Below the pieces are notes generated by a model, which saw only the letters and a program-made list of their open reading frames with translations, had not been told where the DNA came from and ran no database searches. A DNA stretch of 45,198 nucleotides, taken from positions 1-45,198 of IMG/VR virus record IMGVR_UViG_3300047562_001269; one strand, written 5' to 3'. The stretch comes from a virus. A program made the position numbers and the translations under genes. How positions within the stretch are numbered: position 1 is the stretch's first letter; the number at the start of each line of letters is the position of its first letter. This document shows, in pieces, positions 1-45,198 of the stretch.

Positions 1-1
1 C

Positions 2-460
2 CCTCCACCAGCACCATTGCCAGCACCAATTTTGCCCAACTTTAGACGACTAGACTCTTCTTCGTATATAAAGGAAGCACCAAGCGATATTATAGTTTTT
101 GATAATGATTCAGTTCAAATTGCAGCACTACAAAATCTTATTTTTGAAGATATTGGTGCTGTAGAACTGGCAAATATTTCTAGATCAGATCTCATAAATG
201 GTCAAGAGGTTATTTATCAACCAATAGAAAATCTTTCGTCGATTGCAAGAGAATTTAATCCAAACAACATAGTTTCTGTATCAAAAGACCAAGATTACTT
301 TTCTAGATTTAGCATAGACATAAACAATAGAGGAATAAGGCTTCCATATTTTGATGAAAATGGCGACTTGGTTATAGAGATAGATTCAACAAGAGAAGAA
401 GAAGAAATAGAGGTTCAAATATTTTCTAGTGGTACAATTAATAGGGTTGATTATACATGA
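2..460 (+). CDS. Virion structural protein, 5' partial
   Basis: The frame is open to the window edge and begins with a proline/alanine-rich stretch, so the start lies upstream; the TTG at 17 is probably internal. The visible part (about 152 residues) is acidic, with a C-terminal run of Glu (residues near 125-135). It overlaps the next gene by the 4-base ATGA. Its place at the head of a run of beta-rich proteins suggests a minor tail or baseplate component; no named domain is recognised. Confidence 0.6.
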   Translation, partial: PPPAPLPAPILPNFRRLDSSSYIKEAPSDIIVFDNDSVQIAALQNLIFEDIGAVELANISRSDLINGQEVIYQPIENLSSIAREFNPNNIVSVSKDQDYFSRFSIDINNRGIRLPYFDENGDLVIEIDSTREEEEIEVQIFSSGTINRVDYT

Positions 461-1839
461 TTACTAGTGATGGAAAAGAAATAATTTCAAAATACCTGCT
501 TGGTCAGGTTCCTTCTTACGCGACACATGTTTCTATCGGATGTGGAGCAACACCACTTGATGCCAACGACTTAGAGCCTGCTAACCTAGAAGCAAAAAAG
601 TATATGGATTTTGAAATGGTAAGAGTACCGATATCTTCAAAAGGCTTTGTTGATGCATCAGAATATTATGGCGTAGAACAAAAACAATTAACCTCAAATG
701 TTGCTACTCTTGAACTTTCAGAAAATCATTCAATAATTCCAGGAGAAACAATTATTGTAAATGGCATAGACAATATTTTTAATGGTGAGTATCGCGTATT
801 ATCGGTAACAAGTGATACTGTTAGTTATTCTAGAATATATCAAGATGTTTCTCCTTCTCCTGTTTCTTCGGAGGGTAGTCTAGTTGTTTCTAGAACAAAA
901 ATATCTTTGACAGCAGAAATACCTCCAGAAAGTAGATATGAAATAACTGAAGTAGGTGTTTGGTCTGCGGGAAACAATAGTTTGACAACATCCTTTGATA
1001 GCAGAATACTTTTTAATTTTAGTGATGGTTGGCAGGAGCATGGGGTTGCTATATCATCTCCAGAACTTCTTTCCGATATTGGGGGAGGAGGAGCCGATAT
1101 AGAAAATACAGATGATTTAGTTTTTTATGTTAACACAAATGATCCAATATTTCAAATTAATGTAAGAAAAGAAAGAAAAGAGGGACCAAGACATTTAAAT
1201 AAATCTTTACTTGTTCGTGGCGATATGTCGGAAATAACATATGAGTCATTGGATGGAGATTGGTCAGCATCTGGAACACATGTTCATTTAAATGGTATAA
1301 ACTTAGATATATCTCAAAACAATGCTTCAGATATATTTAAATTAGCATTATGCATGATTGATCGGGAAACTGTTTTAACTTCTTACGACATAGATAATGT
1401 AAAAGTTATGATGGAATTTTATGCAAATGAAGTCAATGTAGATAGTGGCTATGCAAAGGCACAAATATATATTCCAGGAACTTATTTAGAAAATAATAGA
1501 TATTATGTTTCTGATTTTTCTATTTCTCAAAATATTGATCCCAACAATCAGTCTGCCGATACAGCCCTACCATATATGAGATTTTATACATCGCCAGACT
1601 TTAGTTCATCAGACGTTAGAGTTGTTAGAATATTTGTTTCTATCGAAAAGAATGATGAAACATTGTCTTCAGACCATTACCTCTGCTTTGATGGTTTTAG
1701 AATAGAAAATACAACGATTAATCCAGTTTATAAAATGTCAGGGTATTCAGTAGTAAGAACGGATAATGGATATCCAATTATTAAATTTGCTAACACAAAC
1801 AACTATATAGATTTTAGATTTAATATAGGTGTTGCATAA
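457..1839 (+). CDS. Putative minor tail / baseplate protein
   Basis: A 460-residue protein starting at the ATG that overlaps the upstream stop (ATGA). The N-terminal ~200 residues (SDGKEIISKYLLGQ, then a segment with TEVGVW near residue 165) look like the tail-associated proteins that describe values against a reference in large actinophages; a Gly-rich hinge (IGGGGADIE) near residue 210 separates a C-terminal beta-rich domain that may bind sugar or assemble a fibre. The function is inferred from neighbours and composition. The next gene starts inside its TAATG stop. Confidence 0.6.
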   Translation: MITSDGKEIISKYLLGQVPSYATHVSIGCGATPLDANDLEPANLEAKKYMDFEMVRVPISSKGFVDASEYYGVEQKQLTSNVATLELSENHSIIPGETIIVNGIDNIFNGEYRVLSVTSDTVSYSRIYQDVSPSPVSSEGSLVVSRTKISLTAEIPPESRYEITEVGVWSAGNNSLTTSFDSRILFNFSDGWQEHGVAISSPELLSDIGGGGADIENTDDLVFYVNTNDPIFQINVRKERKEGPRHLNKSLLVRGDMSEITYESLDGDWSASGTHVHLNGINLDISQNNASDIFKLALCMIDRETVLTSYDIDNVKVMMEFYANEVNVDSGYAKAQIYIPGTYLENNRYYVSDFSISQNIDPNNQSADTALPYMRFYTSPDFSSSDVRVVRIFVSIEKNDETLSSDHYLCFDGFRIENTTINPVYKMSGYSVVRTDNGYPIIKFANTNNYIDFRFNIGVA

Positions 1840-2327
1840 TGGCAAAACTAGTTATTCCTAGAAATAGTTTGCCACCTATTGATTCATTGACAGAAAGATA
1901 TGAAATGAGATATAGGCTTATAACAGAAAACAGAAACAGAATATCCTCCTGGACACCAATATTCTCAGTAGATCCAGAATTTGAATATGTTGTTGGAAAT
2001 ATAGATATATCTAAGTCATCAAATGTTGTAAATATATCCTGGGATACGGTTGAGATTATGAAAGAAAATAATATAATTGGAAACGTTAATAATTATGATA
2101 TTTGGATAAGGTGGGAAAAAACATATATTGGAGACTGGATTTATAAAGAAAGAGTTTTGGGTAACTTTGCAAACATTCTTATACCCGACAGTTATTTTTA
2201 TAATGATGGAAATAATGAGGCACTAGAAAAGCCTAATGCTATAACGGTTGAAGTGTATGCGGTAGGTCAGCCAATTATAAGAGAAACAAATCTTTTATTG
2301 TATTCCCCACCCACTACGACCATTTAA
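1839..2327 (+). CDS. Putative tail-associated protein
   Basis: 162 residues, started by an ATG overlapping the previous stop by one base. It holds beta-strand-like segments reminiscent of a fibronectin-type fold (NVVNISWDTVE near residue 65; NYDIWIRWEK near residue 88), as seen in tail and baseplate proteins. No catalytic motif is visible. It closes the first co-transcribed structural run, because a new promoter follows at 2328. The assignment rests on context. Confidence 0.55.
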   Translation: MAKLVIPRNSLPPIDSLTERYEMRYRLITENRNRISSWTPIFSVDPEFEYVVGNIDISKSSNVVNISWDTVEIMKENNIIGNVNNYDIWIRWEKTYIGDWIYKERVLGNFANILIPDSYFYNDGNNEALEKPNAITVEVYAVGQPIIRETNLLLYSPPTTTI

Positions 2328-2336
2328 TGATATAAT
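2328..2336 (+). promoter_or_regulatory. Extended -10 promoter, leaderless start of 2343
   Basis: TGA-TATAAT (TATAAT at 2331-2336) is followed after exactly six bases by ATG 2343, with no Shine-Dalgarno sequence between. No good -35 box is present at 17 bp; the TGn extension may compensate. This geometry predicts transcription starting at or next to the A of ATG. Confidence 0.65.
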
Positions 2337-2342
2337 TCAAAC

Positions 2343-2786
2343 ATGGCAAAAATTCCTTTACCAGATCGTGGTCAACCATTAGACGTTACATATATCTATC
2401 AATTAGCAAATTCAATTAATGAGATTTCCAATGAAATTTCAAGTGCAACATACAACTATACAACTATTGGAACCAGGGATGCTGGAGACCAAGTTATTCA
2501 GACGAGGGCAGCAAGAATAGTTGCTGGATTTATTGACATTGTAAATAATGAAACGGTTACCGCTGGATCAACTAAGCAATTTTCCTTTACATATTCCTCC
2601 GACTTTAAATACCCTCCTGTTGTTACAGCAACTGTTGTAAATAGAGGAAATAGCGACATTGGTGACGATATCACCGTTGTTTTAAGAAGAGTTACAACCT
2701 CAAGAGTTGAAGGTGTTGTAAGGTTTAATTCTTCAGGTCAGGTAACAACATCTGTTAATTTAACTGCTATAGGCATACCAACGTGA
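2343..2786 (+). CDS. Small fibre-like virion protein
   Basis: 147 residues from a leaderless ATG. The N-terminal third is polar and partly helical (SINEISNEIS near residue 24). The C-terminal domain (residues 65-147) has alternating strands and a stretch resembling the H-type-lectin/collar domains at tips of tail fibres (FTYSSDFKYPPVVTATV). It has its own promoter although it follows structural genes, so its level may be set separately. Receptor binding is inference. Confidence 0.5.
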   Translation: MAKIPLPDRGQPLDVTYIYQLANSINEISNEISSATYNYTTIGTRDAGDQVIQTRAARIVAGFIDIVNNETVTAGSTKQFSFTYSSDFKYPPVVTATVVNRGNSDIGDDITVVLRRVTTSRVEGVVRFNSSGQVTTSVNLTAIGIPT

Positions 2787-2792
2787 TATAAT
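2784..2792 (+). promoter_or_regulatory. Extended -10 promoter overlapping a stop codon, leaderless start of 2800
   Basis: The TGA stop of the upstream gene (2784-2786) also supplies the TGn of an extended -10 box, TATAAT at 2787-2792. ATG 2800 follows after seven bases without a ribosome binding site. Confidence 0.65.
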
Positions 2793-2799
2793 AATCGGC

Positions 2800-2994
2800 A
2801 TGTTGAAGTGCCGTAAATGCAAAGGAAGAGTTTTTGTTGATAGAATGTTCAATTCCCAAAATCATATGGAAACCTTTTGCATTTTGTGCGGAACAAGAAA
2901 ATTTTATCATAACTTCGGTCCAGAAGATAAGGAAGCACAATGGCTTCTAAAAATGGAGCAGACGAGAGCGGCAATCTCAATCTCAAGCCTGTAA
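2800..2994 (+). CDS. Zinc-ribbon protein
   Basis: 64 residues with two CxxC knuckles (CRKCKG at residues 4-9 and CILCG at 27-31), the spacing of a small zinc ribbon that may bind nucleic acid or RNA polymerase. It is read from a leaderless promoter and overlaps the next gene by 55 bases in another frame. The partner is unknown. Confidence 0.6.
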   Translation: MLKCRKCKGRVFVDRMFNSQNHMETFCILCGTRKFYHNFGPEDKEAQWLLKMEQTRAAISISSL

Positions 2995-3482
2995 TAAAAC
3001 CCAAAACTAAAATATGGTTTCTTAACGGTGACTTAGTTAGGGTTATTCATACTAGCAGGGCCGCTGGAATTATAACCTTATACAATAAAACAAAAGATGA
3101 AATGATGACGACAACAATTGTCGAATTCAAAAAGAAAAGAAAGAAAGCGTTTACAGTAAAAGAAACTGCTCAATTACTTAATTGCCATGTAAAACATATT
3201 CCAAGATTAGTAAAAAAAGGCATCATTCCAGAACCTATAGGAGAGTTGCCTGGAGGAAAAAGAGCGTTTCACTACTTGTCATATTACTCAGAAGATACTA
3301 TAATGGAGGCTAGGAGAGCAATGTCCATGATTCATCAGGGTCAGCCAAGAAAGGATGGCCTCATTACAAATAATAAAACTCCTACAGAACAGGAGTTGCG
3401 TTATGCCATGGGCGATGGTATACTCCTATATACAAAAGACGAGAACGGCAACTTCATACCGATATTCTCTGAAACTATCTAG
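2940..3482 (+). CDS. MerR-like helix-turn-helix DNA-binding protein
   Basis: 180 residues. Residues ~30-65 look like a small beta domain (IWFLNGDLVRVIH); residues ~72-110 hold a winged HTH of MerR/excisionase type (FTVKETAQLLNCHVKHIPRLVKKGIIP). Similar proteins precede replication genes in large actinophages, so a role in controlling or initiating replication gene expression is likely. The ATG lies inside the zinc-ribbon gene; a 55-base overlap is long but the frame is well conserved in character. Confidence 0.65.
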   Translation: MASKNGADESGNLNLKPVIKPKTKIWFLNGDLVRVIHTSRAAGIITLYNKTKDEMMTTTIVEFKKKRKKAFTVKETAQLLNCHVKHIPRLVKKGIIPEPIGELPGGKRAFHYLSYYSEDTIMEARRAMSMIHQGQPRKDGLITNNKTPTEQELRYAMGDGILLYTKDENGNFIPIFSETI

Positions 3483-3496
3483 AGAAAGGTTATATT

Positions 3497-3697
3497 ATGG
3501 AACCTACTAAGGTTCAGTGGTCGATTGGCTACACGCTCAACACTGGAAACTTTCAATCTCTACGACTTGATTGTCAGGTAGAGGATTTTGTGCGAGATGG
3601 TGAGTCTACTAAGGCAGCATCTGATCGTGTCTATGCCTTTGTCGAAGAGCAACTTATAGAAAAGTTAAAGGAAGCAAAGGAAGAACTAGATGGCTGA
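3497..3697 (+). CDS. Conserved small phage protein, unknown
   Basis: 66 residues with a Shine-Dalgarno AAAGG 7-8 bases before ATG. An N-terminal beta hairpin (QWSIGYTLNTGNFQSLRLD) leads into a charged C-terminal helix (EEQLIEKLKEAKEEL). It overlaps the next gene by eight bases and lies two genes upstream of the helicase, so a replication accessory role is plausible but unproven. Confidence 0.55.
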   Translation: MEPTKVQWSIGYTLNTGNFQSLRLDCQVEDFVRDGESTKAASDRVYAFVEEQLIEKLKEAKEELDG

Positions 3698-3998
3698 TCG
3701 TAAAGATCGGTTTGCCATTCTAAGTAGATACGAAAAGCATTGCAAGATGAGTGGGCTTTCAAACCCAAATCTTAATAAGTATAACGAGCAGTGGGCAGCA
3801 GATGCATTGCTAGAATCATTTCCTGTGGGAGAAATTTATGATGCAATGTCATACTATTTTAGTATTAATCCTAGCCCAACATGGAAAGGATTTGCCAACA
3901 ACCTAGATCGACTGATACAATCTAAGGCGGCAAAAGAAGAAGATGATAGATTGCGTGCTGAAAGGCGTGCTAAGGCTAAGGAGTGGCTGTCAGGGTGA
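3690..3998 (+). CDS. Possible helicase loader / replication accessory
   Basis: 102 residues, nearly all helical, with a very charged C-terminus (EEDDRLRAERRAKAKEW). It sits directly upstream of the DnaB-like helicase with a GTGA overlap. Small helical proteins in that slot often load the helicase in phages; the sequence alone gives no signature, so this is inference from position. Confidence 0.45.
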   Translation: MADRKDRFAILSRYEKHCKMSGLSNPNLNKYNEQWAADALLESFPVGEIYDAMSYYFSINPSPTWKGFANNLDRLIQSKAAKEEDDRLRAERRAKAKEWLSG

Positions 3999-5206
3999 AT
4001 TTAGAAGACAAGGTTTTATCGGCGGTACTTAAAGATAGTCAAGTTCATGTTTTGCTTCAAGCAAACGCAGGACTTCTTTTTAAGACACATTCTGATATAT
4101 GGGAATTTATAAGAAACTATTATGAAAAGAATCAGTCAGTTCCTCCAGTAAAAATAGTAAAAGAGAATTTTTCTGATTTTGAATATGTTCAAGATATAGG
4201 ATCTACTAAGCATCATCTTGATGAACTCAGGGCTGACTATCTCAATGATGGTTTAAAGATGATGCTGCGTTCTGCTGCACAAGAACTTCAGGAGGGCAGG
4301 AATGCAGACGCCCTGAATACTCTTATCAATGAGACAACAAATCTAAAGAAGGTAACAGCAGATATCCGCGATCTTGACGTTACAGACATTGATGATGCTG
4401 TATCATATTTCCAAAAGATGAAGGAGATGCAGGAGGCAGGCACACATGGAATATATACTGGCCTTGCTGGGTTTGATAACTATCTTCCTGCTGGCATTAC
4501 TCCTGGGCAACTTGGGGTACTGTTGGCTTATCCAGCAATTGGAAAATCGTGGATGGCTCTCTACCTCGCGGTACAAGCGTGGAAAAATGGAAAGTCGCCG
4601 CTAATTGTTTCCCTGGAAATGACAGAGGAAGAAGTTAGAAATCGTGTGTTTACTGTTATCGGTCAAGGCATTTGGAGCCACCGAAAACTTTCATCTGGGC
4701 AAGTAGAGATTGATATGTTTCAGAAGTGGGCCACAAAAGAGTTTACTAATAAGCCACCCATTCATATCATTTCCAATGATGGGGTTGGCGAGGTATCTCC
4801 AAGTGTATTACGAGGAAAGATTGATCAGTATAAGCCAGATATTGTATTTGTAGACTATCTCAACCTTATGACTAGCAATCAGCGAACAGACAATGAGGTT
4901 GTTAAGATGAAGAATCTCAGTCGTGAACTAAAGTTGTTGGCTATTTCTGAACAGATTCCTATTGTTGCTATTTCATCTGCCACACCAGATGACGTAACAG
5001 ACATGAATAGTGTTCCAACACTTGGTCAAACATCATGGTCACGACAGATAGCATATGATGCTGATTGGCTTCTAGCCCTTGGTCGTGCCCCTAATAGCGA
5101 TGTTCTTGAGGCGGTATTTAGAAAGAATCGCAACGGATATCTTGGAGAGTTTATGGTTCAAGTAGACTTCGATAGTGGAAGGTTTTTGTATAAGGATTTT
5201 GAGTAA
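3995..5206 (+). CDS. DnaB-like replicative DNA helicase
   Basis: A RecA-fold hexameric helicase that unwinds the fork. The start chosen is GTG 3995 (GTGA overlap, AAGGAG about 12 bases upstream), giving 403 residues; GTG 3983 is possible but has no spacing for a ribosome site. The N-terminal domain begins NLEDKVLSAVL, as DnaB does. Walker A is AYPAIGKSW near residue 175 (first Gly of the loop replaced by Ala), Walker B is DIVFVDYLNL near 285, and an Arg-rich C-terminal strand follows (FRKNRNG). It is next to primase, as usual. Confidence 0.88.
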   Translation: MNLEDKVLSAVLKDSQVHVLLQANAGLLFKTHSDIWEFIRNYYEKNQSVPPVKIVKENFSDFEYVQDIGSTKHHLDELRADYLNDGLKMMLRSAAQELQEGRNADALNTLINETTNLKKVTADIRDLDVTDIDDAVSYFQKMKEMQEAGTHGIYTGLAGFDNYLPAGITPGQLGVLLAYPAIGKSWMALYLAVQAWKNGKSPLIVSLEMTEEEVRNRVFTVIGQGIWSHRKLSSGQVEIDMFQKWATKEFTNKPPIHIISNDGVGEVSPSVLRGKIDQYKPDIVFVDYLNLMTSNQRTDNEVVKMKNLSRELKLLAISEQIPIVAISSATPDDVTDMNSVPTLGQTSWSRQIAYDADWLLALGRAPNSDVLEAVFRKNRNGYLGEFMVQVDFDSGRFLYKDFE

Positions 5207-5209
5207 TGC

Positions 5210-5218
5210 TGATATAAT
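5210..5218 (+). promoter_or_regulatory. Extended -10 promoter, leaderless start of 5225
   Basis: TGA-TATAAT (5213-5218) then six bases (TAGTCT) then ATG 5225. No ribosome binding site lies between. It sits in the 18-base gap after the helicase stop and would give an independent transcript for the primase region. Confidence 0.65.
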
Positions 5219-5224
5219 TAGTCT

Positions 5225-5563
5225 ATGAAAAACTTCATACATAGGTCTATTAAACGATTTCATTTAGAAGGTCAGATCTATGATGATGCACTAATACCAA
5301 GACTACAAACTGAATATATCGGAATACTAAATACACAAATGAAATTACAAGGATATGCACCAAGATTAGATATTAACCCACAGTTTACAATACAATATAA
5401 TGGCAAATCATACGAATTTAAATTATCAGTTTACGGTACTTTTGTAGGGAAGAGAAACGCAGAATGGATACAAGGGCTAGACGGCAGCAAAACAATATTT
5501 ACACAGAAGAACAAATCAGGAACGTCCTCGCAGGATCAGGAATCTCAGTCGAATCAGAAGTAG
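5225..5563 (+). CDS. Conserved phage protein upstream of primase
   Basis: 112 residues from a leaderless ATG. The first ~30 residues are helical (RSIKRFHLEGQIYDDALIPR); a central beta segment follows (NPQFTIQYNGKSYEFKLSVY). The last ~33 codons overlap the primase gene in another frame and encode a low-complexity polar tail, so the tail may be tolerated read-through sequence. The function is unknown; position suggests replication. Confidence 0.6.
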   Translation: MKNFIHRSIKRFHLEGQIYDDALIPRLQTEYIGILNTQMKLQGYAPRLDINPQFTIQYNGKSYEFKLSVYGTFVGKRNAEWIQGLDGSKTIFTQKNKSGTSSQDQESQSNQK

Positions 5564-6408
5564 ATTCAGATTTTATTATCTTCTGTCCTTTTCATAACAA
5601 TCACCGTACCCCCGCAGGCGAGGTATCAAAAGAAAGAGGCACATTCTTTTGTTTCTCTTGTCAAACATCTAAATCTCTAATAGAGTTCGTAATGTTTGTA
5701 ACACAAAAGAGTTACTTTGAAACCCTAAGATTTATTGATGCCTCTGCAACAGAGACAGATATTGTGGGTATGATTGACAAGGCTTTGACAAAAGAGCCAG
5801 AGTGGAAGCCATATGACGAGGTTCTTATTAGGAGACTGCATTCGCAGGCTTTAGAATCTCCCAGAGCAATGAGATATTACGAGGGTAGAAGAATATCTGA
5901 AGACTCTGTTAAAAAGTTTTTATTAGGATATTCTAGTAATCAAGACATGGTTACGATACCCATGCATAATCCAGATGGATCTGTGCTACTTGGCTTTGTT
6001 GCAAGATCGGTAGATGGTAAGGAGTTTAAGAACACTCCTGGGCTACCAAAATCTAAAATACTATTTAATCTTCATCGTGTTAGAAAGCATGACACGGTGT
6101 ATGTAGTTGAATCATCATTTGATGCCATTCGACTAGATCAAAACGGCATTCCAGCGGTAGCCACGTTGGGAGCCAATGTATCACGAAACCAAACAGAACT
6201 ATTGACAAAATACTTCAACAACGCTATAATCATTGGAGATAATGATGATGCAGGGAAGGGTATGCAGGAAAAGGTTTTGGATCGTTTAGGTAATCGTGCT
6301 ACACTTATCACCATACCGTCACGCTTCAAGGATATTGGAGATATGACAGACGATGATATACAAAAACTAAACACAAAGATATCAGACCCACTATTTGCAT
6401 TACTATAA
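5464..6408 (+). CDS. DNA primase, DnaG-type (CHC2 zinc finger + TOPRIM)
   Basis: 314 residues, synthesises RNA primers at the fork. The N-terminal zinc finger is visible (CPFH near residue 40 and CFSC near 61). The TOPRIM domain follows from about residue 200, with VVESSFDAIRL (conserved Glu) and IIGDNDDAGKG (DxD). It is about half the length of cellular DnaG and lacks a long helicase-binding C-terminus. No later start codon exists before the zinc finger, so the 100-base overlap with the upstream gene is real. A perfect promoter lies within it at 6202. Confidence 0.88.
   Translation: MDTRARRQQNNIYTEEQIRNVLAGSGISVESEVDSDFIIFCPFHNNHRTPAGEVSKERGTFFCFSCQTSKSLIEFVMFVTQKSYFETLRFIDASATETDIVGMIDKALTKEPEWKPYDEVLIRRLHSQALESPRAMRYYEGRRISEDSVKKFLLGYSSNQDMVTIPMHNPDGSVLLGFVARSVDGKEFKNTPGLPKSKILFNLHRVRKHDTVYVVESSFDAIRLDQNGIPAVATLGANVSRNQTELLTKYFNNAIIIGDNDDAGKGMQEKVLDRLGNRATLITIPSRFKDIGDMTDDDIQKLNTKISDPLFALL
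6202..6230 (+). promoter_or_regulatory. Consensus sigma-70 promoter inside primase
   Basis: TTGACA (6202-6207), 17 bp, TATAAT (6225-6230): a perfect match to the SigA/sigma-70 consensus inside the TOPRIM coding sequence. It points at the SSB-like gene and polymerase downstream, which would allow their transcription without the primase. Confidence 0.6.
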
Positions 6409-6418
6409 GGAGAAAAAT

Positions 6419-7099
6419 ATGAGTATCATGAAGGGACTAAAGGCCATGGAACAGGCCATTGATAAGCCCAAGGTAGCCGCAGAATCAGGCGGCATTAAGG
6501 TTCGCTGGCTCAAGTTAGAGGACGGTCAATCAGTCAAGGCTCGTTTTATCAACGAACTAGATGAGGATTCACCCAACTATGATGAAGCACGCGATGTTGC
6601 TATCGTTGTTTCAGAGCACACCAATCCAAAGGATTACAAGCGCAAGGCAGTATGCACTCAAGATACTGAGGGTCGCTGCTTTGGATGCGAGATGGCTCGC
6701 AAGGAGACAATGGAAGATCGCAAGCGCGGCGGCTCATGGAGGCCACGACTACGGTTCTACACCAACCTGCTGGTTGATGATGGAATGGAAGACGCATATG
6801 TTGCCGTTTGGTCACAGGGCGTAGGAAAGCAGTCTGCTTTTAATTCCATTCGTGAGTACGCACTTGATACAGGAAGCGTTAGCAATCTAACGTGGCGTTT
6901 GAAGAGGCAGGGAACAGGAACAGATACCACATATGTTCTTCTTCCTACCGCACCAGACTCTGAGCCATTTGATTGGTCAGGAGTTGAGCCATTCAATCTG
7001 GAAAAGGTTGTTCGTGAGGTTCCCTACGCGGAGCAAGAAGCCTTTTATCTTGGTTTTGATGCGCCAGTTGGCTCTTCCTCAACAAACATTGATTGGTAA
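6419..7099 (+). CDS. Single-stranded DNA-binding protein-like
   Basis: 226 residues from ATG 6419, chosen because AAGGAG lies seven bases upstream (an upstream TTG at 6395 has none). Three close Cys residues (CTQ...GRCFGCEMARKE near residue 78-91) suggest a zinc-binding loop, as in T4 gp32-like phage SSBs; an OB-like beta region follows (RLRFYTNLLVDD, YVAVWSQG). An acidic/aromatic C-terminal half is present but not a classical acidic tail. Its position between primase and polymerase fits a fork SSB; the family is an inference. Confidence 0.6.
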   Translation: MSIMKGLKAMEQAIDKPKVAAESGGIKVRWLKLEDGQSVKARFINELDEDSPNYDEARDVAIVVSEHTNPKDYKRKAVCTQDTEGRCFGCEMARKETMEDRKRGGSWRPRLRFYTNLLVDDGMEDAYVAVWSQGVGKQSAFNSIREYALDTGSVSNLTWRLKRQGTGTDTTYVLLPTAPDSEPFDWSGVEPFNLEKVVREVPYAEQEAFYLGFDAPVGSSSTNIDW

Positions 7100-7106
7100 T
7101 TAGGCT

Positions 7107-7205
7107 GGTGGGGGGAGTCGCAGCGTGCTGGATTTCGCATAACTTAGGATGGTTGTAGTTAACTGCTGAGTTACGGTTGAAATTCCACAGAAGTCTCCCC
7201 CCACC
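7107..7205 (+). ncRNA. Structured RNA leader upstream of DNA polymerase
   Basis: A perfect 11-bp stem (GGTGGGGGGAG at 7107-7117 with CTCCCCCCACC at 7195-7205) closes a ~77-base interior that itself folds: 7130-7136 with 7179-7186 (one bulge), and TAACTTAG 7140-7147 with CTGAGTTA 7166-7173. The outer stem ends six bases before the polymerase ribosome site (GAAAGGA 7211-7217) and TTG start. No T-run follows, so it is not a normal terminator. It may be a cis-regulatory leader, such as a translational operator, or a separate small RNA. No known riboswitch class is recognised. Confidence 0.7.
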
Positions 7206-7222
7206 TTATTGAAAGGAATATT

Positions 7223-10200
7223 TTGTACTCACCATTGCATGTTCATACTCACTTTAGTCTTATGGATGGAGTTGCTACTCCAGAAGAATACGTTGCACGG
7301 GCGGTAGAAGTGGGAATGCCGTCTATTGCTATTACAGATCATGGCACTCTCTCAGGACACAGAGCCATGTATAGAGCAGCCAAAGAGGGTGGAATTAAGC
7401 CAATTCTAGGAATAGAAGGATATATTACTGCCGACCGCTTTGATAAGCGTGATAAGGCAGAACGCACTACACCATTAGACCTAATCTATAATCATATTGT
7501 TATTCTTGCCAAGAATGATGAGGGTTTAGAAAATCTTGGCAAACTAAATGAGATTGCGTGGAATGAAGGTTTTTATAAGAAGCCACGCATTGATTTTGAG
7601 GTATTAGAAAAGTATAAGTCAGGTCTTATTGTTACATCTGCTTGCATGAGTGGTTTGCTTAACAAGGCAATTGAAGAACAAGAGTTTGCCATTGCAAAGA
7701 AGCATCTTCAATGGTTTGGTGATCACTTTGGCGATGATTTCTATGTAGAAGTTATGCCTCACAATACTGAGGGAATGAATCAGGCATTGGTAGAACTTGC
7801 TGATCAGGGTGGCTACAAGATTGTTGTAACGCCAGACTGCCATCATGCGACGGTAGACCAGAAGGTCATTCAAGAAATGATGCTTATTCTAAATACCCAT
7901 GCTAAGTTAGACAAGGAAGCCACATATGAAAAGTCAAAGAAGTTTGACAACATGATGGAAAGACTTGACTATCTTTACGGTCATGACCGCATGATGAGTT
8001 TTAATAGATTTGATATTCATCTTCTTTCCCCAGATGAAATGCGTGAATCGATGGAGAAGAGCGGTGGATTCCGTGAGGACATGTTCACGAATACCTTAGA
8101 GGTTTCGGGCAAAATAGAGGACTATACGATCAGCAGAAATCTAAACCTTCTTCCAGCAGAACATCGTGATCCAGATGCACAGATCAGAAAGTATGCATAT
8201 GATTGGTTAGAAGCCAATAATTTGCATACTAACTCAGAGTATGTTGATCGCCTTGAAGAAGAACTAGAAATTATCAAAGAGAAGAAGTTTGCTTCATACT
8301 TTATTGTTGTTCGAAATATGCTTAATTGGGCCAAGAAGAATGATATTATGGTGGGGCCAGGGCGAGGTAGTTCAGCAGGATCTCTTCTTTGCTACACCCT
8401 TGGAATTACAGATATCGATCCACTAAAGCATGGACTACTATTCTTCCGATTCATTAATCCAGAACGTAATGATTTTCCAGATATTGACTCAGACATTCAG
8501 GACAGTCGCCGCGAAGAAGTAAAGGATTATCTAGAAAGGCAGTATAAGCATGTCGCATCCATTGCTACCTTCCTACAGTTCAAAGATAAAGGAGTTGTCA
8601 GAGACATTAGTCGTGCTCTCAATATCCCACTCTCTGATGTTAATCGGGCTCTTAAGACAGTGGATACTTGGGAGGAATATCTAACATCCAGAAACACTGC
8701 CTGGTTCCGTGAAAAATATCCAGAGGTTGAAACATATGGGGACCAGATTCGTGGACGAATTCGCGGTACTGGGGTTCACGCCGCTGGTGTGGTAACTTCT
8801 AAGATTCCTATTTCCAAAGTAGCACCCATGGAAACAAGATCTGTAACAGGATCAGAGGGACGTATTCCAGTAGTTGCTGTAGATATGGAAGAGGCGGCAG
8901 ATATTGGTCTAATTAAGATCGACGCTCTTGGATTAAAGACGTTAACTGTAATCAATGATGCTTTAAAGATTATCAAGGAAAGAACAGATAGAGATATTGA
9001 CTTAAAAAAGATAGACATGGAAGATAAAAATATCTATCACATGCTGTCCGATGGTCACACAAAGGGAGTATTCCAATGTGAAGCAACCCCATATACCAAT
9101 CTGCTGGTAAAAATGGGTGTAAGCAAATTTGATGAACTTGTTGCATCTAATGCTCTTGTTCGTCCAGGTGCTATGAATACTATTGGTAAGGACTACATTG
9201 AACGTAAGCGGGGAAAGCAGGGCATAACCTATTCAAGTCCTATACTAAAAGAATTTACAGATGATACTTACGGTACAATTTTGTATCAAGAGCAGGTTAT
9301 GCTTGCTTGCGTGAAACTTGGCGGCATGACAATGGCGCAAGCAGATAAGGTTCGCAAAATCATTGGTAAGAAGAAGGATGCGAAGGAGTTTGACGAATTC
9401 AAAGAGTTATTTGTTCGGAATGCAACTGGGCCGCTTGGCGGGGCTGCTGCTGAAAAAATGTGGCAAGACTTTGAGGCACACGCAGGGTATTCGTTCAATA
9501 AATCCCATGCTGTGGCTTACTCAACACTCTCATACTGGACAGCATGGCTCAAATACTACTATCCACTAGAGTTTATGTTTGCCTTGCTTAAGAATGAGAA
9601 GGACAAGGATGCTCGTACAGAATATCTGATTGAGGCAAAGCGCATGGGAATATCTTTGCGTTTACCACACATCAACGATTCTGATATTGATTTTAAGATT
9701 GAAGGGAAGGGAATACGCTTTGGGCTGGCAGCAATTAAGTTTATTTCTGATAAGATCGCTGGAAGATATATTGAGGGAAGGCCATTCCATTCTTACAAGG
9801 AAGTTGAAGAGTTCACTTTTACAAAAGGAAACGGAGTAAATAGCCGTGCCCTGGCATCTCTCAATGCTGTAGGTGCTTTAACATTTCCAGACAATCCAAG
9901 AGATGATCAGAAGGTTAGAGATAGTCTATATGAGTATTTAAACCTTCCAGAATTTACCAGCGACATACCACAGCATTTTCATGCTTATATAAATTCAGTA
10001 GACGAGTTTGATGAGAAGGGTGTCTTCGTTCTCATGGGTGTAGTCCGTGGTATCAAGCGCGGCAAAGGATGGTCCAGAGTAGAGGTTCTAGACAACACAG
10101 GAGCGATAGGAATATTTGATGATGAAGAAACTAGTATTGAGCCAGGTAAAACTTATCTTGTTCTTGTTGGATCTAACAGAATTATGGAAGCAATTCCTGT

Positions 10201-10495
10201 TGAAGAGATATCAAAAAGCCAGTCACCGCTTGTACGCTTCTTAAATTATAGGCAATTGCCCTATGGCGAAAAAGAGCATTATGTGTTATCCTTTAAGCCT
10301 CGCGTAACTAAGGCAGGAAAGAGAATGGCTACATTGGTGGTGGCAGATCATGATCGTAATCTGTCTTCTGTCGTAGTTTTTCCAACAGCATTTGCAATAG
10401 CATATACGAGACTTGAAGAAGGCAAGGCTTTTGAGATGGAATTTAGCAAAACAAAGGATGGAGATTTAACATTGAAAGAGGTAGTTTCAGCATGA
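7223..10495 (+). CDS. dnaE: DNA polymerase III alpha subunit (DnaE-type)
   Basis: A 1090-residue C-family replicative polymerase, started at TTG 7223 after GAAAGGA. Domains in order: PHP (HVHTHFSLMDG at residues 5-15, AITDHGTLSGH near 36, metal ligands intact, so possible proofreading); palm with GPGRGSSAG near 378 and PDIDSDI near 419 carrying the catalytic aspartates; third aspartate in KIDALG near 566; fingers; helix-hairpin-helix; C-terminal OB-fold (residues ~940-1085). It replaces the host polymerase for phage replication. A strong RNA stem just upstream suggests translational control. Confidence 0.95.
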   Translation: MYSPLHVHTHFSLMDGVATPEEYVARAVEVGMPSIAITDHGTLSGHRAMYRAAKEGGIKPILGIEGYITADRFDKRDKAERTTPLDLIYNHIVILAKNDEGLENLGKLNEIAWNEGFYKKPRIDFEVLEKYKSGLIVTSACMSGLLNKAIEEQEFAIAKKHLQWFGDHFGDDFYVEVMPHNTEGMNQALVELADQGGYKIVVTPDCHHATVDQKVIQEMMLILNTHAKLDKEATYEKSKKFDNMMERLDYLYGHDRMMSFNRFDIHLLSPDEMRESMEKSGGFREDMFTNTLEVSGKIEDYTISRNLNLLPAEHRDPDAQIRKYAYDWLEANNLHTNSEYVDRLEEELEIIKEKKFASYFIVVRNMLNWAKKNDIMVGPGRGSSAGSLLCYTLGITDIDPLKHGLLFFRFINPERNDFPDIDSDIQDSRREEVKDYLERQYKHVASIATFLQFKDKGVVRDISRALNIPLSDVNRALKTVDTWEEYLTSRNTAWFREKYPEVETYGDQIRGRIRGTGVHAAGVVTSKIPISKVAPMETRSVTGSEGRIPVVAVDMEEAADIGLIKIDALGLKTLTVINDALKIIKERTDRDIDLKKIDMEDKNIYHMLSDGHTKGVFQCEATPYTNLLVKMGVSKFDELVASNALVRPGAMNTIGKDYIERKRGKQGITYSSPILKEFTDDTYGTILYQEQVMLACVKLGGMTMAQADKVRKIIGKKKDAKEFDEFKELFVRNATGPLGGAAAEKMWQDFEAHAGYSFNKSHAVAYSTLSYWTAWLKYYYPLEFMFALLKNEKDKDARTEYLIEAKRMGISLRLPHINDSDIDFKIEGKGIRFGLAAIKFISDKIAGRYIEGRPFHSYKEVEEFTFTKGNGVNSRALASLNAVGALTFPDNPRDDQKVRDSLYEYLNLPEFTSDIPQHFHAYINSVDEFDEKGVFVLMGVVRGIKRGKGWSRVEVLDNTGAIGIFDDEETSIEPGKTYLVLVGSNRIMEAIPVEEISKSQSPLVRFLNYRQLPYGEKEHYVLSFKPRVTKAGKRMATLVVADHDRNLSSVVVFPTAFAIAYTRLEEGKAFEMEFSKTKDGDLTLKEVVSA

Positions 10496-10842
10496 AGTAT
10501 TTAAGAGATCTGGATGACTTTTCTCATACCCTGCACGCTCAGGCATTACAAAAGGGATTCTACGAGTCTTATAGTCGTATGGAAGATGAAGATGCAATTA
10601 TCTTTTATCTAAAGCAACTAGCAATGGTTCACAGTGAAGTATCAGAAGTTCTAGAGGCAATGCGTAAGGAAAAGGGTGATGATGTTGTAGTCGAAGAACT
10701 AGCAGACATTATTATCCGCGTACTAGACTTCTGGGCGTTTCTTTCCCAAACACATTACACAAATCTATCTCTTGCAAATGCAATAGTTGCTAAGATGGAA
10801 AAGAATCTTAAGCGTCCAAAGATGCATGGTGTTTTGGCATGA
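10492..10842 (+). CDS. MazG-like nucleotide pyrophosphohydrolase
   Basis: 116 residues, all helical. The all-alpha NTP-pyrophosphatase motif is visible: EVSEVLEA near residue 44 and EELADIIIRVLD near 64, which give the four acidic metal ligands (ExxE, ExxD). Such enzymes hydrolyse dNTPs or alarmones and are common in phages. It has ATGA overlap with both dnaE and recA-like genes, so it belongs to the replication operon. The substrate is unknown. Confidence 0.8.
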   Translation: MKYLRDLDDFSHTLHAQALQKGFYESYSRMEDEDAIIFYLKQLAMVHSEVSEVLEAMRKEKGDDVVVEELADIIIRVLDFWAFLSQTHYTNLSLANAIVAKMEKNLKRPKMHGVLA

Positions 10843-11855
10843 GCGATGTAATGAGTGCAGAAGAAGTTCTTGCACAACTTAATCCTAAACTACGCAAGAG
10901 TGTAACAACGGGGACTGGAATCCATATTGAAAAGCAGCCAACACCGTCCTTTGGACTTAATAGAGCCTTAGGAGGAGGATTGCCATATGGTCGCCAGGTA
11001 CTTATCTGGGGATCTAAGTCATCAGCAAAGTCATCGCTATGCCTTCAAATGATTGGTATGGCCCAAAAGGAGGGAAAGGTTTGTGCATGGATAGATGCAG
11101 AAATGTCGTATTCGGAAGATTGGGCCAAGACTCTTGGGGTAGATTCAGAGAATCTTATTTATTCTACGGCACGCACCATAAACGATATGGTAGATGTTGG
11201 TACAGATCTGATGCAGGCTGGAGCAGACATTATTGTTGTTGATAGTATTTCTGCTTTGCTTCCTGCTATTTATTTTGAGAAGGATAGCACAGAACTTAAG
11301 CAACTAGAAAACACCAAGCAGATTGGTGCAGAGGCTAAGGATATGACCAATGCAGTTAAGATGCTTAACTATGCAAATAATCAAACCAAGCCTACTCTGC
11401 TTGTCTTAATTAGTCAGGCTCGCAACAATATTACTGCTATGTATACAAGCCAGCAACCAACGGGGGGCATGGCAACAAAGTTTTACTCCTCTACCATAAT
11501 CAAGTTATTCTCCTCTGAGTCTGATAATCAGGCTATTAAGGGCAAGATCCATGTTGGAGACAAGATTATCGAAGAAAAAGTTGGAAGAAAGGTAAGATGG
11601 GATGTTCAATTCAGCAAGACAAGCCCTGCATTCCAAAGTGGGGAATATGATTTCTATTTCAGGGGAAACGATATTGGGATTGACAGTATCGCTGATTTGG
11701 TTGATACAGCAGAAATTCTTGGATTTATTGAACGAGCAGGAGCGTGGTACACAGTTAATGGAGAACGTTTCCAGGGAAGAGATAAGTTAGTGTTGGGCGT
11801 AAAAGAAGATCTTGATATTCAGGAGTCTCTTATTGAGAAGGTTATGAATGCCTAA
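10839..11855 (+). CDS. RecA-like recombinase
   Basis: 338 residues, an ATP-dependent strand-exchange protein for phage recombination and repair. Walker A is GSKSSAKSS (residues 58-66), the catalytic Glu lies in WIDAEMS near 84-90, and Walker B is DIIVVDSISALLP near 130. A DNA-binding loop region follows (RNNITAMYTSQQPTGG). It is close to the length of bacterial RecA but divergent in the P-loop (SSAK rather than SSGK). ATGA overlap with the MazG-like gene. Confidence 0.88.
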   Translation: MSDVMSAEEVLAQLNPKLRKSVTTGTGIHIEKQPTPSFGLNRALGGGLPYGRQVLIWGSKSSAKSSLCLQMIGMAQKEGKVCAWIDAEMSYSEDWAKTLGVDSENLIYSTARTINDMVDVGTDLMQAGADIIVVDSISALLPAIYFEKDSTELKQLENTKQIGAEAKDMTNAVKMLNYANNQTKPTLLVLISQARNNITAMYTSQQPTGGMATKFYSSTIIKLFSSESDNQAIKGKIHVGDKIIEEKVGRKVRWDVQFSKTSPAFQSGEYDFYFRGNDIGIDSIADLVDTAEILGFIERAGAWYTVNGERFQGRDKLVLGVKEDLDIQESLIEKVMNA

Positions 11856-12003
11856 GTTTTCTGAATATCAAGGACATTTTATTTGTCAGGAATGTAAAAA
11901 AGAAGTAGATAATGCACGATTTTATATCAAGTCATATGATCTAACATGGATGTGCTCTGAAAAGCATTTGTCAAAAGTAAATCTTTATGTTCGGGGATAT
12001 TAA
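11848..12003 (+). CDS. Small zinc-finger protein
   Basis: 51 residues beginning at ATG 11848 inside the end of the recA-like gene and ending with TAATG overlapping the next start. Residues CQECKKE (13-19) and CSEKH (near 38-42) form a plausible CxxC...CxxxH zinc site. The function is unknown; tight coupling on both sides supports a real gene. Confidence 0.6.
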   Translation: MPKFSEYQGHFICQECKKEVDNARFYIKSYDLTWMCSEKHLSKVNLYVRGY

Positions 12004-12299
12004 TGAGTGAACGTGGAGAGGCAAAAAGAATTGGGGCACAACTACATAAGAACAGTGGTCGTAATCAGAAAAAGGGTGATGCAACTTACGCAAACTATAT
12101 TGTTGATATAAAAGAATATTCTAAATCTTTTTCTATATCACAAGATGTTTGGGCTAAAGTTGTAACTGATCAAATGAAGGTAGATAAGAATAAATCACCA
12201 GCACTAATATTGGTTTTAGGCGAGGGCAGCCGCAAGACTCGTCTAGCCGTGATAGAATTATCTGAACTAGAAAGGCTAATAGAAAAAGATGGCGCATAA
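12003..12299 (+). CDS. Small protein, possible PD-(D/E)XK-type resolvase fold
   Basis: 98 residues, basic N-terminus (RIGAQLHKNSGRNQKKGDATY) and a DxK-like strand (YIVDIKEY, residues 32-39). The order GD...VDIK is reminiscent of the minimal nuclease motif in archaeal Holliday resolvases and small phage nucleases. It sits between recombinase and exonuclease genes. Without a fold search the assignment is tentative; it could be a DNA-binding protein. Confidence 0.45.
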   Translation: MSERGEAKRIGAQLHKNSGRNQKKGDATYANYIVDIKEYSKSFSISQDVWAKVVTDQMKVDKNKSPALILVLGEGSRKTRLAVIELSELERLIEKDGA

Positions 12300-12849
12300 A
12301 GAACAGAGAGATTTTTTTCTTCAAATAAAAGAAAAATTTCCAAAGTATTTTGAAAATGTTAGTGTTATAGAAATGGGTTCGTTAAATATTAATGGTACTG
12401 TTAGAGACTTCTATAGCAATACCAAAGAGTACATCGGGGTAGACCTTGATGAAGGACCAGGAGTTGATTTGGTTGCTCATACCGAGGAAGTAGATCTTCC
12501 AGATAACAGTTTTGATGTTGCTGTTAGCGCAGAATGTTTTGAGCATAATCCATATTGGTTAGAAACATTTGTCAATATGCATAGAATAGCCAAAGACTTT
12601 GTTGTCTTTACCTGCGCTGGCGAGGGCAGGCCAGAGCACGGCACAAGAAGATCTCATCCAGATACATCACCATTCACTCTTGACTGGGACTATTACAGAA
12701 ACCTAACAGAAAAAGATTTTTCTGATAACCTTGATCTAAAGTCAATGTTTTCTAAGTATGAATTTACTTATAATCCAAAGGCGCAAGATCTATACTTCTG
12801 GGGAGTAAAGAAGAAAACAAGGAAAAAGAAAAATGACAACAACAATTGA
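12289..12849 (+). CDS. SAM-dependent methyltransferase (class I)
   Basis: 186 residues. Rossmann motifs: VSVIEMGSLN near residue 19 (motif I), EYIGVDLDEG near 46 (acidic end of strand 2), DLPDNSFDVAVS near 71. A lysine-rich tail ends the protein. It resembles small-molecule or sugar methyltransferases (UbiE-like) rather than DNA methylases, as no (N/D/S)PPY motif is present. It overlaps both neighbours, inside the replication operon. The substrate is unknown. Confidence 0.75.
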   Translation: MAHKEQRDFFLQIKEKFPKYFENVSVIEMGSLNINGTVRDFYSNTKEYIGVDLDEGPGVDLVAHTEEVDLPDNSFDVAVSAECFEHNPYWLETFVNMHRIAKDFVVFTCAGEGRPEHGTRRSHPDTSPFTLDWDYYRNLTEKDFSDNLDLKSMFSKYEFTYNPKAQDLYFWGVKKKTRKKKNDNNN

Positions 12850-13156
12850 GTTAGTAAATGAGGTAGCAGAGTTTACTGATATCTCAGAACTAATGAACGA
12901 TGAACAACTTACTGACGCACTTGGGGTCATCGTTAAGTTAATGATGAATCCAGATGTTCCTCCACAAAAGGCAGTTGGCCTTATTGTGCAACTAGAGGCG
13001 TATGCCGCTAAGTTTAAGATGTTAGCATCATATTATACAAATGTAAAGAAAGATGACAGAGCAAAGAAGAACCTATACTACTCCGCTAACGAGGCGGTAC
13101 AAAGGTTGGTAGACAGCCTGAAGTATAGTGCCAAACTAGGGAGTTATTATGGCTAA
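12833..13156 (+). CDS. Helical conserved phage protein upstream of exonuclease
   Basis: 107 residues, mostly helical (KAVGLIVQLEAYAAKFKML near residue 45), no motif recognised. It overlaps the methyltransferase by 17 bases and the Cas4-like gene by eight, implying translational coupling with the exonuclease. A structural partner of that nuclease is conceivable but not shown. Confidence 0.55.
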   Translation: MTTTIELVNEVAEFTDISELMNDEQLTDALGVIVKLMMNPDVPPQKAVGLIVQLEAYAAKFKMLASYYTNVKKDDRAKKNLYYSANEAVQRLVDSLKYSAKLGSYYG

Positions 13157-13919
13157 GAATTTTTTAAAGCAGGTAATGGACAAACAACCAACTGGACCAA
13201 TTGATACTAGAGAACTTATTGCAAAGATTGAAGAAGGGTATACGGTAAATCGTGTTCCTGAGTTTAAGCAAAAGAAGTCCTTCAGTCCATCTACATTGGT
13301 ATACGGCAATGGTGCTTGTCCACGCTACTGGTATCTTGCATTTGAGGGTGCAGAGTTTGAGGATGATGCAGATGCATACGCAGCAGCAAACATGCAAAGT
13401 GGTATTGATGCCCATGCTCGCATCCAGAAAGCCATTACAGATGCTGGAATAATGGTTGAGGAAGAAAAGAAGGTAATGATTTCTGATCCTCCTATATTTG
13501 GTTTTGCCGACGGCATATTGCAATGGGGAGAAACACAGCCCGTTCTTGAAATCAAGACTATGAGGGAGGAGTCTTATTCGTATCGTAAGCACGCGAAGCC
13601 ACCAAGTTACCACTTGATGCAGTTGCTTATTTATATGAAGATCCTTGGTAGAAGGCTTGGCGTTCTTCTTTATGAAAATAAGAATTCACATGAACTACAT
13701 GCAATACCTATTGAGGCAGACGAAGAAAGGTTAGCCTGGGTTGAATATGCATTTGATTGGATGAGAACTGTTCGTAAGGCTTGGGAAGATAAAACAATTC
13801 CAAAGAAAACATACAGGGCAAACTCCAAGATATGCAAGACCTGTCCCCTTCAGAAGGCCTGCAATGATGCTCCTAAGGGAGATATCAAAATAGATCCCCT
13901 GGAGTATCTTGAATCATGA
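13149..13919 (+). CDS. Cas4/RecB-family exonuclease
   Basis: 256 residues, PD-(D/E)XK nuclease with a C-terminal Fe-S or zinc cluster. Visible elements: CPRYWYLAFEG near residue 57 (first Cys and QxxxY-like region), FGFADGILQ near 116 (catalytic Asp), VLEIKTMRE near 132 (ExK), and CKTCPLQKACN near 235 (three cluster cysteines). Such phage nucleases act in end resection for recombination. No cas1 or CRISPR array is near, so this is a replication nuclease and not an adaptation gene. Confidence 0.85.
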   Translation: MAKNFLKQVMDKQPTGPIDTRELIAKIEEGYTVNRVPEFKQKKSFSPSTLVYGNGACPRYWYLAFEGAEFEDDADAYAAANMQSGIDAHARIQKAITDAGIMVEEEKKVMISDPPIFGFADGILQWGETQPVLEIKTMREESYSYRKHAKPPSYHLMQLLIYMKILGRRLGVLLYENKNSHELHAIPIEADEERLAWVEYAFDWMRTVRKAWEDKTIPKKTYRANSKICKTCPLQKACNDAPKGDIKIDPLEYLES

Positions 13920-14206
13920 AAACGTGCGCCTGGTGTGCCAATGAATTTGATCCATCAGTAAGTTATCAAATTTATTGCTCTACTGAATGCCGCGAGCAAG
14001 CAACAAAAGAAAAAATTGCCGAACGATATCAAATCAATAGAAGAAAAAATCGTTCTAAAAAAGAGCGCAGATGTAGTGGTGGATGCGGAACACTTATCAG
14101 CATTTACAACGAAAATGGTTTTTGTAACTTGTGCATGATCAATAAGCGCAAGGTAAATAAAACACTGAAAGAAATAAAGGACTTTTTTGATTATGAGCAA
14201 AAGTAG
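13916..14206 (+). CDS. Cysteine-rich zinc-finger protein
   Basis: 96 residues with paired cysteines: CAWC (4-7), CSTEC (22-26), CSGGC (near 53) and CNLC (near 70), suggesting two zinc sites, joined by a highly basic linker (RRKNRSKKERR). Nucleic-acid binding is likely. It is coupled by ATGA to the exonuclease and overlaps the RuvC-like gene. Confidence 0.6.
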   Translation: MKTCAWCANEFDPSVSYQIYCSTECREQATKEKIAERYQINRRKNRSKKERRCSGGCGTLISIYNENGFCNLCMINKRKVNKTLKEIKDFFDYEQK

Positions 14207-14789
14207 ATTGTCTGAGGTAGCAAAGATAAATGCACCCAACAATTTTTGTGCTATAGATGCTAGCACAAATAGTATGGCTTTCGCACTATTTGTCGATCAA
14301 AAGTTACAGAGTTATGGAAAGATAAACTTTGCTGGAGAGACTATATATGAAAAGTTAGGCGATACTGCTCAAAAGGTCAAAGGATTTTTCTTAGCATATC
14401 CAACACAAACTATTTTGATTGAAAAAACAATTTTTGCTAATAGCCCCCTAGTGGCAGCAAACTTAGCACTAAGTCAAGGGTCTCTTATCGGTGCAGCAAA
14501 ATTGGGTGGGGTGCAAAAGATCTACGGAGTCACCCCTATAGCATGGCAATCATTCATTGGAACAAGGCTATTGACAACTGAAGAAAAATCTGCTATGAGA
14601 AAGAAAAATCCAGGAAAGTCAAATTCTTGGTACAAAACACAAGAAAGAGAAAAGCGCAAACAAAAGACAATCTTTACAGTTAATAATGAATTTGATATAG
14701 ATATTACAGATAATGATATAGCAGATGCGTGCGGTATAGGAATGTATGCATTGAAGAATTGGATAAAGGTAGTCAAAGATGAGAAGTAA
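14193..14789 (+). CDS. RuvC-like Holliday junction resolvase
   Basis: 198 residues from ATG 14193. RNase H-fold acidic residues: FCAIDAST (first Asp, residue ~21), ILIEKTIF (Glu, ~76) and DNDIADACGIG (Asp pair, ~175-180). An insertion rich in Lys/Arg lies near residue 145. It would resolve branched DNA before packaging. It lies in the recombination operon with RecA-like and Cas4-like genes. Confidence 0.78.
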   Translation: MSKSRLSEVAKINAPNNFCAIDASTNSMAFALFVDQKLQSYGKINFAGETIYEKLGDTAQKVKGFFLAYPTQTILIEKTIFANSPLVAANLALSQGSLIGAAKLGGVQKIYGVTPIAWQSFIGTRLLTTEEKSAMRKKNPGKSNSWYKTQEREKRKQKTIFTVNNEFDIDITDNDIADACGIGMYALKNWIKVVKDEK

Positions 14790-14928
14790 GGGTCTGCATC
14801 TATCTGAGGCTTTTATGCGTAAGAGATACATTATGGATAAAAAGTCTCCAGAAGATATTGCAAAAGAATGTGGTGTTAGCGTACAATTAATTTATCGTCA
14901 ACTCAAAAAGTTTGGATTAAAAAAATGA
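14779..14928 (+). CDS. Small helix-turn-helix protein
   Basis: 49 residues, starting in the end of the resolvase gene and ending in an ATGA overlap. Residues 23-47 form a homeodomain-like/Hin-type HTH (SPEDIAKECGVSVQLIYRQL) with a Lys-rich end. It may act as a regulator or a DNA-binding accessory. Too short for many gene callers. Confidence 0.6.
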   Translation: MRSKGLHLSEAFMRKRYIMDKKSPEDIAKECGVSVQLIYRQLKKFGLKK

Positions 14929-15164
14929 CAAATGATATGGTTAATCATCCCAGACACTATACAAGTGATCCAAGTGGGGTGGAATGTATTGACATTGTTC
15001 GTCACAGGAACTATAATATAGGTAACGCCATTAAGTACCTATGGCGTGCAGGACTAAAAAATGAAGACAAGCACATAGAAGATCTTAAGAAGGCAATCTT
15101 CTATATCAGTGACGAGATAAAAAGACTGGAGGGCCATTATGGGCCGAAGGAAGAACGTAGTTAG
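14925..15164 (+). CDS. DUF3310 family protein
   Basis: 79 residues with the DUF3310 signature: VNHPRHYTS (residues 6-14), GVECIDIV (18-25), NAIKYLWRAGLKN (34-46) and EDLKKAIFYI (52-61). The family is widespread in phages next to nucleotide and replication genes and has been annotated as nucleotide-kinase-like; its real activity is unclear. Confidence 0.85.
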   Translation: MTNDMVNHPRHYTSDPSGVECIDIVRHRNYNIGNAIKYLWRAGLKNEDKHIEDLKKAIFYISDEIKRLEGHYGPKEERS

Positions 15165-15432
15165 TCCACTTGCTCATCTCTATCATCGTGAGCCAACTTT
15201 TACTACCCCCGAAGGAAGAGTCATTGAGCCTGGTGAGATTATCAAGATCAAAGGTGTTTGGGGATCAAAATTTCAATTTAAGGAATACGTTCGTCGTACA
15301 GATAATAATGCAGAGTGGATCGACTGCTTTGAATTAGAAAAGGGTCAACTGTGCGGTCATCGATCATTTAGACCAGAATTAATCAAGCCACTGCCCAAAA
15401 CACGCAGGAAGCGCAAAAAGACTCAGGTATAA
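15139..15432 (+). CDS. Conserved actinophage protein, unknown
   Basis: 97 residues: a beta-rich core (TFTTPEGRVIEPGEIIKIKG, residues 19-38) and a very basic C-terminus (KTRRKRKKTQ). Similar proteins recur in actinophage replication regions; no function is known to me. Its final codons GTA TAA fall inside the -10 box of the next gene. Confidence 0.6.
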   Translation: MGRRKNVVSPLAHLYHREPTFTTPEGRVIEPGEIIKIKGVWGSKFQFKEYVRRTDNNAEWIDCFELEKGQLCGHRSFRPELIKPLPKTRRKRKKTQV

Positions 15433-15433
15433 T
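15428..15433 (+). promoter_or_regulatory. -10 box overlapping stop codon, leaderless start of 15440
   Basis: TATAAT 15428-15433 contains the TAA stop (15430-15432) of the upstream gene; ATG 15440 follows after six bases (TGTGGT). No Shine-Dalgarno sequence. Confidence 0.65.
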
Positions 15434-15439
15434 TGTGGT

Positions 15440-15775
15440 ATGCCAGGTGAACACCTAGCAAAAAACAAGTATATACAGCAGTCGCTTTTTGGAAAAGAAA
15501 AACCAAAAAGAAGATCAGCAAAGCGCAAAAAAGAAATAGCGCAAATGTTGGCAAACATAAAAGAAAAAAGTGGCTGTGTAGATTGCGGAGGTAAATTTCC
15601 GTACTACCTCCTAGACTTTGATCATGTTCGCGGTACAAAAGTAAATAGTATATCTAGAATGTTAGATAGACATTCATTAGAAGATATTTTTAAAGAAATT
15701 GAAAAATGTGAAATAGTTTGTGCTAATTGTCACAGAAATAGAACATTTCACAGGAAACATAATAGACAATTTTAA
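15440..15775 (+). CDS. HNH endonuclease
   Basis: 111 residues. Lys/Arg-rich N-terminus, zinc knuckles CVDCGG (residues 46-51) and CANCHRNR (near 95), and the HNH core LDFDHVRGTK (near 58-67). Such small HNH proteins are either homing-type or packaging-associated; it lies a few genes before terminase, which favours a packaging partner, though it has its own leaderless promoter. Confidence 0.8.
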   Translation: MPGEHLAKNKYIQQSLFGKEKPKRRSAKRKKEIAQMLANIKEKSGCVDCGGKFPYYLLDFDHVRGTKVNSISRMLDRHSLEDIFKEIEKCEIVCANCHRNRTFHRKHNRQF

Positions 15776-15846
15776 AGAATAGGTGTTGCAGACACCAATA
15801 ATTTATGATACCCTAGATAGATGTTGCCGCCGCAAGGAGGAAACAG
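15776..15846 (+). promoter_or_regulatory. Leader with hairpin and possible nine-codon upstream ORF
   Basis: Contains a GGTGT/ACACC hairpin (15782-15796), a TATGATACCCT region (15804-15814) that can serve as -10, and AAGGAGG (15834-15840). TACCCT (15809-15814) is followed after six bases by ATG 15821, opening a nine-codon frame (Met-Leu-Pro-Pro-Gln-Gly-Gly-Asn-Arg) whose TGA overlaps ATG 15847. It could be a leader peptide or chance. Confidence 0.4.
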
Positions 15847-16374
15847 ATGAAAACGAAACTGATAGGAGGTATTGTAGGAATGTTAATGTCAATAGGTATT
15901 GCCTCTCCTGCAACTGCTTCTGACGCGGTGTATGCTAAGTCTGCACCAATTGCGACGGGAAGTGTCGTATATCTTAGCCATGAGCATAGGTATGCTCGCT
16001 CTAAGATTGCTGACGATATGAAGGGCTATGAGCCATCTTTGTATCGCGGTAAATGGTATGATTCAAAATGGGAAAATGCTCGTAAATGCATTATGCAACG
16101 CGAATCCCGCTTTAGTTATCGTGCCGCCAATACTTCATCCTCAGCAAGAGGAGCCTATCAATTCTTGGACTCTCAATGGAGAGATGGGCTTGTCTGGATG
16201 ATGTTAAAGGAATCCAAGAAAACAAACGATGGTTTATCAGCCGAAATAAGAACCTTGTTTGATAAACCTATTCATAAGTGGTCACGATACTATCAAGATC
16301 GTGCTTTCTTTACAGCATGGCAACATGGTCAGGGAAGGCACCACTGGTATTATCCAGGCCATAATTGCTATTAA
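15847..16374 (+). CDS. Secreted lysozyme/transglycosylase-like muralytic protein
   Basis: 175 residues with a strong ribosome site (AAGGAGG). Residues 1-25 form a signal peptide (Lys-start, hydrophobic core, ATAS cleavage region). The core CIMQRESRFSYRAANTSSSA (near residue 79) with catalytic Glu and ARGAYQFLDSQW resembles Rpf/SLT lysozyme-like domains of actinobacteria; a C-terminal Cys could pair with the Cys before the Glu. It may thin peptidoglycan for lysis or release. It is separate from the main endolysin at 19811. Confidence 0.75.
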   Translation: MKTKLIGGIVGMLMSIGIASPATASDAVYAKSAPIATGSVVYLSHEHRYARSKIADDMKGYEPSLYRGKWYDSKWENARKCIMQRESRFSYRAANTSSSARGAYQFLDSQWRDGLVWMMLKESKKTNDGLSAEIRTLFDKPIHKWSRYYQDRAFFTAWQHGQGRHHWYYPGHNCY

Positions 16375-16377
16375 ACG

Positions 16378-16426
16378 GTAGCGGGACAGAAACCAATTTA
16401 AAGGTGGCAACATTCTGTCCCGCTAC
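16378..16426 (+). repeat. Perfect 14-bp inverted repeat between lysis and terminase genes
   Basis: GTAGCGGGACAGAA (16378-16391) and its exact complement TTCTGTCCCGCTAC (16413-16426) enclose a 21-base loop. It begins four bases after a stop codon and ends four bases before TATAAT (16430). There is no T-run. It may be a terminator-like RNA hairpin or a two-fold DNA operator controlling the terminase promoter. Confidence 0.75.
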
Positions 16427-16429
16427 TGC

Positions 16430-16435
16430 TATAAT
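16430..16435 (+). promoter_or_regulatory. -10 box for terminase genes
   Basis: TATAAT directly after the inverted repeat; the -35 position is poor (TGGCAA at about 19 bp). Transcription from here would give a short leader carrying AAGGAG (16444-16449) before ATG 16455, so this mRNA is leadered. Confidence 0.5.
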
Positions 16436-16454
16436 TGTTGTCCAAGGAGAAGGT

Positions 16455-16970
16455 ATGGACACCGACATTGTACTACATCTAGAAGAAGTAAATCGTGTTG
16501 CCTCAGAATATATTAAGGGCAATGACGAATCTGCTATTGCTAAGCAACTTGACATACCTCGTAATAGAGTGGTAAAACTACTCAATGAATGGCGCGGTAT
16601 GGTGGCAAATAATGAAGCCATTCGTGCAAGAGCAAAAGAAGCATTGGCTAGTGCAGACCAACACTACAATCAACTTATCAAAAAGGCCTATGAGGTTATT
16701 GAAGACGCAGACACAACTGCGAACCTAGGCGCAAAAACAAACGCACTTAAACTCATTCTTGATATTGAGAATAAAAGAATGGATATGTTACAAAAGGCTG
16801 GACTTCTCGAAAACAAGGAGTTGGCAGACCAACTTATTGAGCAAGAAAGAAAGCAAGAAATTTTGTTAGGAATTCTTAAAGACGTTGTTGGAAACTGCAA
16901 TCAATGTAAATATGAGGTAGCCAGAAGGCTTGCTGACTATGGTGGCCCAGGCGAGGCAGTAACGGTATGA
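16455..16970 (+). CDS. Terminase small subunit-like / HTH protein
   Basis: 171 residues from ATG 16455 with AAGGAG six bases upstream; the open frame extends to 16365 but lies over the inverted repeat and has no ribosome site. An N-terminal HTH (NDESAIAKQLDIPRNRVVKL, residues 23-42) is followed by long helices, as in small terminases that bind the packaging site. ATGA overlap with the large terminase supports the call. Confidence 0.7.
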   Translation: MDTDIVLHLEEVNRVASEYIKGNDESAIAKQLDIPRNRVVKLLNEWRGMVANNEAIRARAKEALASADQHYNQLIKKAYEVIEDADTTANLGAKTNALKLILDIENKRMDMLQKAGLLENKELADQLIEQERKQEILLGILKDVVGNCNQCKYEVARRLADYGGPGEAVTV

Positions 16971-18760
16971 CAGACTTCGATTTTGGCGATTTTTTAAATG
17001 TATTAGATGATGATCCATTTGAAGAATATCCTGTTGGAGTTGTGGAATTTGTTACGTCCCCAGACTACCTGGGTCAACCAGGACTTTCAGAAATTCAATA
17101 TACGCTAGTTGAAACCATGAGCCAGATCTATCAGCAAAAAGATCTTGAAAGATTTATGGATCATGACAAGGCAGCACAACATTATAAGAAATACACAAAG
17201 AATGAGGTTATTCTGCAATGCGGCAAGGGTAGCGGAAAAGATTTTACATCAACTGTTGGTACTGCATATTTAGTATACAAACTTCTTTGTCTCAAAGATC
17301 CAGCAAGATATTTTGGCAAGCCTGCTGGAGATGCTATTGATCTAATCAACGTTGCTATTAACGCGCAGCAGGCAAAAAACGTTTTTTTCAAGGGCTTTAA
17401 AACAAAAATTGAACATTCTCCATGGTTTGCTGGAAAATATGAATCAAAGGTAGATTCGGTTACATTTGATAAATCTATTACCGTTTATTCTGGTCACTCA
17501 GAAAGAGAAAGCCATGAGGGGTTAAACCTGATGCTTGCCGTTCTTGATGAGATCTCTGGTTTTGCTCAAGAGTCTGTTTCAGGAAATGAAAATGCTAAGA
17601 CTGGTGATGCAATATATAAAGCATTCCGTGGTTCTGTTGACTCACGTTTTCCAGACTACGGAAAGGTGATTCTTCTTTCCTTCCCACGCTATCAAGGTGA
17701 TTTTATTTCTAAAAGATATGATGAAGTCATCGCAGAAAAAGAAACAGTTGTTAGAAATTATGATTTTATTTTAAATCCAGAACTGCCAGAAGACAGCGAT
17801 GGAAATAAATTTAGTGTTGAGTGGGATGAAGATCATATTCTTGCCTATAAAATTCCTGGGGTATTTGCTATTAAAAGGCCAACCTGGGAGGTAAATCCGA
17901 CTAGAAAGATAGAGGATTTTAAGTTAGCGTTTTATACAGACCCAGGTGATGCATTGATGCGCTTTGCCTGTATGCCAAACTTCTCGTCTGACGCATTCTT
18001 CAAGCAAAGAGATAAACTTGAGAGGGCTATGACCCTTAGAAATCCAATAGATAACTTTAAAAGATTTGATCCAGCGTGGGAGCCTAATCCAGAAAAGACA
18101 TATTTTGTTCATGCTGACCTTGCACAAAAGCATGACAAATGTGCCGTTGCAATTAGCCATGTAGAAAAGTGGGTAGATATAAAATCATTCAATGATTACG
18201 AACAAGTTGTTCCATTCGTTGTAGTAGATGCAATTGCGTGGTGGGAGCCCCGTAAAGAAGGTCCAGTAGATTTGAGTGAGGTAAAGAATTGGATTATTCA
18301 TTTAAGAAGAATGGGAATCAATTTAGGACTCGTTACCTTTGACCGTTGGCAGTCATTTGATATCCAACAGGAATTGAAAGCGGTAGGCATAAAGACAGAC
18401 ACATTATCTGTTGCAAAGAAGCACTATGAAGACTTAGCAATGCTAATTTATGAAGAGCGTGTAGCAATGCCACACATTGATTTGTTATTTGAAGAAATGT
18501 CAGAACTTAAAATTGTTTCTGATAAGAAGGTAGATCACCCAAGAAAGAAATCTAAGGACTTGGCAGATGCTATGTGTGGATCAGTTTACAATTCTATTTC
18601 TCATACTCGCAGAGAAAAGAATCAAGAAATAGAAATTCATACCTGGAGTTCTTCATATAAGAAAAGAAATGAAGAGCAACAAAAGATTAAAAATCTTATT
18701 GATCCCCCTCCTGCTCCTAAAGAAGTAGAGGATTTTTTGTCGGGAATGGGAATGATATGA
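16967..18760 (+). CDS. Terminase large subunit
   Basis: 597 residues, the packaging motor. ATPase domain: ILQCGKGSGKD near residue 85 (Walker A, with Gly-Lys-Gly-Ser-Gly-Lys), LMLAVLDEISGF near 188 (Walker B and catalytic Glu). Nuclease domain (RNase H fold): YFVHADLAQKHDKCAVAIS near 380 with the first Asp, GLVTFDRWQS near 450, and DLADAMCG near 540. No intein or frameshift is seen. Portal and capsid genes are not immediately downstream. Confidence 0.92.
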   Translation: MTDFDFGDFLNVLDDDPFEEYPVGVVEFVTSPDYLGQPGLSEIQYTLVETMSQIYQQKDLERFMDHDKAAQHYKKYTKNEVILQCGKGSGKDFTSTVGTAYLVYKLLCLKDPARYFGKPAGDAIDLINVAINAQQAKNVFFKGFKTKIEHSPWFAGKYESKVDSVTFDKSITVYSGHSERESHEGLNLMLAVLDEISGFAQESVSGNENAKTGDAIYKAFRGSVDSRFPDYGKVILLSFPRYQGDFISKRYDEVIAEKETVVRNYDFILNPELPEDSDGNKFSVEWDEDHILAYKIPGVFAIKRPTWEVNPTRKIEDFKLAFYTDPGDALMRFACMPNFSSDAFFKQRDKLERAMTLRNPIDNFKRFDPAWEPNPEKTYFVHADLAQKHDKCAVAISHVEKWVDIKSFNDYEQVVPFVVVDAIAWWEPRKEGPVDLSEVKNWIIHLRRMGINLGLVTFDRWQSFDIQQELKAVGIKTDTLSVAKKHYEDLAMLIYEERVAMPHIDLLFEEMSELKIVSDKKVDHPRKKSKDLADAMCGSVYNSISHTRREKNQEIEIHTWSSSYKKRNEEQQKIKNLIDPPPAPKEVEDFLSGMGMI

Positions 18761-18783
18761 ACGATATTATTTGGAGATCGTTC

Positions 18784-18812
18784 TTGACAACACTTGTTTT
18801 TCTCGCTATACT
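18784..18812 (+). promoter_or_regulatory. Sigma-70 promoter for membrane protein gene
   Basis: TTGACA (18784-18789), 17 bp, TATACT (18807-18812). It gives a short leader with GAAAGG before ATG 18839. Confidence 0.65.
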
Positions 18813-18838
18813 TATAGCCATACTAGAAAGGTAATAAT

Positions 18839-19021
18839 ATGACATTGGCGGTAACACTATACATCATTGTTACTCTTGTTTTATTTTCATTAAACATGGT
18901 GGCAAATATTTTTGCACTCGCTTTGGGAGATAAGAAAGAGTTTCCCCTTAGCACCTTTATAGCAACAATTGTGGCTATGGGATTTGTTGTTTGGGGAATA
19001 ACACTGCTAGTTGTAAACTAG
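18839..19021 (+). CDS. Two-helix membrane protein, candidate holin
   Basis: 60 residues with two hydrophobic segments (about residues 3-29 and 38-58) joined by a charged turn (GDKKEF). The size and topology fit a class II holin. It lies between terminase and the endolysin at 19811 and has its own promoter. There is no sequence signature beyond topology, so an anti-holin or another membrane role is possible. Confidence 0.5.
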   Translation: MTLAVTLYIIVTLVLFSLNMVANIFALALGDKKEFPLSTFIATIVAMGFVVWGITLLVVN

Positions 19022-19027
19022 TAACGA

Positions 19028-19104
19028 GCGCAGCGGCTGGCTAGTGGTCAGAAATAGTCTTATAAACTATTTAGAGCAGGTGGCAGTAACCTGGCTGCGT
19101 ACCA
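19028..19104 (+). tRNA. tRNA-like RNA, candidate tRNA-Ile(UAU), atypical T-loop
   Basis: Folds as a cloverleaf: acceptor GCGCAGC/GCTGCGT (19028-19034 with 19094-19100, one G-U), D-arm CTGG/TCAG with a 7-base loop containing GG, anticodon arm ATAGT/ACTAT with loop CTTATAA (anticodon TAT, 19061-19063), 6-base variable region, T-stem CAGGT/ACCTG, and encoded ACCA. The T-loop is GGCAGTA, not TTCRANY, and position 8 is not U. It would read AUA, a frequent codon in this arm. It could also be a decaying or unusual tRNA. Confidence 0.6.
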
Positions 19105-19110
19105 ATACGC

Positions 19111-19119
19111 TGATACAAT
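19111..19119 (+). promoter_or_regulatory. Extended -10 promoter, leaderless start of 19126
   Basis: TGA-TACAAT (TACAAT 19114-19119), six bases (ATCCTT), then ATG 19126, seven bases after the end of the tRNA-like RNA. No ribosome binding site. Confidence 0.6.
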
Positions 19120-19125
19120 ATCCTT

Positions 19126-19311
19126 ATGCAAATCATCATTGAGCCTGCTCCAGGTAGCAGATATAACGGAACACTAGTAATAGATGGAGAAGTTGTGGCA
19201 TTTGTTAATGATAAAAGACCAGGGTGCTGTGCAAGATCGTTGATGAATAAGTTATTGCTTGAGTATGGAAAGCCAGAAGAAACAATAACTATTGATATTA
19301 GCGGGTGGTAG
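19126..19311 (+). CDS. Small hypothetical protein
   Basis: 61 residues from a leaderless ATG. Beta-rich N-terminus (LVIDGEVVAFVND) and a CC pair at residues 34-35; no recognised family. Gap of one base to the next gene. Confidence 0.5.
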   Translation: MQIIIEPAPGSRYNGTLVIDGEVVAFVNDKRPGCCARSLMNKLLLEYGKPEETITIDISGW

Positions 19312-19312
19312 C

Positions 19313-19645
19313 ATGGATGACGAGTTAGTTGAATACTTACTCAGCATAGGGGCACTAGAATATGTCTTTACCGATGATGATGGAGAACCAATTTATAGAC
19401 TTACCCCAGATGCAAAAGAACTTGTTCCAGATCTTTATGAAGAACACATGAAAGATTTTAATGCCGTTGTATTTTCTTTGTGGCAAAAAGATCTAATCGA
19501 TTTAGTTTTTGATGAAGAAGGAGAGCCAATGATTGGAATCAATGGAAATACTACTGATACAGAGGCAATGGAAACATTAGATAAACAAGAAAAAGAGGCT
19601 ATTCAGGAAATTCTTTTTGTTTGGAAAAAGAAATCAGAAGAGTGA
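19313..19645 (+). CDS. Acidic conserved phage protein
   Basis: 110 residues from ATG 19313 (one base after the upstream stop). Strongly acidic throughout, with DELVEYLLSIGALEY at the N-terminus and a helical C-terminus. Similar acidic proteins occur near actinophage packaging genes; the function is unknown. Confidence 0.55.
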   Translation: MDDELVEYLLSIGALEYVFTDDDGEPIYRLTPDAKELVPDLYEEHMKDFNAVVFSLWQKDLIDLVFDEEGEPMIGINGNTTDTEAMETLDKQEKEAIQEILFVWKKKSEE

Positions 19646-19651
19646 TATAAT
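19643..19651 (+). promoter_or_regulatory. Extended -10 promoter overlapping a stop codon, leaderless start of 19659
   Basis: The TGA stop of the upstream gene (19643-19645) provides the TGn of TGA-TATAAT (19646-19651); ATG 19659 follows after seven bases without a ribosome site. Confidence 0.65.
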
Positions 19652-19658
19652 AATCCCT

Positions 19659-19811
19659 ATGAGTATGTTTTCATTTAATACAGAGCCTGCTGTTGTTGTA
19701 CCCGCAGAAACAGCAGAAGAGCCAATTGAGGCTGTAGAAGATTTTTATGCAGATGTAACTGAAGAAGATTACACAACCGCAGAAGAGCCAGACTTTGGAG
19801 ATGACGTATAA
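19659..19811 (+). CDS. Very acidic small protein
   Basis: 50 residues from leaderless ATG 19659, with about one third Asp/Glu and several Pro/Val pairs; likely disordered. It ends in TAATG overlap with the endolysin start. It could be a DNA mimic or a virion scaffold-like peptide; nothing specific is shown. Confidence 0.5.
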   Translation: MSMFSFNTEPAVVVPAETAEEPIEAVEDFYADVTEEDYTTAEEPDFGDDV

Positions 19812-20524
19812 TGGCAAGATTGGTAAAGGCAGGCGTAACGCTAAGAGATCAACTTAATCAGAAGTTTCCCAAGAGAGATAAGCGCAGTGATGGTTGGGTT
19901 GGCGACAAAGCCCATCAAGCCAGACCCTCAGATCATAATCCAGATAAGAATGGTTGGGTTCACGCTATCGATATTGACGAAAATATGGGTAGTGGAGAAG
20001 GTCGTAAAGGCGCTACAGCAAGAGAGTTTGCAGATCAGTTAATTAAGTATGCCCGTGAAGGAAAAGACGGCGGTAGACTAAAATATGTAGTATATGAAAA
20101 CATGATTGCCAGTGGTACACATGCGGATAAGTTTTGGACATGGAGAAAGGGTAACTGGGGACATACACAGCATATCCATGTTTCATTTACCGACAAGGCT
20201 CAGAATGATGGATCAAAGTTTGATCTACCAATTTTTAAGAATGAACCAGTTGCTCCTGCAACTTCAAATAATCAAAATAATGCAACAGTTAGCGTTCCAT
20301 TTCCTGGCAACGCATTCGCATCTTTTGGAGCAAGAAATGATTATGTCAAGAAGATGCAAAAGCAACTTATTAAAAAGGGCTACAAGATCCCATCTGGCGC
20401 AACAGGAAATTATTTTCAACAAACACAAAAGGCCGTGCAAGAATTCTATCGTCGGGAAATGAAACTAACATCTGACGGAAAGAAGATGGGGCCAAAGGCT
20501 TGGAATAGGCTGTTTGATAACTAA
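19811..20524 (+). CDS. Endolysin: peptidase M15-like + peptidoglycan-binding domain
   Basis: 237 residues. N-terminal domain (residues ~30-130) has metal-ligand motifs of VanY/M15-type peptidases: ARPSDHNPD (His), HAIDID (Asp) and QHIHVSF (His). A linker rich in Asn/Thr/Ala (residues ~145-160) leads to a PG_binding_1 domain (residues ~170-235, VKKMQKQLIKKGY ... KAVQEFYRR). It would cut peptide stems of host peptidoglycan at lysis. No signal peptide, so a holin is needed. Confidence 0.85.
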   Translation: MARLVKAGVTLRDQLNQKFPKRDKRSDGWVGDKAHQARPSDHNPDKNGWVHAIDIDENMGSGEGRKGATAREFADQLIKYAREGKDGGRLKYVVYENMIASGTHADKFWTWRKGNWGHTQHIHVSFTDKAQNDGSKFDLPIFKNEPVAPATSNNQNNATVSVPFPGNAFASFGARNDYVKKMQKQLIKKGYKIPSGATGNYFQQTQKAVQEFYRREMKLTSDGKKMGPKAWNRLFDN

Positions 20525-21627
20525 TGCCCTGGGACATTAGACAAAACTACGGCAGTTGCAGTGGCTATGCTGTGGTTAAAGAGTCCGATGGTTCTATTGC
20601 AGGATGCCATGAAACAAGAGAAAAGGCTGTAAGACAAATTGCTGCATTAGAAGCATCTGAGGCAGACAAAACAGTCCAGCCAGAATTTGCAAAGTATCGT
20701 GGCGAACTTTATGCAATGCTTACACAAGAAGAGAAAGCCTTTCACGATGCTCTTGTGGCAATTGCACAACAATATGGACCCTTCGACCAAGGAACATCAA
20801 GCATCTGGGTTGGCTATGAGTCAGCAGAAGATAATGAGGATGCTGAAATTGGCGTAAAGTGCTCAAACTGTTCTTTCTTTAATCCAGAAAATAATGGTTG
20901 TGCAATCCTTTCATACAAAGTAGAGCCAATGGGCAAGTGCAGGCTTGCTGCAATTCCTGATGGATTGGTTATGCCAGAAATGGATAGAGAAGACGAAGAA
21001 GAATTTGTAGAGGAAATGATGGAAAACATGGATAAACAATATACGGGATGTGGATGCCCAACATGCAAGGAAATGAATGTTGCCTGCAAAGACTGCCCAG
21101 TCTGCAACCCAGGAATGAGCAAGGCTGATGGTGTTCGTGTAGGACAGATGGTTTCCTGGGGATCTAGCGGAGGCACAGCGAGGGGCAAGGTAAAGAGAAT
21201 TATTAGAGATGGATCATACAATGTCCCAGACTCTGATTTTACAATCAATGGAACTCCCGATAATCCAGCGGTAGTTATTGAGGTATATCGTGATGATAAG
21301 CCAACAGGAAGAATGGTGGGTCATAGAATGGACACACTAAGAGCGACAAAGAGCATTTGGTCATCCTTTGATCCAAGACAGGCTGTTACTGCTAGACCAG
21401 TTGTAGATTTATTTAAGAGAGATTACGATACAGAATCTCGTCGCAGAATGGCTGCAAGCGGTCAGGCCATGCCAGATGGTTCTTTTCCCATTGCAAACCG
21501 TACAGATTTGAGAAATGCAATTCAGTCAGTTGGTCGTGCATCAAATTATGCAGCAGCACGCAGACATATTATTCGTCGTGCTCGCGCCCTTGGCGCAACT
21601 GACATGCTTCCAGAGGATTGGAAGTAA
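20524..21627 (+). CDS. Multi-domain head-associated protein (mosaic, no capsid core)
   Basis: 367 residues built of several small modules: residues 1-45 (CSGYAVVKESDG ... AGCHETRE) as at the N-terminus of many actinophage portal/protease proteins; residues ~112-145 with four cysteines (CSNCSFF ... GKCRLA) resembling a HiPIP-like fold; a Cys cluster ~173-193; residues ~205-270 a DUF2945/tudor-like domain (GQMVSWGSSGGTARG); C-terminal ~45 residues (DGSFPIANRTDLRNAI ... LPEDW) seen at the ends of phage capsid-related proteins. No protease or capsid core is visible. Confidence 0.6.
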   Translation: MPWDIRQNYGSCSGYAVVKESDGSIAGCHETREKAVRQIAALEASEADKTVQPEFAKYRGELYAMLTQEEKAFHDALVAIAQQYGPFDQGTSSIWVGYESAEDNEDAEIGVKCSNCSFFNPENNGCAILSYKVEPMGKCRLAAIPDGLVMPEMDREDEEEFVEEMMENMDKQYTGCGCPTCKEMNVACKDCPVCNPGMSKADGVRVGQMVSWGSSGGTARGKVKRIIRDGSYNVPDSDFTINGTPDNPAVVIEVYRDDKPTGRMVGHRMDTLRATKSIWSSFDPRQAVTARPVVDLFKRDYDTESRRRMAASGQAMPDGSFPIANRTDLRNAIQSVGRASNYAAARRHIIRRARALGATDMLPEDWK

Positions 21628-22010
21628 TGGCAGAAACATATACCCCAACTGCTGGAATGAAGGCTGCTGCTCGTAGAGCATTACGCTGGAAGGAAGAGGG
21701 CAAGGCTACAGGCGCGGGTACGCCAGTAGGTTGGGGAAGAGCGTCCGACATTGTTGCTGGAAGATCAATGTCTCTTGATACAGTAAAGAGAATGTTTTCA
21801 TTTTTTTCTCGTCATGAGGTTGATAAGAAGGGTAAAGACTTTTACAACACTAGCAATCCATCCAATGGTCGCATTATGTGGGACGCATGGGGTGGAGATG
21901 CTGGTTTTTCATGGTCAAGAAAAATTGTTGAAAGAGAAAAGGCAAAAAAGGCTTGGGCTGGATCTGCATTTTCTTTTACAACAAATGTTGACAAAACGGA
22001 CAACTCCTGA
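21627..22010 (+). CDS. Conserved phage domain protein (DUF6321-like)
   Basis: 127 residues from ATG 21627 (TAATG overlap). The pattern MKAAARRALRWKEEGKATG, then STVKR-like (LDTVKRMFSFFSRHEVDK) and GRIMWDAWGGDAGFSW is the conserved domain often fused to head-morphogenesis or portal proteins in actinophages. Here it stands alone beside another protein of such domains. Family number quoted from memory. Confidence 0.6.
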   Translation: MAETYTPTAGMKAAARRALRWKEEGKATGAGTPVGWGRASDIVAGRSMSLDTVKRMFSFFSRHEVDKKGKDFYNTSNPSNGRIMWDAWGGDAGFSWSRKIVEREKAKKAWAGSAFSFTTNVDKTDNS

Positions 22011-22016
22011 TAAAAT
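21988..22016 (+). promoter_or_regulatory. Sigma-70 promoter with extended -10
   Basis: TTGACA (21988-21993), 17 bp, TGA-TAAAAT (TAAAAT 22011-22016), lying in the last codons of the upstream gene. The start site would fall next to AAGGAG (22022-22027), giving a very short leader before GTG 22035. Confidence 0.7.
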
Positions 22017-22034
22017 TTGCTAAGGAGTGATAGT

Positions 22035-22376
22035 GTGAAGTTTTTGGCAAGATTGATGCCCTTTCTTCCCTTATCTTTCATACTATTGCTTTCATCTCTA
22101 GAAGTCACTATAATAGAAGAAGAATTAGACATGGACGATCCTTACGATTACGAAAGGGACGAATATGAAGAAGAGGAAGACGACAGATATTTGAAGGTAG
22201 CAATAGTAGAAAATAAGGCATACTGGGTTGTCAACAATGTTTTTTATGAAGCAGACGTTGTTGATGAAGAAATCCTTAAAGAGGATGCAAAACCAGTAGA
22301 CGCTTTTCACATGGACTTCAAAGAAGTAACAAAAATGATGACGATATTGGACAACATACAAGATTGGAAAAACTGA
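22035..22376 (+). CDS. Acidic protein with N-terminal membrane segment
   Basis: 113 residues from GTG 22035, chosen for AAGGAG seven bases upstream. The N-terminus is hydrophobic (residues 2-25), then an Asp/Glu/Tyr-rich stretch (DDPYDYERDEYEEEEDD near 33-50) and a beta segment (YWVVNNVFYEADVVD). An alternative start is ATG 22131, preceded by TTGCTT-17 bp-TATAAT (22085-22113), which would give an 81-residue soluble form. Confidence 0.55.
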   Translation: MKFLARLMPFLPLSFILLLSSLEVTIIEEELDMDDPYDYERDEYEEEEDDRYLKVAIVENKAYWVVNNVFYEADVVDEEILKEDAKPVDAFHMDFKEVTKMMTILDNIQDWKN

Positions 22377-22720
22377 TGAATATTGCAGTTCAGGGAACCA
22401 AGGAGTTCTCAGACTATAACGTATTTTTGCGTGCCATGGGCGTCGCACTCTCTGATGTTGAAGATGGAGAGTTTAACGTTTATTCTGTAGGACCAGCACA
22501 GATTAATTCCTTTACCGCTGAATTTTGTAATCGTTCAGAAAATAGCCTAAAGCAAAGAGGTATCAAGGTTCGTTTTTATAGGGTTCCTGCCTCTACTGTA
22601 GAAGAAAATTGGGAGGCAATAGACTATTTTGCTTTTCTATCTACACCTAATCAGCGACCGTCTAAACTAGTCTCGTCTGCTGAACTTGCAGGGGTAGAGA
22701 CTGGTATTTTTAGATACTAA
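22376..22720 (+). CDS. SLOG/YspA-like small protein
   Basis: 114 residues from ATG 22376 (ATGA overlap). It begins MNIAVQGTKEFSDYNVFLRA, a strand-Gly-helix start like SLOG (DprA/YspA) nucleotide-sensing Rossmann domains, and ends with TPNQRPSKLV. The fold is a guess; ligand unknown. Confidence 0.45.
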   Translation: MNIAVQGTKEFSDYNVFLRAMGVALSDVEDGEFNVYSVGPAQINSFTAEFCNRSENSLKQRGIKVRFYRVPASTVEENWEAIDYFAFLSTPNQRPSKLVSSAELAGVETGIFRY

Positions 22721-22728
22721 GATCTATT

Positions 22729-23106
22729 ATGCTTAGCAAAAGAGACAAGGCATATCTTAGCGTTGCTCGTTATTTTGCAACAAAGTCAAGAGCAAGAAAT
22801 ACTCACGGTGCAGTTGTTGTAAAGGGAGGAAGAGTTCTAGGAACTGGATGGAACAGAGATAGAAACTCTCCAACAATTATAGATCCAGAAAGAATTAAGC
22901 ACGACTGTTCTTATCATGCCGAAGAGGTGGCAATTCGTGAGGCAGGAGACAATCTTAAAGGTGCTGTTATTTATGTAGCAAGAGTAAACAAGCAGGGAAG
23001 AGATCGTGATTCTAAGCCTTGCATTAAATGTTCCCACCTTATTAAAGAGGCTGGAATAAAAAGAGTAATCTACACATCTGAAAAGGAAATAAATGTTAGT
23101 AAATAA
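22729..23106 (+). CDS. Cytidine/deoxycytidylate deaminase-like
   Basis: 125 residues. Zinc-dependent deaminase motifs: HAEEVAIREAG near residue 64 (His ligand, catalytic Glu) and PCIKCSHLIKEAG near 98 (two Cys ligands). It likely converts dCMP to dUMP or a related base for phage nucleotide supply. An unusual N-terminal insertion binds no obvious cofactor. Weak ribosome site. Confidence 0.8.
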   Translation: MLSKRDKAYLSVARYFATKSRARNTHGAVVVKGGRVLGTGWNRDRNSPTIIDPERIKHDCSYHAEEVAIREAGDNLKGAVIYVARVNKQGRDRDSKPCIKCSHLIKEAGIKRVIYTSEKEINVSK

Positions 23107-23323
23107 TCTTGATGAAATGGAAAATATTGTTCTCTCATCTAAAGATCTTGAATGGGATGGATGGGATGTAGTAAGATATACGCCATCACATAGCGGTATG
23201 TTCTCAAAAGATGGAGCATACAAAAATGGTCAATGGCATAAAAAGAAGGTTTTTCCTTTAACAGAAAATGGATGGAACCTTCCTAACAGTATTGGAAAGA
23301 CAGATGCACGCATGGAAAGATAA
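23093..23323 (+). CDS. Small hypothetical protein upstream of WhiB
   Basis: 76 residues, rich in Trp and Gly (LEWDGWDVVRYTPSHSGMF); overlaps the deaminase by 14 bases and the WhiB gene by 20. No family recognised. Confidence 0.5.
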   Translation: MLVNNLDEMENIVLSSKDLEWDGWDVVRYTPSHSGMFSKDGAYKNGQWHKKKVFPLTENGWNLPNSIGKTDARMER

Positions 23324-23585
23324 TGCTAAATGTTTAGGAATGGATAATAATTTATTTTTTGATTCCTATGAAGAAGATAAGGCTTTGGCTGCAAGCATAG
23401 ATAAACTATGTCAGGCTTGTCCAGTTAATAGAACCTGTTTTGCTGTAGGTGTGTCAAACAAGGATTGGGGAGTTTGGGGCGGCATCTATTTGAAGGATGG
23501 TATCATAGACAAGGAGCATAATAGTCATAAGTCTAAACAAGACTGGGCAGATACATATATGGCACTATCCATGGAGATTGAATGA
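23304..23585 (+). CDS. whiB: WhiB-family iron-sulfur transcription factor
   Basis: 93 residues from ATG 23304 (GGAAAG upstream). Four cluster cysteines in WhiB spacing (C10, C36, C39, C45: C-x25-C-x2-C-x5-C) and the turn GVWGGI (residues 57-62) that contacts sigma factor. The basic AT-hook-like tail is weak (NSHKSKQDW). WhiB proteins occur only in actinobacteria and their phages, so this fixes the host phylum. It may redirect host SigA or block a host WhiB. Confidence 0.88.
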   Translation: MHAWKDNAKCLGMDNNLFFDSYEEDKALAASIDKLCQACPVNRTCFAVGVSNKDWGVWGGIYLKDGIIDKEHNSHKSKQDWADTYMALSMEIE

Positions 23586-23845
23586 TTTATACACCTAGGA
23601 TGAAGGCAGAAGTAAAAGCAATACCCGTACCTGCCGATTTTGTCATGGATATTATTGAGTATGACTTTAATCCTCCTTATATTGGGTTGCGTTTTTATGA
23701 AAGTCACTGGCGACACATGTCAGAAAAAGAGCGAATTAAGTGTGTATATTATATGCAAAAGGTTAAAAAGGTAATTGAAGCCTACGGTGTATCAGTAACG
23801 CTTGATCCAGTTTATGATGTTCCAGGGGGACAAAAACTAGGATGA
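23582..23845 (+). CDS. Small hypothetical protein
   Basis: 87 residues, coupled by ATGA on both sides between WhiB and a glycosyltransferase. Contains an aromatic-rich centre (YIGLRFYESHWRHMSE) and a helix with KVKKVIEAYGV. No family recognised. Confidence 0.5.
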   Translation: MIYTPRMKAEVKAIPVPADFVMDIIEYDFNPPYIGLRFYESHWRHMSEKERIKCVYYMQKVKKVIEAYGVSVTLDPVYDVPGGQKLG

Positions 23846-24774
23846 AAATATTTATTTCCATTGCAAGTTATAGAGATAAGGAATTGCCTAAAACTGTTAG
23901 AAGTTTAATTGAAAACGCAAAATATCCACAAAACTTACATTTTGGAATACTTGATCAAGCAGAAAAAAATAAATGGGCAGATCTTAGTTTTGTTAAATCA
24001 CCAATGAAGCATAAAAAAATGCACATGAAAGATGCTCGCGGTGCTGGGTATGCTAGAAAAATTTGCATGGAAATGTATGATGGAGAAGACTTCTTTTTTC
24101 AAATAGATTCTCATATGAGATTTGCTCCCAACTGGGACGTTCGTATGATTACAATGCTTAAAGAAGCACAAGAAATTGCAAATAATAAAAAGATAATTCT
24201 TAGCCAGTTTCCTGCGCCATATCAACTATGGACAAATGGCAAAGAATATTTTCCAGAAAATGACCCAGCGTTTTGGAGCGAACCATCGTGGACAAGCGTA
24301 GTATGGACATGGAGGGGTCAGTGGGCAGGCAATAGAGAGTTTATATTGGATAAAAAAAAGCCATGCTTTTCACATACCATACTTGCTGGATATGTTTTTG
24401 CCCCAGGTAATTTGGTAGAAGAAGTACCTTACGACCCAAGAATATCTTTTATGGGTGAAGAATTATGTTTTGCAATACGAGCATACACAAGGGGCTGGGA
24501 TATTTATGCGCCTAATGAAATGCTTGTCTGGCACTACTACACTAGAAAAGACTATCCCAAGATCTGGAATCAAAGAGATGAGATAACCAGAGAAGTGACT
24601 TGGAAACAACTAGAGGATAAATCTCATGCTGTCCAAAGAGCGGTGCTTGTAGGAGAAGAAGAAGGCATATACGGAGTTGTAAAAAATAAAAGATATCTTG
24701 AATATCAAAAAATGATAGGAAAAGATTTTAAAGAATTTTATAAAGAAATAGATAAAAGTAAAAAGAAAAAGTGA
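23842..24774 (+). CDS. GlcNAc-transferase-like glycosyltransferase (PF11397 type)
   Basis: 310 residues. Starts IFISIASYRDKELPKTVRSL as in the Skp1-type/UDP-GlcNAc transferase family; donor-binding DxH is in FFQIDSHMRFAPNWD near residue 92; a later Gly-Glu-Glu (FMGEELCFAIRA) and His-Tyr-Tyr (LVWHYYTRK) complete the active site. The C-terminus is Lys-rich. It is the first of three glycosyltransferases in this accessory region, probably modifying virion protein, DNA or cell surface. Confidence 0.8.
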   Translation: MKIFISIASYRDKELPKTVRSLIENAKYPQNLHFGILDQAEKNKWADLSFVKSPMKHKKMHMKDARGAGYARKICMEMYDGEDFFFQIDSHMRFAPNWDVRMITMLKEAQEIANNKKIILSQFPAPYQLWTNGKEYFPENDPAFWSEPSWTSVVWTWRGQWAGNREFILDKKKPCFSHTILAGYVFAPGNLVEEVPYDPRISFMGEELCFAIRAYTRGWDIYAPNEMLVWHYYTRKDYPKIWNQRDEITREVTWKQLEDKSHAVQRAVLVGEEEGIYGVVKNKRYLEYQKMIGKDFKEFYKEIDKSKKKK

Positions 24775-24795
24775 CTATAATCACGGTAAATTTGT

Positions 24796-24824
24796 TTGAC
24801 AGTTCAACAAATTCTTGATATGAT
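24796..24824 (+). promoter_or_regulatory. Strong sigma-70 promoter
   Basis: TTGACA (24796-24801), 17 bp, TATGAT (24819-24824), followed by a short leader with AAGGAGG (24843-24849) before ATG 24854. One of the best promoter plus ribosome-site combinations in the window. Confidence 0.75.
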
Positions 24825-24853
24825 ATTTATATCCAAACCCACAAGGAGGAATT

Positions 24854-25027
24854 ATGAAGACACTTATGCGTGCCTTTGAGAATATTTTCACAAGCGCCAC
24901 AAGCGCGAAGGAAAAGGAACGTCGTGAGATGTATCGTGCATGGACAGAAGAAAGAGAAAAGGCTGCCAGGTACGGATCTCATCATGTCGCGGAGATTGAC
25001 GCAATCTTCTCTCGCGCAGGACTTTAA
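24854..25027 (+). CDS. Small charged protein with strong expression signals
   Basis: 57 residues, no relatives recognised. Helical and highly charged (SAKEKERREMYRAWTEEREK, residues 18-37). It has its own consensus promoter and a near-perfect ribosome site, so it is likely made in quantity early, which fits a host-takeover or nucleic-acid-binding protein. Function unknown. Confidence 0.6.
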   Translation: MKTLMRAFENIFTSATSAKEKERREMYRAWTEEREKAARYGSHHVAEIDAIFSRAGL

Positions 25028-25029
25028 TA

Positions 25030-25058
25030 TTGACTTCATCCATGCTATAGTGTAAAAT
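25030..25058 (+). promoter_or_regulatory. Promoter with -35, leaderless start of 25065
   Basis: TTGACT (25030-25035), 17 bp, TAAAAT (25053-25058), then six bases (TGTGGC) and ATG 25065. No ribosome site. This is a clear leaderless promoter with both boxes. Confidence 0.75.
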
Positions 25059-25064
25059 TGTGGC

Positions 25065-25274
25065 ATGGATGAGTTATATTATAAGGAGCCTTTAATGTTA
25101 GACGCAAGGGGTATTCCAACTAGAGAATGTCCATCGTGTGCATCAACTATTTTTACAATCCAAGCAGTCTTTGATGAGGATTATGAAATAGCACAGTATC
25201 TTCTTGATGCAGAATGCGCTATGTGTCACACTAAACTCACTGCACCGACCCCACTGGACCTTGTTCATGAATGA
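25065..25274 (+). CDS. Zinc-ribbon protein
   Basis: 69 residues; CPSC (22-25) and CAMC (50-53) give a zinc ribbon with an acidic loop between. Leaderless mRNA. Small zinc-ribbon proteins recur in this phage. Confidence 0.6.
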   Translation: MDELYYKEPLMLDARGIPTRECPSCASTIFTIQAVFDEDYEIAQYLLDAECAMCHTKLTAPTPLDLVHE

Positions 25275-25455
25275 AAATTTTTGGATTAATATAACAAAGC
25301 CTGGACTATTTTATGTGGTGGAAAAATGGCAGGCGGGAGAAGATAGAATTCTTTATGTAGAAAAGAAAAAGCGTTTAACAAAATTTGCTGCCAAAAAATA
25401 CGCCAAGAGGTGTATAATAAATGAGATTTGTTCTGGGTATATAAAGGAGAAATAA
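25267..25455 (+). CDS. Small basic protein
   Basis: 62 residues from ATG 25267, overlapping the upstream gene by eight bases. An N-terminal beta segment (WINITKPGLFYVVEKW) and a Lys-rich helix (KKKRLTKFAAKKYAKR). Ends at the next start (TAATG). Confidence 0.5.
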   Translation: MNENFWINITKPGLFYVVEKWQAGEDRILYVEKKKRLTKFAAKKYAKRCIINEICSGYIKEK

Positions 25456-25622
25456 TGACAAATGAAGAATTGCTACAGTCCACGCTTAACGCAACCATAG
25501 AAAGAATGGGCAAGCAAACAACTTCCTATGAATCGGAAATTGCCAACCTTAATGCACAAATTATTTTTTTGAATAATAGGCTAAATGAACTATCAAGGGA
25601 GCATCTTACAGATGCAGATTGA
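25455..25622 (+). CDS. Small coiled-coil protein
   Basis: 55 residues with AAGGAGA before ATG 25455. Residues 15-50 show heptads (SEIANLNAQIIFLNNRLNEL) of a short coiled coil. Function unknown; overlaps the glycosyltransferase start by 11 bases. Confidence 0.55.
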   Translation: MTNEELLQSTLNATIERMGKQTTSYESEIANLNAQIIFLNNRLNELSREHLTDAD

Positions 25623-26250
25623 TATAACAAGTCTTCCAGTATATTATATTAATCTTGATGAAAAAAAGGAGAGACGCAAAAAGATGGAGCGTCTTTTATC
25701 AAATTATGGATTCAATAGTGTAAAAAGATTTTCTGGGAAAAAGGCAGGTAGCAGAATTGGATGCTCCATGTCTCACTCATTGCTTCTTCAGCAAATAATA
25801 AAAGAAAAAGATTATCCATGCCTAGTTCTTGAAGATGATCTAGAAATTTTTAATTTTAGAAAAGTTATAGAAGTTCCAGATGATGCAGATGCTATATATT
25901 TGGGTTTTAGTAGTTATGGATGGAATCACAATCAAGAGGAACCATTCCCAAAAAGTTTAAAAATTACAGAACTTAATGATGAATATCATCGGGTATATAA
26001 TATGCTTGCTCGCCATGCAATTATTCATCTTAGCCCTACCTATGATCGTAATTGTGTAGACATAATGGAAAACTTTATTTCAGATCCAGAAACCTACAAG
26101 GCTGGAGATGTAAGCATATCTAAAGTACACCCCTATTATAAAATTTATGCACTCAATGAGCCAATATTTTATCAAGATGATACGGGCACTCGTAGCCTTA
26201 CAAAAAAGTCCTTATATGATTGTAATTATATAGAGATGGACAAACTATGA
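25612..26250 (+). CDS. GT25-like glycosyltransferase
   Basis: 212 residues from ATG 25612. Hallmarks of the LPS/collagen galactosyltransferase family: YYINLDEKKERRKKM at the N-terminus, GCSMSHSLLLQQI near residue 49 and the metal-binding LVLEDDLEI near 68. A truncated C-terminal half compared with LpxL-region bacterial enzymes. Coupled to the next gene by ATGA. Confidence 0.78.
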   Translation: MQIDITSLPVYYINLDEKKERRKKMERLLSNYGFNSVKRFSGKKAGSRIGCSMSHSLLLQQIIKEKDYPCLVLEDDLEIFNFRKVIEVPDDADAIYLGFSSYGWNHNQEEPFPKSLKITELNDEYHRVYNMLARHAIIHLSPTYDRNCVDIMENFISDPETYKAGDVSISKVHPYYKIYALNEPIFYQDDTGTRSLTKKSLYDCNYIEMDKL

Positions 26251-26810
26251 AAATATCAATGCCTCCGCAAGAAACTAAAGCATTAAAAAATATGATTGAT
26301 GAAGCAAACATTATTCTGGAATACGGATCTGGCGGATCTACCATATATGCTGGAAAATCCAATGCACAGGCAATTATTTCAACAGAAAATGATAGAGATT
26401 TTTTAAATAAGGTTGTTGAAGAGTATGATAAAACTGGCCCAACCCTTTTCCCAGTTCATGTTTATGTTGGTGAAACAAAAATGTGGGGGTATCCAATTGA
26501 TAAAAAGTTTCAAGATGGTTGGTCAGAATATCCTATAGCACCATGGAAAATAGCAATAGAAAATGAATTAGATCCAGATACAATTATTATTGACGGAAGA
26601 TTTAGAGTTGCTTGCTTTCTATATTCTATCGGCTATGCAAAGCCAGGAACAATCATTTTTTGGGATGACTATGTTAATAGAGAAAGTTATCACGATATAG
26701 AGAGTATTTGTAGGCCACGAAAAATTATTGGTCGTGCGGCGATATTTATTAAAGAACATGAAGAATTTCATCAAGATATGTTTGACAAATATTGCAATGA
26801 CATGAGATAA
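26247..26810 (+). CDS. Methyltransferase-like Rossmann protein
   Basis: 187 residues. Motif I-like IILEYGSGGSTIYAG near residue 22, AIISTENDRDF near 47, and IIIDGRFRVACFLYSI near 112. It resembles phage and marine FkbM/class I methyltransferase-like proteins found in glycan clusters. Lies between two glycan genes and a DNA repair gene. Confidence 0.65.
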   Translation: MKISMPPQETKALKNMIDEANIILEYGSGGSTIYAGKSNAQAIISTENDRDFLNKVVEEYDKTGPTLFPVHVYVGETKMWGYPIDKKFQDGWSEYPIAPWKIAIENELDPDTIIIDGRFRVACFLYSIGYAKPGTIIFWDDYVNRESYHDIESICRPRKIIGRAAIFIKEHEEFHQDMFDKYCNDMR

Positions 26811-26811
26811 T
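26782..26811 (+). promoter_or_regulatory. Sigma-70 promoter for repair glycosylase
   Basis: TTGACA (26782-26787), 18 bp, GATAAT (26806-26811), overlapping the end of the upstream gene; AAAGGAAA follows before GTG 26839. Confidence 0.55.
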
Positions 26812-26838
26812 ATAACTCCCTACTAACAAAGGAAAGCA

Positions 26839-27330
26839 GTGCAAACATTTGTTCCATATGCAGACATGTATGAGTCTGCTGCTGTGCTAGACAATAAACG
26901 ACTTAACAAACAGTTGCTTGAAGGTCGTCAGATCTATAGCATTCTTGCAAACAATCGTACTAAGGGTGGATGGATTAATCACCCTGCTGTCAAAATGTGG
27001 CGTAACTATGACAATGCATTGTTTGAATATCTTATTGCTGTCAGGTACGAGTGTGACGAACGTGGCATCAGCACAGAAAAGAATTGGGACGCTATCCAGG
27101 AAATGTATGATTGGAACTGGAATCGTGGAGACAATATCGTAATGCCTCCATGGTGGGGGGATGAAAGAGTACATGAGTCACATCGTAATAATCTATACGT
27201 CAAAGATCCAGAGTATTACGCAGAGTTTGGCAATGCTAGTCGTGTAGCATGTTGTGAAAAATGCAATTACTTTTGGCCTACACATACGTTATACTACAAC
27301 CTAGAAATGGAGGAGAAAGTTGAAGCCTAA
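26839..27330 (+). CDS. Pyrimidine dimer DNA glycosylase / endonuclease V-like (PF03013)
   Basis: 163 residues from GTG 26839 with AAAGGAAA upstream. Signature elements: VPYADMYESAAVLDNKRLNK at the N-terminus, GWINHPAVKMWRNYD near residue 44, and PPWWGDERVHESHRNNLY near 104. This is the T4 DenV-type fold used to excise UV dimers. A C-terminal CCEKC pair is an extra metal site. UV repair suits a phage of sunlit water. Confidence 0.82.
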   Translation: MQTFVPYADMYESAAVLDNKRLNKQLLEGRQIYSILANNRTKGGWINHPAVKMWRNYDNALFEYLIAVRYECDERGISTEKNWDAIQEMYDWNWNRGDNIVMPPWWGDERVHESHRNNLYVKDPEYYAEFGNASRVACCEKCNYFWPTHTLYYNLEMEEKVEA

Positions 27331-27517
27331 GGATCAATATACAGAAGAAGATGAGCGTGCATTGCGCGATCTCAACAAGGCAATGGACGATATCAAGCGT
27401 TCTGTCGGAGGTAAGCAGGGTGAGGCACTTGAGAAGAGGTACGCAGAACAGTATAATAAGTGCTATCGCATGGGATTGAAGGAATATAAGTTGCAATGGA
27501 CAAGGACTACTAGATAG
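27320..27517 (+). CDS. Small charged helical protein
   Basis: 65 residues from TTG 27320, with GGAGGAG seven bases upstream. Rich in Glu/Lys/Arg (TEEDERALRDLNKAMDDI); no family. Ends just before tRNA-Gly. Confidence 0.5.
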   Translation: MKPKDQYTEEDERALRDLNKAMDDIKRSVGGKQGEALEKRYAEQYNKCYRMGLKEYKLQWTRTTR

Positions 27518-27523
27518 TCTAAT

Positions 27524-27594
27524 GCGGCTGTGGTGTAGAGGTAACACAAGACTCTTCCAAAGTCTTATCGCCAGTTCGATTCTGGTCAGCCGCT
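27524..27594 (+). tRNA. tRNA-Gly(UCC)
   Basis: Acceptor GCGGCTG (27524-27530) with CAGCCGC (27587-27593), anticodon loop CTTCCAA (27554-27560, anticodon TCC), T-loop TTCGATT. No encoded CCA. Reads GGA, frequent in this arm. Confidence 0.92.
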
Positions 27595-27653
27595 CGCTTG
27601 GGAAGTTGATGTTTTGACCGTGTGAAAACATAAACAATAATTAAGGAGATAGA

Positions 27654-28196
27654 TTGTTACAGAAAGTTTATGAAAAGTATTCTCAGCCCACCTCAGATTG
27701 GGGTGGAGATAAGGGAACTGGTCACTCATATATTGAGTTATATGAAAAATATATGGAAACAAAACAATCTATTTGTCTTTTAGAAATTGGTGTTCAGTGT
27801 GGCTACTCACTAAAAATGTGGGAAGAATATTTTGCAGATTCTGATATCTATGGTATTGATATTGATTTATCATTTAATAAATTTCCAGAACTTAAAAACC
27901 TTTTTGAATTTGATGCAACTAAAAATAATTTAGTTCCAGATAGTTTTCGTTCGATAGAATTTGATTACATTGTTGATGATGGAAGTCACCGCGTTCAAGA
28001 TCAAATAAAATCTTTTGATATTTTTTATCCACAACTTAAGGTTGGTGGAAAATATTTTATCGAAGATATTGATGGAGATTTGTCCTTGCTTACCATAGCA
28101 AATCACTTGCGTAAAAGAGGAATTTCGTATATCATAGAAGATGTAAGGTATATCAAGGGCAGATTTGATGACATTATGATAGTTGCAAATAAATAA
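27654..28196 (+). CDS. SAM methyltransferase, macrocin-O-methyltransferase-like
   Basis: 180 residues from TTG 27654 with AAGGAG upstream. Motifs ICLLEIGVQCGYSLKMW near residue 41, YGIDIDLSF near 65, FDYIVDDGSHRVQDQIKS near 100 and GGKYFIEDID near 130. This is the TylF/class I group that methylates sugars. Part of the glycan-modification cargo, framed by tRNAs. Confidence 0.72.
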   Translation: MLQKVYEKYSQPTSDWGGDKGTGHSYIELYEKYMETKQSICLLEIGVQCGYSLKMWEEYFADSDIYGIDIDLSFNKFPELKNLFEFDATKNNLVPDSFRSIEFDYIVDDGSHRVQDQIKSFDIFYPQLKVGGKYFIEDIDGDLSLLTIANHLRKRGISYIIEDVRYIKGRFDDIMIVANK

Positions 28197-28202
28197 TACT
28201 TC

Positions 28203-28275
28203 CTGCGTGTGGCGCAACGGATAGCGCAAGTGGTTTCTACCCACTAGGTTGGGGGTTCGAATCCCTCCACGCAGA
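28203..28275 (+). tRNA. tRNA-Arg(UCU)
   Basis: Acceptor CTGCGTG/CACGCAG (28203-28209, 28268-28274), anticodon stem AGTGG/CCACT with loop TTTCTAC (anticodon TCT), T-loop TTCGAAT. Reads AGA, the main Arg codon in the AT-rich arm. Confidence 0.92.
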
Positions 28276-28279
28276 CTAA

Positions 28280-28359
28280 GCGGTATAGTCCCCAAGGTGG
28301 GGAAGCGGTCTGTAAAACCGTCGCCTTTGGCATGGTTGGTTCGATTCCAACATACCGCA
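28280..28359 (+). tRNA. tRNA-Tyr(GUA)
   Basis: Acceptor GCGGTAT/ATACCGC (28280-28286, 28352-28358), anticodon loop CTGTAAA (anticodon GTA at 28312-28314), long variable arm typical of bacterial tRNA-Tyr, T-loop TTCGATT. Four bases after tRNA-Arg. Confidence 0.92.
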
Positions 28360-28362
28360 CAA

Positions 28363-28391
28363 TTGACAACGCAGTCAATCAACGGTATAAT
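28363..28391 (+). promoter_or_regulatory. Perfect sigma-70 promoter
   Basis: TTGACA (28363-28368), 17 bp, TATAAT (28386-28391), exact consensus. It begins four bases after tRNA-Tyr and drives the gene at 28424 through a leader with AAAGGAG. Confidence 0.8.
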
Positions 28392-28423
28392 ATAGCAGTA
28401 AGCACACAAACAAAGGAGATGTT

Positions 28424-28645
28424 ATGGAAACTATGGTTGAAGAGCGTACAGATTTTCTAAAGGCAACAGATCGATGTGATAGGTGTGCAAGTCAGGCTTT
28501 TGTGTGGGTCAATGGAGTAAATGGTGATTTGCAATTCTGCCGTCACCATTTTCTCAAGCACGAAGATGCTATTCGTGCATACGCATTTGAAGTAATTGAT
28601 GAAACATACAAGATTAATGACAGATCTCAGTCAAGTCCTGTATAA
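28424..28645 (+). CDS. DUF7455-like zinc protein
   Basis: 73 residues under a perfect promoter. ATDRCDRCASQAFVWV (residues 14-29) and FCRHHFLKHED (near 46) form the zinc site of the small actinobacterial DUF7455 family, followed by FEVIDETYKIND. Homologues are found in actinobacteria and their phages; the role is unknown, possibly regulation. Its last codons GTA TAA overlap a TATAAT. Confidence 0.7.
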   Translation: METMVEERTDFLKATDRCDRCASQAFVWVNGVNGDLQFCRHHFLKHEDAIRAYAFEVIDETYKINDRSQSSPV

Positions 28646-28646
28646 T
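28617..28646 (+). promoter_or_regulatory. tRNA promoter overlapping stop codon
   Basis: ATGACA (28617-28622), 18 bp, TATAAT (28641-28646); the box contains the TAA stop of the upstream gene. A start near 28653 would lie just before tRNA-Thr. Confidence 0.55.
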
Positions 28647-28656
28647 TTTCAGGCAC

Positions 28657-28728
28657 GCCTCCTTAACTCAGGGGTAGAGTACCGCACTTGTAATGCGGCT
28701 GTCGTCCGTTCGAATCGGACAGGAGGCT
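28657..28728 (+). tRNA. tRNA-Thr(UGU)
   Basis: Acceptor GCCTCCT/AGGAGGC (28657-28663, 28721-28727), anticodon stem CCGCA/TGCGG with loop CTTGTAA (anticodon TGT), T-loop TTCGAAT. Reads ACA. Confidence 0.92.
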
Positions 28729-28733
28729 CGTAA

Positions 28734-28805
28734 TGGCGTGTGGCGCAACGGCAGCGCAAGGCACTGTTAATGCCTGGGTTGTAGGTTCGAATCCTACCAC
28801 GCCAG
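28734..28805 (+). tRNA. tRNA-Asn(GUU)
   Basis: Acceptor TGGCGTG/CACGCCA (28734-28740, 28798-28804), anticodon loop CTGTTAA (anticodon GTT), T-loop TTCGAAT. Five bases after tRNA-Thr. Confidence 0.92.
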
Positions 28806-28821
28806 CAAAGAAAGGAAAGCA

Positions 28822-29376
28822 ATGAAAAATACAGAGTTTTATCAAGTTGGCCCATGTATTATCGAATTTAATGATGTAATTCAAGATACACAGACAATAA
28901 TTGATATCGCTATGGAGCAGGAAGATTGGCAAAGAGCAACAGTTAGTATAGACAGAGATCATAACGAAAAAGTTAGAAAAAATAATATTTTGCCTATCAT
29001 TCCAACATATGATAAGCCATCTCAATGGTTTTATTTAAATCAGGTAGTTTGGCTGTACGCAGGAATATATGCACAATTATTTAAAACATCATTTTCTCAT
29101 ATGGAGCATCTGCAATTACTGCATTATACAACAGATAACGATTTTTATTTACCTCATGCAGATGATGGCCCAGGAATGAATAGAATTTTTTCTTCTCTTC
29201 TTTATCTTAATGATGTAGAAGAAGGGGGAGACACATATTTTACTAATTTTGATATTAGCATAAAGCCAAAAAGTGGCAAACTTGTTTTCTTTCCTGCTAA
29301 TTTTACCTATATACATGAAGCAAGGCCACCAATTTCGGGTGATAAGTTTGTTCTCGTCACATGGTTTGATAAGTAG
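28822..29376 (+). CDS. 2-oxoglutarate/Fe(II)-dependent oxygenase (P4H-like)
   Basis: 184 residues. Facial triad: YLPHADD (His112, Asp114) and YIHEARPP (His165), with Lys175 ten residues on as the 2OG-binding base. The strand SSLLYLNDVEEGGDTYF is typical of prolyl-4-hydroxylase-like enzymes common in phages. It may hydroxylate virion or host protein, or a sugar. Leadered with AAAGGAAAG after the tRNA pair. Confidence 0.83.
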   Translation: MKNTEFYQVGPCIIEFNDVIQDTQTIIDIAMEQEDWQRATVSIDRDHNEKVRKNNILPIIPTYDKPSQWFYLNQVVWLYAGIYAQLFKTSFSHMEHLQLLHYTTDNDFYLPHADDGPGMNRIFSSLLYLNDVEEGGDTYFTNFDISIKPKSGKLVFFPANFTYIHEARPPISGDKFVLVTWFDK

Positions 29377-29384
29377 GGATAAAG

Positions 29385-30479
29385 ATGAAAGAAAAAAATA
29401 GAGTAGCATTTCTAACACTTGACTGGACCAAAAATGTAACACCTATAGAACCTAACGGTTGTGCGTATTATAGATGTTATTTGCCAGGTATTGAATTGGC
29501 AAAATTAGACTGGACTGTAGCAGTTGCTATGCCAGAATATAATAAGGATTATGGATTCGGTGCTTTTGAAAGCAAAGAAAGAATTCATTATGGGTGGGAT
29601 ATTATTGTATTTAAACTTATAATGCTTAAATCTGTAAGAGATATTTTAGAAACTGCTAGACCAAACCAAAAAATAGTAGTCGATGTTGATGATTTTTATG
29701 AAGGTTTATCAGAAACAAACTTGGCATATCAAAATACTGATCCAGAAAAGCATCCAGAGAATAATAGAGAACACTACTGGGCTATCATTGATATGGCTGA
29801 TGCTATCATTACGTCTACCCAGTTTCTTTATGACTACTACACAAAAGAAAAAGGCATGAAAAATGTTTATCTAGTTCGTAATGCTATAGATATTGATAGG
29901 TGGCGCAAGAAGCAGGACTACTCTCGTTGGCTACCCACGGTGGGATGGGTGGGTGCAATACCATGGAGATCTGGAGATTTAGAAACAATGAATCCGTTTC
30001 TTGGAAAGTTCTTAGAGAAGAATAGGTTGTCTTTCCATCATTCTGGTCACATAAAAGAACTTAATTTAGATGTTACAGACTTGGCTGGCATACCAAAGTC
30101 TGTTAAATTTACCAATGAACCTCGTAAAATTCTTAGTAAGTATCCAGAAATGTTTAGAAAAATAGATATTGGTCTGGTTCCACTAAATAATCTACCATTT
30201 AATCATGCTAAATCAACGATTAAAGGTCTTGAATATACCGCCGCTGGAGTACCATTTATTGCTTCCTGGAGCCCAGAATATGAGTTGCTGGAAAGTCAGG
30301 GGGTAGGCAGGGTAGCCAGAAATCAGGAGGAATGGGAACATCATCTTAATGAATTACTTAATCCCAGTATTCGTAAACAAGAAATAGAAAAAAACTATGA
30401 GAACGTTCGAACAAATCATAGCATGTCTGCAAGAGCGGGGGATTGGGATAAAGTAATGCAACAAATACTTGACCAGTAA
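29385..30479 (+). CDS. GT4-like glycosyltransferase
   Basis: 364 residues. N-terminal Rossmann half (RVAFLTLDWTKNV, then KIVVDVDDFYEGL near residue 96); C-terminal half with TVGWVGAIPWRSGD near 185 and the nucleotide-sugar site KGLEYTAAGVPFIAS near 281. This is the retaining GT-B (GT4) design. Third glycosyltransferase of the accessory region. Confidence 0.78.
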   Translation: MKEKNRVAFLTLDWTKNVTPIEPNGCAYYRCYLPGIELAKLDWTVAVAMPEYNKDYGFGAFESKERIHYGWDIIVFKLIMLKSVRDILETARPNQKIVVDVDDFYEGLSETNLAYQNTDPEKHPENNREHYWAIIDMADAIITSTQFLYDYYTKEKGMKNVYLVRNAIDIDRWRKKQDYSRWLPTVGWVGAIPWRSGDLETMNPFLGKFLEKNRLSFHHSGHIKELNLDVTDLAGIPKSVKFTNEPRKILSKYPEMFRKIDIGLVPLNNLPFNHAKSTIKGLEYTAAGVPFIASWSPEYELLESQGVGRVARNQEEWEHHLNELLNPSIRKQEIEKNYENVRTNHSMSARAGDWDKVMQQILDQ

Positions 30480-30497
30480 TTTATCATACGCTATACT
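30469..30497 (+). promoter_or_regulatory. Sigma-70 promoter
   Basis: TTGACC (30469-30474), 17 bp, TATACT (30492-30497), starting in the last codons of the glycosyltransferase; drives 30535 through a GGAG leader. Confidence 0.65.
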
Positions 30498-30534
30498 TGT
30501 GTCACGGAAACTGGCGCAAGAGTTACGGAGAAAA

Positions 30535-30696
30535 ATGGCTAAGAAAAAGTCTGTTGACGATAATTGGCCTACACCTACACCAGAAAGACAACTGATAACA
30601 AAATCTGGATGGTGTGGAACAGATTGTCATAAACAATGTCCATATCAATTTACATTTGGTAAATGTGGATGCGAATGTCATAAGGAGAAAAAATGA
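30535..30696 (+). CDS. Cysteine-rich zinc protein
   Basis: 53 residues from ATG 30535 (GGAG eight bases upstream). Cys/His cluster CGTDCHKQC (27-35) and CGCECHKEKK (C-terminus) suggests a two-metal zinc fold. Coupled by ATGA to the next gene. Confidence 0.55.
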   Translation: MAKKKSVDDNWPTPTPERQLITKSGWCGTDCHKQCPYQFTFGKCGCECHKEKK

Positions 30697-31016
30697 GTTG
30701 GAATAAGCCAGATTGGTATATGACAACGGAAGAGTTTGCAGAACTTGTTGTTCATTCACTAGAGGTAACTCATCATTTCAAGCGTGGTGAGCGAGTTCAT
30801 CCAGAAGATATTGTTTCTGCATTTGTCACAGCAGCAGAGACAATTGCCATTGGTGCAGGAGCAGCGGGAAAGAAAGTGTGGGCAGCGGAGAAGAAGGCAG
30901 TGATGGAAACTGGTAATCTTCGCAAGAATACTTTGCCACAAGATGATGAAATTGCACCGTATGTAGAAAGTCAGGATGATTTTCTGGGATATTCAGAGTG
31001 GAAGCATAAGAAGTAA
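30693..31016 (+). CDS. Hypothetical protein
   Basis: 107 residues; N-terminal polar helix (TTEEFAELVVHSLEVTHHF) and an Ala/Gly-rich centre (TIAIGAGAAGKK). No family recognised. Overlaps both neighbours by 1-4 bases in a coupled operon. Confidence 0.5.
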   Translation: MSWNKPDWYMTTEEFAELVVHSLEVTHHFKRGERVHPEDIVSAFVTAAETIAIGAGAAGKKVWAAEKKAVMETGNLRKNTLPQDDEIAPYVESQDDFLGYSEWKHKK

Positions 31017-31195
31017 TGCCAACATATCGATACCGTTGCAACATATGTGGAGAATTTGACTATCAGCAATCTATGAATGATAGTAGTTTGGCATACTGTC
31101 CTACATGCGTTGGTCCAGTAAAAAAACTATTTAATTCTTCTCCAATTATTTTTAACGGTAGTGGGTTTTATTCTACAGACAGCAAAGGTAAATGA
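31016..31195 (+). CDS. FmdB-family zinc-ribbon protein
   Basis: 59 residues. The FmdB (PF09723) pattern is clear: PTYRYRCNICGEFDYQQSM at the N-terminus with CNIC (8-11) and CPTC (near 30-33), then the hydrophobic tail IIFNGSGFYSTDS. Usually called a putative regulatory protein; role unknown. TAATG and ATGA overlaps. Confidence 0.75.
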   Translation: MPTYRYRCNICGEFDYQQSMNDSSLAYCPTCVGPVKKLFNSSPIIFNGSGFYSTDSKGK

Positions 31196-31473
31196 TGGAA
31201 CTAGTTACGCTAGAAAATACAGATCAGCAAATCTATGTTCATCCAAATTTTGCCTGCAAGAATCAAAATTGTACTGTGCATAACAGAAGCGATCATCCAA
31301 TGAGATCCTTTCCCCAATATTGGAGAGTTGATCGTGCCATTATGGAGAGGACATGTCCTCACGGTGTAGGTCATCCCGATCCCGACGAGTATAAAATTAA
31401 AGGAGAATCTGGAAAATGGGAACTAGTTCACGGTTGCGACGGATGCTGCGAGGGATCATATGATTCCCTATAA
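31192..31473 (+). CDS. Conserved actinophage zinc-binding protein
   Basis: 93 residues. Contains CKNQNCTVHNRSDHPMRSFP (near residue 22-41), RTCPHGVGHPDPDEY near 58 and CDGCC near the end, a Cys/His pattern repeated in actinophage small proteins. Likely metal-binding; unknown function. Confidence 0.6.
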   Translation: MMELVTLENTDQQIYVHPNFACKNQNCTVHNRSDHPMRSFPQYWRVDRAIMERTCPHGVGHPDPDEYKIKGESGKWELVHGCDGCCEGSYDSL

Positions 31474-32497
31474 CAAAACAGCACTTTGTTTTGACGATGT
31501 TCTCCTTGTACCACAAGAAAGTGATATCAAGTCTCGTCATTCTGTAGATTTGACAATGACTATTGGATATGAAAAGAGGGCCATTTTCCTTAATCTTCCA
31601 GTCATTGCAGCACCCATGGATACTGTATGCGATATCGATATGTGTATGGCCCTAGACAAAATTGGTGGATTAGGAATACTTCATAGATACATGCCAGAAG
31701 AAACTTTAATTCAAAAAACAAAGTTGCTTTCGCATGGTAAGCACAGATTTGGCATTTCTCTTGCAGCAACAAATGGATACATGAACATTGCTGAAAAACT
31801 ATATGATGAAGGAGCAAGAATTTTTCTTGTTGACACCGCCAACGGTCATAGCGAATATGCAATTAGGGCGGTAGAAAATCTCAGACTGGCATATGACGAT
31901 GTTCATATTATGGCTGGAAATGTCGCTACCGCCGATGGTTTTATGAGATTGGCAGACGCAGGGGCAGACTCTGTAAGAGTGGGTATTGGTGGAGGAAGTG
32001 CCTGCACAACTAGACTAGTTAGTGGTCATGGTGTGCCAACTCTTGCATCGATTATGGATGTAGAAGAACTAAGAGAAATGAATGGTGTTGAATGCTCTAT
32101 CGTTGCAGATGGTGGCATTCGTAATAGTGGAGATATGGTTAAGGCATTTGCAGCAGGAGCAGACGCAGTAATGGTTGGTTCAATGATCGCAGGAACAGAT
32201 GAGGCTCCAGGCGAGATTATTACAGACCATAATGGCAAAGAGGCTAAAGTATTTCGTGGAATGGCTTCTTCACAGGCTCAAAGAGACTCTAGGGGCTCAG
32301 TATCGGTGTCTGAGGGAGTTTCGACTACAGTTCCTTATAAAGGCTCTGTAGATCATATTTTGAATCAAATTAAGGGTGGTCTAGGAAGTGGCTGTTCTTA
32401 CAGCGGGGTAGATGAACTAAGTCATTTATCTTCTATTGCAGAATATGTAGAAGTAACCTATGCTAGTTTAAATGAATCTAAGCCTCACGCCATTTAG
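31460..32497 (+). CDS. IMP dehydrogenase / GMP reductase family enzyme
   Basis: 345 residues, TIM barrel without a CBS pair, the length of GuaC-type enzymes. Elements: [14 protein letters not shown] near residue 9, [14 protein letters not shown] near 170 (active-site Cys), [11 protein letters not shown] near 210, [11 protein letters not shown] near 258. Whether it is a guanine-making IMPDH or a GMP reductase cannot be told by eye. As auxiliary metabolism it would tune purine pools for replication. Confidence 0.82.
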
Positions 32498-32502
32498 ATA
32501 TG

Positions 32503-32508
32503 TATAAT
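32503..32508 (+). promoter_or_regulatory. -10 box, leaderless start of 32515
   Basis: TATAAT 32503-32508, six bases (ATATAA), ATG 32515. No ribosome site and no clear -35 box. Confidence 0.6.
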
Positions 32509-32514
32509 ATATAA

Positions 32515-32709
32515 ATGGAGTTTGATATAGAAGAAAGTATGGAAAAATACTATCGCAATATCATTGCTGACGATATAGACAACTGTTTATATACCAGCAA
32601 ATCTGAAGATGATGAGGAGCAAAGGCAGGTATATTGGTTTAATCAAGGAATGATGCTTGCAAGCATGATTGCCAGGTACGGCTTTACAGAAATAAAAACA
32701 GATGAATGA
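32515..32709 (+). CDS. Small acidic protein
   Basis: 64 residues from a leaderless ATG. Acidic N-terminal half (EESMEKYYRNIIADDIDN) and a short hydrophobic helix (GMMLASMIARYGF). Resembles the 100-residue protein at 33806 in layout (both have a helix with a Met-Leu stretch). Unknown. Confidence 0.5.
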   Translation: MEFDIEESMEKYYRNIIADDIDNCLYTSKSEDDEEQRQVYWFNQGMMLASMIARYGFTEIKTDE

Positions 32710-32932
32710 AGTATTTTTTAGAAATTATCAAAAAGACAAAACTTGGGAAATATCCAAAAGTAAAACAAGCATGTATATTCCTTATTCAATAATTCAATCA
32801 GAAACTGCGGTAGAGGTATTGAGCATTCTTTTATCTCAATTTAATCTGCCAGACCTTGACAACATTATAGATACCTTGCTAAAATATACGCAAGATCCTC
32901 AAGAGGATATGTTCATAGTAGAAACGGAATAA
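32702..32932 (+). CDS. Small hypothetical protein
   Basis: 76 residues, overlaps the upstream gene by eight bases. Helical C-terminus (LPDLDNIIDTLLKYTQ). No family recognised. Confidence 0.5.
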   Translation: MNEVFFRNYQKDKTWEISKSKTSMYIPYSIIQSETAVEVLSILLSQFNLPDLDNIIDTLLKYTQDPQEDMFIVETE

Positions 32933-32944
32933 AGGAAAGCAATA

Positions 32945-33805
32945 ATGAAAAAGTTTTTTATACCAGCAATTTTTGCTGCTCTTATTTTTTCATCCACAAA
33001 TGCGAATGCCGCATCAGATCCCAACTATCCATCAGGAATAACTAGCGTTTCTCCAACATCTGGATATGAATCTGGTGGAAATACTGTAACTGTAAATGGA
33101 ATTAATTTTGATTCTGATACGTTTGTTCGTGTTGGAAGCACGACTGTTCCTACCACTTTTATTAGTACAACTGAACTTAGTATACTGATGCCTGCAAGAT
33201 CTGCTGGTTTTGTTTCTATAGGTGTGTTTGATGGCTCCGTTGGGGCGATCCTACCTAACGCCTATGAATATATTCCTGATCCAGTTCCTGTATCAGCACC
33301 TACACCTACCCCAACTCCTACACCTACCCCAACTCCTACACCTACCCCAACGCCCACACCTACCCCAACTCCTACACCTACCCCAACGCCTGCATCACAA
33401 CCAGTTGTTTCTCAACCTAGTTTTACATCAGTGATTGTGGAAAGCGTGCCAACTCCTGCCCCTAGTTCAGAGGCAATCTTTGAGGAAGCAGTTGAGGAAG
33501 TTGTAAAAGAAGACCAGTCTATTGTTCGCCTATCTGATAATGCATACATCCTTTATGATCAAGATGGTGTAGAAAATCTTGTTGTCGATACATATTTCGA
33601 TGTGCCTCAGAAGTTTGTTCTTCGTGAACGGGTAAATGGAAAATGGATCTATCTGGATAGATCTTATTACTTTAATGGTAAAGTTGTTTTTCTTGACACA
33701 AATCTTAAATTAGGATCAACATATAAGGTTGTTGTAGAAATACAGGATAAGAAAACTATAGTAGCCTGGTTCACCATTCTAACAAAGAAATATACGGTAG
33801 AATAA
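32945..33805 (+). CDS. Secreted protein: IPT/TIG domain + Thr-Pro repeat linker
   Basis: 286 residues. Signal peptide (residues 1-23, ending ANAAS). An IPT/TIG-like beta-sandwich spans ~28-108 ([19 protein letters not shown]). A (Thr-Pro)n linker of about 30 residues (from ~119) is encoded by five 18-bp repeats. A C-terminal beta domain (~195-286) is unlike known folds. It is probably exported and displayed on the host surface during infection. AAAGGAAAG ribosome site. Confidence 0.7.
33299..33388 (+). repeat. Five 18-bp tandem repeats encoding Thr-Pro
   Basis: Unit CCTACACCTACCCCAACT, five copies with one to two silent changes. Each unit encodes six residues of the proline-rich linker. The copy number is a likely site of slippage variation. 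Confidence 0.9.
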
Positions 33806-34108
33806 ATGCTATTTGATGAAATTAAGATAGATACGATCACCCACAACGATCAACTCTATATAAATGTAGAACAACTATATAACCATATTCTTGGATCTGC
33901 TGAAATTTTTTCTAACGAGACTGTACGCTTGGCAAACGCATTTGGTATTTCAAGAGATGAAAAGTATTTTACTATGGGCTTAGTGGAGGGTATGTGGAGC
34001 GTGGCTCTCATGCTTGGATATGGCAACAAACAATATCAGTTTGACTCAGTAAATACCGTGGAAGATCTACTGAAGAGGTTTTGGAATGAGAATAGAACAG
34101 ACAATTGA
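33806..34108 (+). CDS. Hypothetical protein
   Basis: 100 residues directly after the secreted protein's stop. N-terminal strands (YINVEQLYNHILG) and helix MGLVEGMWSVALMLGYG. No family recognised; similar in shape to the product at 32515. Confidence 0.5.
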   Translation: MLFDEIKIDTITHNDQLYINVEQLYNHILGSAEIFSNETVRLANAFGISRDEKYFTMGLVEGMWSVALMLGYGNKQYQFDSVNTVEDLLKRFWNENRTDN

Positions 34109-34232
34109 GGAAAAGGCTGCTCATTTTGCTTCCATTGGAATGATGGATAGAGCAAACTATTATGCTACTATTGTTCTAATTAATGAAATTAAAGAATTAA
34201 GGAAAACAATTAATGAGCGATTGCAAGCATGA
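34086..34232 (+). CDS. Small helical protein
   Basis: 48 residues starting inside the upstream gene (23-base overlap). One long amphipathic helix (YYATIVLINEIKELRKTI). Too short for many gene callers; supported by the overlap chain. Confidence 0.45.
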   Translation: MRIEQTIEEKAAHFASIGMMDRANYYATIVLINEIKELRKTINERLQA

Positions 34233-34308
34233 ATTTGAAATTTGGCGCGGTAGAACAGTGTGCATGAACTGCGGTCAAGAAGAAAAGTACTGGAAGTCAG
34301 TAAACTAA
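34213..34308 (+). CDS. Mini zinc-finger protein
   Basis: 31 residues with CKHEFEIW and CMNCG, a possible CxH...CxxC zinc site. Starts within the upstream gene and ends in TAATG with the next gene. Real because of tight coupling, though tiny. Confidence 0.45.
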   Translation: MSDCKHEFEIWRGRTVCMNCGQEEKYWKSVN

Positions 34309-34634
34309 TGTCATATTGTAGATTTATAGAGGCAGATGCATATATTTATGATGATGTATATTATGGCCTATATTGTTGTGCCTGCTCACTTAGTAAAGTA
34401 GAAATGGTATATAACGAATTATTTAAGGCAGATATGCCTTCATGGGAGGGCTTTGTTGCTGGCTATGACTATGATAAAATGCTTGGTCATATTGCAGAGC
34501 ATCGTGCAAAAGGAGATTATATTCCAGAAGATGTAGATGAAAGGCTCATCTTTGAGCGTGATTGCGAACACAATTTTATAGACATGGAATTTGGAATTCG
34601 TTGTGAATACTGCTGGAGGGCAAATGATGTATGA
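34308..34634 (+). CDS. Conserved actinophage protein (MSYCR... family)
   Basis: 108 residues from ATG 34308. Starts MSYCRFIEADAYIYDDVYYG, the pattern of small phage proteins with CCACSL (near residue 25) and a C-terminal CEHN...CEYC site, likely zinc-bound. Function unknown. Confidence 0.6.
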   Translation: MSYCRFIEADAYIYDDVYYGLYCCACSLSKVEMVYNELFKADMPSWEGFVAGYDYDKMLGHIAEHRAKGDYIPEDVDERLIFERDCEHNFIDMEFGIRCEYCWRANDV

Positions 34635-34758
34635 TCCTATTCCTCAAGATGAATGTCCAGTTTGTTTAGATCCCATAGATTATTGTCAGGGGCACGGAGA
34701 GATTGGTGATCCAGAGGGATTTCGTATGCTAATGGATTATTATGATAATGAATATTAA
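34624..34758 (+). CDS. Small cysteine protein
   Basis: 44 residues from ATG 34624 (or 34627), overlapping the upstream gene. ECPVCLDPIDYCQGHGE (residues 10-26) is a known actinophage-type motif. Very acidic. Unknown function. Confidence 0.5.
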   Translation: MMYDPIPQDECPVCLDPIDYCQGHGEIGDPEGFRMLMDYYDNEY

Positions 34759-35161
34759 ATTCCGCATAAAGCGTTTATATAAACTGATTATGCGTAGTGT
34801 TTATTATCCTAAGTGGTGGTATCAACGTGTTACCCGTGGTTTTAGCGATAGGGACATGTGGAATGCAGATAACTATCTTGCAGGGGTATTTGCAGGAGTA
34901 CTGCAATGGTATGTTAATAAGGGTATTGGCGTATCTATGGCATATGCATCAGAAGATGATCCAAATGGAGAAAATTTAGATGACATGGTTGCTCGTAGAG
35001 ATGCTGATTATTTATTTTATGCCTCTATATTTGAAGAATATAAAGATAACGGTCCTGCTTACAATGAAGAATGGCAAAAATTATTTGGCGGGGTACTTGA
35101 CGAAGATATCAAGGCTGCGCTACAATGGCTATCCGAACATTTCACAGAACTATGGGACTAA
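34748..35161 (+). CDS. Conserved phage protein, unknown
   Basis: 137 residues from ATG 34748, overlapping upstream. A basic N-terminus (RIKRLYKLIMRSVYYP), then WWYQRVTRGFSDRDMWNAD near residue 24, and an acidic C-terminus. This Trp-rich motif recurs in phage proteins of unknown role. Confidence 0.55.
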   Translation: MNIKFRIKRLYKLIMRSVYYPKWWYQRVTRGFSDRDMWNADNYLAGVFAGVLQWYVNKGIGVSMAYASEDDPNGENLDDMVARRDADYLFYASIFEEYKDNGPAYNEEWQKLFGGVLDEDIKAALQWLSEHFTELWD

Positions 35162-35310
35162 TGGACAAATGTTATTTAGTACGTCGTGGAGAAATGTATG
35201 ACGTATATATTGATAGTAAGAAATTAGGATCTGGTCAATGGGGGTATGTCAGTACGGCATACGTCGTATACAAGCAAGAAGGTTATGATGTGGAAATTGT
35301 TGATGAATAA
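35161..35310 (+). CDS. Small protein
   Basis: 49 residues, starting in a TAATG overlap. Beta-rich (MYDVYIDSKKLGSGQWG ...). No family recognised. Confidence 0.5.
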   Translation: MDKCYLVRRGEMYDVYIDSKKLGSGQWGYVSTAYVVYKQEGYDVEIVDE

Positions 35311-35527
35311 GTTTCGTAATAGGTTTGCAGACGTTCAGGTACAATATCTTATGGATAATTTTGATGATGCCGTTCGTAATCAAACAGAAGATTATTGGCG
35401 TAAAACTATTGCAGAGCAGATTTATGATGCTTGCCCAACAGCAAATAAGAGTGGGTATCCATGTGAAGAGTGTTACGAATTTTATGAGTTCGTCTTATAT
35501 AAGAAAAGTACCGCCCATGATTGTTAA
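35303..35527 (+). CDS. Small protein with Cys pair
   Basis: 74 residues from ATG 35303; upstream in-frame ATGs at 35285/35288 are possible. Helical N-terminus (VQVQYLMDNFDDAV) and CEECYEFYEF near residue 54. Unknown. Confidence 0.5.
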   Translation: MNKFRNRFADVQVQYLMDNFDDAVRNQTEDYWRKTIAEQIYDACPTANKSGYPCEECYEFYEFVLYKKSTAHDC

Positions 35528-35711
35528 ATGTTGGAACTGTGGCACAGATTTTGAGCATGTAAGTTCGGCGCGAGATAGTAATAAAATATCCGCAACACAC
35601 ATCGCTGAAGTGTTGCGAAGCAACATCTTTGATGCAAATCGCGGTACAGTATTGATAAATGTCGATGATCTTATTGATGAGATAGCAGAAGTGATAGTGA
35701 ATAATGTCTGA
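35517..35711 (+). CDS. Small CxxC protein
   Basis: 64 residues from ATG 35517, overlapping the previous stop by 11 bases. CWNCGTDF at residues 5-12 and a helical C-terminus. Possible zinc or nucleic acid binding. Confidence 0.5.
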   Translation: MIVKCWNCGTDFEHVSSARDSNKISATHIAEVLRSNIFDANRGTVLINVDDLIDEIAEVIVNNV

Positions 35712-35928
35712 TTTATGGTGGGCTAGTTGGGTATTGGCTGTCTTTGGCATTGCTACCATATTTTTCGCAGGTAAAAACAAGTGGTGGGCTTGGAGTATAG
35801 GCATCTTTACAGAAACATTATGGATTGCTTATTCACTAGCAACTGAGCAATATGGCTTTATTGTAGCGTCATTTGCCTATATTGCGGTATATTTTAAGAA
35901 CACAAGGGCATGGAGAAATAAGGTATAA
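35704..35928 (+). CDS. Small membrane protein, PnuC-like fragment
   Basis: 74 residues with about three hydrophobic segments (WWASWVLAVFGIATIFF, WSIGIFTETLWIAYSL, GFIVASFAYIAVYF). The middle resembles the NMN transporter PnuC fold in shape only. Ends in GTA TAA inside a -10 box. Confidence 0.5.
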   Translation: MSDLWWASWVLAVFGIATIFFAGKNKWWAWSIGIFTETLWIAYSLATEQYGFIVASFAYIAVYFKNTRAWRNKV

Positions 35929-35929
35929 T
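35924..35929 (+). promoter_or_regulatory. -10 box overlapping stop codon, leaderless start of 35936
   Basis: TATAAT 35924-35929 contains the upstream TAA stop; ATG 35936 follows after six bases (ATCATT). No ribosome site. Confidence 0.65.
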
Positions 35930-35935
35930 ATCATT

Positions 35936-36217
35936 ATGGCTAGTCATCAATTATATACGGTAGGTACATCTGCTACTCGCATTACCCCCGCAGCAACACA
36001 TTCTGGACTAGATGTAACAATACAAAATGTTAATGATAATGGATATATCTATGTTGGTGCGACAAGCAATTTGAGTGCATCTAATTATGGATATAGAATT
36101 ATGCCTAATCATGCTATTTCTTTTGAACTACCTGGCAATGATGCATTATTTATTTGTGCTTCCGAAGCAGATTTGAATGCAGCAGTTATTATTACTGGTC
36201 TTGAGATTGGAGACTAA
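35936..36217 (+). CDS. Virion beta-protein, possible decoration
   Basis: 93 residues from leaderless ATG. Beta-rich with GLDVTIQNVNDNGYIYVG near residue 24 and GYRIMPNHAISFELPG near 52, the look of small phage virion/decoration or fibre proteins. Coupled to the next protein. Confidence 0.5.
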   Translation: MASHQLYTVGTSATRITPAATHSGLDVTIQNVNDNGYIYVGATSNLSASNYGYRIMPNHAISFELPGNDALFICASEADLNAAVIITGLEIGD

Positions 36218-36675
36218 TGGCTAGGTTTACTCAGTTTGGAATGTCGTCAACTTATGGCAGCACATCTGCTGGAACATGGGTAATTGAGGGCGGTACACTA
36301 TCAGAAGATCCAGAGGACCAGCCAGAGTTTAGTGGAGACCCACTATTTAGTGGATCATGGGTTAGATGGGGAAACATGGTTCACTTTAATATAGACGTAG
36401 ACTTTGATAATATTACAGACTTTGGTGCTGGTCAATATTATCTTAAACTTCCCTTTAATTGTGCAAATAATATGCTGTTTTCTGATGGATGCTTACATGA
36501 CCCGAATAAAGGAAATCAGTACGCTATAATGGGTCATACTGTTGCTGGGTCAGATATTCTAGAACTTCTTAGCATAACTTCTAATGGACAGCACAATCCT
36601 TTTGAATATGGTGTTCCCGTTAACTTAGACAATGCTGGAAATTTCCACATTGCTGGCACATATATCTGTGAGTGA
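36217..36675 (+). CDS. Virion fibre/decoration-like protein
   Basis: 152 residues. A C1q-like/fibre beta-sandwich: GSWVRWGNMVHFNIDVDF near residue 45 and GAGQYYLKLPF near 70. Such domains often form trimeric knobs. Placed in the accessory arm under the same leaderless promoter as 35936, away from the tail block at the left edge. Confidence 0.5.
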   Translation: MARFTQFGMSSTYGSTSAGTWVIEGGTLSEDPEDQPEFSGDPLFSGSWVRWGNMVHFNIDVDFDNITDFGAGQYYLKLPFNCANNMLFSDGCLHDPNKGNQYAIMGHTVAGSDILELLSITSNGQHNPFEYGVPVNLDNAGNFHIAGTYICE

Positions 36676-36677
36676 TA

Positions 36678-36803
36678 ATGCAACATGACCCCTTCTGTAA
36701 AGCCTACTATCCTGATTTGACAGAACCAGAACGCTGCATGTGGTGTATGGTTATTCGCAGGGTACGAGAAGATGAACGATCAAAAATAAGCGGTACACAG
36801 TGA
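36678..36803 (+). CDS. Small cysteine protein
   Basis: 41 residues, Cys at CKAY and CMWC (8, 20, 23), basic C-terminus (IRRVREDERSK). Overlaps the next gene by GTGA. Confidence 0.45.
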   Translation: MQHDPFCKAYYPDLTEPERCMWCMVIRRVREDERSKISGTQ

Positions 36804-37153
36804 AGTATATCTCCATCCCCCTAGTAGACTATATAGATATAGATGATGAACAATGTGATGTACATATACATACTAAGGATAAGAGGATATTGGTATTCAA
36901 AGATGTAAGATCCAATGCTGATATCACTGAAGAAGGATTGTATTTAGTGTATCTTTGGTTTGGACAAAACATGAATGTATTTATTTCCAGAGATGATTTC
37001 TCACATATAGAATATAGATATAGCCCCCGCCACAAAATCACCAAGAAAGATTTTGATGATTTGTACTCATATTTAGATGAGGATGTAGACTATGAATACC
37101 CCGCAGAAGCCCTCACAGAGCCTTCTGAACACCTATTTGATGACCTAATTTAG
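36800..37153 (+). CDS. Last rightward gene, hypothetical
   Basis: 117 residues from GTG 36800 (GTGA overlap). Beta-rich N-terminus (ISIPLVDYIDIDDEQCDVHI) and an acidic C-terminus. No family recognised. It ends the rightward arm; a repeat-rich convergent region follows. Confidence 0.5.
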   Translation: MKYISIPLVDYIDIDDEQCDVHIHTKDKRILVFKDVRSNADITEEGLYLVYLWFGQNMNVFISRDDFSHIEYRYSPRHKITKKDFDDLYSYLDEDVDYEYPAEALTEPSEHLFDDLI

Positions 37154-37332
37154 TAATTTAATTGTTACTGTTATATATGATGTGGGACAAAATGGTTTGA
37201 AATGGAGGAATATGGGTAATAGAATATATATAATAGGGCCGCCTCTCCATAAAAAATTATTTTAACAAACATCCCCCTACCCCCTCCCCCCATTACATGC
37301 TTCAAACACGCCAAAAATGTGTTAAAAAAACA

Positions 37333-37367
37333 CAAAAATTGGCTAATTTTTATTTGATTTCGTAATC
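37333..37367. repeat. Hairpin repeat, copy 1
   Basis: AAAAATT-GGCT-AATTTTT (37334-37351) then ATTTGATTTCGTAAT. First of four imperfect copies (37412, 37987, 38024) that flank the Ntn-hydrolase gene. Confidence 0.75.
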
Positions 37368-37404
37368 TTTTTTTAGCAAAACATTTAAAAAATCTGGAAA
37401 AAAT

Positions 37405-37429
37405 CCCAAAACAAAATTGGGGGTTTTTT
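37405..37429 (+). terminator. Intrinsic terminator of the rightward arm (in repeat copy 2)
   Basis: CCCAA (37405-37409) pairs with TTGGG (37417-37421), then GG and a T6 run. Copy 2 of the repeat (37412-37447) shares the downstream TTTGATTTCGTAATGTC. Confidence 0.55.
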
Positions 37430-37446
37430 ATTTGATTTCGTAATGT

Positions 37447-37965
37447 CTATATGCTATATATGTCTATAGGGCCAAGGCAGGTTGGACTTATATCTACCGC
37501 CGCTTGTAATGAATGTCTAATTCTTTTCTCTTGATCCTTCCAATTTTGGGAAGTATGCAAAGAACCCAATGCAATAGGACCACCTGTACCTATAGCACTA
37601 TACTCAAACTCTGCAATGTGCCAATCTTCTGATGATATTTCAAACAATCTTCCATTGACTCCTACGAGCCAATCAGTAGAATTATCTTCTAAATGAGATG
37701 CATTACCATATGTTTCAATAGCATCCTTAATAACGGATACAAAAGTGGTTCGTAATGTTTTTTCTATGTCCTTAGTTGTCTCTGGTAATTTTATAAAATG
37801 AGGCAATTCCCCAATACCCTGGCTGCCTGCATAACCAATTAGATAATCACCATTCCTCCGCACCTTCGGGCGGGTAAGTGGAAGAATACTAGATCCATCT
37901 GATGATCCTCTATCTCCCCCTATATATACACTACCATTATGAGATATTCCAACTATACAGGTCAC
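37447..37965 (-). CDS. HslV/proteasome-like Ntn hydrolase
   Basis: 172 residues from GTG 37965. After Met removal the N-terminus is TCIVGI, giving nucleophile Thr1; the mature chain has IGGDR (Asp17) and TRPKV (Lys33) at exactly the proteasome/HslV catalytic positions, the GYAGS turn (~44-47) and a GTGGPIALGSL motif near 126. It has the size of HslV, with no propeptide. No ATPase partner (HslU, ClpX) is in the window. It is read from a leaderless promoter (37972-38000). Confidence 0.85.
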   Translation of the reverse strand: MTCIVGISHNGSVYIGGDRGSSDGSSILPLTRPKVRRNGDYLIGYAGSQGIGELPHFIKLPETTKDIEKTLRTTFVSVIKDAIETYGNASHLEDNSTDWLVGVNGRLFEISSEDWHIAEFEYSAIGTGGPIALGSLHTSQNWKDQEKRIRHSLQAAVDISPTCLGPIDIYSI

Positions 37966-37971
37966 GGGCCT

Positions 37972-38000
37972 ATTATACTCCTAAATGAAAAAATTGGCAA
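37972..38000 (-). promoter_or_regulatory. Leaderless promoter of the Ntn hydrolase gene
   Basis: On the minus strand: TTGCCA (38000-37995), 17 bp, TATAAT (37977-37972), six bases, GTG 37965. TTCGTAA-type repeats lie just upstream (37987-38080). Confidence 0.7.
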
Positions 38001-38060
38001 ATATTTTTTTGATTTCGTAATGTCAAAAATTGGCGATTTTTTTTCTGCTTTCGTAATGTC
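37987..38060. repeat. Hairpin repeats, copies 3 and 4
   Basis: Two adjacent copies (37987-38024 and 38024-38060) of AAAAATTGGC-N-TTTTT-TGNTTTCGTAATGTC, upstream of the Ntn gene. Copies 1-2 lie at its other end. Confidence 0.7.
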
Positions 38061-38062
38061 TT

Positions 38063-38120
38063 TTCGTAAAGCGTTCGTAAAGTCCTTTATGTCCTTTTTG
38101 TCGTTATTTCCGGCCCGCCC
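38063..38120. repeat. Boundary element A (TTCGTAA...ATTTCCGGCC)
   Basis: Two TTCGTAA words (38063, 38074), TTTATGTCC, and ATTTCCGGCC (38106-38115). Similar to elements B (41909-41962) and C (44991-45044). It lies between the end of one leftward transcript and the next promoter. Confidence 0.65.
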
Positions 38121-38124
38121 CTGC

Positions 38125-38214
38125 CTAAGGTGCTAGACAGGAGGCGACAACCAGGATGAGTCCAATCAAAAAGAATCCAGATAGAAAGGTGGTTAACATA
38201 TCGTCACCCTTCAT
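38125..38214 (-). CDS. Small single-TM peptide
   Basis: 29 residues, start ATG 38214 sharing a base with the upstream TGA. One hydrophobic segment (MLTTFLSGFFLIGLILVVAS) of about 20 residues. The same design recurs at the end of the last leftward unit (45044). Function unknown, maybe a membrane-targeting toxin or lysis regulator. Confidence 0.5.
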   Translation of the reverse strand: MKGDDMLTTFLSGFFLIGLILVVASCLAP

Positions 38215-38543
38215 CAGATCTCAACATTCATTACATCAATCTTTGGTGCATTGGGTGATGCTTCCCAGCATTGTCCAAGATGCTCATATGATGCGTCAGG
38301 GTCAATAGAGATAATCGCACAGAATGTTGTCCATGCTTCCTCAATAAACTTCTCTGACTCCATGCCCTTCTCAGTTGCAGGGATAATAGCAAGACCCTGT
38401 GAAATCATGTGGGACAGTGGCAACGCAATGTCAGCCCATGCAAAGAACTCTGACCAATTCTCGTCTGCCTCTGCATCTGCGCGGTAATACAACCACAGAT
38501 CACCTAGGATATTGCACTTGTTAGAAAAGGGTGTCTTGGACAT
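38214..38543 (-). CDS. Conserved actinophage protein
   Basis: 109 residues. CNILGDLWLYYRADAEADEN at residues 10-29 and ADIALPLSHMISQGL (near 38) match a widespread small actinophage family (ADLW...LPLA type) of unknown function. Overlaps its upstream neighbour by 23 bases. Confidence 0.65.
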   Translation of the reverse strand: MSKTPFSNKCNILGDLWLYYRADAEADENWSEFFAWADIALPLSHMISQGLAIIPATEKGMESEKFIEEAWTTFCAIISIDPDASYEHLGQCWEASPNAPKIDVMNVEI

Positions 38544-38754
38544 ACTGTTGATCCTCCTTGATACGATTACGTTCCCATTCTACATGATTGGCGAAGTCTT
38601 GGATACGGTCTAGCACTACCTCAGGATATGCGTTTACTACTGTGTAGAACGCAAGATACATAAGGTCATGATCCCTCACCCTACCATCGCTGAAAATGTC
38701 AAGCAACTTTAGAGCGTGCTTCTCAAAGCGGCTGCGGTCACCTGTGTTCATCAT
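38521..38754 (-). CDS. Small conserved phage protein
   Basis: 77 residues from ATG 38754 or 38751 behind GGAGG. Helical (FEKHALKLLDIFSDGRVRDH). First gene of a unit with its own promoter (38762-38790). Unknown. Confidence 0.55.
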   Translation of the reverse strand: MMNTGDRSRFEKHALKLLDIFSDGRVRDHDLMYLAFYTVVNAYPEVVLDRIQDFANHVEWERNRIKEDQQYVQDTLF

Positions 38755-38761
38755 GCCTCCA

Positions 38762-38790
38762 ATCATACACTAGGGGTCTGACAATAGCAA
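38762..38790 (-). promoter_or_regulatory. Sigma-70 promoter
   Basis: TTGCTA (38790-38785), 17 bp, TATGAT (38767-38762). It abuts a terminator hairpin (38791-38820), so one unit ends where the next begins. Confidence 0.65.
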
Positions 38791-38820
38791 GGGGGAGAGG
38801 TCGGTGTTGACCCCTCCCCC
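38791..38820 (-). terminator. GC-rich terminator hairpin
   Basis: GGGGGAG-a-GGTC / GACC-c-CTCCCCC with a 6-base loop (one mismatch), 14 bases after the stop of the 54-residue gene. The T-run is weak. Confidence 0.65.
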
Positions 38821-38833
38821 AAGACTATTGGAA

Positions 38834-38998
38834 TTAGCGAGAGGTAACCTTCTGGCCCTTACGCAGTGCAGAGAGGGAAATAGTATCCACGAATCGTCCC
38901 TGCTCACGGATCACAACACGATCCGACTTGCCATACCGCGTGTCCCACTGCTCAAGGTAAGCGTAGGTCTTGCGGGGCTTGCTGTTCTTGCTTGCCAT
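38834..38998 (-). CDS. Small basic protein
   Basis: 54 residues with AAGGAG before ATG 38998. Begins KNSKPRKTYAYLEQWDTRYG and is basic. It has a consensus promoter of its own (39036-39065) and a terminator after it, i.e. a monocistronic unit. Unknown function. Confidence 0.6.
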   Translation of the reverse strand: MASKNSKPRKTYAYLEQWDTRYGKSDRVVIREQGRFVDTISLSALRKGQKVTSR

Positions 38999-39035
38999 TT
39001 ATTTCTCCTTAGTGTAGGTAATTACTTACTGGGAT

Positions 39036-39065
39036 ATTATACTAGTACCTTGGCGAACTTGTCAA
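39036..39065 (-). promoter_or_regulatory. Consensus sigma-70 promoter
   Basis: TTGACA (39065-39060), 18 bp, TATAAT (39041-39036), inside the end of the upstream gene; AAGGAG leader before ATG 38998. Confidence 0.75.
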
Positions 39066-39414
39066 GGAATTGCTGGAAAGTCATTGTGAATTTAGGATTG
39101 TAGAAGTCTACTCCAATACCCCAGTCGTGGGGGTACAGGGTGACAGTCTTAGCAGACCAGTCCACGATGGGAATAGAATGCTCGTTGTCTCCAACACGGG
39201 TAGAGATACCCCAACTGTATTCCTGGCTCCATTCCTCGCCAATCATTGTTGAGATAGCAATTCTTGTTGCATATGATTCATCATTCCAACGAGGGTTCGC
39301 TGCAATGATAGCATCTGCTAGGCGAGCCATCATCTGATGCCCTGCCCAATGTCCGTACAGATAGATAATGTCACCATCTGCCTGACGGAATCCGAAGTTT
39401 GCACGATCACCCAT
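39037..39414 (-). CDS. Conserved phage protein (MGDRANFGF type)
   Basis: 125 residues from ATG 39414 (GGAGG upstream). GDRANFGFRQADGDIIYLYG at the N-terminus, WAGHQMMARLADAI near 23, and RVGDNEHSIPIVDW (near 78). A phage protein family of unknown function seen in actinophages. TAATG overlap with its upstream neighbour. Confidence 0.65.
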   Translation of the reverse strand: MGDRANFGFRQADGDIIYLYGHWAGHQMMARLADAIIAANPRWNDESYATRIAISTMIGEEWSQEYSWGISTRVGDNEHSIPIVDWSAKTVTLYPHDWGIGVDFYNPKFTMTFQQFLDKFAKVLV

Positions 39415-39587
39415 TACTCTGCCTCCCAAACATCGACATTTTCCTGTACCTCGCCACCTGTGGTGGTAGCGTTGTCCCAATTATACTTACCTGACCAGAA
39501 ATTGTCAAGTGCTGCTTCCTTAGATTCTGCCTCTACCTCCATGCGATACCAATCTTCGTTGGTCCATTCGATAACATACTTAGGCAT
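39414..39587 (-). CDS. Small protein
   Basis: 57 residues from ATG 39587 (GGAGGGGAG upstream). Begins MPKYVIEWTNEDWYRMEVEA. Its start resembles the 46-residue neighbour (MPKHLVTI), suggesting a small paralogous pair. Unknown. Confidence 0.55.
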   Translation of the reverse strand: MPKYVIEWTNEDWYRMEVEAESKEAALDNFWSGKYNWDNATTTGGEVQENVDVWEAE

Positions 39588-39720
39588 TCCACTCCCCTCC
39601 TGGAATAACGCCAACGTCTGGCAGACCAATAAGTTCGATTAGATAATCAGGATTGGTGATAACAAACTCGACATACACCTCACCATCTTCATTAGTTATG
39701 GTAACTAGATGCTTAGGCAT
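39580..39720 (-). CDS. Small protein, paralogue-like of neighbour
   Basis: 46 residues, starts MPKHLVTITNEDGEVYVEFV. It overlaps both neighbours by 1-8 bases. Same MPK start and beta layout as the product at 39587. Confidence 0.5.
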   Translation of the reverse strand: MPKHLVTITNEDGEVYVEFVITNPDYLIELIGLPDVGVIPGGEWNA

Positions 39721-39875
39721 TAGAAAATCACCGCCAAGAATAAGATAGCCAATATAATTAGTGATAGTGTGCCAACCATTCCGAAACCTACCTCGGCCTT
39801 GTTGGTCATACGCATACTAGGATCACGGGTCATGCGTCCTGTATGCCTGTGCATGTCATATGCCTTGCCCCACAT
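39720..39875 (-). CDS. Small membrane-anchored protein
   Basis: 51 residues with GGGAGG before ATG 39875. Polar basic N-terminus, then one C-terminal TM segment (MVGTLSLIILAILFLAVIF). Tail-anchored design. Unknown. Confidence 0.55.
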   Translation of the reverse strand: MWGKAYDMHRHTGRMTRDPSMRMTNKAEVGFGMVGTLSLIILAILFLAVIF

Positions 39876-40153
39876 TACAACCTCCCATGAATGTCGCGGA
39901 ATCCTAGATCATACACGAAACGCTCTGTGCTATTCCATGCAGACTCGCCATAGAACAACTGTGACTTCTTGACACCGTTGATGGTGTAGGTCACACGATA
40001 GAAGTCGGGGAAGGGATATCCATTCTCTACCTTGACTGCAATGGAACGATCACACCAATCAACAGCAGAGTTCTCATAGAGATTATCCCAACGAGATACC
40101 TGCCCAACCTTGGGCCGCTTGCTAGGGCGGTATGTCCAATAGTCTGTCGTCAT
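39875..40153 (-). CDS. Hypothetical protein
   Basis: 92 residues, basic N-terminus (YRPSKRPKVGQVSRWD) and aromatic centre (FYRVTYTINGVKKSQLF). TAATG overlap with the next gene. No family recognised. Confidence 0.5.
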   Translation of the reverse strand: MTTDYWTYRPSKRPKVGQVSRWDNLYENSAVDWCDRSIAVKVENGYPFPDFYRVTYTINGVKKSQLFYGESAWNSTERFVYDLGFRDIHGRL

Positions 40154-40353
40154 GATACTGCGCCTCCCAATGCTAGGTTATACTCATACCAATCTTGTGT
40201 GTAGAGCACGAAGTCTACACCATCAGACCGCAAGGTGTCAAGGTATGCATCAAGGTCTTTTTGCTCAATGCACCTAATGAAATTATCTTGAGAATCATAT
40301 ACATCCCAATAGAACGGCTGTGCTCCCCAATCTATTTCATATAGTTTGATCAC
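40150..40353 (-). CDS. Hypothetical protein
   Basis: 67 residues from GTG 40353 (GTGA overlap; GGAG upstream). Residues YEIDWGAQPFYWDVYDSQDN at the N-terminus. Unknown. Confidence 0.5.
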   Translation of the reverse strand: MIKLYEIDWGAQPFYWDVYDSQDNFIRCIEQKDLDAYLDTLRSDGVDFVLYTQDWYEYNLALGGAVS

Positions 40354-40490
40354 GGTTGCTCCAACCCTAGAATCCACCAATTGAGATCAGCGTTGTCGTG
40401 TGCCCATAATTCTCCATCCTCAAACTCATCGAATGGGCCATAGAAATCTATACTGTCAAACATCTCACCAACGGCAACGATGTATTTCAC
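40350..40490 (-). CDS. Small acidic protein
   Basis: 46 residues from GTG 40490 (GTGA overlap with the upstream gene's stop). Acidic and aromatic (FDSIDFYGPFDEFEDG). Unknown; part of a chain of coupled genes. Confidence 0.5.
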   Translation of the reverse strand: MKYIVAVGEMFDSIDFYGPFDEFEDGELWAHDNADLNWWILGLEQP

Positions 40491-40690
40491 AGTTCATTTC
40501 CATTCTCATCTTGGAAGATAAGGCCAGACAGACCACCAAAGTCCTCGTCTACCCATTCCTCAATGTATTCTAGAACATCATCAACAGACCTAGGCTCCCA
40601 ATCTCCATGGCTTAGGTTCATGTCCTGAATAATCGACGGTACATGATAAGTAACAGTCTTGATAACGTTGATTCTCTCAGGCAGACTCAT
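40487..40690 (-). CDS. Hypothetical protein
   Basis: 67 residues from ATG 40690 (GGAGG upstream). Acidic C-terminus (YIEEWVDEDFGGLSG). Unknown. Confidence 0.5.
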   Translation of the reverse strand: MSLPERINVIKTVTYHVPSIIQDMNLSHGDWEPRSVDDVLEYIEEWVDEDFGGLSGLIFQDENGNEL

Positions 40691-40751
40691 TGTAGTACCT
40701 CCACTTATCCTCGGAATAGTCAAAGTCAAATAGTTCTAGTTGATCATCCAT
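40677..40751 (-). CDS. Tiny acidic ORF
   Basis: 24 residues (GGAG seven bases upstream of ATG 40751), overlapping both neighbours; acidic/aromatic (ELFDFDYSEDKWRYYN). Plausible only by its place in the chain. Confidence 0.4.
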   Translation of the reverse strand: MDDQLELFDFDYSEDKWRYYNESA

Positions 40752-40989
40752 CGGCATTCTCCAATTGTGGCACGGGAATAACATCAACCATAGATTGTAG
40801 CGTGCGAAGCAACTGCATGTCAAGTTCCTCCTCCGCACCCTCTGGAACCTTCCATCCATAGAAGTGACGCTCATACTGCTCAGTATCCCAAAGGTTACCG
40901 TCAGCAAAGTAGGCGAAGGTATCAGATTCGACAAACCACTTCATAGAAGTGTCATCATATCCAATAACGAAATGGTACTGCTTGCTCAT
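40744..40989 (-). CDS. Hypothetical protein
   Basis: 81 residues from ATG 40989 (GGGAGG upstream). Begins KQYHFVIGYDDTSMKWFVES. Unknown. Confidence 0.5.
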   Translation of the reverse strand: MSKQYHFVIGYDDTSMKWFVESDTFAYFADGNLWDTEQYERHFYGWKVPEGAEEELDMQLLRTLQSMVDVIPVPQLENADG

Positions 40990-41246
40990 GCTGCTTCCTC
41001 CCAATAGAGTGCGTCCCATAGACGCAGTTCTTCCATCATTGAGTATCCTGTAATTGTGGCACCGTTAGGCAATGTCCACTCTTGATCTAATGCCTCCTGG
41101 TTGTCGATGAAGTATTCGTCAATGTCTGGATCATACCATGCCCCCGCCTCTGCACGCAACTTGTCAAAGAATGATTGACAGGATAGTTGGATATCGGCGG
41201 GTATGGGTGGATAGAAATTGCAGGTTAGGTGATAAGTAATATCCAC
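40986..41246 (-). CDS. Hypothetical protein
   Basis: 86 residues from GTG 41246, sharing one base with the upstream stop. Beta N-terminus (TYHLTCNFYPPIPADIQLS) and aromatic C-terminus (LRLWDALYWEEA). Unknown. Confidence 0.5.
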   Translation of the reverse strand: MDITYHLTCNFYPPIPADIQLSCQSFFDKLRAEAGAWYDPDIDEYFIDNQEALDQEWTLPNGATITGYSMMEELRLWDALYWEEAA

Positions 41247-41380
41247 TATGCTACCTCAATACTTCCATAGTCCCAAACAGATTCCATGAGTAACTGTTCT
41301 GCATTTGATACTGCATCACCCTCGCTGTCTGCCTCAACAAACATGGTGATGTTGCTAACATGGACTTCATAGGTGCTCAC
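41246..41380 (-). CDS. Small protein
   Basis: 44 residues from GTG 41380 (GTGA overlap). Beta strand YEVHVSNITMFVEADSEGDA then helix. Too small for the usual size cut-off; supported by coupling on both sides. Confidence 0.5.
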   Translation of the reverse strand: MSTYEVHVSNITMFVEADSEGDAVSNAEQLLMESVWDYGSIEVA

Positions 41381-41814
41381 ATTTCCTCCACTTGGATACC
41401 CGCAGTTTCATAGGACTGAACCTCAACATCTGACGAATAGGTATTGGTGATCTCAACCTCAAGATCGCCATGCAGATCGTCAATGTCATATCCTACTGGA
41501 ACAGTTACCTCTACGTCAATATCAGCGGTAACGCGAACGGTAACAGTACGGATAAGATTACGACCAAAGAATGATGCAAGTTCCTCTGCATAGTCATTCT
41601 CAATATCACCATCCTCAACAAACTGCATAAGGCGTTCGATCATAGAGTCAATGCGTGCTTCCATGCTTGTAACACGACTACGCTCCATGTTGATAGTACC
41701 GCGAAGGCTCTCAATAGTGGTATCCTTTTCATCACGCTCTTCGTGCAATTGCTCAATCTCCTCCATCAACGACTGAATCATCGCGGGGGATGAAGTATTG
41801 ACATATGTATCCAT
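41377..41814 (-). CDS. Coiled-coil protein, head of the small-gene operon
   Basis: 145 residues. N-terminal coiled coil (MEEIEQLHEERDEKDTTIES, residues ~17-36, continuing to ~70) and a C-terminal beta domain (TVRVTADIDVEVTVPVGYD). GAAAGG upstream of ATG. It has its own promoter (41844-41872) and leads thirteen coupled genes down to 39037. Confidence 0.55.
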   Translation of the reverse strand: MDTYVNTSSPAMIQSLMEEIEQLHEERDEKDTTIESLRGTINMERSRVTSMEARIDSMIERLMQFVEDGDIENDYAEELASFFGRNLIRTVTVRVTADIDVEVTVPVGYDIDDLHGDLEVEITNTYSSDVEVQSYETAGIQVEEM

Positions 41815-41843
41815 GACATACCTTTCATCTAGTAGGTAGTCTG

Positions 41844-41872
41844 ATCCTATAACGGATAGAGGTAAATGTCAA
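41844..41872 (-). promoter_or_regulatory. Sigma-70 promoter of the small-gene operon
   Basis: TTGACA (41872-41867), 17 bp, TAGGAT (41849-41844). Boundary element B lies 36 bp upstream. Confidence 0.7.
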
Positions 41873-41908
41873 GCAAAAAATGGGGAATCCTGGCGAATTT
41901 CTTAATGG

Positions 41909-41962
41909 TTCGTAAATGTTTATTTATATATAAATGTCTTATTTGATATGATTTCCGGCCCG
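41909..41962. repeat. Boundary element B
   Basis: TTCGTAAATG, AAATGTC and ATTTCCGGCCCG, matching elements A and C. It starts right after the tRNA-Asp end on the leftward strand and lies upstream of the operon promoter. Confidence 0.65.
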
Positions 41963-41968
41963 TTTTGG

Positions 41969-42041
41969 CGCACCTGATGGGATTCGAACCCACGACCTCC
42001 ACCGTGACAGGGTGGCGAGCACTCCGCTGCTCTACAGGTGC
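41969..42041 (-). tRNA. tRNA-Asp(GUC)
   Basis: Minus-strand cloverleaf: acceptor GCACCTG/CAGGTGC, anticodon stem CCACC/GGTGG with loop CTGTCAC (anticodon GTC), T-loop TTCGAAT. It ends the DUF932 transcription unit. Confidence 0.9.
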
Positions 42042-42077
42042 ATGTGGGCAGTTTATTGTCATGCCCAGGACTAGCGA

Positions 42078-43073
42078 TTACGCGAACGCAACCTCTTTGA
42101 CAACATGCAACATGCTGTTCTTTGCGGAAGTGGTCGAAGGATCGAAACCACTAGCAGCAGCAAGGACAGACTCTGCATTACCACCGCGAGGATTGCGATA
42201 CCAATCAAGGCGTTCGGTCAGTGCGTTGTATGCACCCCACGCAGTACCCTTGATGTTCACGCAGGTCTCACCGTTGTAGATGGTGTTGAGAGTGTCGATC
42301 TTGTTCTCCCACTTTGTCATTGCACCCTTGACGTTCTCCTCAGGCTTAGGGTAGATCGTCGTGATGATATCAAAGAACTTCTGATCGTTGATCTCCTTTG
42401 CGATCATCTCAGCAGCGATTTTGTCAAATGCATCAAGGTACTGATTGGCAAGGCCCAACGCCTCACGCGCAGCCTGCACCTTACCCTGCAAAGTCTGGGT
42501 ATGGCGAATACGGAAGGACTGCTTTGCACCCTTGCCCTTGTAGCCAACTGCCATGTTGAGTGTGTTCTGGCAGACAACACGCACAGGGGTAACGCTAGCC
42601 TGAATAGCAAGCGAGCCATCGTGCGAGGTATGCACAAGAAGGTAGTTGTTCACCTTGTCACCACGACCATTGGGATCAAGTTCGGTAGTGCGATCAAGTG
42701 CAAGCGAACCGAACACAACGGTTCCGTTCTTGATAGAGCCAGCAGTCTCCCAACGCCCACCGTCAAGAAGTGCGTCACCGAAGGTAAACAGTTCCTCATT
42801 CTGGAGAACCTTGTAACGCTCGCCCACGACACCCAGAACGTCAGTCTGACCATCGAATGGATTGGTGCGAACAGTCGCAAAGTAATCACGATGCGAACGG
42901 CCTGGAAGGTCTACAGTCTCTAGGCGAACATTCCAACCAGACAGGTGCGCGAGGTCTAACATCTCCTGCGTGCTAACTGCCTCGTCGATGACGGTTCCAA
43001 GGCCATGCCAAGCGGGTTGCCGCAAGGATGCGAAGGAAGCCATGTCGCCGTACTGCTCCAACATATGTGCCAT
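42078..43073 (-). CDS. DUF932 phage/plasmid-like protein (TIGR03299)
   Basis: 331 residues. The family pattern is clear: MASFASLRQPAWHGLGTVID near residue 11, GWNVRLETVDLP near 46, VGERYKVLQNEELFTFGD near 82 and VTPVRVVCQNTLNMA near 161. Found on phages and plasmids; function unknown. GC-rich codon choice sets it apart from the rightward arm. AGGAGAAAC ribosome site. Confidence 0.88.
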   Translation of the reverse strand: MAHMLEQYGDMASFASLRQPAWHGLGTVIDEAVSTQEMLDLAHLSGWNVRLETVDLPGRSHRDYFATVRTNPFDGQTDVLGVVGERYKVLQNEELFTFGDALLDGGRWETAGSIKNGTVVFGSLALDRTTELDPNGRGDKVNNYLLVHTSHDGSLAIQASVTPVRVVCQNTLNMAVGYKGKGAKQSFRIRHTQTLQGKVQAAREALGLANQYLDAFDKIAAEMIAKEINDQKFFDIITTIYPKPEENVKGAMTKWENKIDTLNTIYNGETCVNIKGTAWGAYNALTERLDWYRNPRGGNAESVLAAASGFDPSTTSAKNSMLHVVKEVAFA

Positions 43074-43105
43074 TTTGTTTCTCCTAACTAGTTGTTGATG
43101 TGATA

Positions 43106-43135
43106 ACTATACATCCTAGGTCTGACATTTGTCAA
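43106..43135 (-). promoter_or_regulatory. Sigma-70 promoter of DUF932 unit
   Basis: TTGACA (43135-43130), 18 bp, TATAGT (43111-43106). Confidence 0.7.
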
Positions 43136-43158
43136 TAGCAAAATAGGAAAACTTCGGG

Positions 43159-43172
43159 GTGATCATAATCAC
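43159..43172. promoter_or_regulatory. Palindrome GTGATCATAATCAC, possible operator
   Basis: Inverted repeat GTGAT-CATA-ATCAC, 24 bases upstream of the DUF932 -35 box (leftward). A related site lies at 43786-43800. Confidence 0.4.
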
Positions 43173-43285
43173 ATCGTAAACACTTGACAAAATGGGGGGG
43201 GTGGGGGCCGGAATTTTTGGCAAAGAGAAGCCCCTAGGGGAGCGTTGCGGTGGGTGGGGTACGCTCAACCCTAGGGGGGTAGAAG

Positions 43286-43319
43286 GGAGGTGGCAAATAT
43301 CTACGGATACCCCACCTCC
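43286..43319. repeat. 8-bp inverted repeat hairpin
   Basis: GGAGGTGG (43286-43293) and CCACCTCC (43312-43319), perfect arms, 18-base loop. May be a terminator or RNA fold. Confidence 0.5.
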
Positions 43320-43372
43320 AGAATGTGGAAGCAGTTTCTTGTCATGCTCAGGACTTATGCTATTTGATAGCG

Positions 43373-43440
43373 CACCCTGTCAAGGAATCGAACCTAGCAA
43401 GACAAGTTTTGGAGGCTCGTCTGCACCCAGTGCCCAAGGC
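43373..43440 (-). tRNA. Degenerate tRNA-like element, tRNA-Trp(CCA)-like
   Basis: Minus strand: acceptor GCCTTGG with ACAGGGT (six of seven pairs, two wobble), short D-arm (CTG/CAG), anticodon loop CTCCAAA (CCA) on an imperfect stem, 5-base variable loop, T-arm CTAGG/CCTTG around canonical TTCGATT. The short D-arm and mismatches suggest a decaying or unusual tRNA. Confidence 0.4.
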
Positions 43441-43785
43441 TTGAGTGAAGAAGTTATCTAGGCTTATTCTTCTTCTTTAGACTTGCAGCGTTAGCAATGA
43501 CTTCTGCTAATACTTCTACGATGCATGACACACTAGACTGCAAGTTAGGAAGCGAGACGTTGCATTTCTCAGAACGCTATTTATCATAGTTGGATCTGTG
43601 CATCATGCGGGTCGCATATCCTAAGTCATTGGGGGTAGTTCTCACAACTACCTGCCTCCTGCCACCTTTCGGTGAGTCCTATTCGGCCCCAAGTTTACAC
43701 TAGGTTCGTGTTGGAACAGGCATCCCATGAAAGCCCAACCACGCATTACCGATGACTTGACCTAGAAACCCCTATTTAGTTAGAT

Positions 43786-43800
43786 TGTGATTATATCACA
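43786..43800. promoter_or_regulatory. Palindrome TGTGATTATATCACA, possible operator
   Basis: A 15-bp perfect palindrome (6-bp arms, 3-base centre) just after the stop of the next leftward gene. CRP-like in look, but with 5 rather than 6 bases between the TGTGA half-sites. Confidence 0.4.
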
Positions 43801-43801
43801 G

Positions 43802-43948
43802 TTACTTGATGGTTGTCCAGCGAGTACCCTCGCTAGTCATCAAGCGCAACCGCACGGAACCCGAAGGATTCTCCACGATTTCCTCAATCGTTCCCGTGAC
43901 CCCACTCTTGAGAGTCGTGAACTGTGAGCCAACAGTCAGTGTTGCCAT
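43802..43948 (-). CDS. Small beta protein
   Basis: 48 residues with AAAGGAAG before ATG 43948 and its own promoter. Begins MATLTVGSQFTTLKSGVTGT, a strand-rich small protein of a type seen in actinophages. Unknown. Confidence 0.55.
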   Translation of the reverse strand: MATLTVGSQFTTLKSGVTGTIEEIVENPSGSVRLRLMTSEGTRWTTIK

Positions 43949-43979
43949 TTTGCTTCCTTTCGTTTGTTGTTGTAGGTAT

Positions 43980-44009
43980 ATTGTAGTGTGGTGGTGGGGT
44001 ACTTGTCAA
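43980..44009 (-). promoter_or_regulatory. Sigma-70 promoter
   Basis: TTGACA (44009-44004), 18 bp, TACAAT (43985-43980). Confidence 0.7.
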
Positions 44010-44036
44010 GGACTTTCCCCCACCGTTATCAAATTG

Positions 44037-44561
44037 TTACCAAGATGCCTGGTAGACGAATGAGTAGTGGTAGTCATCCTCATGGACAAGAGAGAATATA
44101 TTGTCAATGATTTGGATGGTACGACGCAGGTCGTCCATGTAGTATTCATCCATCTCAGAGGAGCCAAAGAAAAATCCTTGGGTAGGCAATAGACCATAGT
44201 CATCTGCAATATCCTCTAATTCGACACCCACAGGAGCCTTGAGAACATTGTTGCAAGCCAACCGAAGTTGTTCCAGATTCTCACGGGATACATAGATGGG
44301 CTGACATTCATCTACCCCGTTTGCAAGGGTATTGACAAACCAACCATGAATGGCATTGGCCTTGCGCCAATATCCAACAGGGAATGTCAAAGTGATTCCG
44401 CTAAAGTCAGAAAACTTATCGAAACCCTTAGGCGCATACTCTGACAGAGCAGAATATTCGCGGGTAAGTGGGGGAGGCCATTCATCTGCCTGCCTATCAA
44501 ATGCAGCATAGTCAAACTTACTAACATGCTTACGCATTTCTAGATACATATCAAGTCCCAC
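44037..44561 (-). CDS. Conserved phage protein (MGLDMYL family)
   Basis: 174 residues from GTG 44561 (AAAGGTGG upstream). GLDMYLEMRKHVSKFDYAAF at the N-terminus, VGYWRKANAIHGWFV near 81 and LLPTQGFFFGSSEMDEYYMD near 144 match a widespread phage family of unknown function. A His/Trp pocket (YWRKANAIH) is its hallmark. Confidence 0.7.
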   Translation of the reverse strand: MGLDMYLEMRKHVSKFDYAAFDRQADEWPPPLTREYSALSEYAPKGFDKFSDFSGITLTFPVGYWRKANAIHGWFVNTLANGVDECQPIYVSRENLEQLRLACNNVLKAPVGVELEDIADDYGLLPTQGFFFGSSEMDEYYMDDLRRTIQIIDNIFSLVHEDDYHYSFVYQASW

Positions 44562-44597
44562 GATGGACCCACCTTTCTTGTTGTTAGACTAAACCTA

Positions 44598-44804
44598 TCA
44601 GACTTCAGCGAGATTGTCAATGACTACAGGCACTTTGATTGTGTCCTCTACTGTGAGATAGCGCACATCGCCTTCCTCGTCAATCAAACGAAAGCGGTAT
44701 CCCTCATCATTTGGCTCAATGCCCACTACACGGTACACAGAACCATTAACAAAGATTTGATCTTGTTCCTCTAGGGCGTATGCTTCAATGCGTTCAGTTG
44801 TCAT
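44598..44804 (-). CDS. Small hypothetical protein
   Basis: 68 residues from ATG 44804 (AAAGGAGAG upstream). Begins MTTERIEAYALEEQDQIFVN, beta-rich centre (YRFRLIDEEGDVRYLTVED). Overlaps its upstream neighbour by 11 bases. Unknown. Confidence 0.5.
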   Translation of the reverse strand: MTTERIEAYALEEQDQIFVNGSVYRVVGIEPNDEGYRFRLIDEEGDVRYLTVEDTIKVPVVIDNLAEV

Positions 44805-44928
44805 GCTTGCTCTCCTTTTTCCATTCCCGCTTTTCGCGGGTACGAATGATCTTAGCAGACTCACGGGGGTAGCAGCAAGTGCAACCCTTGTGCCCATTGC
44901 GAGCGATGTTCCTATTTGATCTGATCAT
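44794..44928 (-). CDS. Conserved small zinc-binding protein (GHKGCTCC type)
   Basis: 44 residues from leaderless ATG 44928. NGHKGCTCCYPRESAKIIRT (residues 11-30) is a motif conserved in small actinophage proteins, followed by a very basic helix. Nucleic acid binding is likely. Read from the promoter at 44935-44963. Confidence 0.65.
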   Translation of the reverse strand: MIRSNRNIARNGHKGCTCCYPRESAKIIRTREKREWKKESKHDN

Positions 44929-44934
44929 GGCTTG

Positions 44935-44963
44935 ACCTTATCACATACCTCTGACATTGTACA
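44935..44963 (-). promoter_or_regulatory. Leaderless promoter
   Basis: On the minus strand: TGTACA (44963-44958), 17 bp, TGA-TAAGGT (TAAGGT 44940-44935), six bases, ATG 44928. Weak boxes but the same spacing as the other leaderless sites. Confidence 0.55.
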
Positions 44964-44990
44964 GGGTATTTTGGTAAATTTTTGGTAACG

Positions 44991-45044
44991 GTCGTAAACG
45001 TTCGTAAGATGTTTATGTCCGATTTGTACATATTTCCGGCCCCC
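44991..45044. repeat. Boundary element C
   Basis: GTCGTAAACG-TTCGTAAGATG, TTTATGTCC and ATTTCCGGCCCC, closely like elements A and B. It begins at the stop of the 24-residue TM gene and lies 28-37 bp upstream of the next promoter. Confidence 0.65.
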
Positions 45045-45118
45045 TACCACCAGCGGTATGCTAGATAGATAGCAGCGACGATAAGTAGCAATCCAATTAG
45101 ACCGCGACCTATAATCAT
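45044..45118 (-). CDS. Tiny single-TM peptide
   Basis: 24 residues, almost all hydrophobic (GLIGLLLIVAAIYLAYRWW), starting in an overlap with the upstream TGA. Its design and place just before a boundary element match the peptide at 38125. Function unknown. Confidence 0.55.
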   Translation of the reverse strand: MIIGRGLIGLLLIVAAIYLAYRWW

Positions 45119-45198
45119 TCTTCATCACAATACTTGCAATGATGATTTTTGTCAAATAGCATTCCCATGAGATGATCAGTAAATTCTAATCTTTGTTC
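45115..45198 (-). CDS. 3' end of a small zinc protein (partial)
   Basis: 27 visible residues running off the window, ending HHCKYCDEE, which suggests a zinc site. The start lies beyond the edge. Confidence 0.5.
   Translation of the reverse strand, partial: EQRLEFTDHLMGMLFDKNHHCKYCDEE

Follow-up and report, generated by a model that had tools for sequence, protein, structure and literature searches.

The hairpin element located between the ssb and dnaE genes of the viral record IMGVR_UViG_3300047562_001269 (IMG/VR) is, on balance, probably a non-coding phage RNA in which a GC-clamped hairpin displays an antisense copy of helix 69 of the 23S rRNA, and it would act in trans. Positions 1–45,198 of this record were analysed as one 45,198-nt stretch, hereafter the window, to which all coordinates refer. 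The complementarity to 23S rRNA, its recurrence, a strand bias, the matching of host type in the unbiased cases and the covariation of the outer stem were obtained in the analysis, and the presence of the same complement in unrelated phages suggests that phages may use small antisense RNAs against the host ribosome.

The structured RNA between ssb and dnaE

The first-pass annotation had described a perfect 11-bp GC-rich stem closing a nested fold at 7107–7205, which was confirmed: the stem is formed by GGTGGGGGGAG and CTCCCCCCACC and encloses a nested inner hairpin. At −46.6 kcal/mol, the minimum free energy of the 7100–7230 segment lies below the average of its shuffles, −33.98 (z = −3.55), and one of 200 shuffles was equally good. 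The placement of the element before a TTG-started dnaE also proved correct, as the AAAGGA ribosome site (7212–7217) lies six bases past the stem end (7205), the start codon is at 7223 and the gene product matches the expected families (Table 1). Rfam covariance models returned no family at gathering score for the window element, whether riboswitch, ribozyme or sRNA, in agreement with the annotation, which had recognised no riboswitch family. The genes around the element encode a DnaB-like helicase, a primase and a UvsX-like protein. Elsewhere in the window, five phage tRNA genes are clustered at 27524–28806 and a sixth lies on the opposite strand at 41966–42041.

Table 1. Positions of the window element, its parts and the two flanking genes
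Feature	Position	Strand	Remarks
Outer stem P1, 5′ strand	7107..7117	+	Perfect pairing with 7195–7205; compensatory changes in relatives
Outer stem P1, 3′ strand	7195..7205	+	Perfect pairing with 7107–7117; compensatory changes in relatives
Anti-helix-69 block CTTAGGATGGTTGTAGTTA	7143..7161	+	Complement of 23S rRNA 1911–1929 (E. coli numbering), one G–U pair
Second stretch GGATTTCGC	7130..7138	+	Same order as in the 23S complement (rc23S GGAATTTCGC), by alignment
CGTGC, remnant of a third complementary stretch	7124..7128	+	Longer in relatives (TACGCAATTCGTGCTGG in L006)
Apical loop TAGT	7156..7159	+	Unpaired in the predicted fold (pair probabilities); complementary to the helix 69 loop
Upstream gene, phage single-strand DNA-binding protein (SSB)	6419..7099	+	PHROG 9721, E 1.1e-41
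Downstream gene, DnaE-type DNA polymerase, TTG start	7223..10495	+	PHROG 405; PF07733, PF17657, PF02811

Searching IMG/VR with the polymerase yielded 39 loci, 38 of which included DNA upstream of the start. Among these 38 dnaE relatives the RNA core was complete in 14, present as a cut copy in one (L005) and absent from 23; L005 and L036, the locus without upstream DNA, were omitted from the count of complete cores. Four more contigs of the family came from a pattern search (L044, L051, L053 and L057, of which L053 is truncated by the end of its contig or locus), bringing the window family to the window and 18 contigs. In the members seen with both flanks, ssb was found on one side and dnaE on the other, and a U-rich tail follows the stem in L012, L017, L018 and L037. 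Since 23 of the 38 relatives are without the core, and none of the 15 of these that were searched whole holds the block elsewhere, the element is dispensable.

In an alignment of 12 members, 131 of the 132 cells over the 11 positions of the outer stem were standard pairs, a number reached by none of 2000 shuffles, and base identities changed, for example from GC to AT, at pairs 4, 7, 9, 10 and 11. Twenty cells were changed on both sides, again unmatched in 2000 shuffles, the outcome was the same with the eight distinct stems, and RNAalifold retained the outer stem. The annotation had named compensatory changes in three helices as the support to be sought. This covariation test succeeds for the outer helix only, because the inner helices showed no excess over shuffles: 81.8% of their cells were paired (270/500 shuffles) and compensatory change was not in excess, in a test based on a MAFFT alignment that may be imperfect. 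Within the 19-nt block 16 of the 19 columns were invariant versus 23 of 80 elsewhere (Fisher p = 1.3e-5), where two of the 12 members (L044 and L057) came from the pattern search inside the block. The AAGT at 7191–7194, just 5′ of the 3′ strand of the outer stem, was also invariant in the 12 members and has no evident partner.

The ssb–dnaE interval showed further variation. In L021 (4400–5000) and L025, the RNA and dnaE are separated by an inserted ORF whose sequence looks HNH-like by eye. In L022, L027, L030 and L006 (with a variant in L026), the position of the RNA holds a short GC-rich hairpin whose loop is AATCTCACGA and which in L006 stands in tandem with the RNA hairpin; in this loop hairpin ATCTCACGAC would complement a conserved part of 16S rRNA and TCTCACGAC the 23S rRNA at about 2592, short matches that could be due to chance. 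Promoter-like sites (TTGACA-17/18-TAnAAT, by eye) overlap the ssb–dnaE hairpin upstream of dnaE in L015, L022–L024 and L026.

Complementarity to 23S rRNA

The 19-mer at 7143–7161 is the reverse complement of actinobacterial 23S rRNA, with one G–U pair, in the segment of helix 69 (E. coli 1911–1929). The conserved core pattern occurred in at least 119 stretches of bacterial genomes; among the matches listed all titles were actinobacterial, the ten stretches inspected were antisense 23S, and many others lay on contigs of rRNA-operon size. In the window alone, the ungapped complement score was 42.5, compared with an average of 30.3 (sd 2.9) in shuffles, and because at least one of 300 shuffles scored higher (maximum 46), this sequence is borderline and would not settle the complementarity by itself. 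As judged by sequence comparison, the relatives, unlike the single window sequence, settle it: a second colinear complement, which skips the helix-71 hairpin of 23S, was detected 5′ of the block in L006, L012, L014, L018, L034, L044 and L057 (0–3 of 300 shuffles). This 5′ complement was not significant in the window (120/300 shuffles) or L008 (34/300), and in the window GGATTTCGC is additionally paired inside the hairpin in the predicted fold. The 3′ part of the core was weak as further antisense in all nine elements tested (at least 38 of 552 background windows equally good). The absent helix-71 stretch and the non-significant 3′ part speak against an rRNA gene fragment; only L212, L372 and L376 look like rRNA. 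The extended complementarity to the target exceeds chance both for the window family and for the other phages described below.

In the cases obtained without bias, the variable bases of the block match the type of the host. The window phage is nearest to Streptomyces phages (polymerase 55%, terminase 54%), and its block shares TGG with actinobacterial 23S; the block of the Vibrio phages shares CCG with E. coli 23S. Such matching was counted as support in only two sets, the 14 relatives found through the polymerase and the Vibrio phages found by BLAST, because most other elements came from patterns fixing these bases. The reductase encoded in L191, a locus from another family, has its nearest relatives in Flavobacterium phages. 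In a wobble comparison, compatible changes (A to G) occurred in three families and incompatible ones (G to A and T to C) also in three.

Net binding to the 23S segment of about 1903–1982 was computed against 60 shuffles. For twelve elements of other families the predicted values lay between −13 and −45 kcal/mol and were equalled by 0 or 1 of the 60 shuffles, and L012 of the window family gave −12.9 kcal/mol (1/60). The prediction for the window RNA was −2.5 kcal/mol, no better than shuffles (53/60), and the values for L057 (−7.0 kcal/mol, 13/60) and L034 (−5.8 kcal/mol, 23/60) were not significant, because in these RNAs the 3′ arm pairs with the antisense arm. According to its own predicted fold, the window RNA has the antisense arm paired, and only GAT and the apical TAGT stay unpaired; pairing might begin as a kissing contact between the apical loop and helix 69. 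The locked antisense arm, as predicted, is the main weakness of the antisense reading for the window itself. Because covariation does not back the inner helices, the RNA may work in a form other than this locked fold.

Recurrence of the complement in unrelated phages

The E. coli-type 19-mer CTTAGGACCGTTRTAGTTA, the version that matches 23S of non-actinobacterial type, was present in 33 IMG/VR contigs, of which L212 contains real rRNA and the other 32 do not, and in the cluster representatives examined it sits between genes. As a control, an equally long universal 16S 19-mer was found in one IMG/VR contig, and no other rRNA position recurred comparably among 178 viral loci, a set whose selection had in part used this block. 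A broader pattern matched 63 contigs, 30 of them new, with L338 and L351 among the new ones lying inside genes. A pattern for the neighbouring 23S stretch matched 10 contigs, of which L368, L369, L370, L373 and L374 look like further elements, and a third pattern matched 54, the nine new ones being the L377 group of seven, L382 and the doubtful L378. The matches of the pattern TTCGY..TTAGGRTGGTT were judged to be chance except L043 and L044, among the inspected loci (L294–L331 being outside the scope).

BLAST searches with the 23S stretch extended the set to named phages, namely Vibrio phages PWH3a-P1, qdvp001, R16F, 10AMN and P018-4, Arcanobacterium phage TPWB06 and three Staphylococcus phages; the remaining matches were records holding or resembling real rRNA. 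Of four named-phage regions inspected, three (L332, L333 and L334) have the stretch between annotated genes, and the fourth (L335) is an unannotated record. The element of L339 matched rRNA-bearing records and Vibrio phages, that of L191 gave only matches judged to be chance, and BLAST of two other elements in phages produced nothing useful. The 21-nt matches of Klebsiella phages to the window were also taken as chance (E 0.3, inside annotated genes). Rfam searches at 14 other loci detected only tRNAs at gathering score; SNORD58 in L191 (19.1 bits, cutoff 42) and SNORA84 in L339 (13.5 bits, cutoff 45) were taken as chance, and the LSU rRNA model on the opposite strand of L339 scored 7.1 bits (cutoff 50).

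The retained elements formed 20 clusters by flanking DNA. Those inside genes (L041, L042/L062, L045, L058, L338, L351, L371 and L375), the rRNA pieces (L212, L372 and L376) and L378, a doubtful contig with no clear phage genes, were dropped from this count. Two of the dropped viral contigs, L372 and L376, have 23S-like pieces ending near helix 69 and are possibly chimeras or intron borders. In 19 of the 20 clusters the upstream gene lies on the strand of the antisense RNA (binomial p = 4e-5), as called on one representative per cluster where most genes are mechanical ORFs; for the Vibrio and Arcanobacterium entries the strand is that annotated in the record, and for L189 it is that of the tRNA. 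The exception is L350, whose flanking genes are on the other strand. A terminator-like hairpin follows on the antisense strand in 10 clusters (L187, L183, L184, L190, L340, L339, L368, L200, L348 and L382), in three of which (L339, L368 and L382) a weaker one exists on the opposite strand. The neighbouring genes are diverse: capsid genes (L193, L349), ribonucleotide reductase (nrdA) and DNA polymerase (L191), an Rz-like spanin (L342), an HslV-like peptidase (L339), terminase (L377), DNA ligase (L382) and a tRNA gene (L189). The L339 element looks like a free-standing RNA, because a sigma-70-like promoter-like site (TTTACA-16-TATAAT, 11/12) precedes the block and a terminator-like hairpin follows it. 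A promoter scan of the antisense strand of L344 found none.

Two layouts were distinguished among the elements. In L188, L350 and others, TCGCTA(C) immediately precedes the block, which is also its place in the 23S complement, while in L183, L191, L348, L377, L382 and the Vibrio phages TCGCTAC is located downstream, in the loop of the following hairpin. From these sequences, we take the two layouts reaching one target as probable convergence on 23S 1911–1936.

Proposed action and alternative explanations

With a somewhat better than even chance, small RNAs antisense to 23S helix 69–71 have arisen independently in phages whose hosts differ widely, as a weapon or throttle against the large subunit, the window element being the GC-clamped actinophage version. 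It would join, by function and not by descent, a recurrent set of phage small RNAs directed at 23S about 1911–1948. The RNA would pair with helix 69 and the neighbouring 1925–1948 when free 50S subunits or late pre-50S particles leave them exposed, and the pairing would hinder subunit joining (bridge B2a) or 50S maturation, while 70S ribosomes already translating phage mRNA would presumably be spared. The phage needs ribosomes, therefore the timing of such an action would matter. Transcription and binding of the elements, the stage concerned (50S or pre-50S) and the consequences for the host are inferred. According to the available part of PMC7038079, a peptide nucleic acid (PNA) against helix 69 inhibits the growth of E. 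coli, and the available part of PMC11260487 describes helices 68, 69 and 71 as flexible in late pre-50S particles, their docking as rate-limiting and a flexible helix 68 as incompatible with the joining of 30S.

It is rather unlikely, though conceivable for the window family, that the element is a cis-acting leader whose hairpin controls dnaE, by acting on translation or on ssb–dnaE termination, and whose 23S complement senses free ribosomal subunits. The constant place, flanked by ssb and dnaE in those members whose sequence covers both sides, the U-rich tails in four members and the locked antisense arm, reminiscent of a toehold switch, are in line with such a leader. However, the ribosome site lies outside the hairpin, an HNH-like ORF separates the RNA from dnaE in L021 and L025, no intrinsic terminator (GC stem and U-tract) was found when sought in the window, and the other families, which adjoin unrelated genes and are often 3′ of them, would be left unexplained. 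The annotation had offered two interpretations, a T4-type hairpin controlling the polymerase or a separate RNA. A conserved structured RNA is indeed present and the latter option fits best, but T4-type control is not supported by the data: the hairpin ends at 7205 and leaves AAAGGA at 7212–7217 uncovered, the HNH-like ORF (by eye) intervenes in two relatives, dnaE occurs without this core in 23 of the 38 relatives having upstream sequence, and the 19-mer is a 23S rRNA complement that recurs in unrelated phages beside unrelated genes.

The RNA could also protect instead of inhibiting, by shielding helix 69–70 or serving as a decoy for an enzyme acting there, since rRNA-cleaving toxins and TlyA/RluD act in this region. 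The identical target region and the recurrence in many phages would suit this idea, to which we nevertheless give little credence: the RNA strand is the antisense and not a copy of the substrate, and nothing seen here ties these phages to such enzymes. The least probable explanation is a DNA-level or selfish feature. The 23S-complement stretch falls on the site that the 23S homing enzyme I-CeuI recognises, therefore the elements could be homing targets or relics of captured rDNA; the contiguous families do read as an rDNA site and HNH-like ORFs are nearby in some cases (L021 and L189, by eye). Nevertheless, the site is split in the permuted families, a single strand is used in 19 of the 20 clusters, terminator-like hairpins follow, and the invariant block is inside a covarying stem.

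Our literature search, which covered titles and the beginnings of abstracts and extended neither to most subscription papers nor to bioRxiv preprints, retrieved no report of a phage RNA antisense to 23S rRNA, and the available main text of a 2025 review of phage small RNAs (PMC12197685) does not contain "rRNA" or "23S". If the antisense explanation is true, phages attack or regulate the ribosome by RNA through one of its most conserved functional helices, and an RNA attack on the ribosome would be a mode for which no description was found in the literature searched. Host takeover, 50S assembly and antisense antibacterials would then become open to direct test, and natural ready-made inhibitors would be at hand in culturable Vibrio phages.

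C/D and H/ACA guide RNAs are likewise antisense to rRNA, but the phage elements have only chance-level matches to them in Rfam. The translational operator of T4 gene 43 is similar in being an RNA hairpin near a phage DNA polymerase gene; in contrast to it, the window hairpin does not cover the ribosome site, and it contains a complement to rRNA. The trans-acting phage small RNAs treated in the available part of PMC12197685 are also small, antisense and phage-encoded, while the examples given there act on mRNAs or on another sRNA and not on rRNA. The synthetic anti-helix-69 PNAs (Kulik et al., 2017, as presented in the available part of PMC7038079) are antisense to the same 23S helix; they are artificial, whereas the phage RNAs are natural, structured and genome-encoded.

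Follow-up and report, generated by a model that had tools for sequence, protein, structure and literature searches.

A phage tRNA-Ile(UAU) gene from a family without U8, carrying a pair-swapped elbow

The window, the whole stretch of viral DNA analysed here (45,198 nucleotides of a viral record), carries on its plus strand an unusual tRNA gene that lies downstream of the gene for the terminase large subunit and between two small open reading frames (ORFs). On the basis of its fold, a cloverleaf scan, family alignments and covariation, we assign it as a tRNA-Ile(UAU) gene with an encoded CCA, belonging to a phage tRNA family marked by its base at position 8 (the G8 family) and, within that family, to a variant with an altered elbow. 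The locus is organized as follows.

16967–18760, plus strand: terminase large subunit (PHROG terminase); the tRNA slot is just downstream in many relatives, as judged by synteny
18839–19021, plus strand: small hydrophobic ORF (60 aa) that separates the tRNA from the terminase gene and is conserved in contigs L002, L003 and L112 (tblastn)
19028–19104, plus strand: the tRNA-Ile(UAU) gene
19126–19311, plus strand: small ORF of 61 aa just 3' of the tRNA, conserved in L002, L003, L094 and L112 (tblastn)
27524–28806, plus strand: five ordinary tRNAs, Gly(UCC), Arg(UCU), Tyr(GUA), Thr(UGU) and Asn(GUU) (ARAGORN and Rfam)

The terminase and the DnaE-like polymerase of this phage share roughly 54–55% identity with their counterparts in Streptomyces phages (Stanwilliamsviridae where taxonomy is recorded), and the host is therefore likely actinobacterial. 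Among the terminase relatives, the slot lying a few hundred bases 3' of the terminase gene likewise holds a tRNA-Ile(UAU), an arrangement conserved across terminases that are 53–80% identical. Two kinds of tRNA fill the slot: those with a canonical core, U8 and a normal T-loop (L002, L005, L006 and L026), and members of the G8 family (L030, L048 and others). Elsewhere, the window encodes an IMP dehydrogenase/GMP reductase (PF00478, 31460–32497), and its right arm (37500–45198), unlike the rest of the phage, has a reversed strand bias and a higher GC content (0.44–0.52); this arm carries a DUF932 protein (42078–43073, minus strand) and a tRNA-Asp with an encoded CCA (41966–42041).

The minimum free energy fold of 19028–19104 is a complete cloverleaf (−27.6 kcal/mol, z −1.96) with the general layout of a tRNA, that is, a 7-bp acceptor stem, D, anticodon and T arms, and anticodon and T loops of 7 nt each. 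A strict scanner, which demands four perfect stems but leaves the T-loop sequence free, picked out this cloverleaf, the five ordinary tRNAs and nothing else from the window; the same scan of 100 dinucleotide-preserving shuffles of the window returned none, which rules out a chance cloverleaf. Fold and scan thus bear out, to the exact coordinates, the full cloverleaf with encoded CCA that the initial annotation had proposed from the letters alone, together with its T-loop GGCAGUA and its lack of U8, position 8 being G. That it was also called atypical agrees with the behaviour of standard tools, as ARAGORN does not call it in the window and the Rfam tRNA model (RF00005) matches it neither at the gathering threshold in the window nor at E ≤ 10 in the local stretch. 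These finders miss it because its core and elbow, which hardly differ among almost all other tRNAs, are rebuilt with other bases: U8–A14, U54–A58, G18–U55 and G53–C61 are all replaced (by G8, C14, G54, G58, A18, G55 and U53–A61), with G19 and C56 retained. The sequence features of a tRNA-Ile(UAU) are all present, namely UAU in a 7-nt loop, U33, A37, the discriminator A73 and the CCA end. Its parts, and how they behave across the family, are listed below.

19028–19034, plus strand: 5' strand of the acceptor stem, paired with 19094–19100; 7 of 7 positions are paired in 33 of 33 members, with two-sided changes in all seven pairs
19035–19036, plus strand: G8 G9 in place of U8 A9 (alignments); G8 in 32 of 33 members, the window included, and A8 in L179, the most divergent
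19037–19051, plus strand: D-arm CUGGCU-AGU-GGUCAG, up to 6 bp with a triloop (alignments)
19052–19072, plus strand: anticodon arm AAAUAGU-CUUAUAA-ACUAUUU, a perfect 7-nt inverted repeat supported by covariation; the stem spans 5–7 bp, the loop is CUUAUAA, and the anticodon UAU occupies 19061–19063
19071–19076, plus strand: variable region UUAGAG, family signature YUAGAG (alignment)
19077–19093, plus strand: T-arm CAGGU-GGCAGUA-ACCUG with a 5-bp stem, T-loop at 19082–19088 and closing pair U53–A61; common to L120 and L128 only
19101–19104, plus strand: discriminator A73 and encoded CCA (19102–19104); A-C is invariant in the family

Relatives of this tRNA were met through the terminase gene, and the family was then gathered by pattern scans of viral contigs. 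It comprises 33 distinct sequences including that of the window (32 others), nearly all from viral contigs, where they either neighbour the terminase gene or form part of phage tRNA arrays, many of them in the company of Met, Leu, Arg, Asn and Asp tRNAs. The window shares the defining G8G9, the D-arm CUGG-CURGUNG-UCAG, the CUUAUA loop, YUAGAG and the covarying stems. Across the 33-member alignment, 96.8% of cells are in standard pairs, 20 of the 25 pairs show a two-sided change in at least one member, and the covariation score is 0.631, compared to 0.192 for shuffles and no more than 0.148 if the pairing partner is slid by one to three columns, a control in which covariation is lost. The G8 family is a genuine structured RNA. 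The loop CUUAUA does not vary among the members found, although invariance there, in the D-arm and in YUAGAG is partly by construction as all three were used in the search patterns; a scan that left the D-arm free recovered mostly the same D-arm.

This D-arm accounts for the altered core. It forms up to six pairs around an R-G-U triloop (4 to 6 bp can be drawn in the window), its outer pair is C–G across the family and U–A in L179, and C occupies the equivalent of position 14 and G that of position 21. In L179 the D-stem has changed compensatorily with the G-G-U loop unchanged, and in L175, L176 and L180 the inner U–G has become U–A; these changes support the extended D-arm and so assign positions 18 to 20 to the small loop. 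U8 is missing in the family because its partner A14 does not exist there, and G8, a C14–G21-type pair and the extended D-stem take the place of the U8–A14 core. Judged from the alignments, the absence of U8 is a trait of the whole family and no defect of the copy in the window.

Family members with a normal T-loop are called tRNA-Ile(tat) by ARAGORN, often within tRNA arrays. None of seven other members reached the Rfam tRNA model; six had no match at all and the seventh, L094, matched only the tRNA-Sec model, weakly (32 bits against a cut-off of 47). The very low covariance score that the initial annotation had named as evidence against a tRNA is thus what the general tRNA model gives, but a model of the family itself scores the window tRNA at 88.7 bits, the window sequence being part of that model. 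A low-stringency blastn search of 50,697 phage records found no family member in cultured phages, a match in a Lactobacillus phage being a chance one inside a coding gene. The GTDB species genomes held one match, on a cyanobacterial-binned contig that is probably phage rather than cellular in origin because it carries a relative of the terminase. Among individual contigs, L175 has two copies of the G8 tRNA-Ile(UAU), at 11505–11581 and 12007–12081, roughly 500 bases apart and each with a tRNA-Arg(UCU) ahead of it, which makes this a duplication of the pair; L179 (103 kb), home of the most divergent member, has at least 36 tRNA matches; and L104 carries, in a phage tRNA array, an ARAGORN tRNA with anticodon UCA (2104–2177) that may be a UGA suppressor or of the Sec type.

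The altered elbow is known from only three contigs, the window, L120 and L128, which have in common the GGCAGUA T-loop, the U53–A61 closure and A18 (19043 in the window), whereas the rest of the family has the T-loop UYCRAUY, G53–C61 and G18. Set beside what is known of elbow anatomy (PMC7912444, PMC4810234), the swaps come paired: G–C to U–A at 53–61, U and A to G and G at 54 and 58, and G and U to A and G at 18 and 55. C56, its partner G19 and the purine at 57 are kept, and the sole unpaired change is A for a pyrimidine at position 60. We infer from this A18–G55 and G54–G58 contacts, for which the support is one joint change, perhaps a single evolutionary event, and not recurrent covariation. 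A kissing interaction between the D-loop CUAGUGG and the T-loop GGCAGUA was sought by eye and not found, and two pattern searches for more such elbows gave L120 and L128, the remainder being chance matches without a cloverleaf.

The window tRNA differs from that of L120 by 13 substitutions and from that of L128 by 17, all of them in stems, with none at the 23 unpaired positions and with every pair preserved. Of 300,000 random mutation sets per size, none matched that pattern (on average 17–19 of 25 pairs survive), which indicates that the variant is under purifying selection as a functional RNA. The terminases of the carriers are only 55–61% identical; in the terminase tree, the window stands beside L002 in one deep clade, and the other holds L120 and L128. 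The variant would be either ancestral and then lost or moved between phages, and the tree needs two changes either way. Horizontal transfer is plausible, as turnover of the slot is high (L002 has a canonical tRNA-Ile there, and in L003 none was seen). In L120 (103 kb), where the Rfam tRNA model finds just two other matches, one of them partial, the variant gene is still kept. The terminase of L120, with the tRNA on the plus strand, is interrupted in frame within Walker A by roughly 350 residues (about 3349–4406), an insertion (GKG/CNAPYTP...ISAN/SGKDF) that looks like an intein.

Comparison with known tRNAs places the window tRNA closest to phage tRNA-Ile(UAU). Canonical-core forms, such as the annotated tRNA-Ile(tat) of Streptomyces phage Karimac (NC_048724, 76832–76906) and those of L002, L005, L006 and L026, occur in related phages and share its anticodon loop CUUAUAA and role class, the latter four also its post-terminase slot, but have U8, G10–C25, an ordinary D-loop and a UUCAA-type T-loop, none of which is found in the window tRNA. 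G8 members with a normal T-loop (L102, L112, L094, L030, L048 and others) are closer, with the same G8G9, D-arm, YUAGAG, anticodon loop and A73-C, and in L102, L110 and L112 also the same acceptor stem; they differ in UYCRAUY, G53–C61 and G18 against GGCAGUA, U53–A61 and A18. The extended D-stem, the small loop with positions 18 and 19 and the lack of a U8–A14 type core recall tRNA-Sec (SelC). The hallmarks of tRNA-Sec are an 8/5 or 9/4 acceptor domain, a long variable arm and a UCA anticodon, whereas the window tRNA has 7/5 acceptor and T stems, a 6-nt variable region with no long arm, and UAU. The allo-tRNA(UAU) of soil bacteria is likewise atypical, mainly metagenomic and endowed with a UAU anticodon, but has a 12-bp acceptor domain of 8/4 or 9/3 and Ser identity, in contrast to 7/5 and the 6-nt variable region here (PMC7609411). 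Similarly, tRNA-Pyl is a natural tRNA without the usual D- and T-loop sequences and with a long anticodon stem, and its Desulfitobacterium form even has G8, but its variable region is small, it has a single linker base and it reads UAG (PMC7609411); the window tRNA has two linker bases, keeps G19 and C56, and has UAU.

AUA makes up 171 of the 566 Ile codons (30%) in the main plus-strand ORFs of the window, in line with the commonness first suggested for it, and other AT-rich codons are served by further tRNAs of the same phage. The usefulness of a tRNA-Ile(UAU), also proposed at the outset, gains support from family membership, synteny with canonical tRNA-Ile(UAU), the tRNA-array context and this codon usage. 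Taken together, the window element is probably a functional, AUA-decoding phage tRNA-Ile(UAU) with a co-evolved alternative elbow, and we hold this reading with good confidence; supply for the rare AUA codon is the simplest role for it. In such a scenario, the core of a phage tRNA lineage would have been rebuilt by loss of U8–A14 in favour of a C14–G21-type pair and a D-stem growing toward 6 bp, whose small R-G-U loop holds positions 18, 19 and 20. The elbow would have been rebuilt too in the window and in two distant relatives, by paired steps (G53–C61 to U53–A61, U54/A58 to G54/G58 and G18/U55 to A18/G55) that kept G19–C56, its one Watson–Crick pair. We further infer that the tRNA is transcribed after the terminase genes, ends in CCA at its 3' end, is charged by the host IleRS via the anticodon loop and A73, and would decode AUA in this AT-rich phage. 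Given the low general tRNA score, steps that depend on the elbow (RNase P, TruB, TrmA, EF-Tu and the ribosomal L1 stalk) might be poor.

Other readings have to be weighed against a translating tRNA. The lost T-loop consensus and the misses by ARAGORN and Rfam would suit a decaying pseudogene left in a tRNA slot, but decay would also disrupt the stems, and here the T-loop, the D-loop and the other unpaired bases are the same in two more phages while the stems are compensated; we reject this reading as scarcely credible. Nearly as improbable is a cis-acting cloverleaf in the terminase mRNA, a regulatory or RNase P processing site that merely resembles a tRNA: its position just 3' of the terminase is constant in many genomes, but other members sit in tRNA arrays, always with a UAU anticodon, A73 and a following C. 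A mimic or decoy, whose tRNA-like fold would draw a host factor that cleaves or modifies tRNAs in defence and serve no use in translation, is unlikely, if less so. Phage tRNAs do counter tRNA-targeting defences (PMC10264068, PMC11555353), the altered elbow is the part that many partners of tRNA read, and an unchanged anticodon loop would fit bait for an anticodon nuclease. Yet the gene retains A73 and the encoded CCA, its stems are intact and its anticodon is a coding one, the closest relatives are ordinary-looking tRNA-Ile in tRNA arrays, and nothing ties the gene specifically to any nuclease; the inactive mimic raised in the initial annotation has found no positive evidence.

A narrower form of the preferred reading, which we put forward only tentatively, holds that this AUA-decoding tRNA, with its U8–A14-less core, A18–G55, G54–G58 and U53–A61 contacts and retained G19–C56, was selected for evading elbow-reading host enzymes, for example those of modification, or tRNA-targeting nucleases. 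Evasion of tRNA-targeting defences by phage tRNAs has precedent (PMC10264068, PMC11555353), the changed positions 54, 55, 58 and 18 define the elbow and its modification sites (PMC7912444, PMC4810234), and the changes are fixed in phages with widely diverged terminases. However, nothing ties the gene to a particular host or defence system, and neutral compensated drift followed by horizontal spread would yield the same pattern.

The favoured reading, a working tRNA with a co-evolved elbow, bears on tRNA biology beyond this phage. Few structures in biology are as conserved as the tRNA elbow, which RNase P, modification enzymes and the ribosome all read. With a natural lineage whose elbow is pair-swapped, beside sisters that keep the usual one, the comparison needed to learn which bases of the elbow translation requires already exists. 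As standard models miss members of this family, current counts of tRNAs and of AUA decoding in phage metagenomes are too low.

Follow-up and report, generated by a model that had tools for sequence, protein, structure and literature searches.

A likely actinophage gene for a proteasome-like Ntn hydrolase of the AAH type

The open reading frame at positions 37447..37965 on the minus strand of the viral DNA analyzed here encodes a real proteasome-like Ntn hydrolase and is not a chance ORF. The window, as the whole analyzed stretch is called below, comprises positions 1 to 45,198 of the IMG/VR record IMGVR_UViG_3300047562_001269, an incomplete contig. The ORF itself, its match to phrog_1040, a structural model, a Foldseek search with this model and the dN/dS ratios were used for the assignment. 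Judged by sequence, the protein of 172 amino acids is an AAH-type member of PHROG 1040, a kind already described in phages, and its working mode is most likely that of BPH and not that of HslV. Proteasome-like proteins of phages have been proposed before: the AAH class was described by Fuchs, Alva and Lupas in 2021 and was already present in many phages, and the phage proteasome homologs described in that year were given no function (PMC8665760). A literature search for tested functions of phage HslV-like proteins found none. New are the actinophage clade, the direct repeats flanking the gene and the recurrent adjacency to terminase or portal genes in other phages.

The ORF and its active site

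The GTG of the ORF is the earliest possible start codon past the upstream stop codon. With the methionine removed, the mature protein has 171 residues, begins with TCIVGISHNGSVYIGGDRGSSDGSSILPLTRPKV and carries T1, D17 and K33 in place; the ORF starts with Met-Thr, and a propeptide is absent. Both the intact triad at these positions and the missing propeptide had been read from the sequence in the preliminary description, and both readings hold. All three codons are on the minus strand. Among the 52 aligned relatives, T occupies the position of the N-terminal nucleophile Thr1 (ACC, 37960..37962) in 51 cases and S in one; at Asp17 (GAT, 37912..37914), 50 have D and 2 have E; and at Lys33 (AAG, 37864..37866), all 52 have K. 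An exchange of Asp17 for Glu occurs in the close relatives L015 (1968-1970) and L018 (3049-3051), the former being very near to L016, an Asp17 form. The proteasome beta subunit of Thermoplasma has Glu17 by nature, so the exchange is conservative.

In the close clade, dN/dS was between 0.17 and 0.54, which indicates purifying selection, and the Thr1 and Lys33 codons show synonymous changes. Asp166 and Ser169 of the proteasome are seemingly not conserved in the alignment, and the Ser129-like position is T in the window protein and C in 33 of the 52 rows. The activity may therefore differ.

Sequence matches and predicted structure

The profile phrog_1040, “peptidase HslV family,” matches residues 1 to 172 with an E value of 8.1e-16. 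An assignment to the 20S proteasome beta subunits by the Pfam Proteasome profile was rejected, as the 15.4 bits obtained with the window protein are below the curated cut-off of 22.4 bits, and the top sequence match in the PDB, Thermotoga HslV, was weak (E 0.0016). An AlphaFold2 model based on the 52-row alignment of the window and IMG/VR loci reached a pLDDT of 95.5 and a pTM of 0.91, with helices at residues 48-51, 53-56, 66-85, 90-93, 128-137 and 144-158; helix H1 (48-56) is short. When this model was compared with the PDB by Foldseek, the top match was the BPH of Thiobacillus (5ovt, E 5e-13, TM 0.86/0.81), followed by HslV with a TM of about 0.72 and then by 20S beta subunits with about 0.7. 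A total of 1156 PDB chains matched with E <= 0.001, and the first 50 were all BPH, HslV or 20S. The preliminary description had proposed such a structure prediction and search against HslV and proteasome beta for a suspected proteasome-like Ntn hydrolase, and the predicted model indeed has the proteasome-like Ntn beta sandwich with an N-terminal nucleophile.

Place of the protein among proteasome homologs

Five close relatives with 55 to 82% identity were found in IMG/VR, and a wider scan there gave 58 relatives; the number of GenBank phage records with relatives was 22 to 213, varying with the query. These GenBank phages include T5-like Salmonella and Escherichia phages and 121Q-like jumbo phages, and cellular family members come from Azospirillum, Rhizobiales, Actinobacteria (Dactylosporangium, Streptomyces and Frankia) and Bacillota. 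The gene is also present on the very large viral contig L037 of 578292 bases. The taxonomic spread of the relatives is the one given for AAH, which is distributed over alpha-proteobacteria, Actinobacteria and phages (PMC8665760).

In a maximum-likelihood tree, the window and the relatives L015 to L019, whose gene flanks and promoters carry the labels L001 to L005, form a clade with 100/100 support, called the window clade below. It shows 25 to 39% identity to the remaining family and nests in a group of phage and AAH-like cellular proteins (100/77). HslV, PrcB, BPH and PPH are all outside this group, HslV as a separate clade (100/99) and BPH as a single sequence on a long branch. Several long branches and an unsettled bootstrap make the deep placements rough. 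A recent capture of the gene from a host is unsupported by the tree because the window clade is not nested among the cellular AAH proteins.

With the AAH proteins, the window protein shares the compact group I subunit with a Met-Thr start, no propeptide and an intact triad, and the fact that no AAA+ partner is known. The window clade differs in having Arg18 instead of Ser and in an acidic pore loop with zero basic residues. BPH (5OVS, 5OVT and 5OVU) has the closest fold and likewise lacks a propeptide, has an acidic pore loop and no known unfoldase; it is nevertheless only about 20% identical to the window protein, its loop is longer, and the tree sets it apart from the window clade. BPH is heptameric, forming a tetradecameric double ring, an assembly that the window protein may share.

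The likeness to HslV (ClpQ) comprises the fold, T1, D17 and K33, and a GSGG-like motif that is GTGG in the window protein. An exact agreement in size had also been claimed, which is approximately right, with 171 residues in the mature protein versus 171 to 175 in the HslV sequences fetched. Identity in the structural alignment is 19 to 23%, and the window protein has a longer pore loop without the basic pore cluster. HslV itself is a dodecameric double hexamer. Membership in HslV, as it had been proposed before, was rejected on the basis of the tree placement and the pore loop, and no HslU was found in the fragmentary phage contigs; the better structural match to BPH (TM 0.86 versus about 0.72) points in the same direction.

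PPH is also a proteasome homolog carried by a phage. It has about 140 residues and no helix H2, whereas the window protein has 172 residues, the H2-region helix 66-85 and H1-region helices, so that membership in PPH was rejected by length and by helix H2. The 140-residue protein of the Caulobacter phage CcrColossus, taken as a PPH by its size, is on a very long branch outside the family. Another likely actinophage, the Actinomycetia phage DSL-LC01 (OQ999401), has an HslV-annotated protein (L153:8001-8690) that adjoins WhiB and matches the family profile with an E value of 2.4e-32. This protein is outside the family, near BPH on a long branch, and not a close relative of the window protein.

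Assignment of a host

The window contains a gene of the WhiB family at 23268..23585 on the plus strand (PF02467, E 3.7e-14, at 23313-23486), which points to an actinobacterial host. The WhiB family is described as confined to Actinobacteria and the phages infecting them (PMC10611076), and among 14 control genomes only Corynebacterium gave a signal with the profile. The polymerase and the terminase of the window are 54 to 55% identical to those of Streptomyces phages of the Stanwilliamsviridae. Because of the WhiB gene and these two proteins, an actinobacterial host is likely, as had been assumed before; the AAH gene itself is absent from four cultured phages of this group. AAH was not reported from any Actinobacteria-specific phage (PMC8665760), a gap that the window clade would fill if its host has been correctly deduced.

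The pore loop and possible ATPase partners

In HslV, the loop after helix H2 is short with a basic cluster of Arg86, Arg89 and Lys90, and in BPH, for which an unfoldase is not known, it is long and acidic (PMC5777263). The corresponding loop of the window protein, residues 85 to 97 (YGNASHLEDNSTD; 37672..37710 on the minus strand), has G86, S89 and H90, so that the basic cluster of HslV is absent. It contains 4 acidic and no basic residues, and the rest of the clade has 5 acidic and again no basic residues, the averages for all 52 rows being 2.9 acidic and 1.4 basic residues.

The preliminary description had noted the lack of an ATPase partner in the window, and this was corroborated: neither the window nor any of the five relatives, two of which are 72 to 74 kb long, gave a hit for an AAA or AAA_2 domain, all contigs being fragments. 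An ATPase of the phage may be encoded elsewhere in the genome since the contigs of the window and its relatives are incomplete. On the side of the host, no HslU match exceeded the cut-off in six AAH-bearing actinobacterial genomes, and 20S proteasome subunits occur in 2 of the 6, namely, Streptomyces and Dactylosporangium. Proteasomal ATPases are known from such actinobacterial hosts, and ClpX, ClpC or a proteasomal ATPase of the host are possible partners.

These data bear on the foremost alternative, in which a phage core particle docks on a host AAA+ unfoldase such as ClpX, ClpC or the actinobacterial proteasomal ATPase and redirects ATP-dependent degradation. The lack of an AAA+ protein in the available contigs and the 20S subunits in the AAH-bearing Streptomyces and Dactylosporangium would agree with it. 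Docking is unlikely, however: the basic pore cluster through which HslV responds to HslU is missing, and the family is distributed over phages of very different hosts for which no common unfoldase is known. A takeover of HslU in particular, one form of the host unfoldase takeover considered before, is disfavored because none of the six AAH-bearing Actinobacteria had an HslU match over the cut-off. For a competition with the proteasome of the host, likewise suggested before, the data speak neither for nor against. The acidic loop, the lack of AAA and AAA_2 domains in the available contigs and of HslU in the six Actinobacteria together make a chamber protease working independently of an ATPase, presumably as a ring, the likeliest arrangement.

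Genes adjacent to the AAH gene

In the window clade, the 3 kb on either side of the AAH gene contain no head genes. The AAH gene is adjoined by a small gene without assigned function at 38214..38543, conserved in L015 to L019, and upstream of this by a second small gene at 38521..38766, which belongs to the cluster common to the same relatives. Both are on the minus strand, and neither has a PHROG or Pfam match. The window also encodes an enzyme of the IMP dehydrogenase/GMP reductase family (31460-32497, plus strand; PF00478, E 4e-96), a DUF932 protein (42078-43073, minus strand; PF06067, E 1e-53; phrog_1221) and six tRNAs at 27524-28806 and 41966-42041, those for Gly, Arg, Tyr, Thr and Asn on the plus and that for Asp on the minus strand. 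No convincing conserved neighbors were found in the cellular loci, where ORFs shared between the GC-rich Azospirillum loci were mostly antisense or genus-specific.

The surroundings of the gene in other phages led to the alternative that comes next in probability and is likewise rather improbable, a protease of virion assembly or packaging, which in temperate relatives would be part of the head module and act in the processing or clearance of head, portal or terminase proteins. Outside the window clade, 43 non-redundant viral loci were counted without a matched control; in 24 of them, a gene for a terminase, portal protein, prohead protease or capsid protein was present within 3 kb of the AAH gene, and in 14 such a gene was its immediate neighbor. 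The neighbors come from unrelated families, with the terminases phrog_9, phrog_38 and phrog_15 and the portals phrog_2662 and phrog_10963. Loci with the gene beside a gene of these kinds are L021, L023, L026, L027, L029, L031, L033 to L036, L048, L049, L059, L060 and L065. On the other hand, the gene of the window clade is in another module, that of the T5-like relatives is located beside thymidylate synthase and RNase H, and the same head modules also carry separate prohead proteases. Moreover, terminase neighborhoods often acquire cargo genes. The adjacency to terminase and portal genes is a lead worth testing since no informative genomic context has been reported for AAH (PMC8665760).

Promoter and flanking direct repeats

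A sigma-70-type promoter, TTGCCA-17-TATAAT, is located at 37972..38000 on the minus strand, and its −10 motif ends 6 nt before the GTG. Transcription initiation at this distance would place the TSS on the start codon. A promoter of at least 11/12 matching positions 5 to 7 nt upstream was found for only 1 of the 2918 ATG/GTG triplets of the window, and the start of the AAH gene fits it. L004 (11/12) and L003 (9/12) share this geometry; L005 has the promoter with a gap of 30 nt, and no promoter was found in the corresponding stretch of L001 and L002. Leaderless genes are common in Actinobacteria, and a leaderless start of the gene, suggested earlier from the GTG codon, is supported by these sequence comparisons. 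The region 36000-45198 contains 37 sigma-70-like promoters on both strands versus 21 expected, with the strongest ones on the minus strand (39480-39508, 39036-39065, 43106-43135 and 40794-40823). This excess and the orientation of the strongest promoters suggest transcription of the region by the polymerase of the host.

The gene is bracketed by copies of a direct repeat, ATTACGAA-N-AAAATCGCC, which have the same orientation as its transcription. Sequence comparison placed the distal upstream copy at 38032..38057, the promoter-proximal copy, which overlaps the −35 motif, at 37996..38021, the first downstream copy, 2 nt past the stop codon, at 37419..37444, and the second downstream copy at 37341..37366, all on the minus strand. 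The first downstream copy runs into a hairpin resembling an intrinsic terminator (37405-37421). Similar copies flank the gene in all six clade members; each of the six has two of them upstream, and 5 of 6 have one or two downstream as well. The second half of the repeat varies between genomes and tends to be common within one genome. When a strict pattern was used, all 3 distinct matches in the 74-kb contig G004 and 3 of the 4 in the window were at the AAH gene; there were none in L005, the copies of which are more diverged. A dedicated regulator may use the repeats as its operators. A further copy inside the coding region, at about codon 70, was left as a possible coincidence in view of its moderate score, the conserved LRTT encoded by its core and its absence in L003.

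Proposed mode of action and remaining alternatives

With a confidence somewhat above even, the AAH protein is regarded as an active, homo-oligomeric, BPH-like threonine protease that is independent of a dedicated AAA+ unfoldase. Methionine aminopeptidase would remove the initial methionine and expose Thr1, which together with Asp17 and Lys33 would form a classical proteasomal active site. The subunits would assemble into a homo-oligomeric cylinder like that of BPH and work without a dedicated AAA+ unfoldase, so that unfolded or specific small proteins may pass the acidic pore loop and be cut in the chamber. The gene forms a unit by itself in an accessory region of the minus strand and has a strong promoter of the host type, which suggests early action, possibly on proteins of the host or the phage.

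Assembly into a ring is the step against which the short H1 of the model and the precedent of the archaeal connectase may count. Connectase is a monomeric protein ligase, and the proteasome-like family includes members that do not form rings (PMC8665760). This leads to a third, doubtful alternative ranked after docking and packaging, that of a specific processing enzyme or ligase acting as a small oligomer or monomer. Connectase, however, is distinguished by a helical insertion and by the lack of H1 and H2, while the model of the window protein has H1- and H2-region helices and no insertion. Most improbable is an inactive decoy subunit that poisons host rings, as had also been considered before: a ring-forming fold could in principle co-assemble, but the protein is far from PrcB and HslV by sequence and tree, and conservation of the triad in all 52 relatives, T/S and D/E exchanges allowed, together with the dN/dS values favors an enzyme.

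Implications

An active, BPH-like protease may thus be encoded by a clade that adds a likely actinophage case to the AAH proteins, together with evidence for a BPH-like rather than an HslV-like mode of working. A more general scenario is speculative and improbable as it stands: a ring protease free of an ATPase would recur in phages, on the one hand as an unrecognized protease of morphogenesis or quality control in the terminase-portal-protease-capsid module of many temperate phages, on the other hand as a separately regulated single-gene unit of the actinophage clade, bracketed by operator-like repeats and acting in proteasome-bearing hosts. Two leads result, the placement beside terminase and portal genes in other phages and the operator-like repeats around the AAH gene of the window. 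Some hundreds of records of sequenced phages contain homologs, among them T5-like phages that can be grown on laboratory strains of E. coli, which makes the function of these proteins directly testable.
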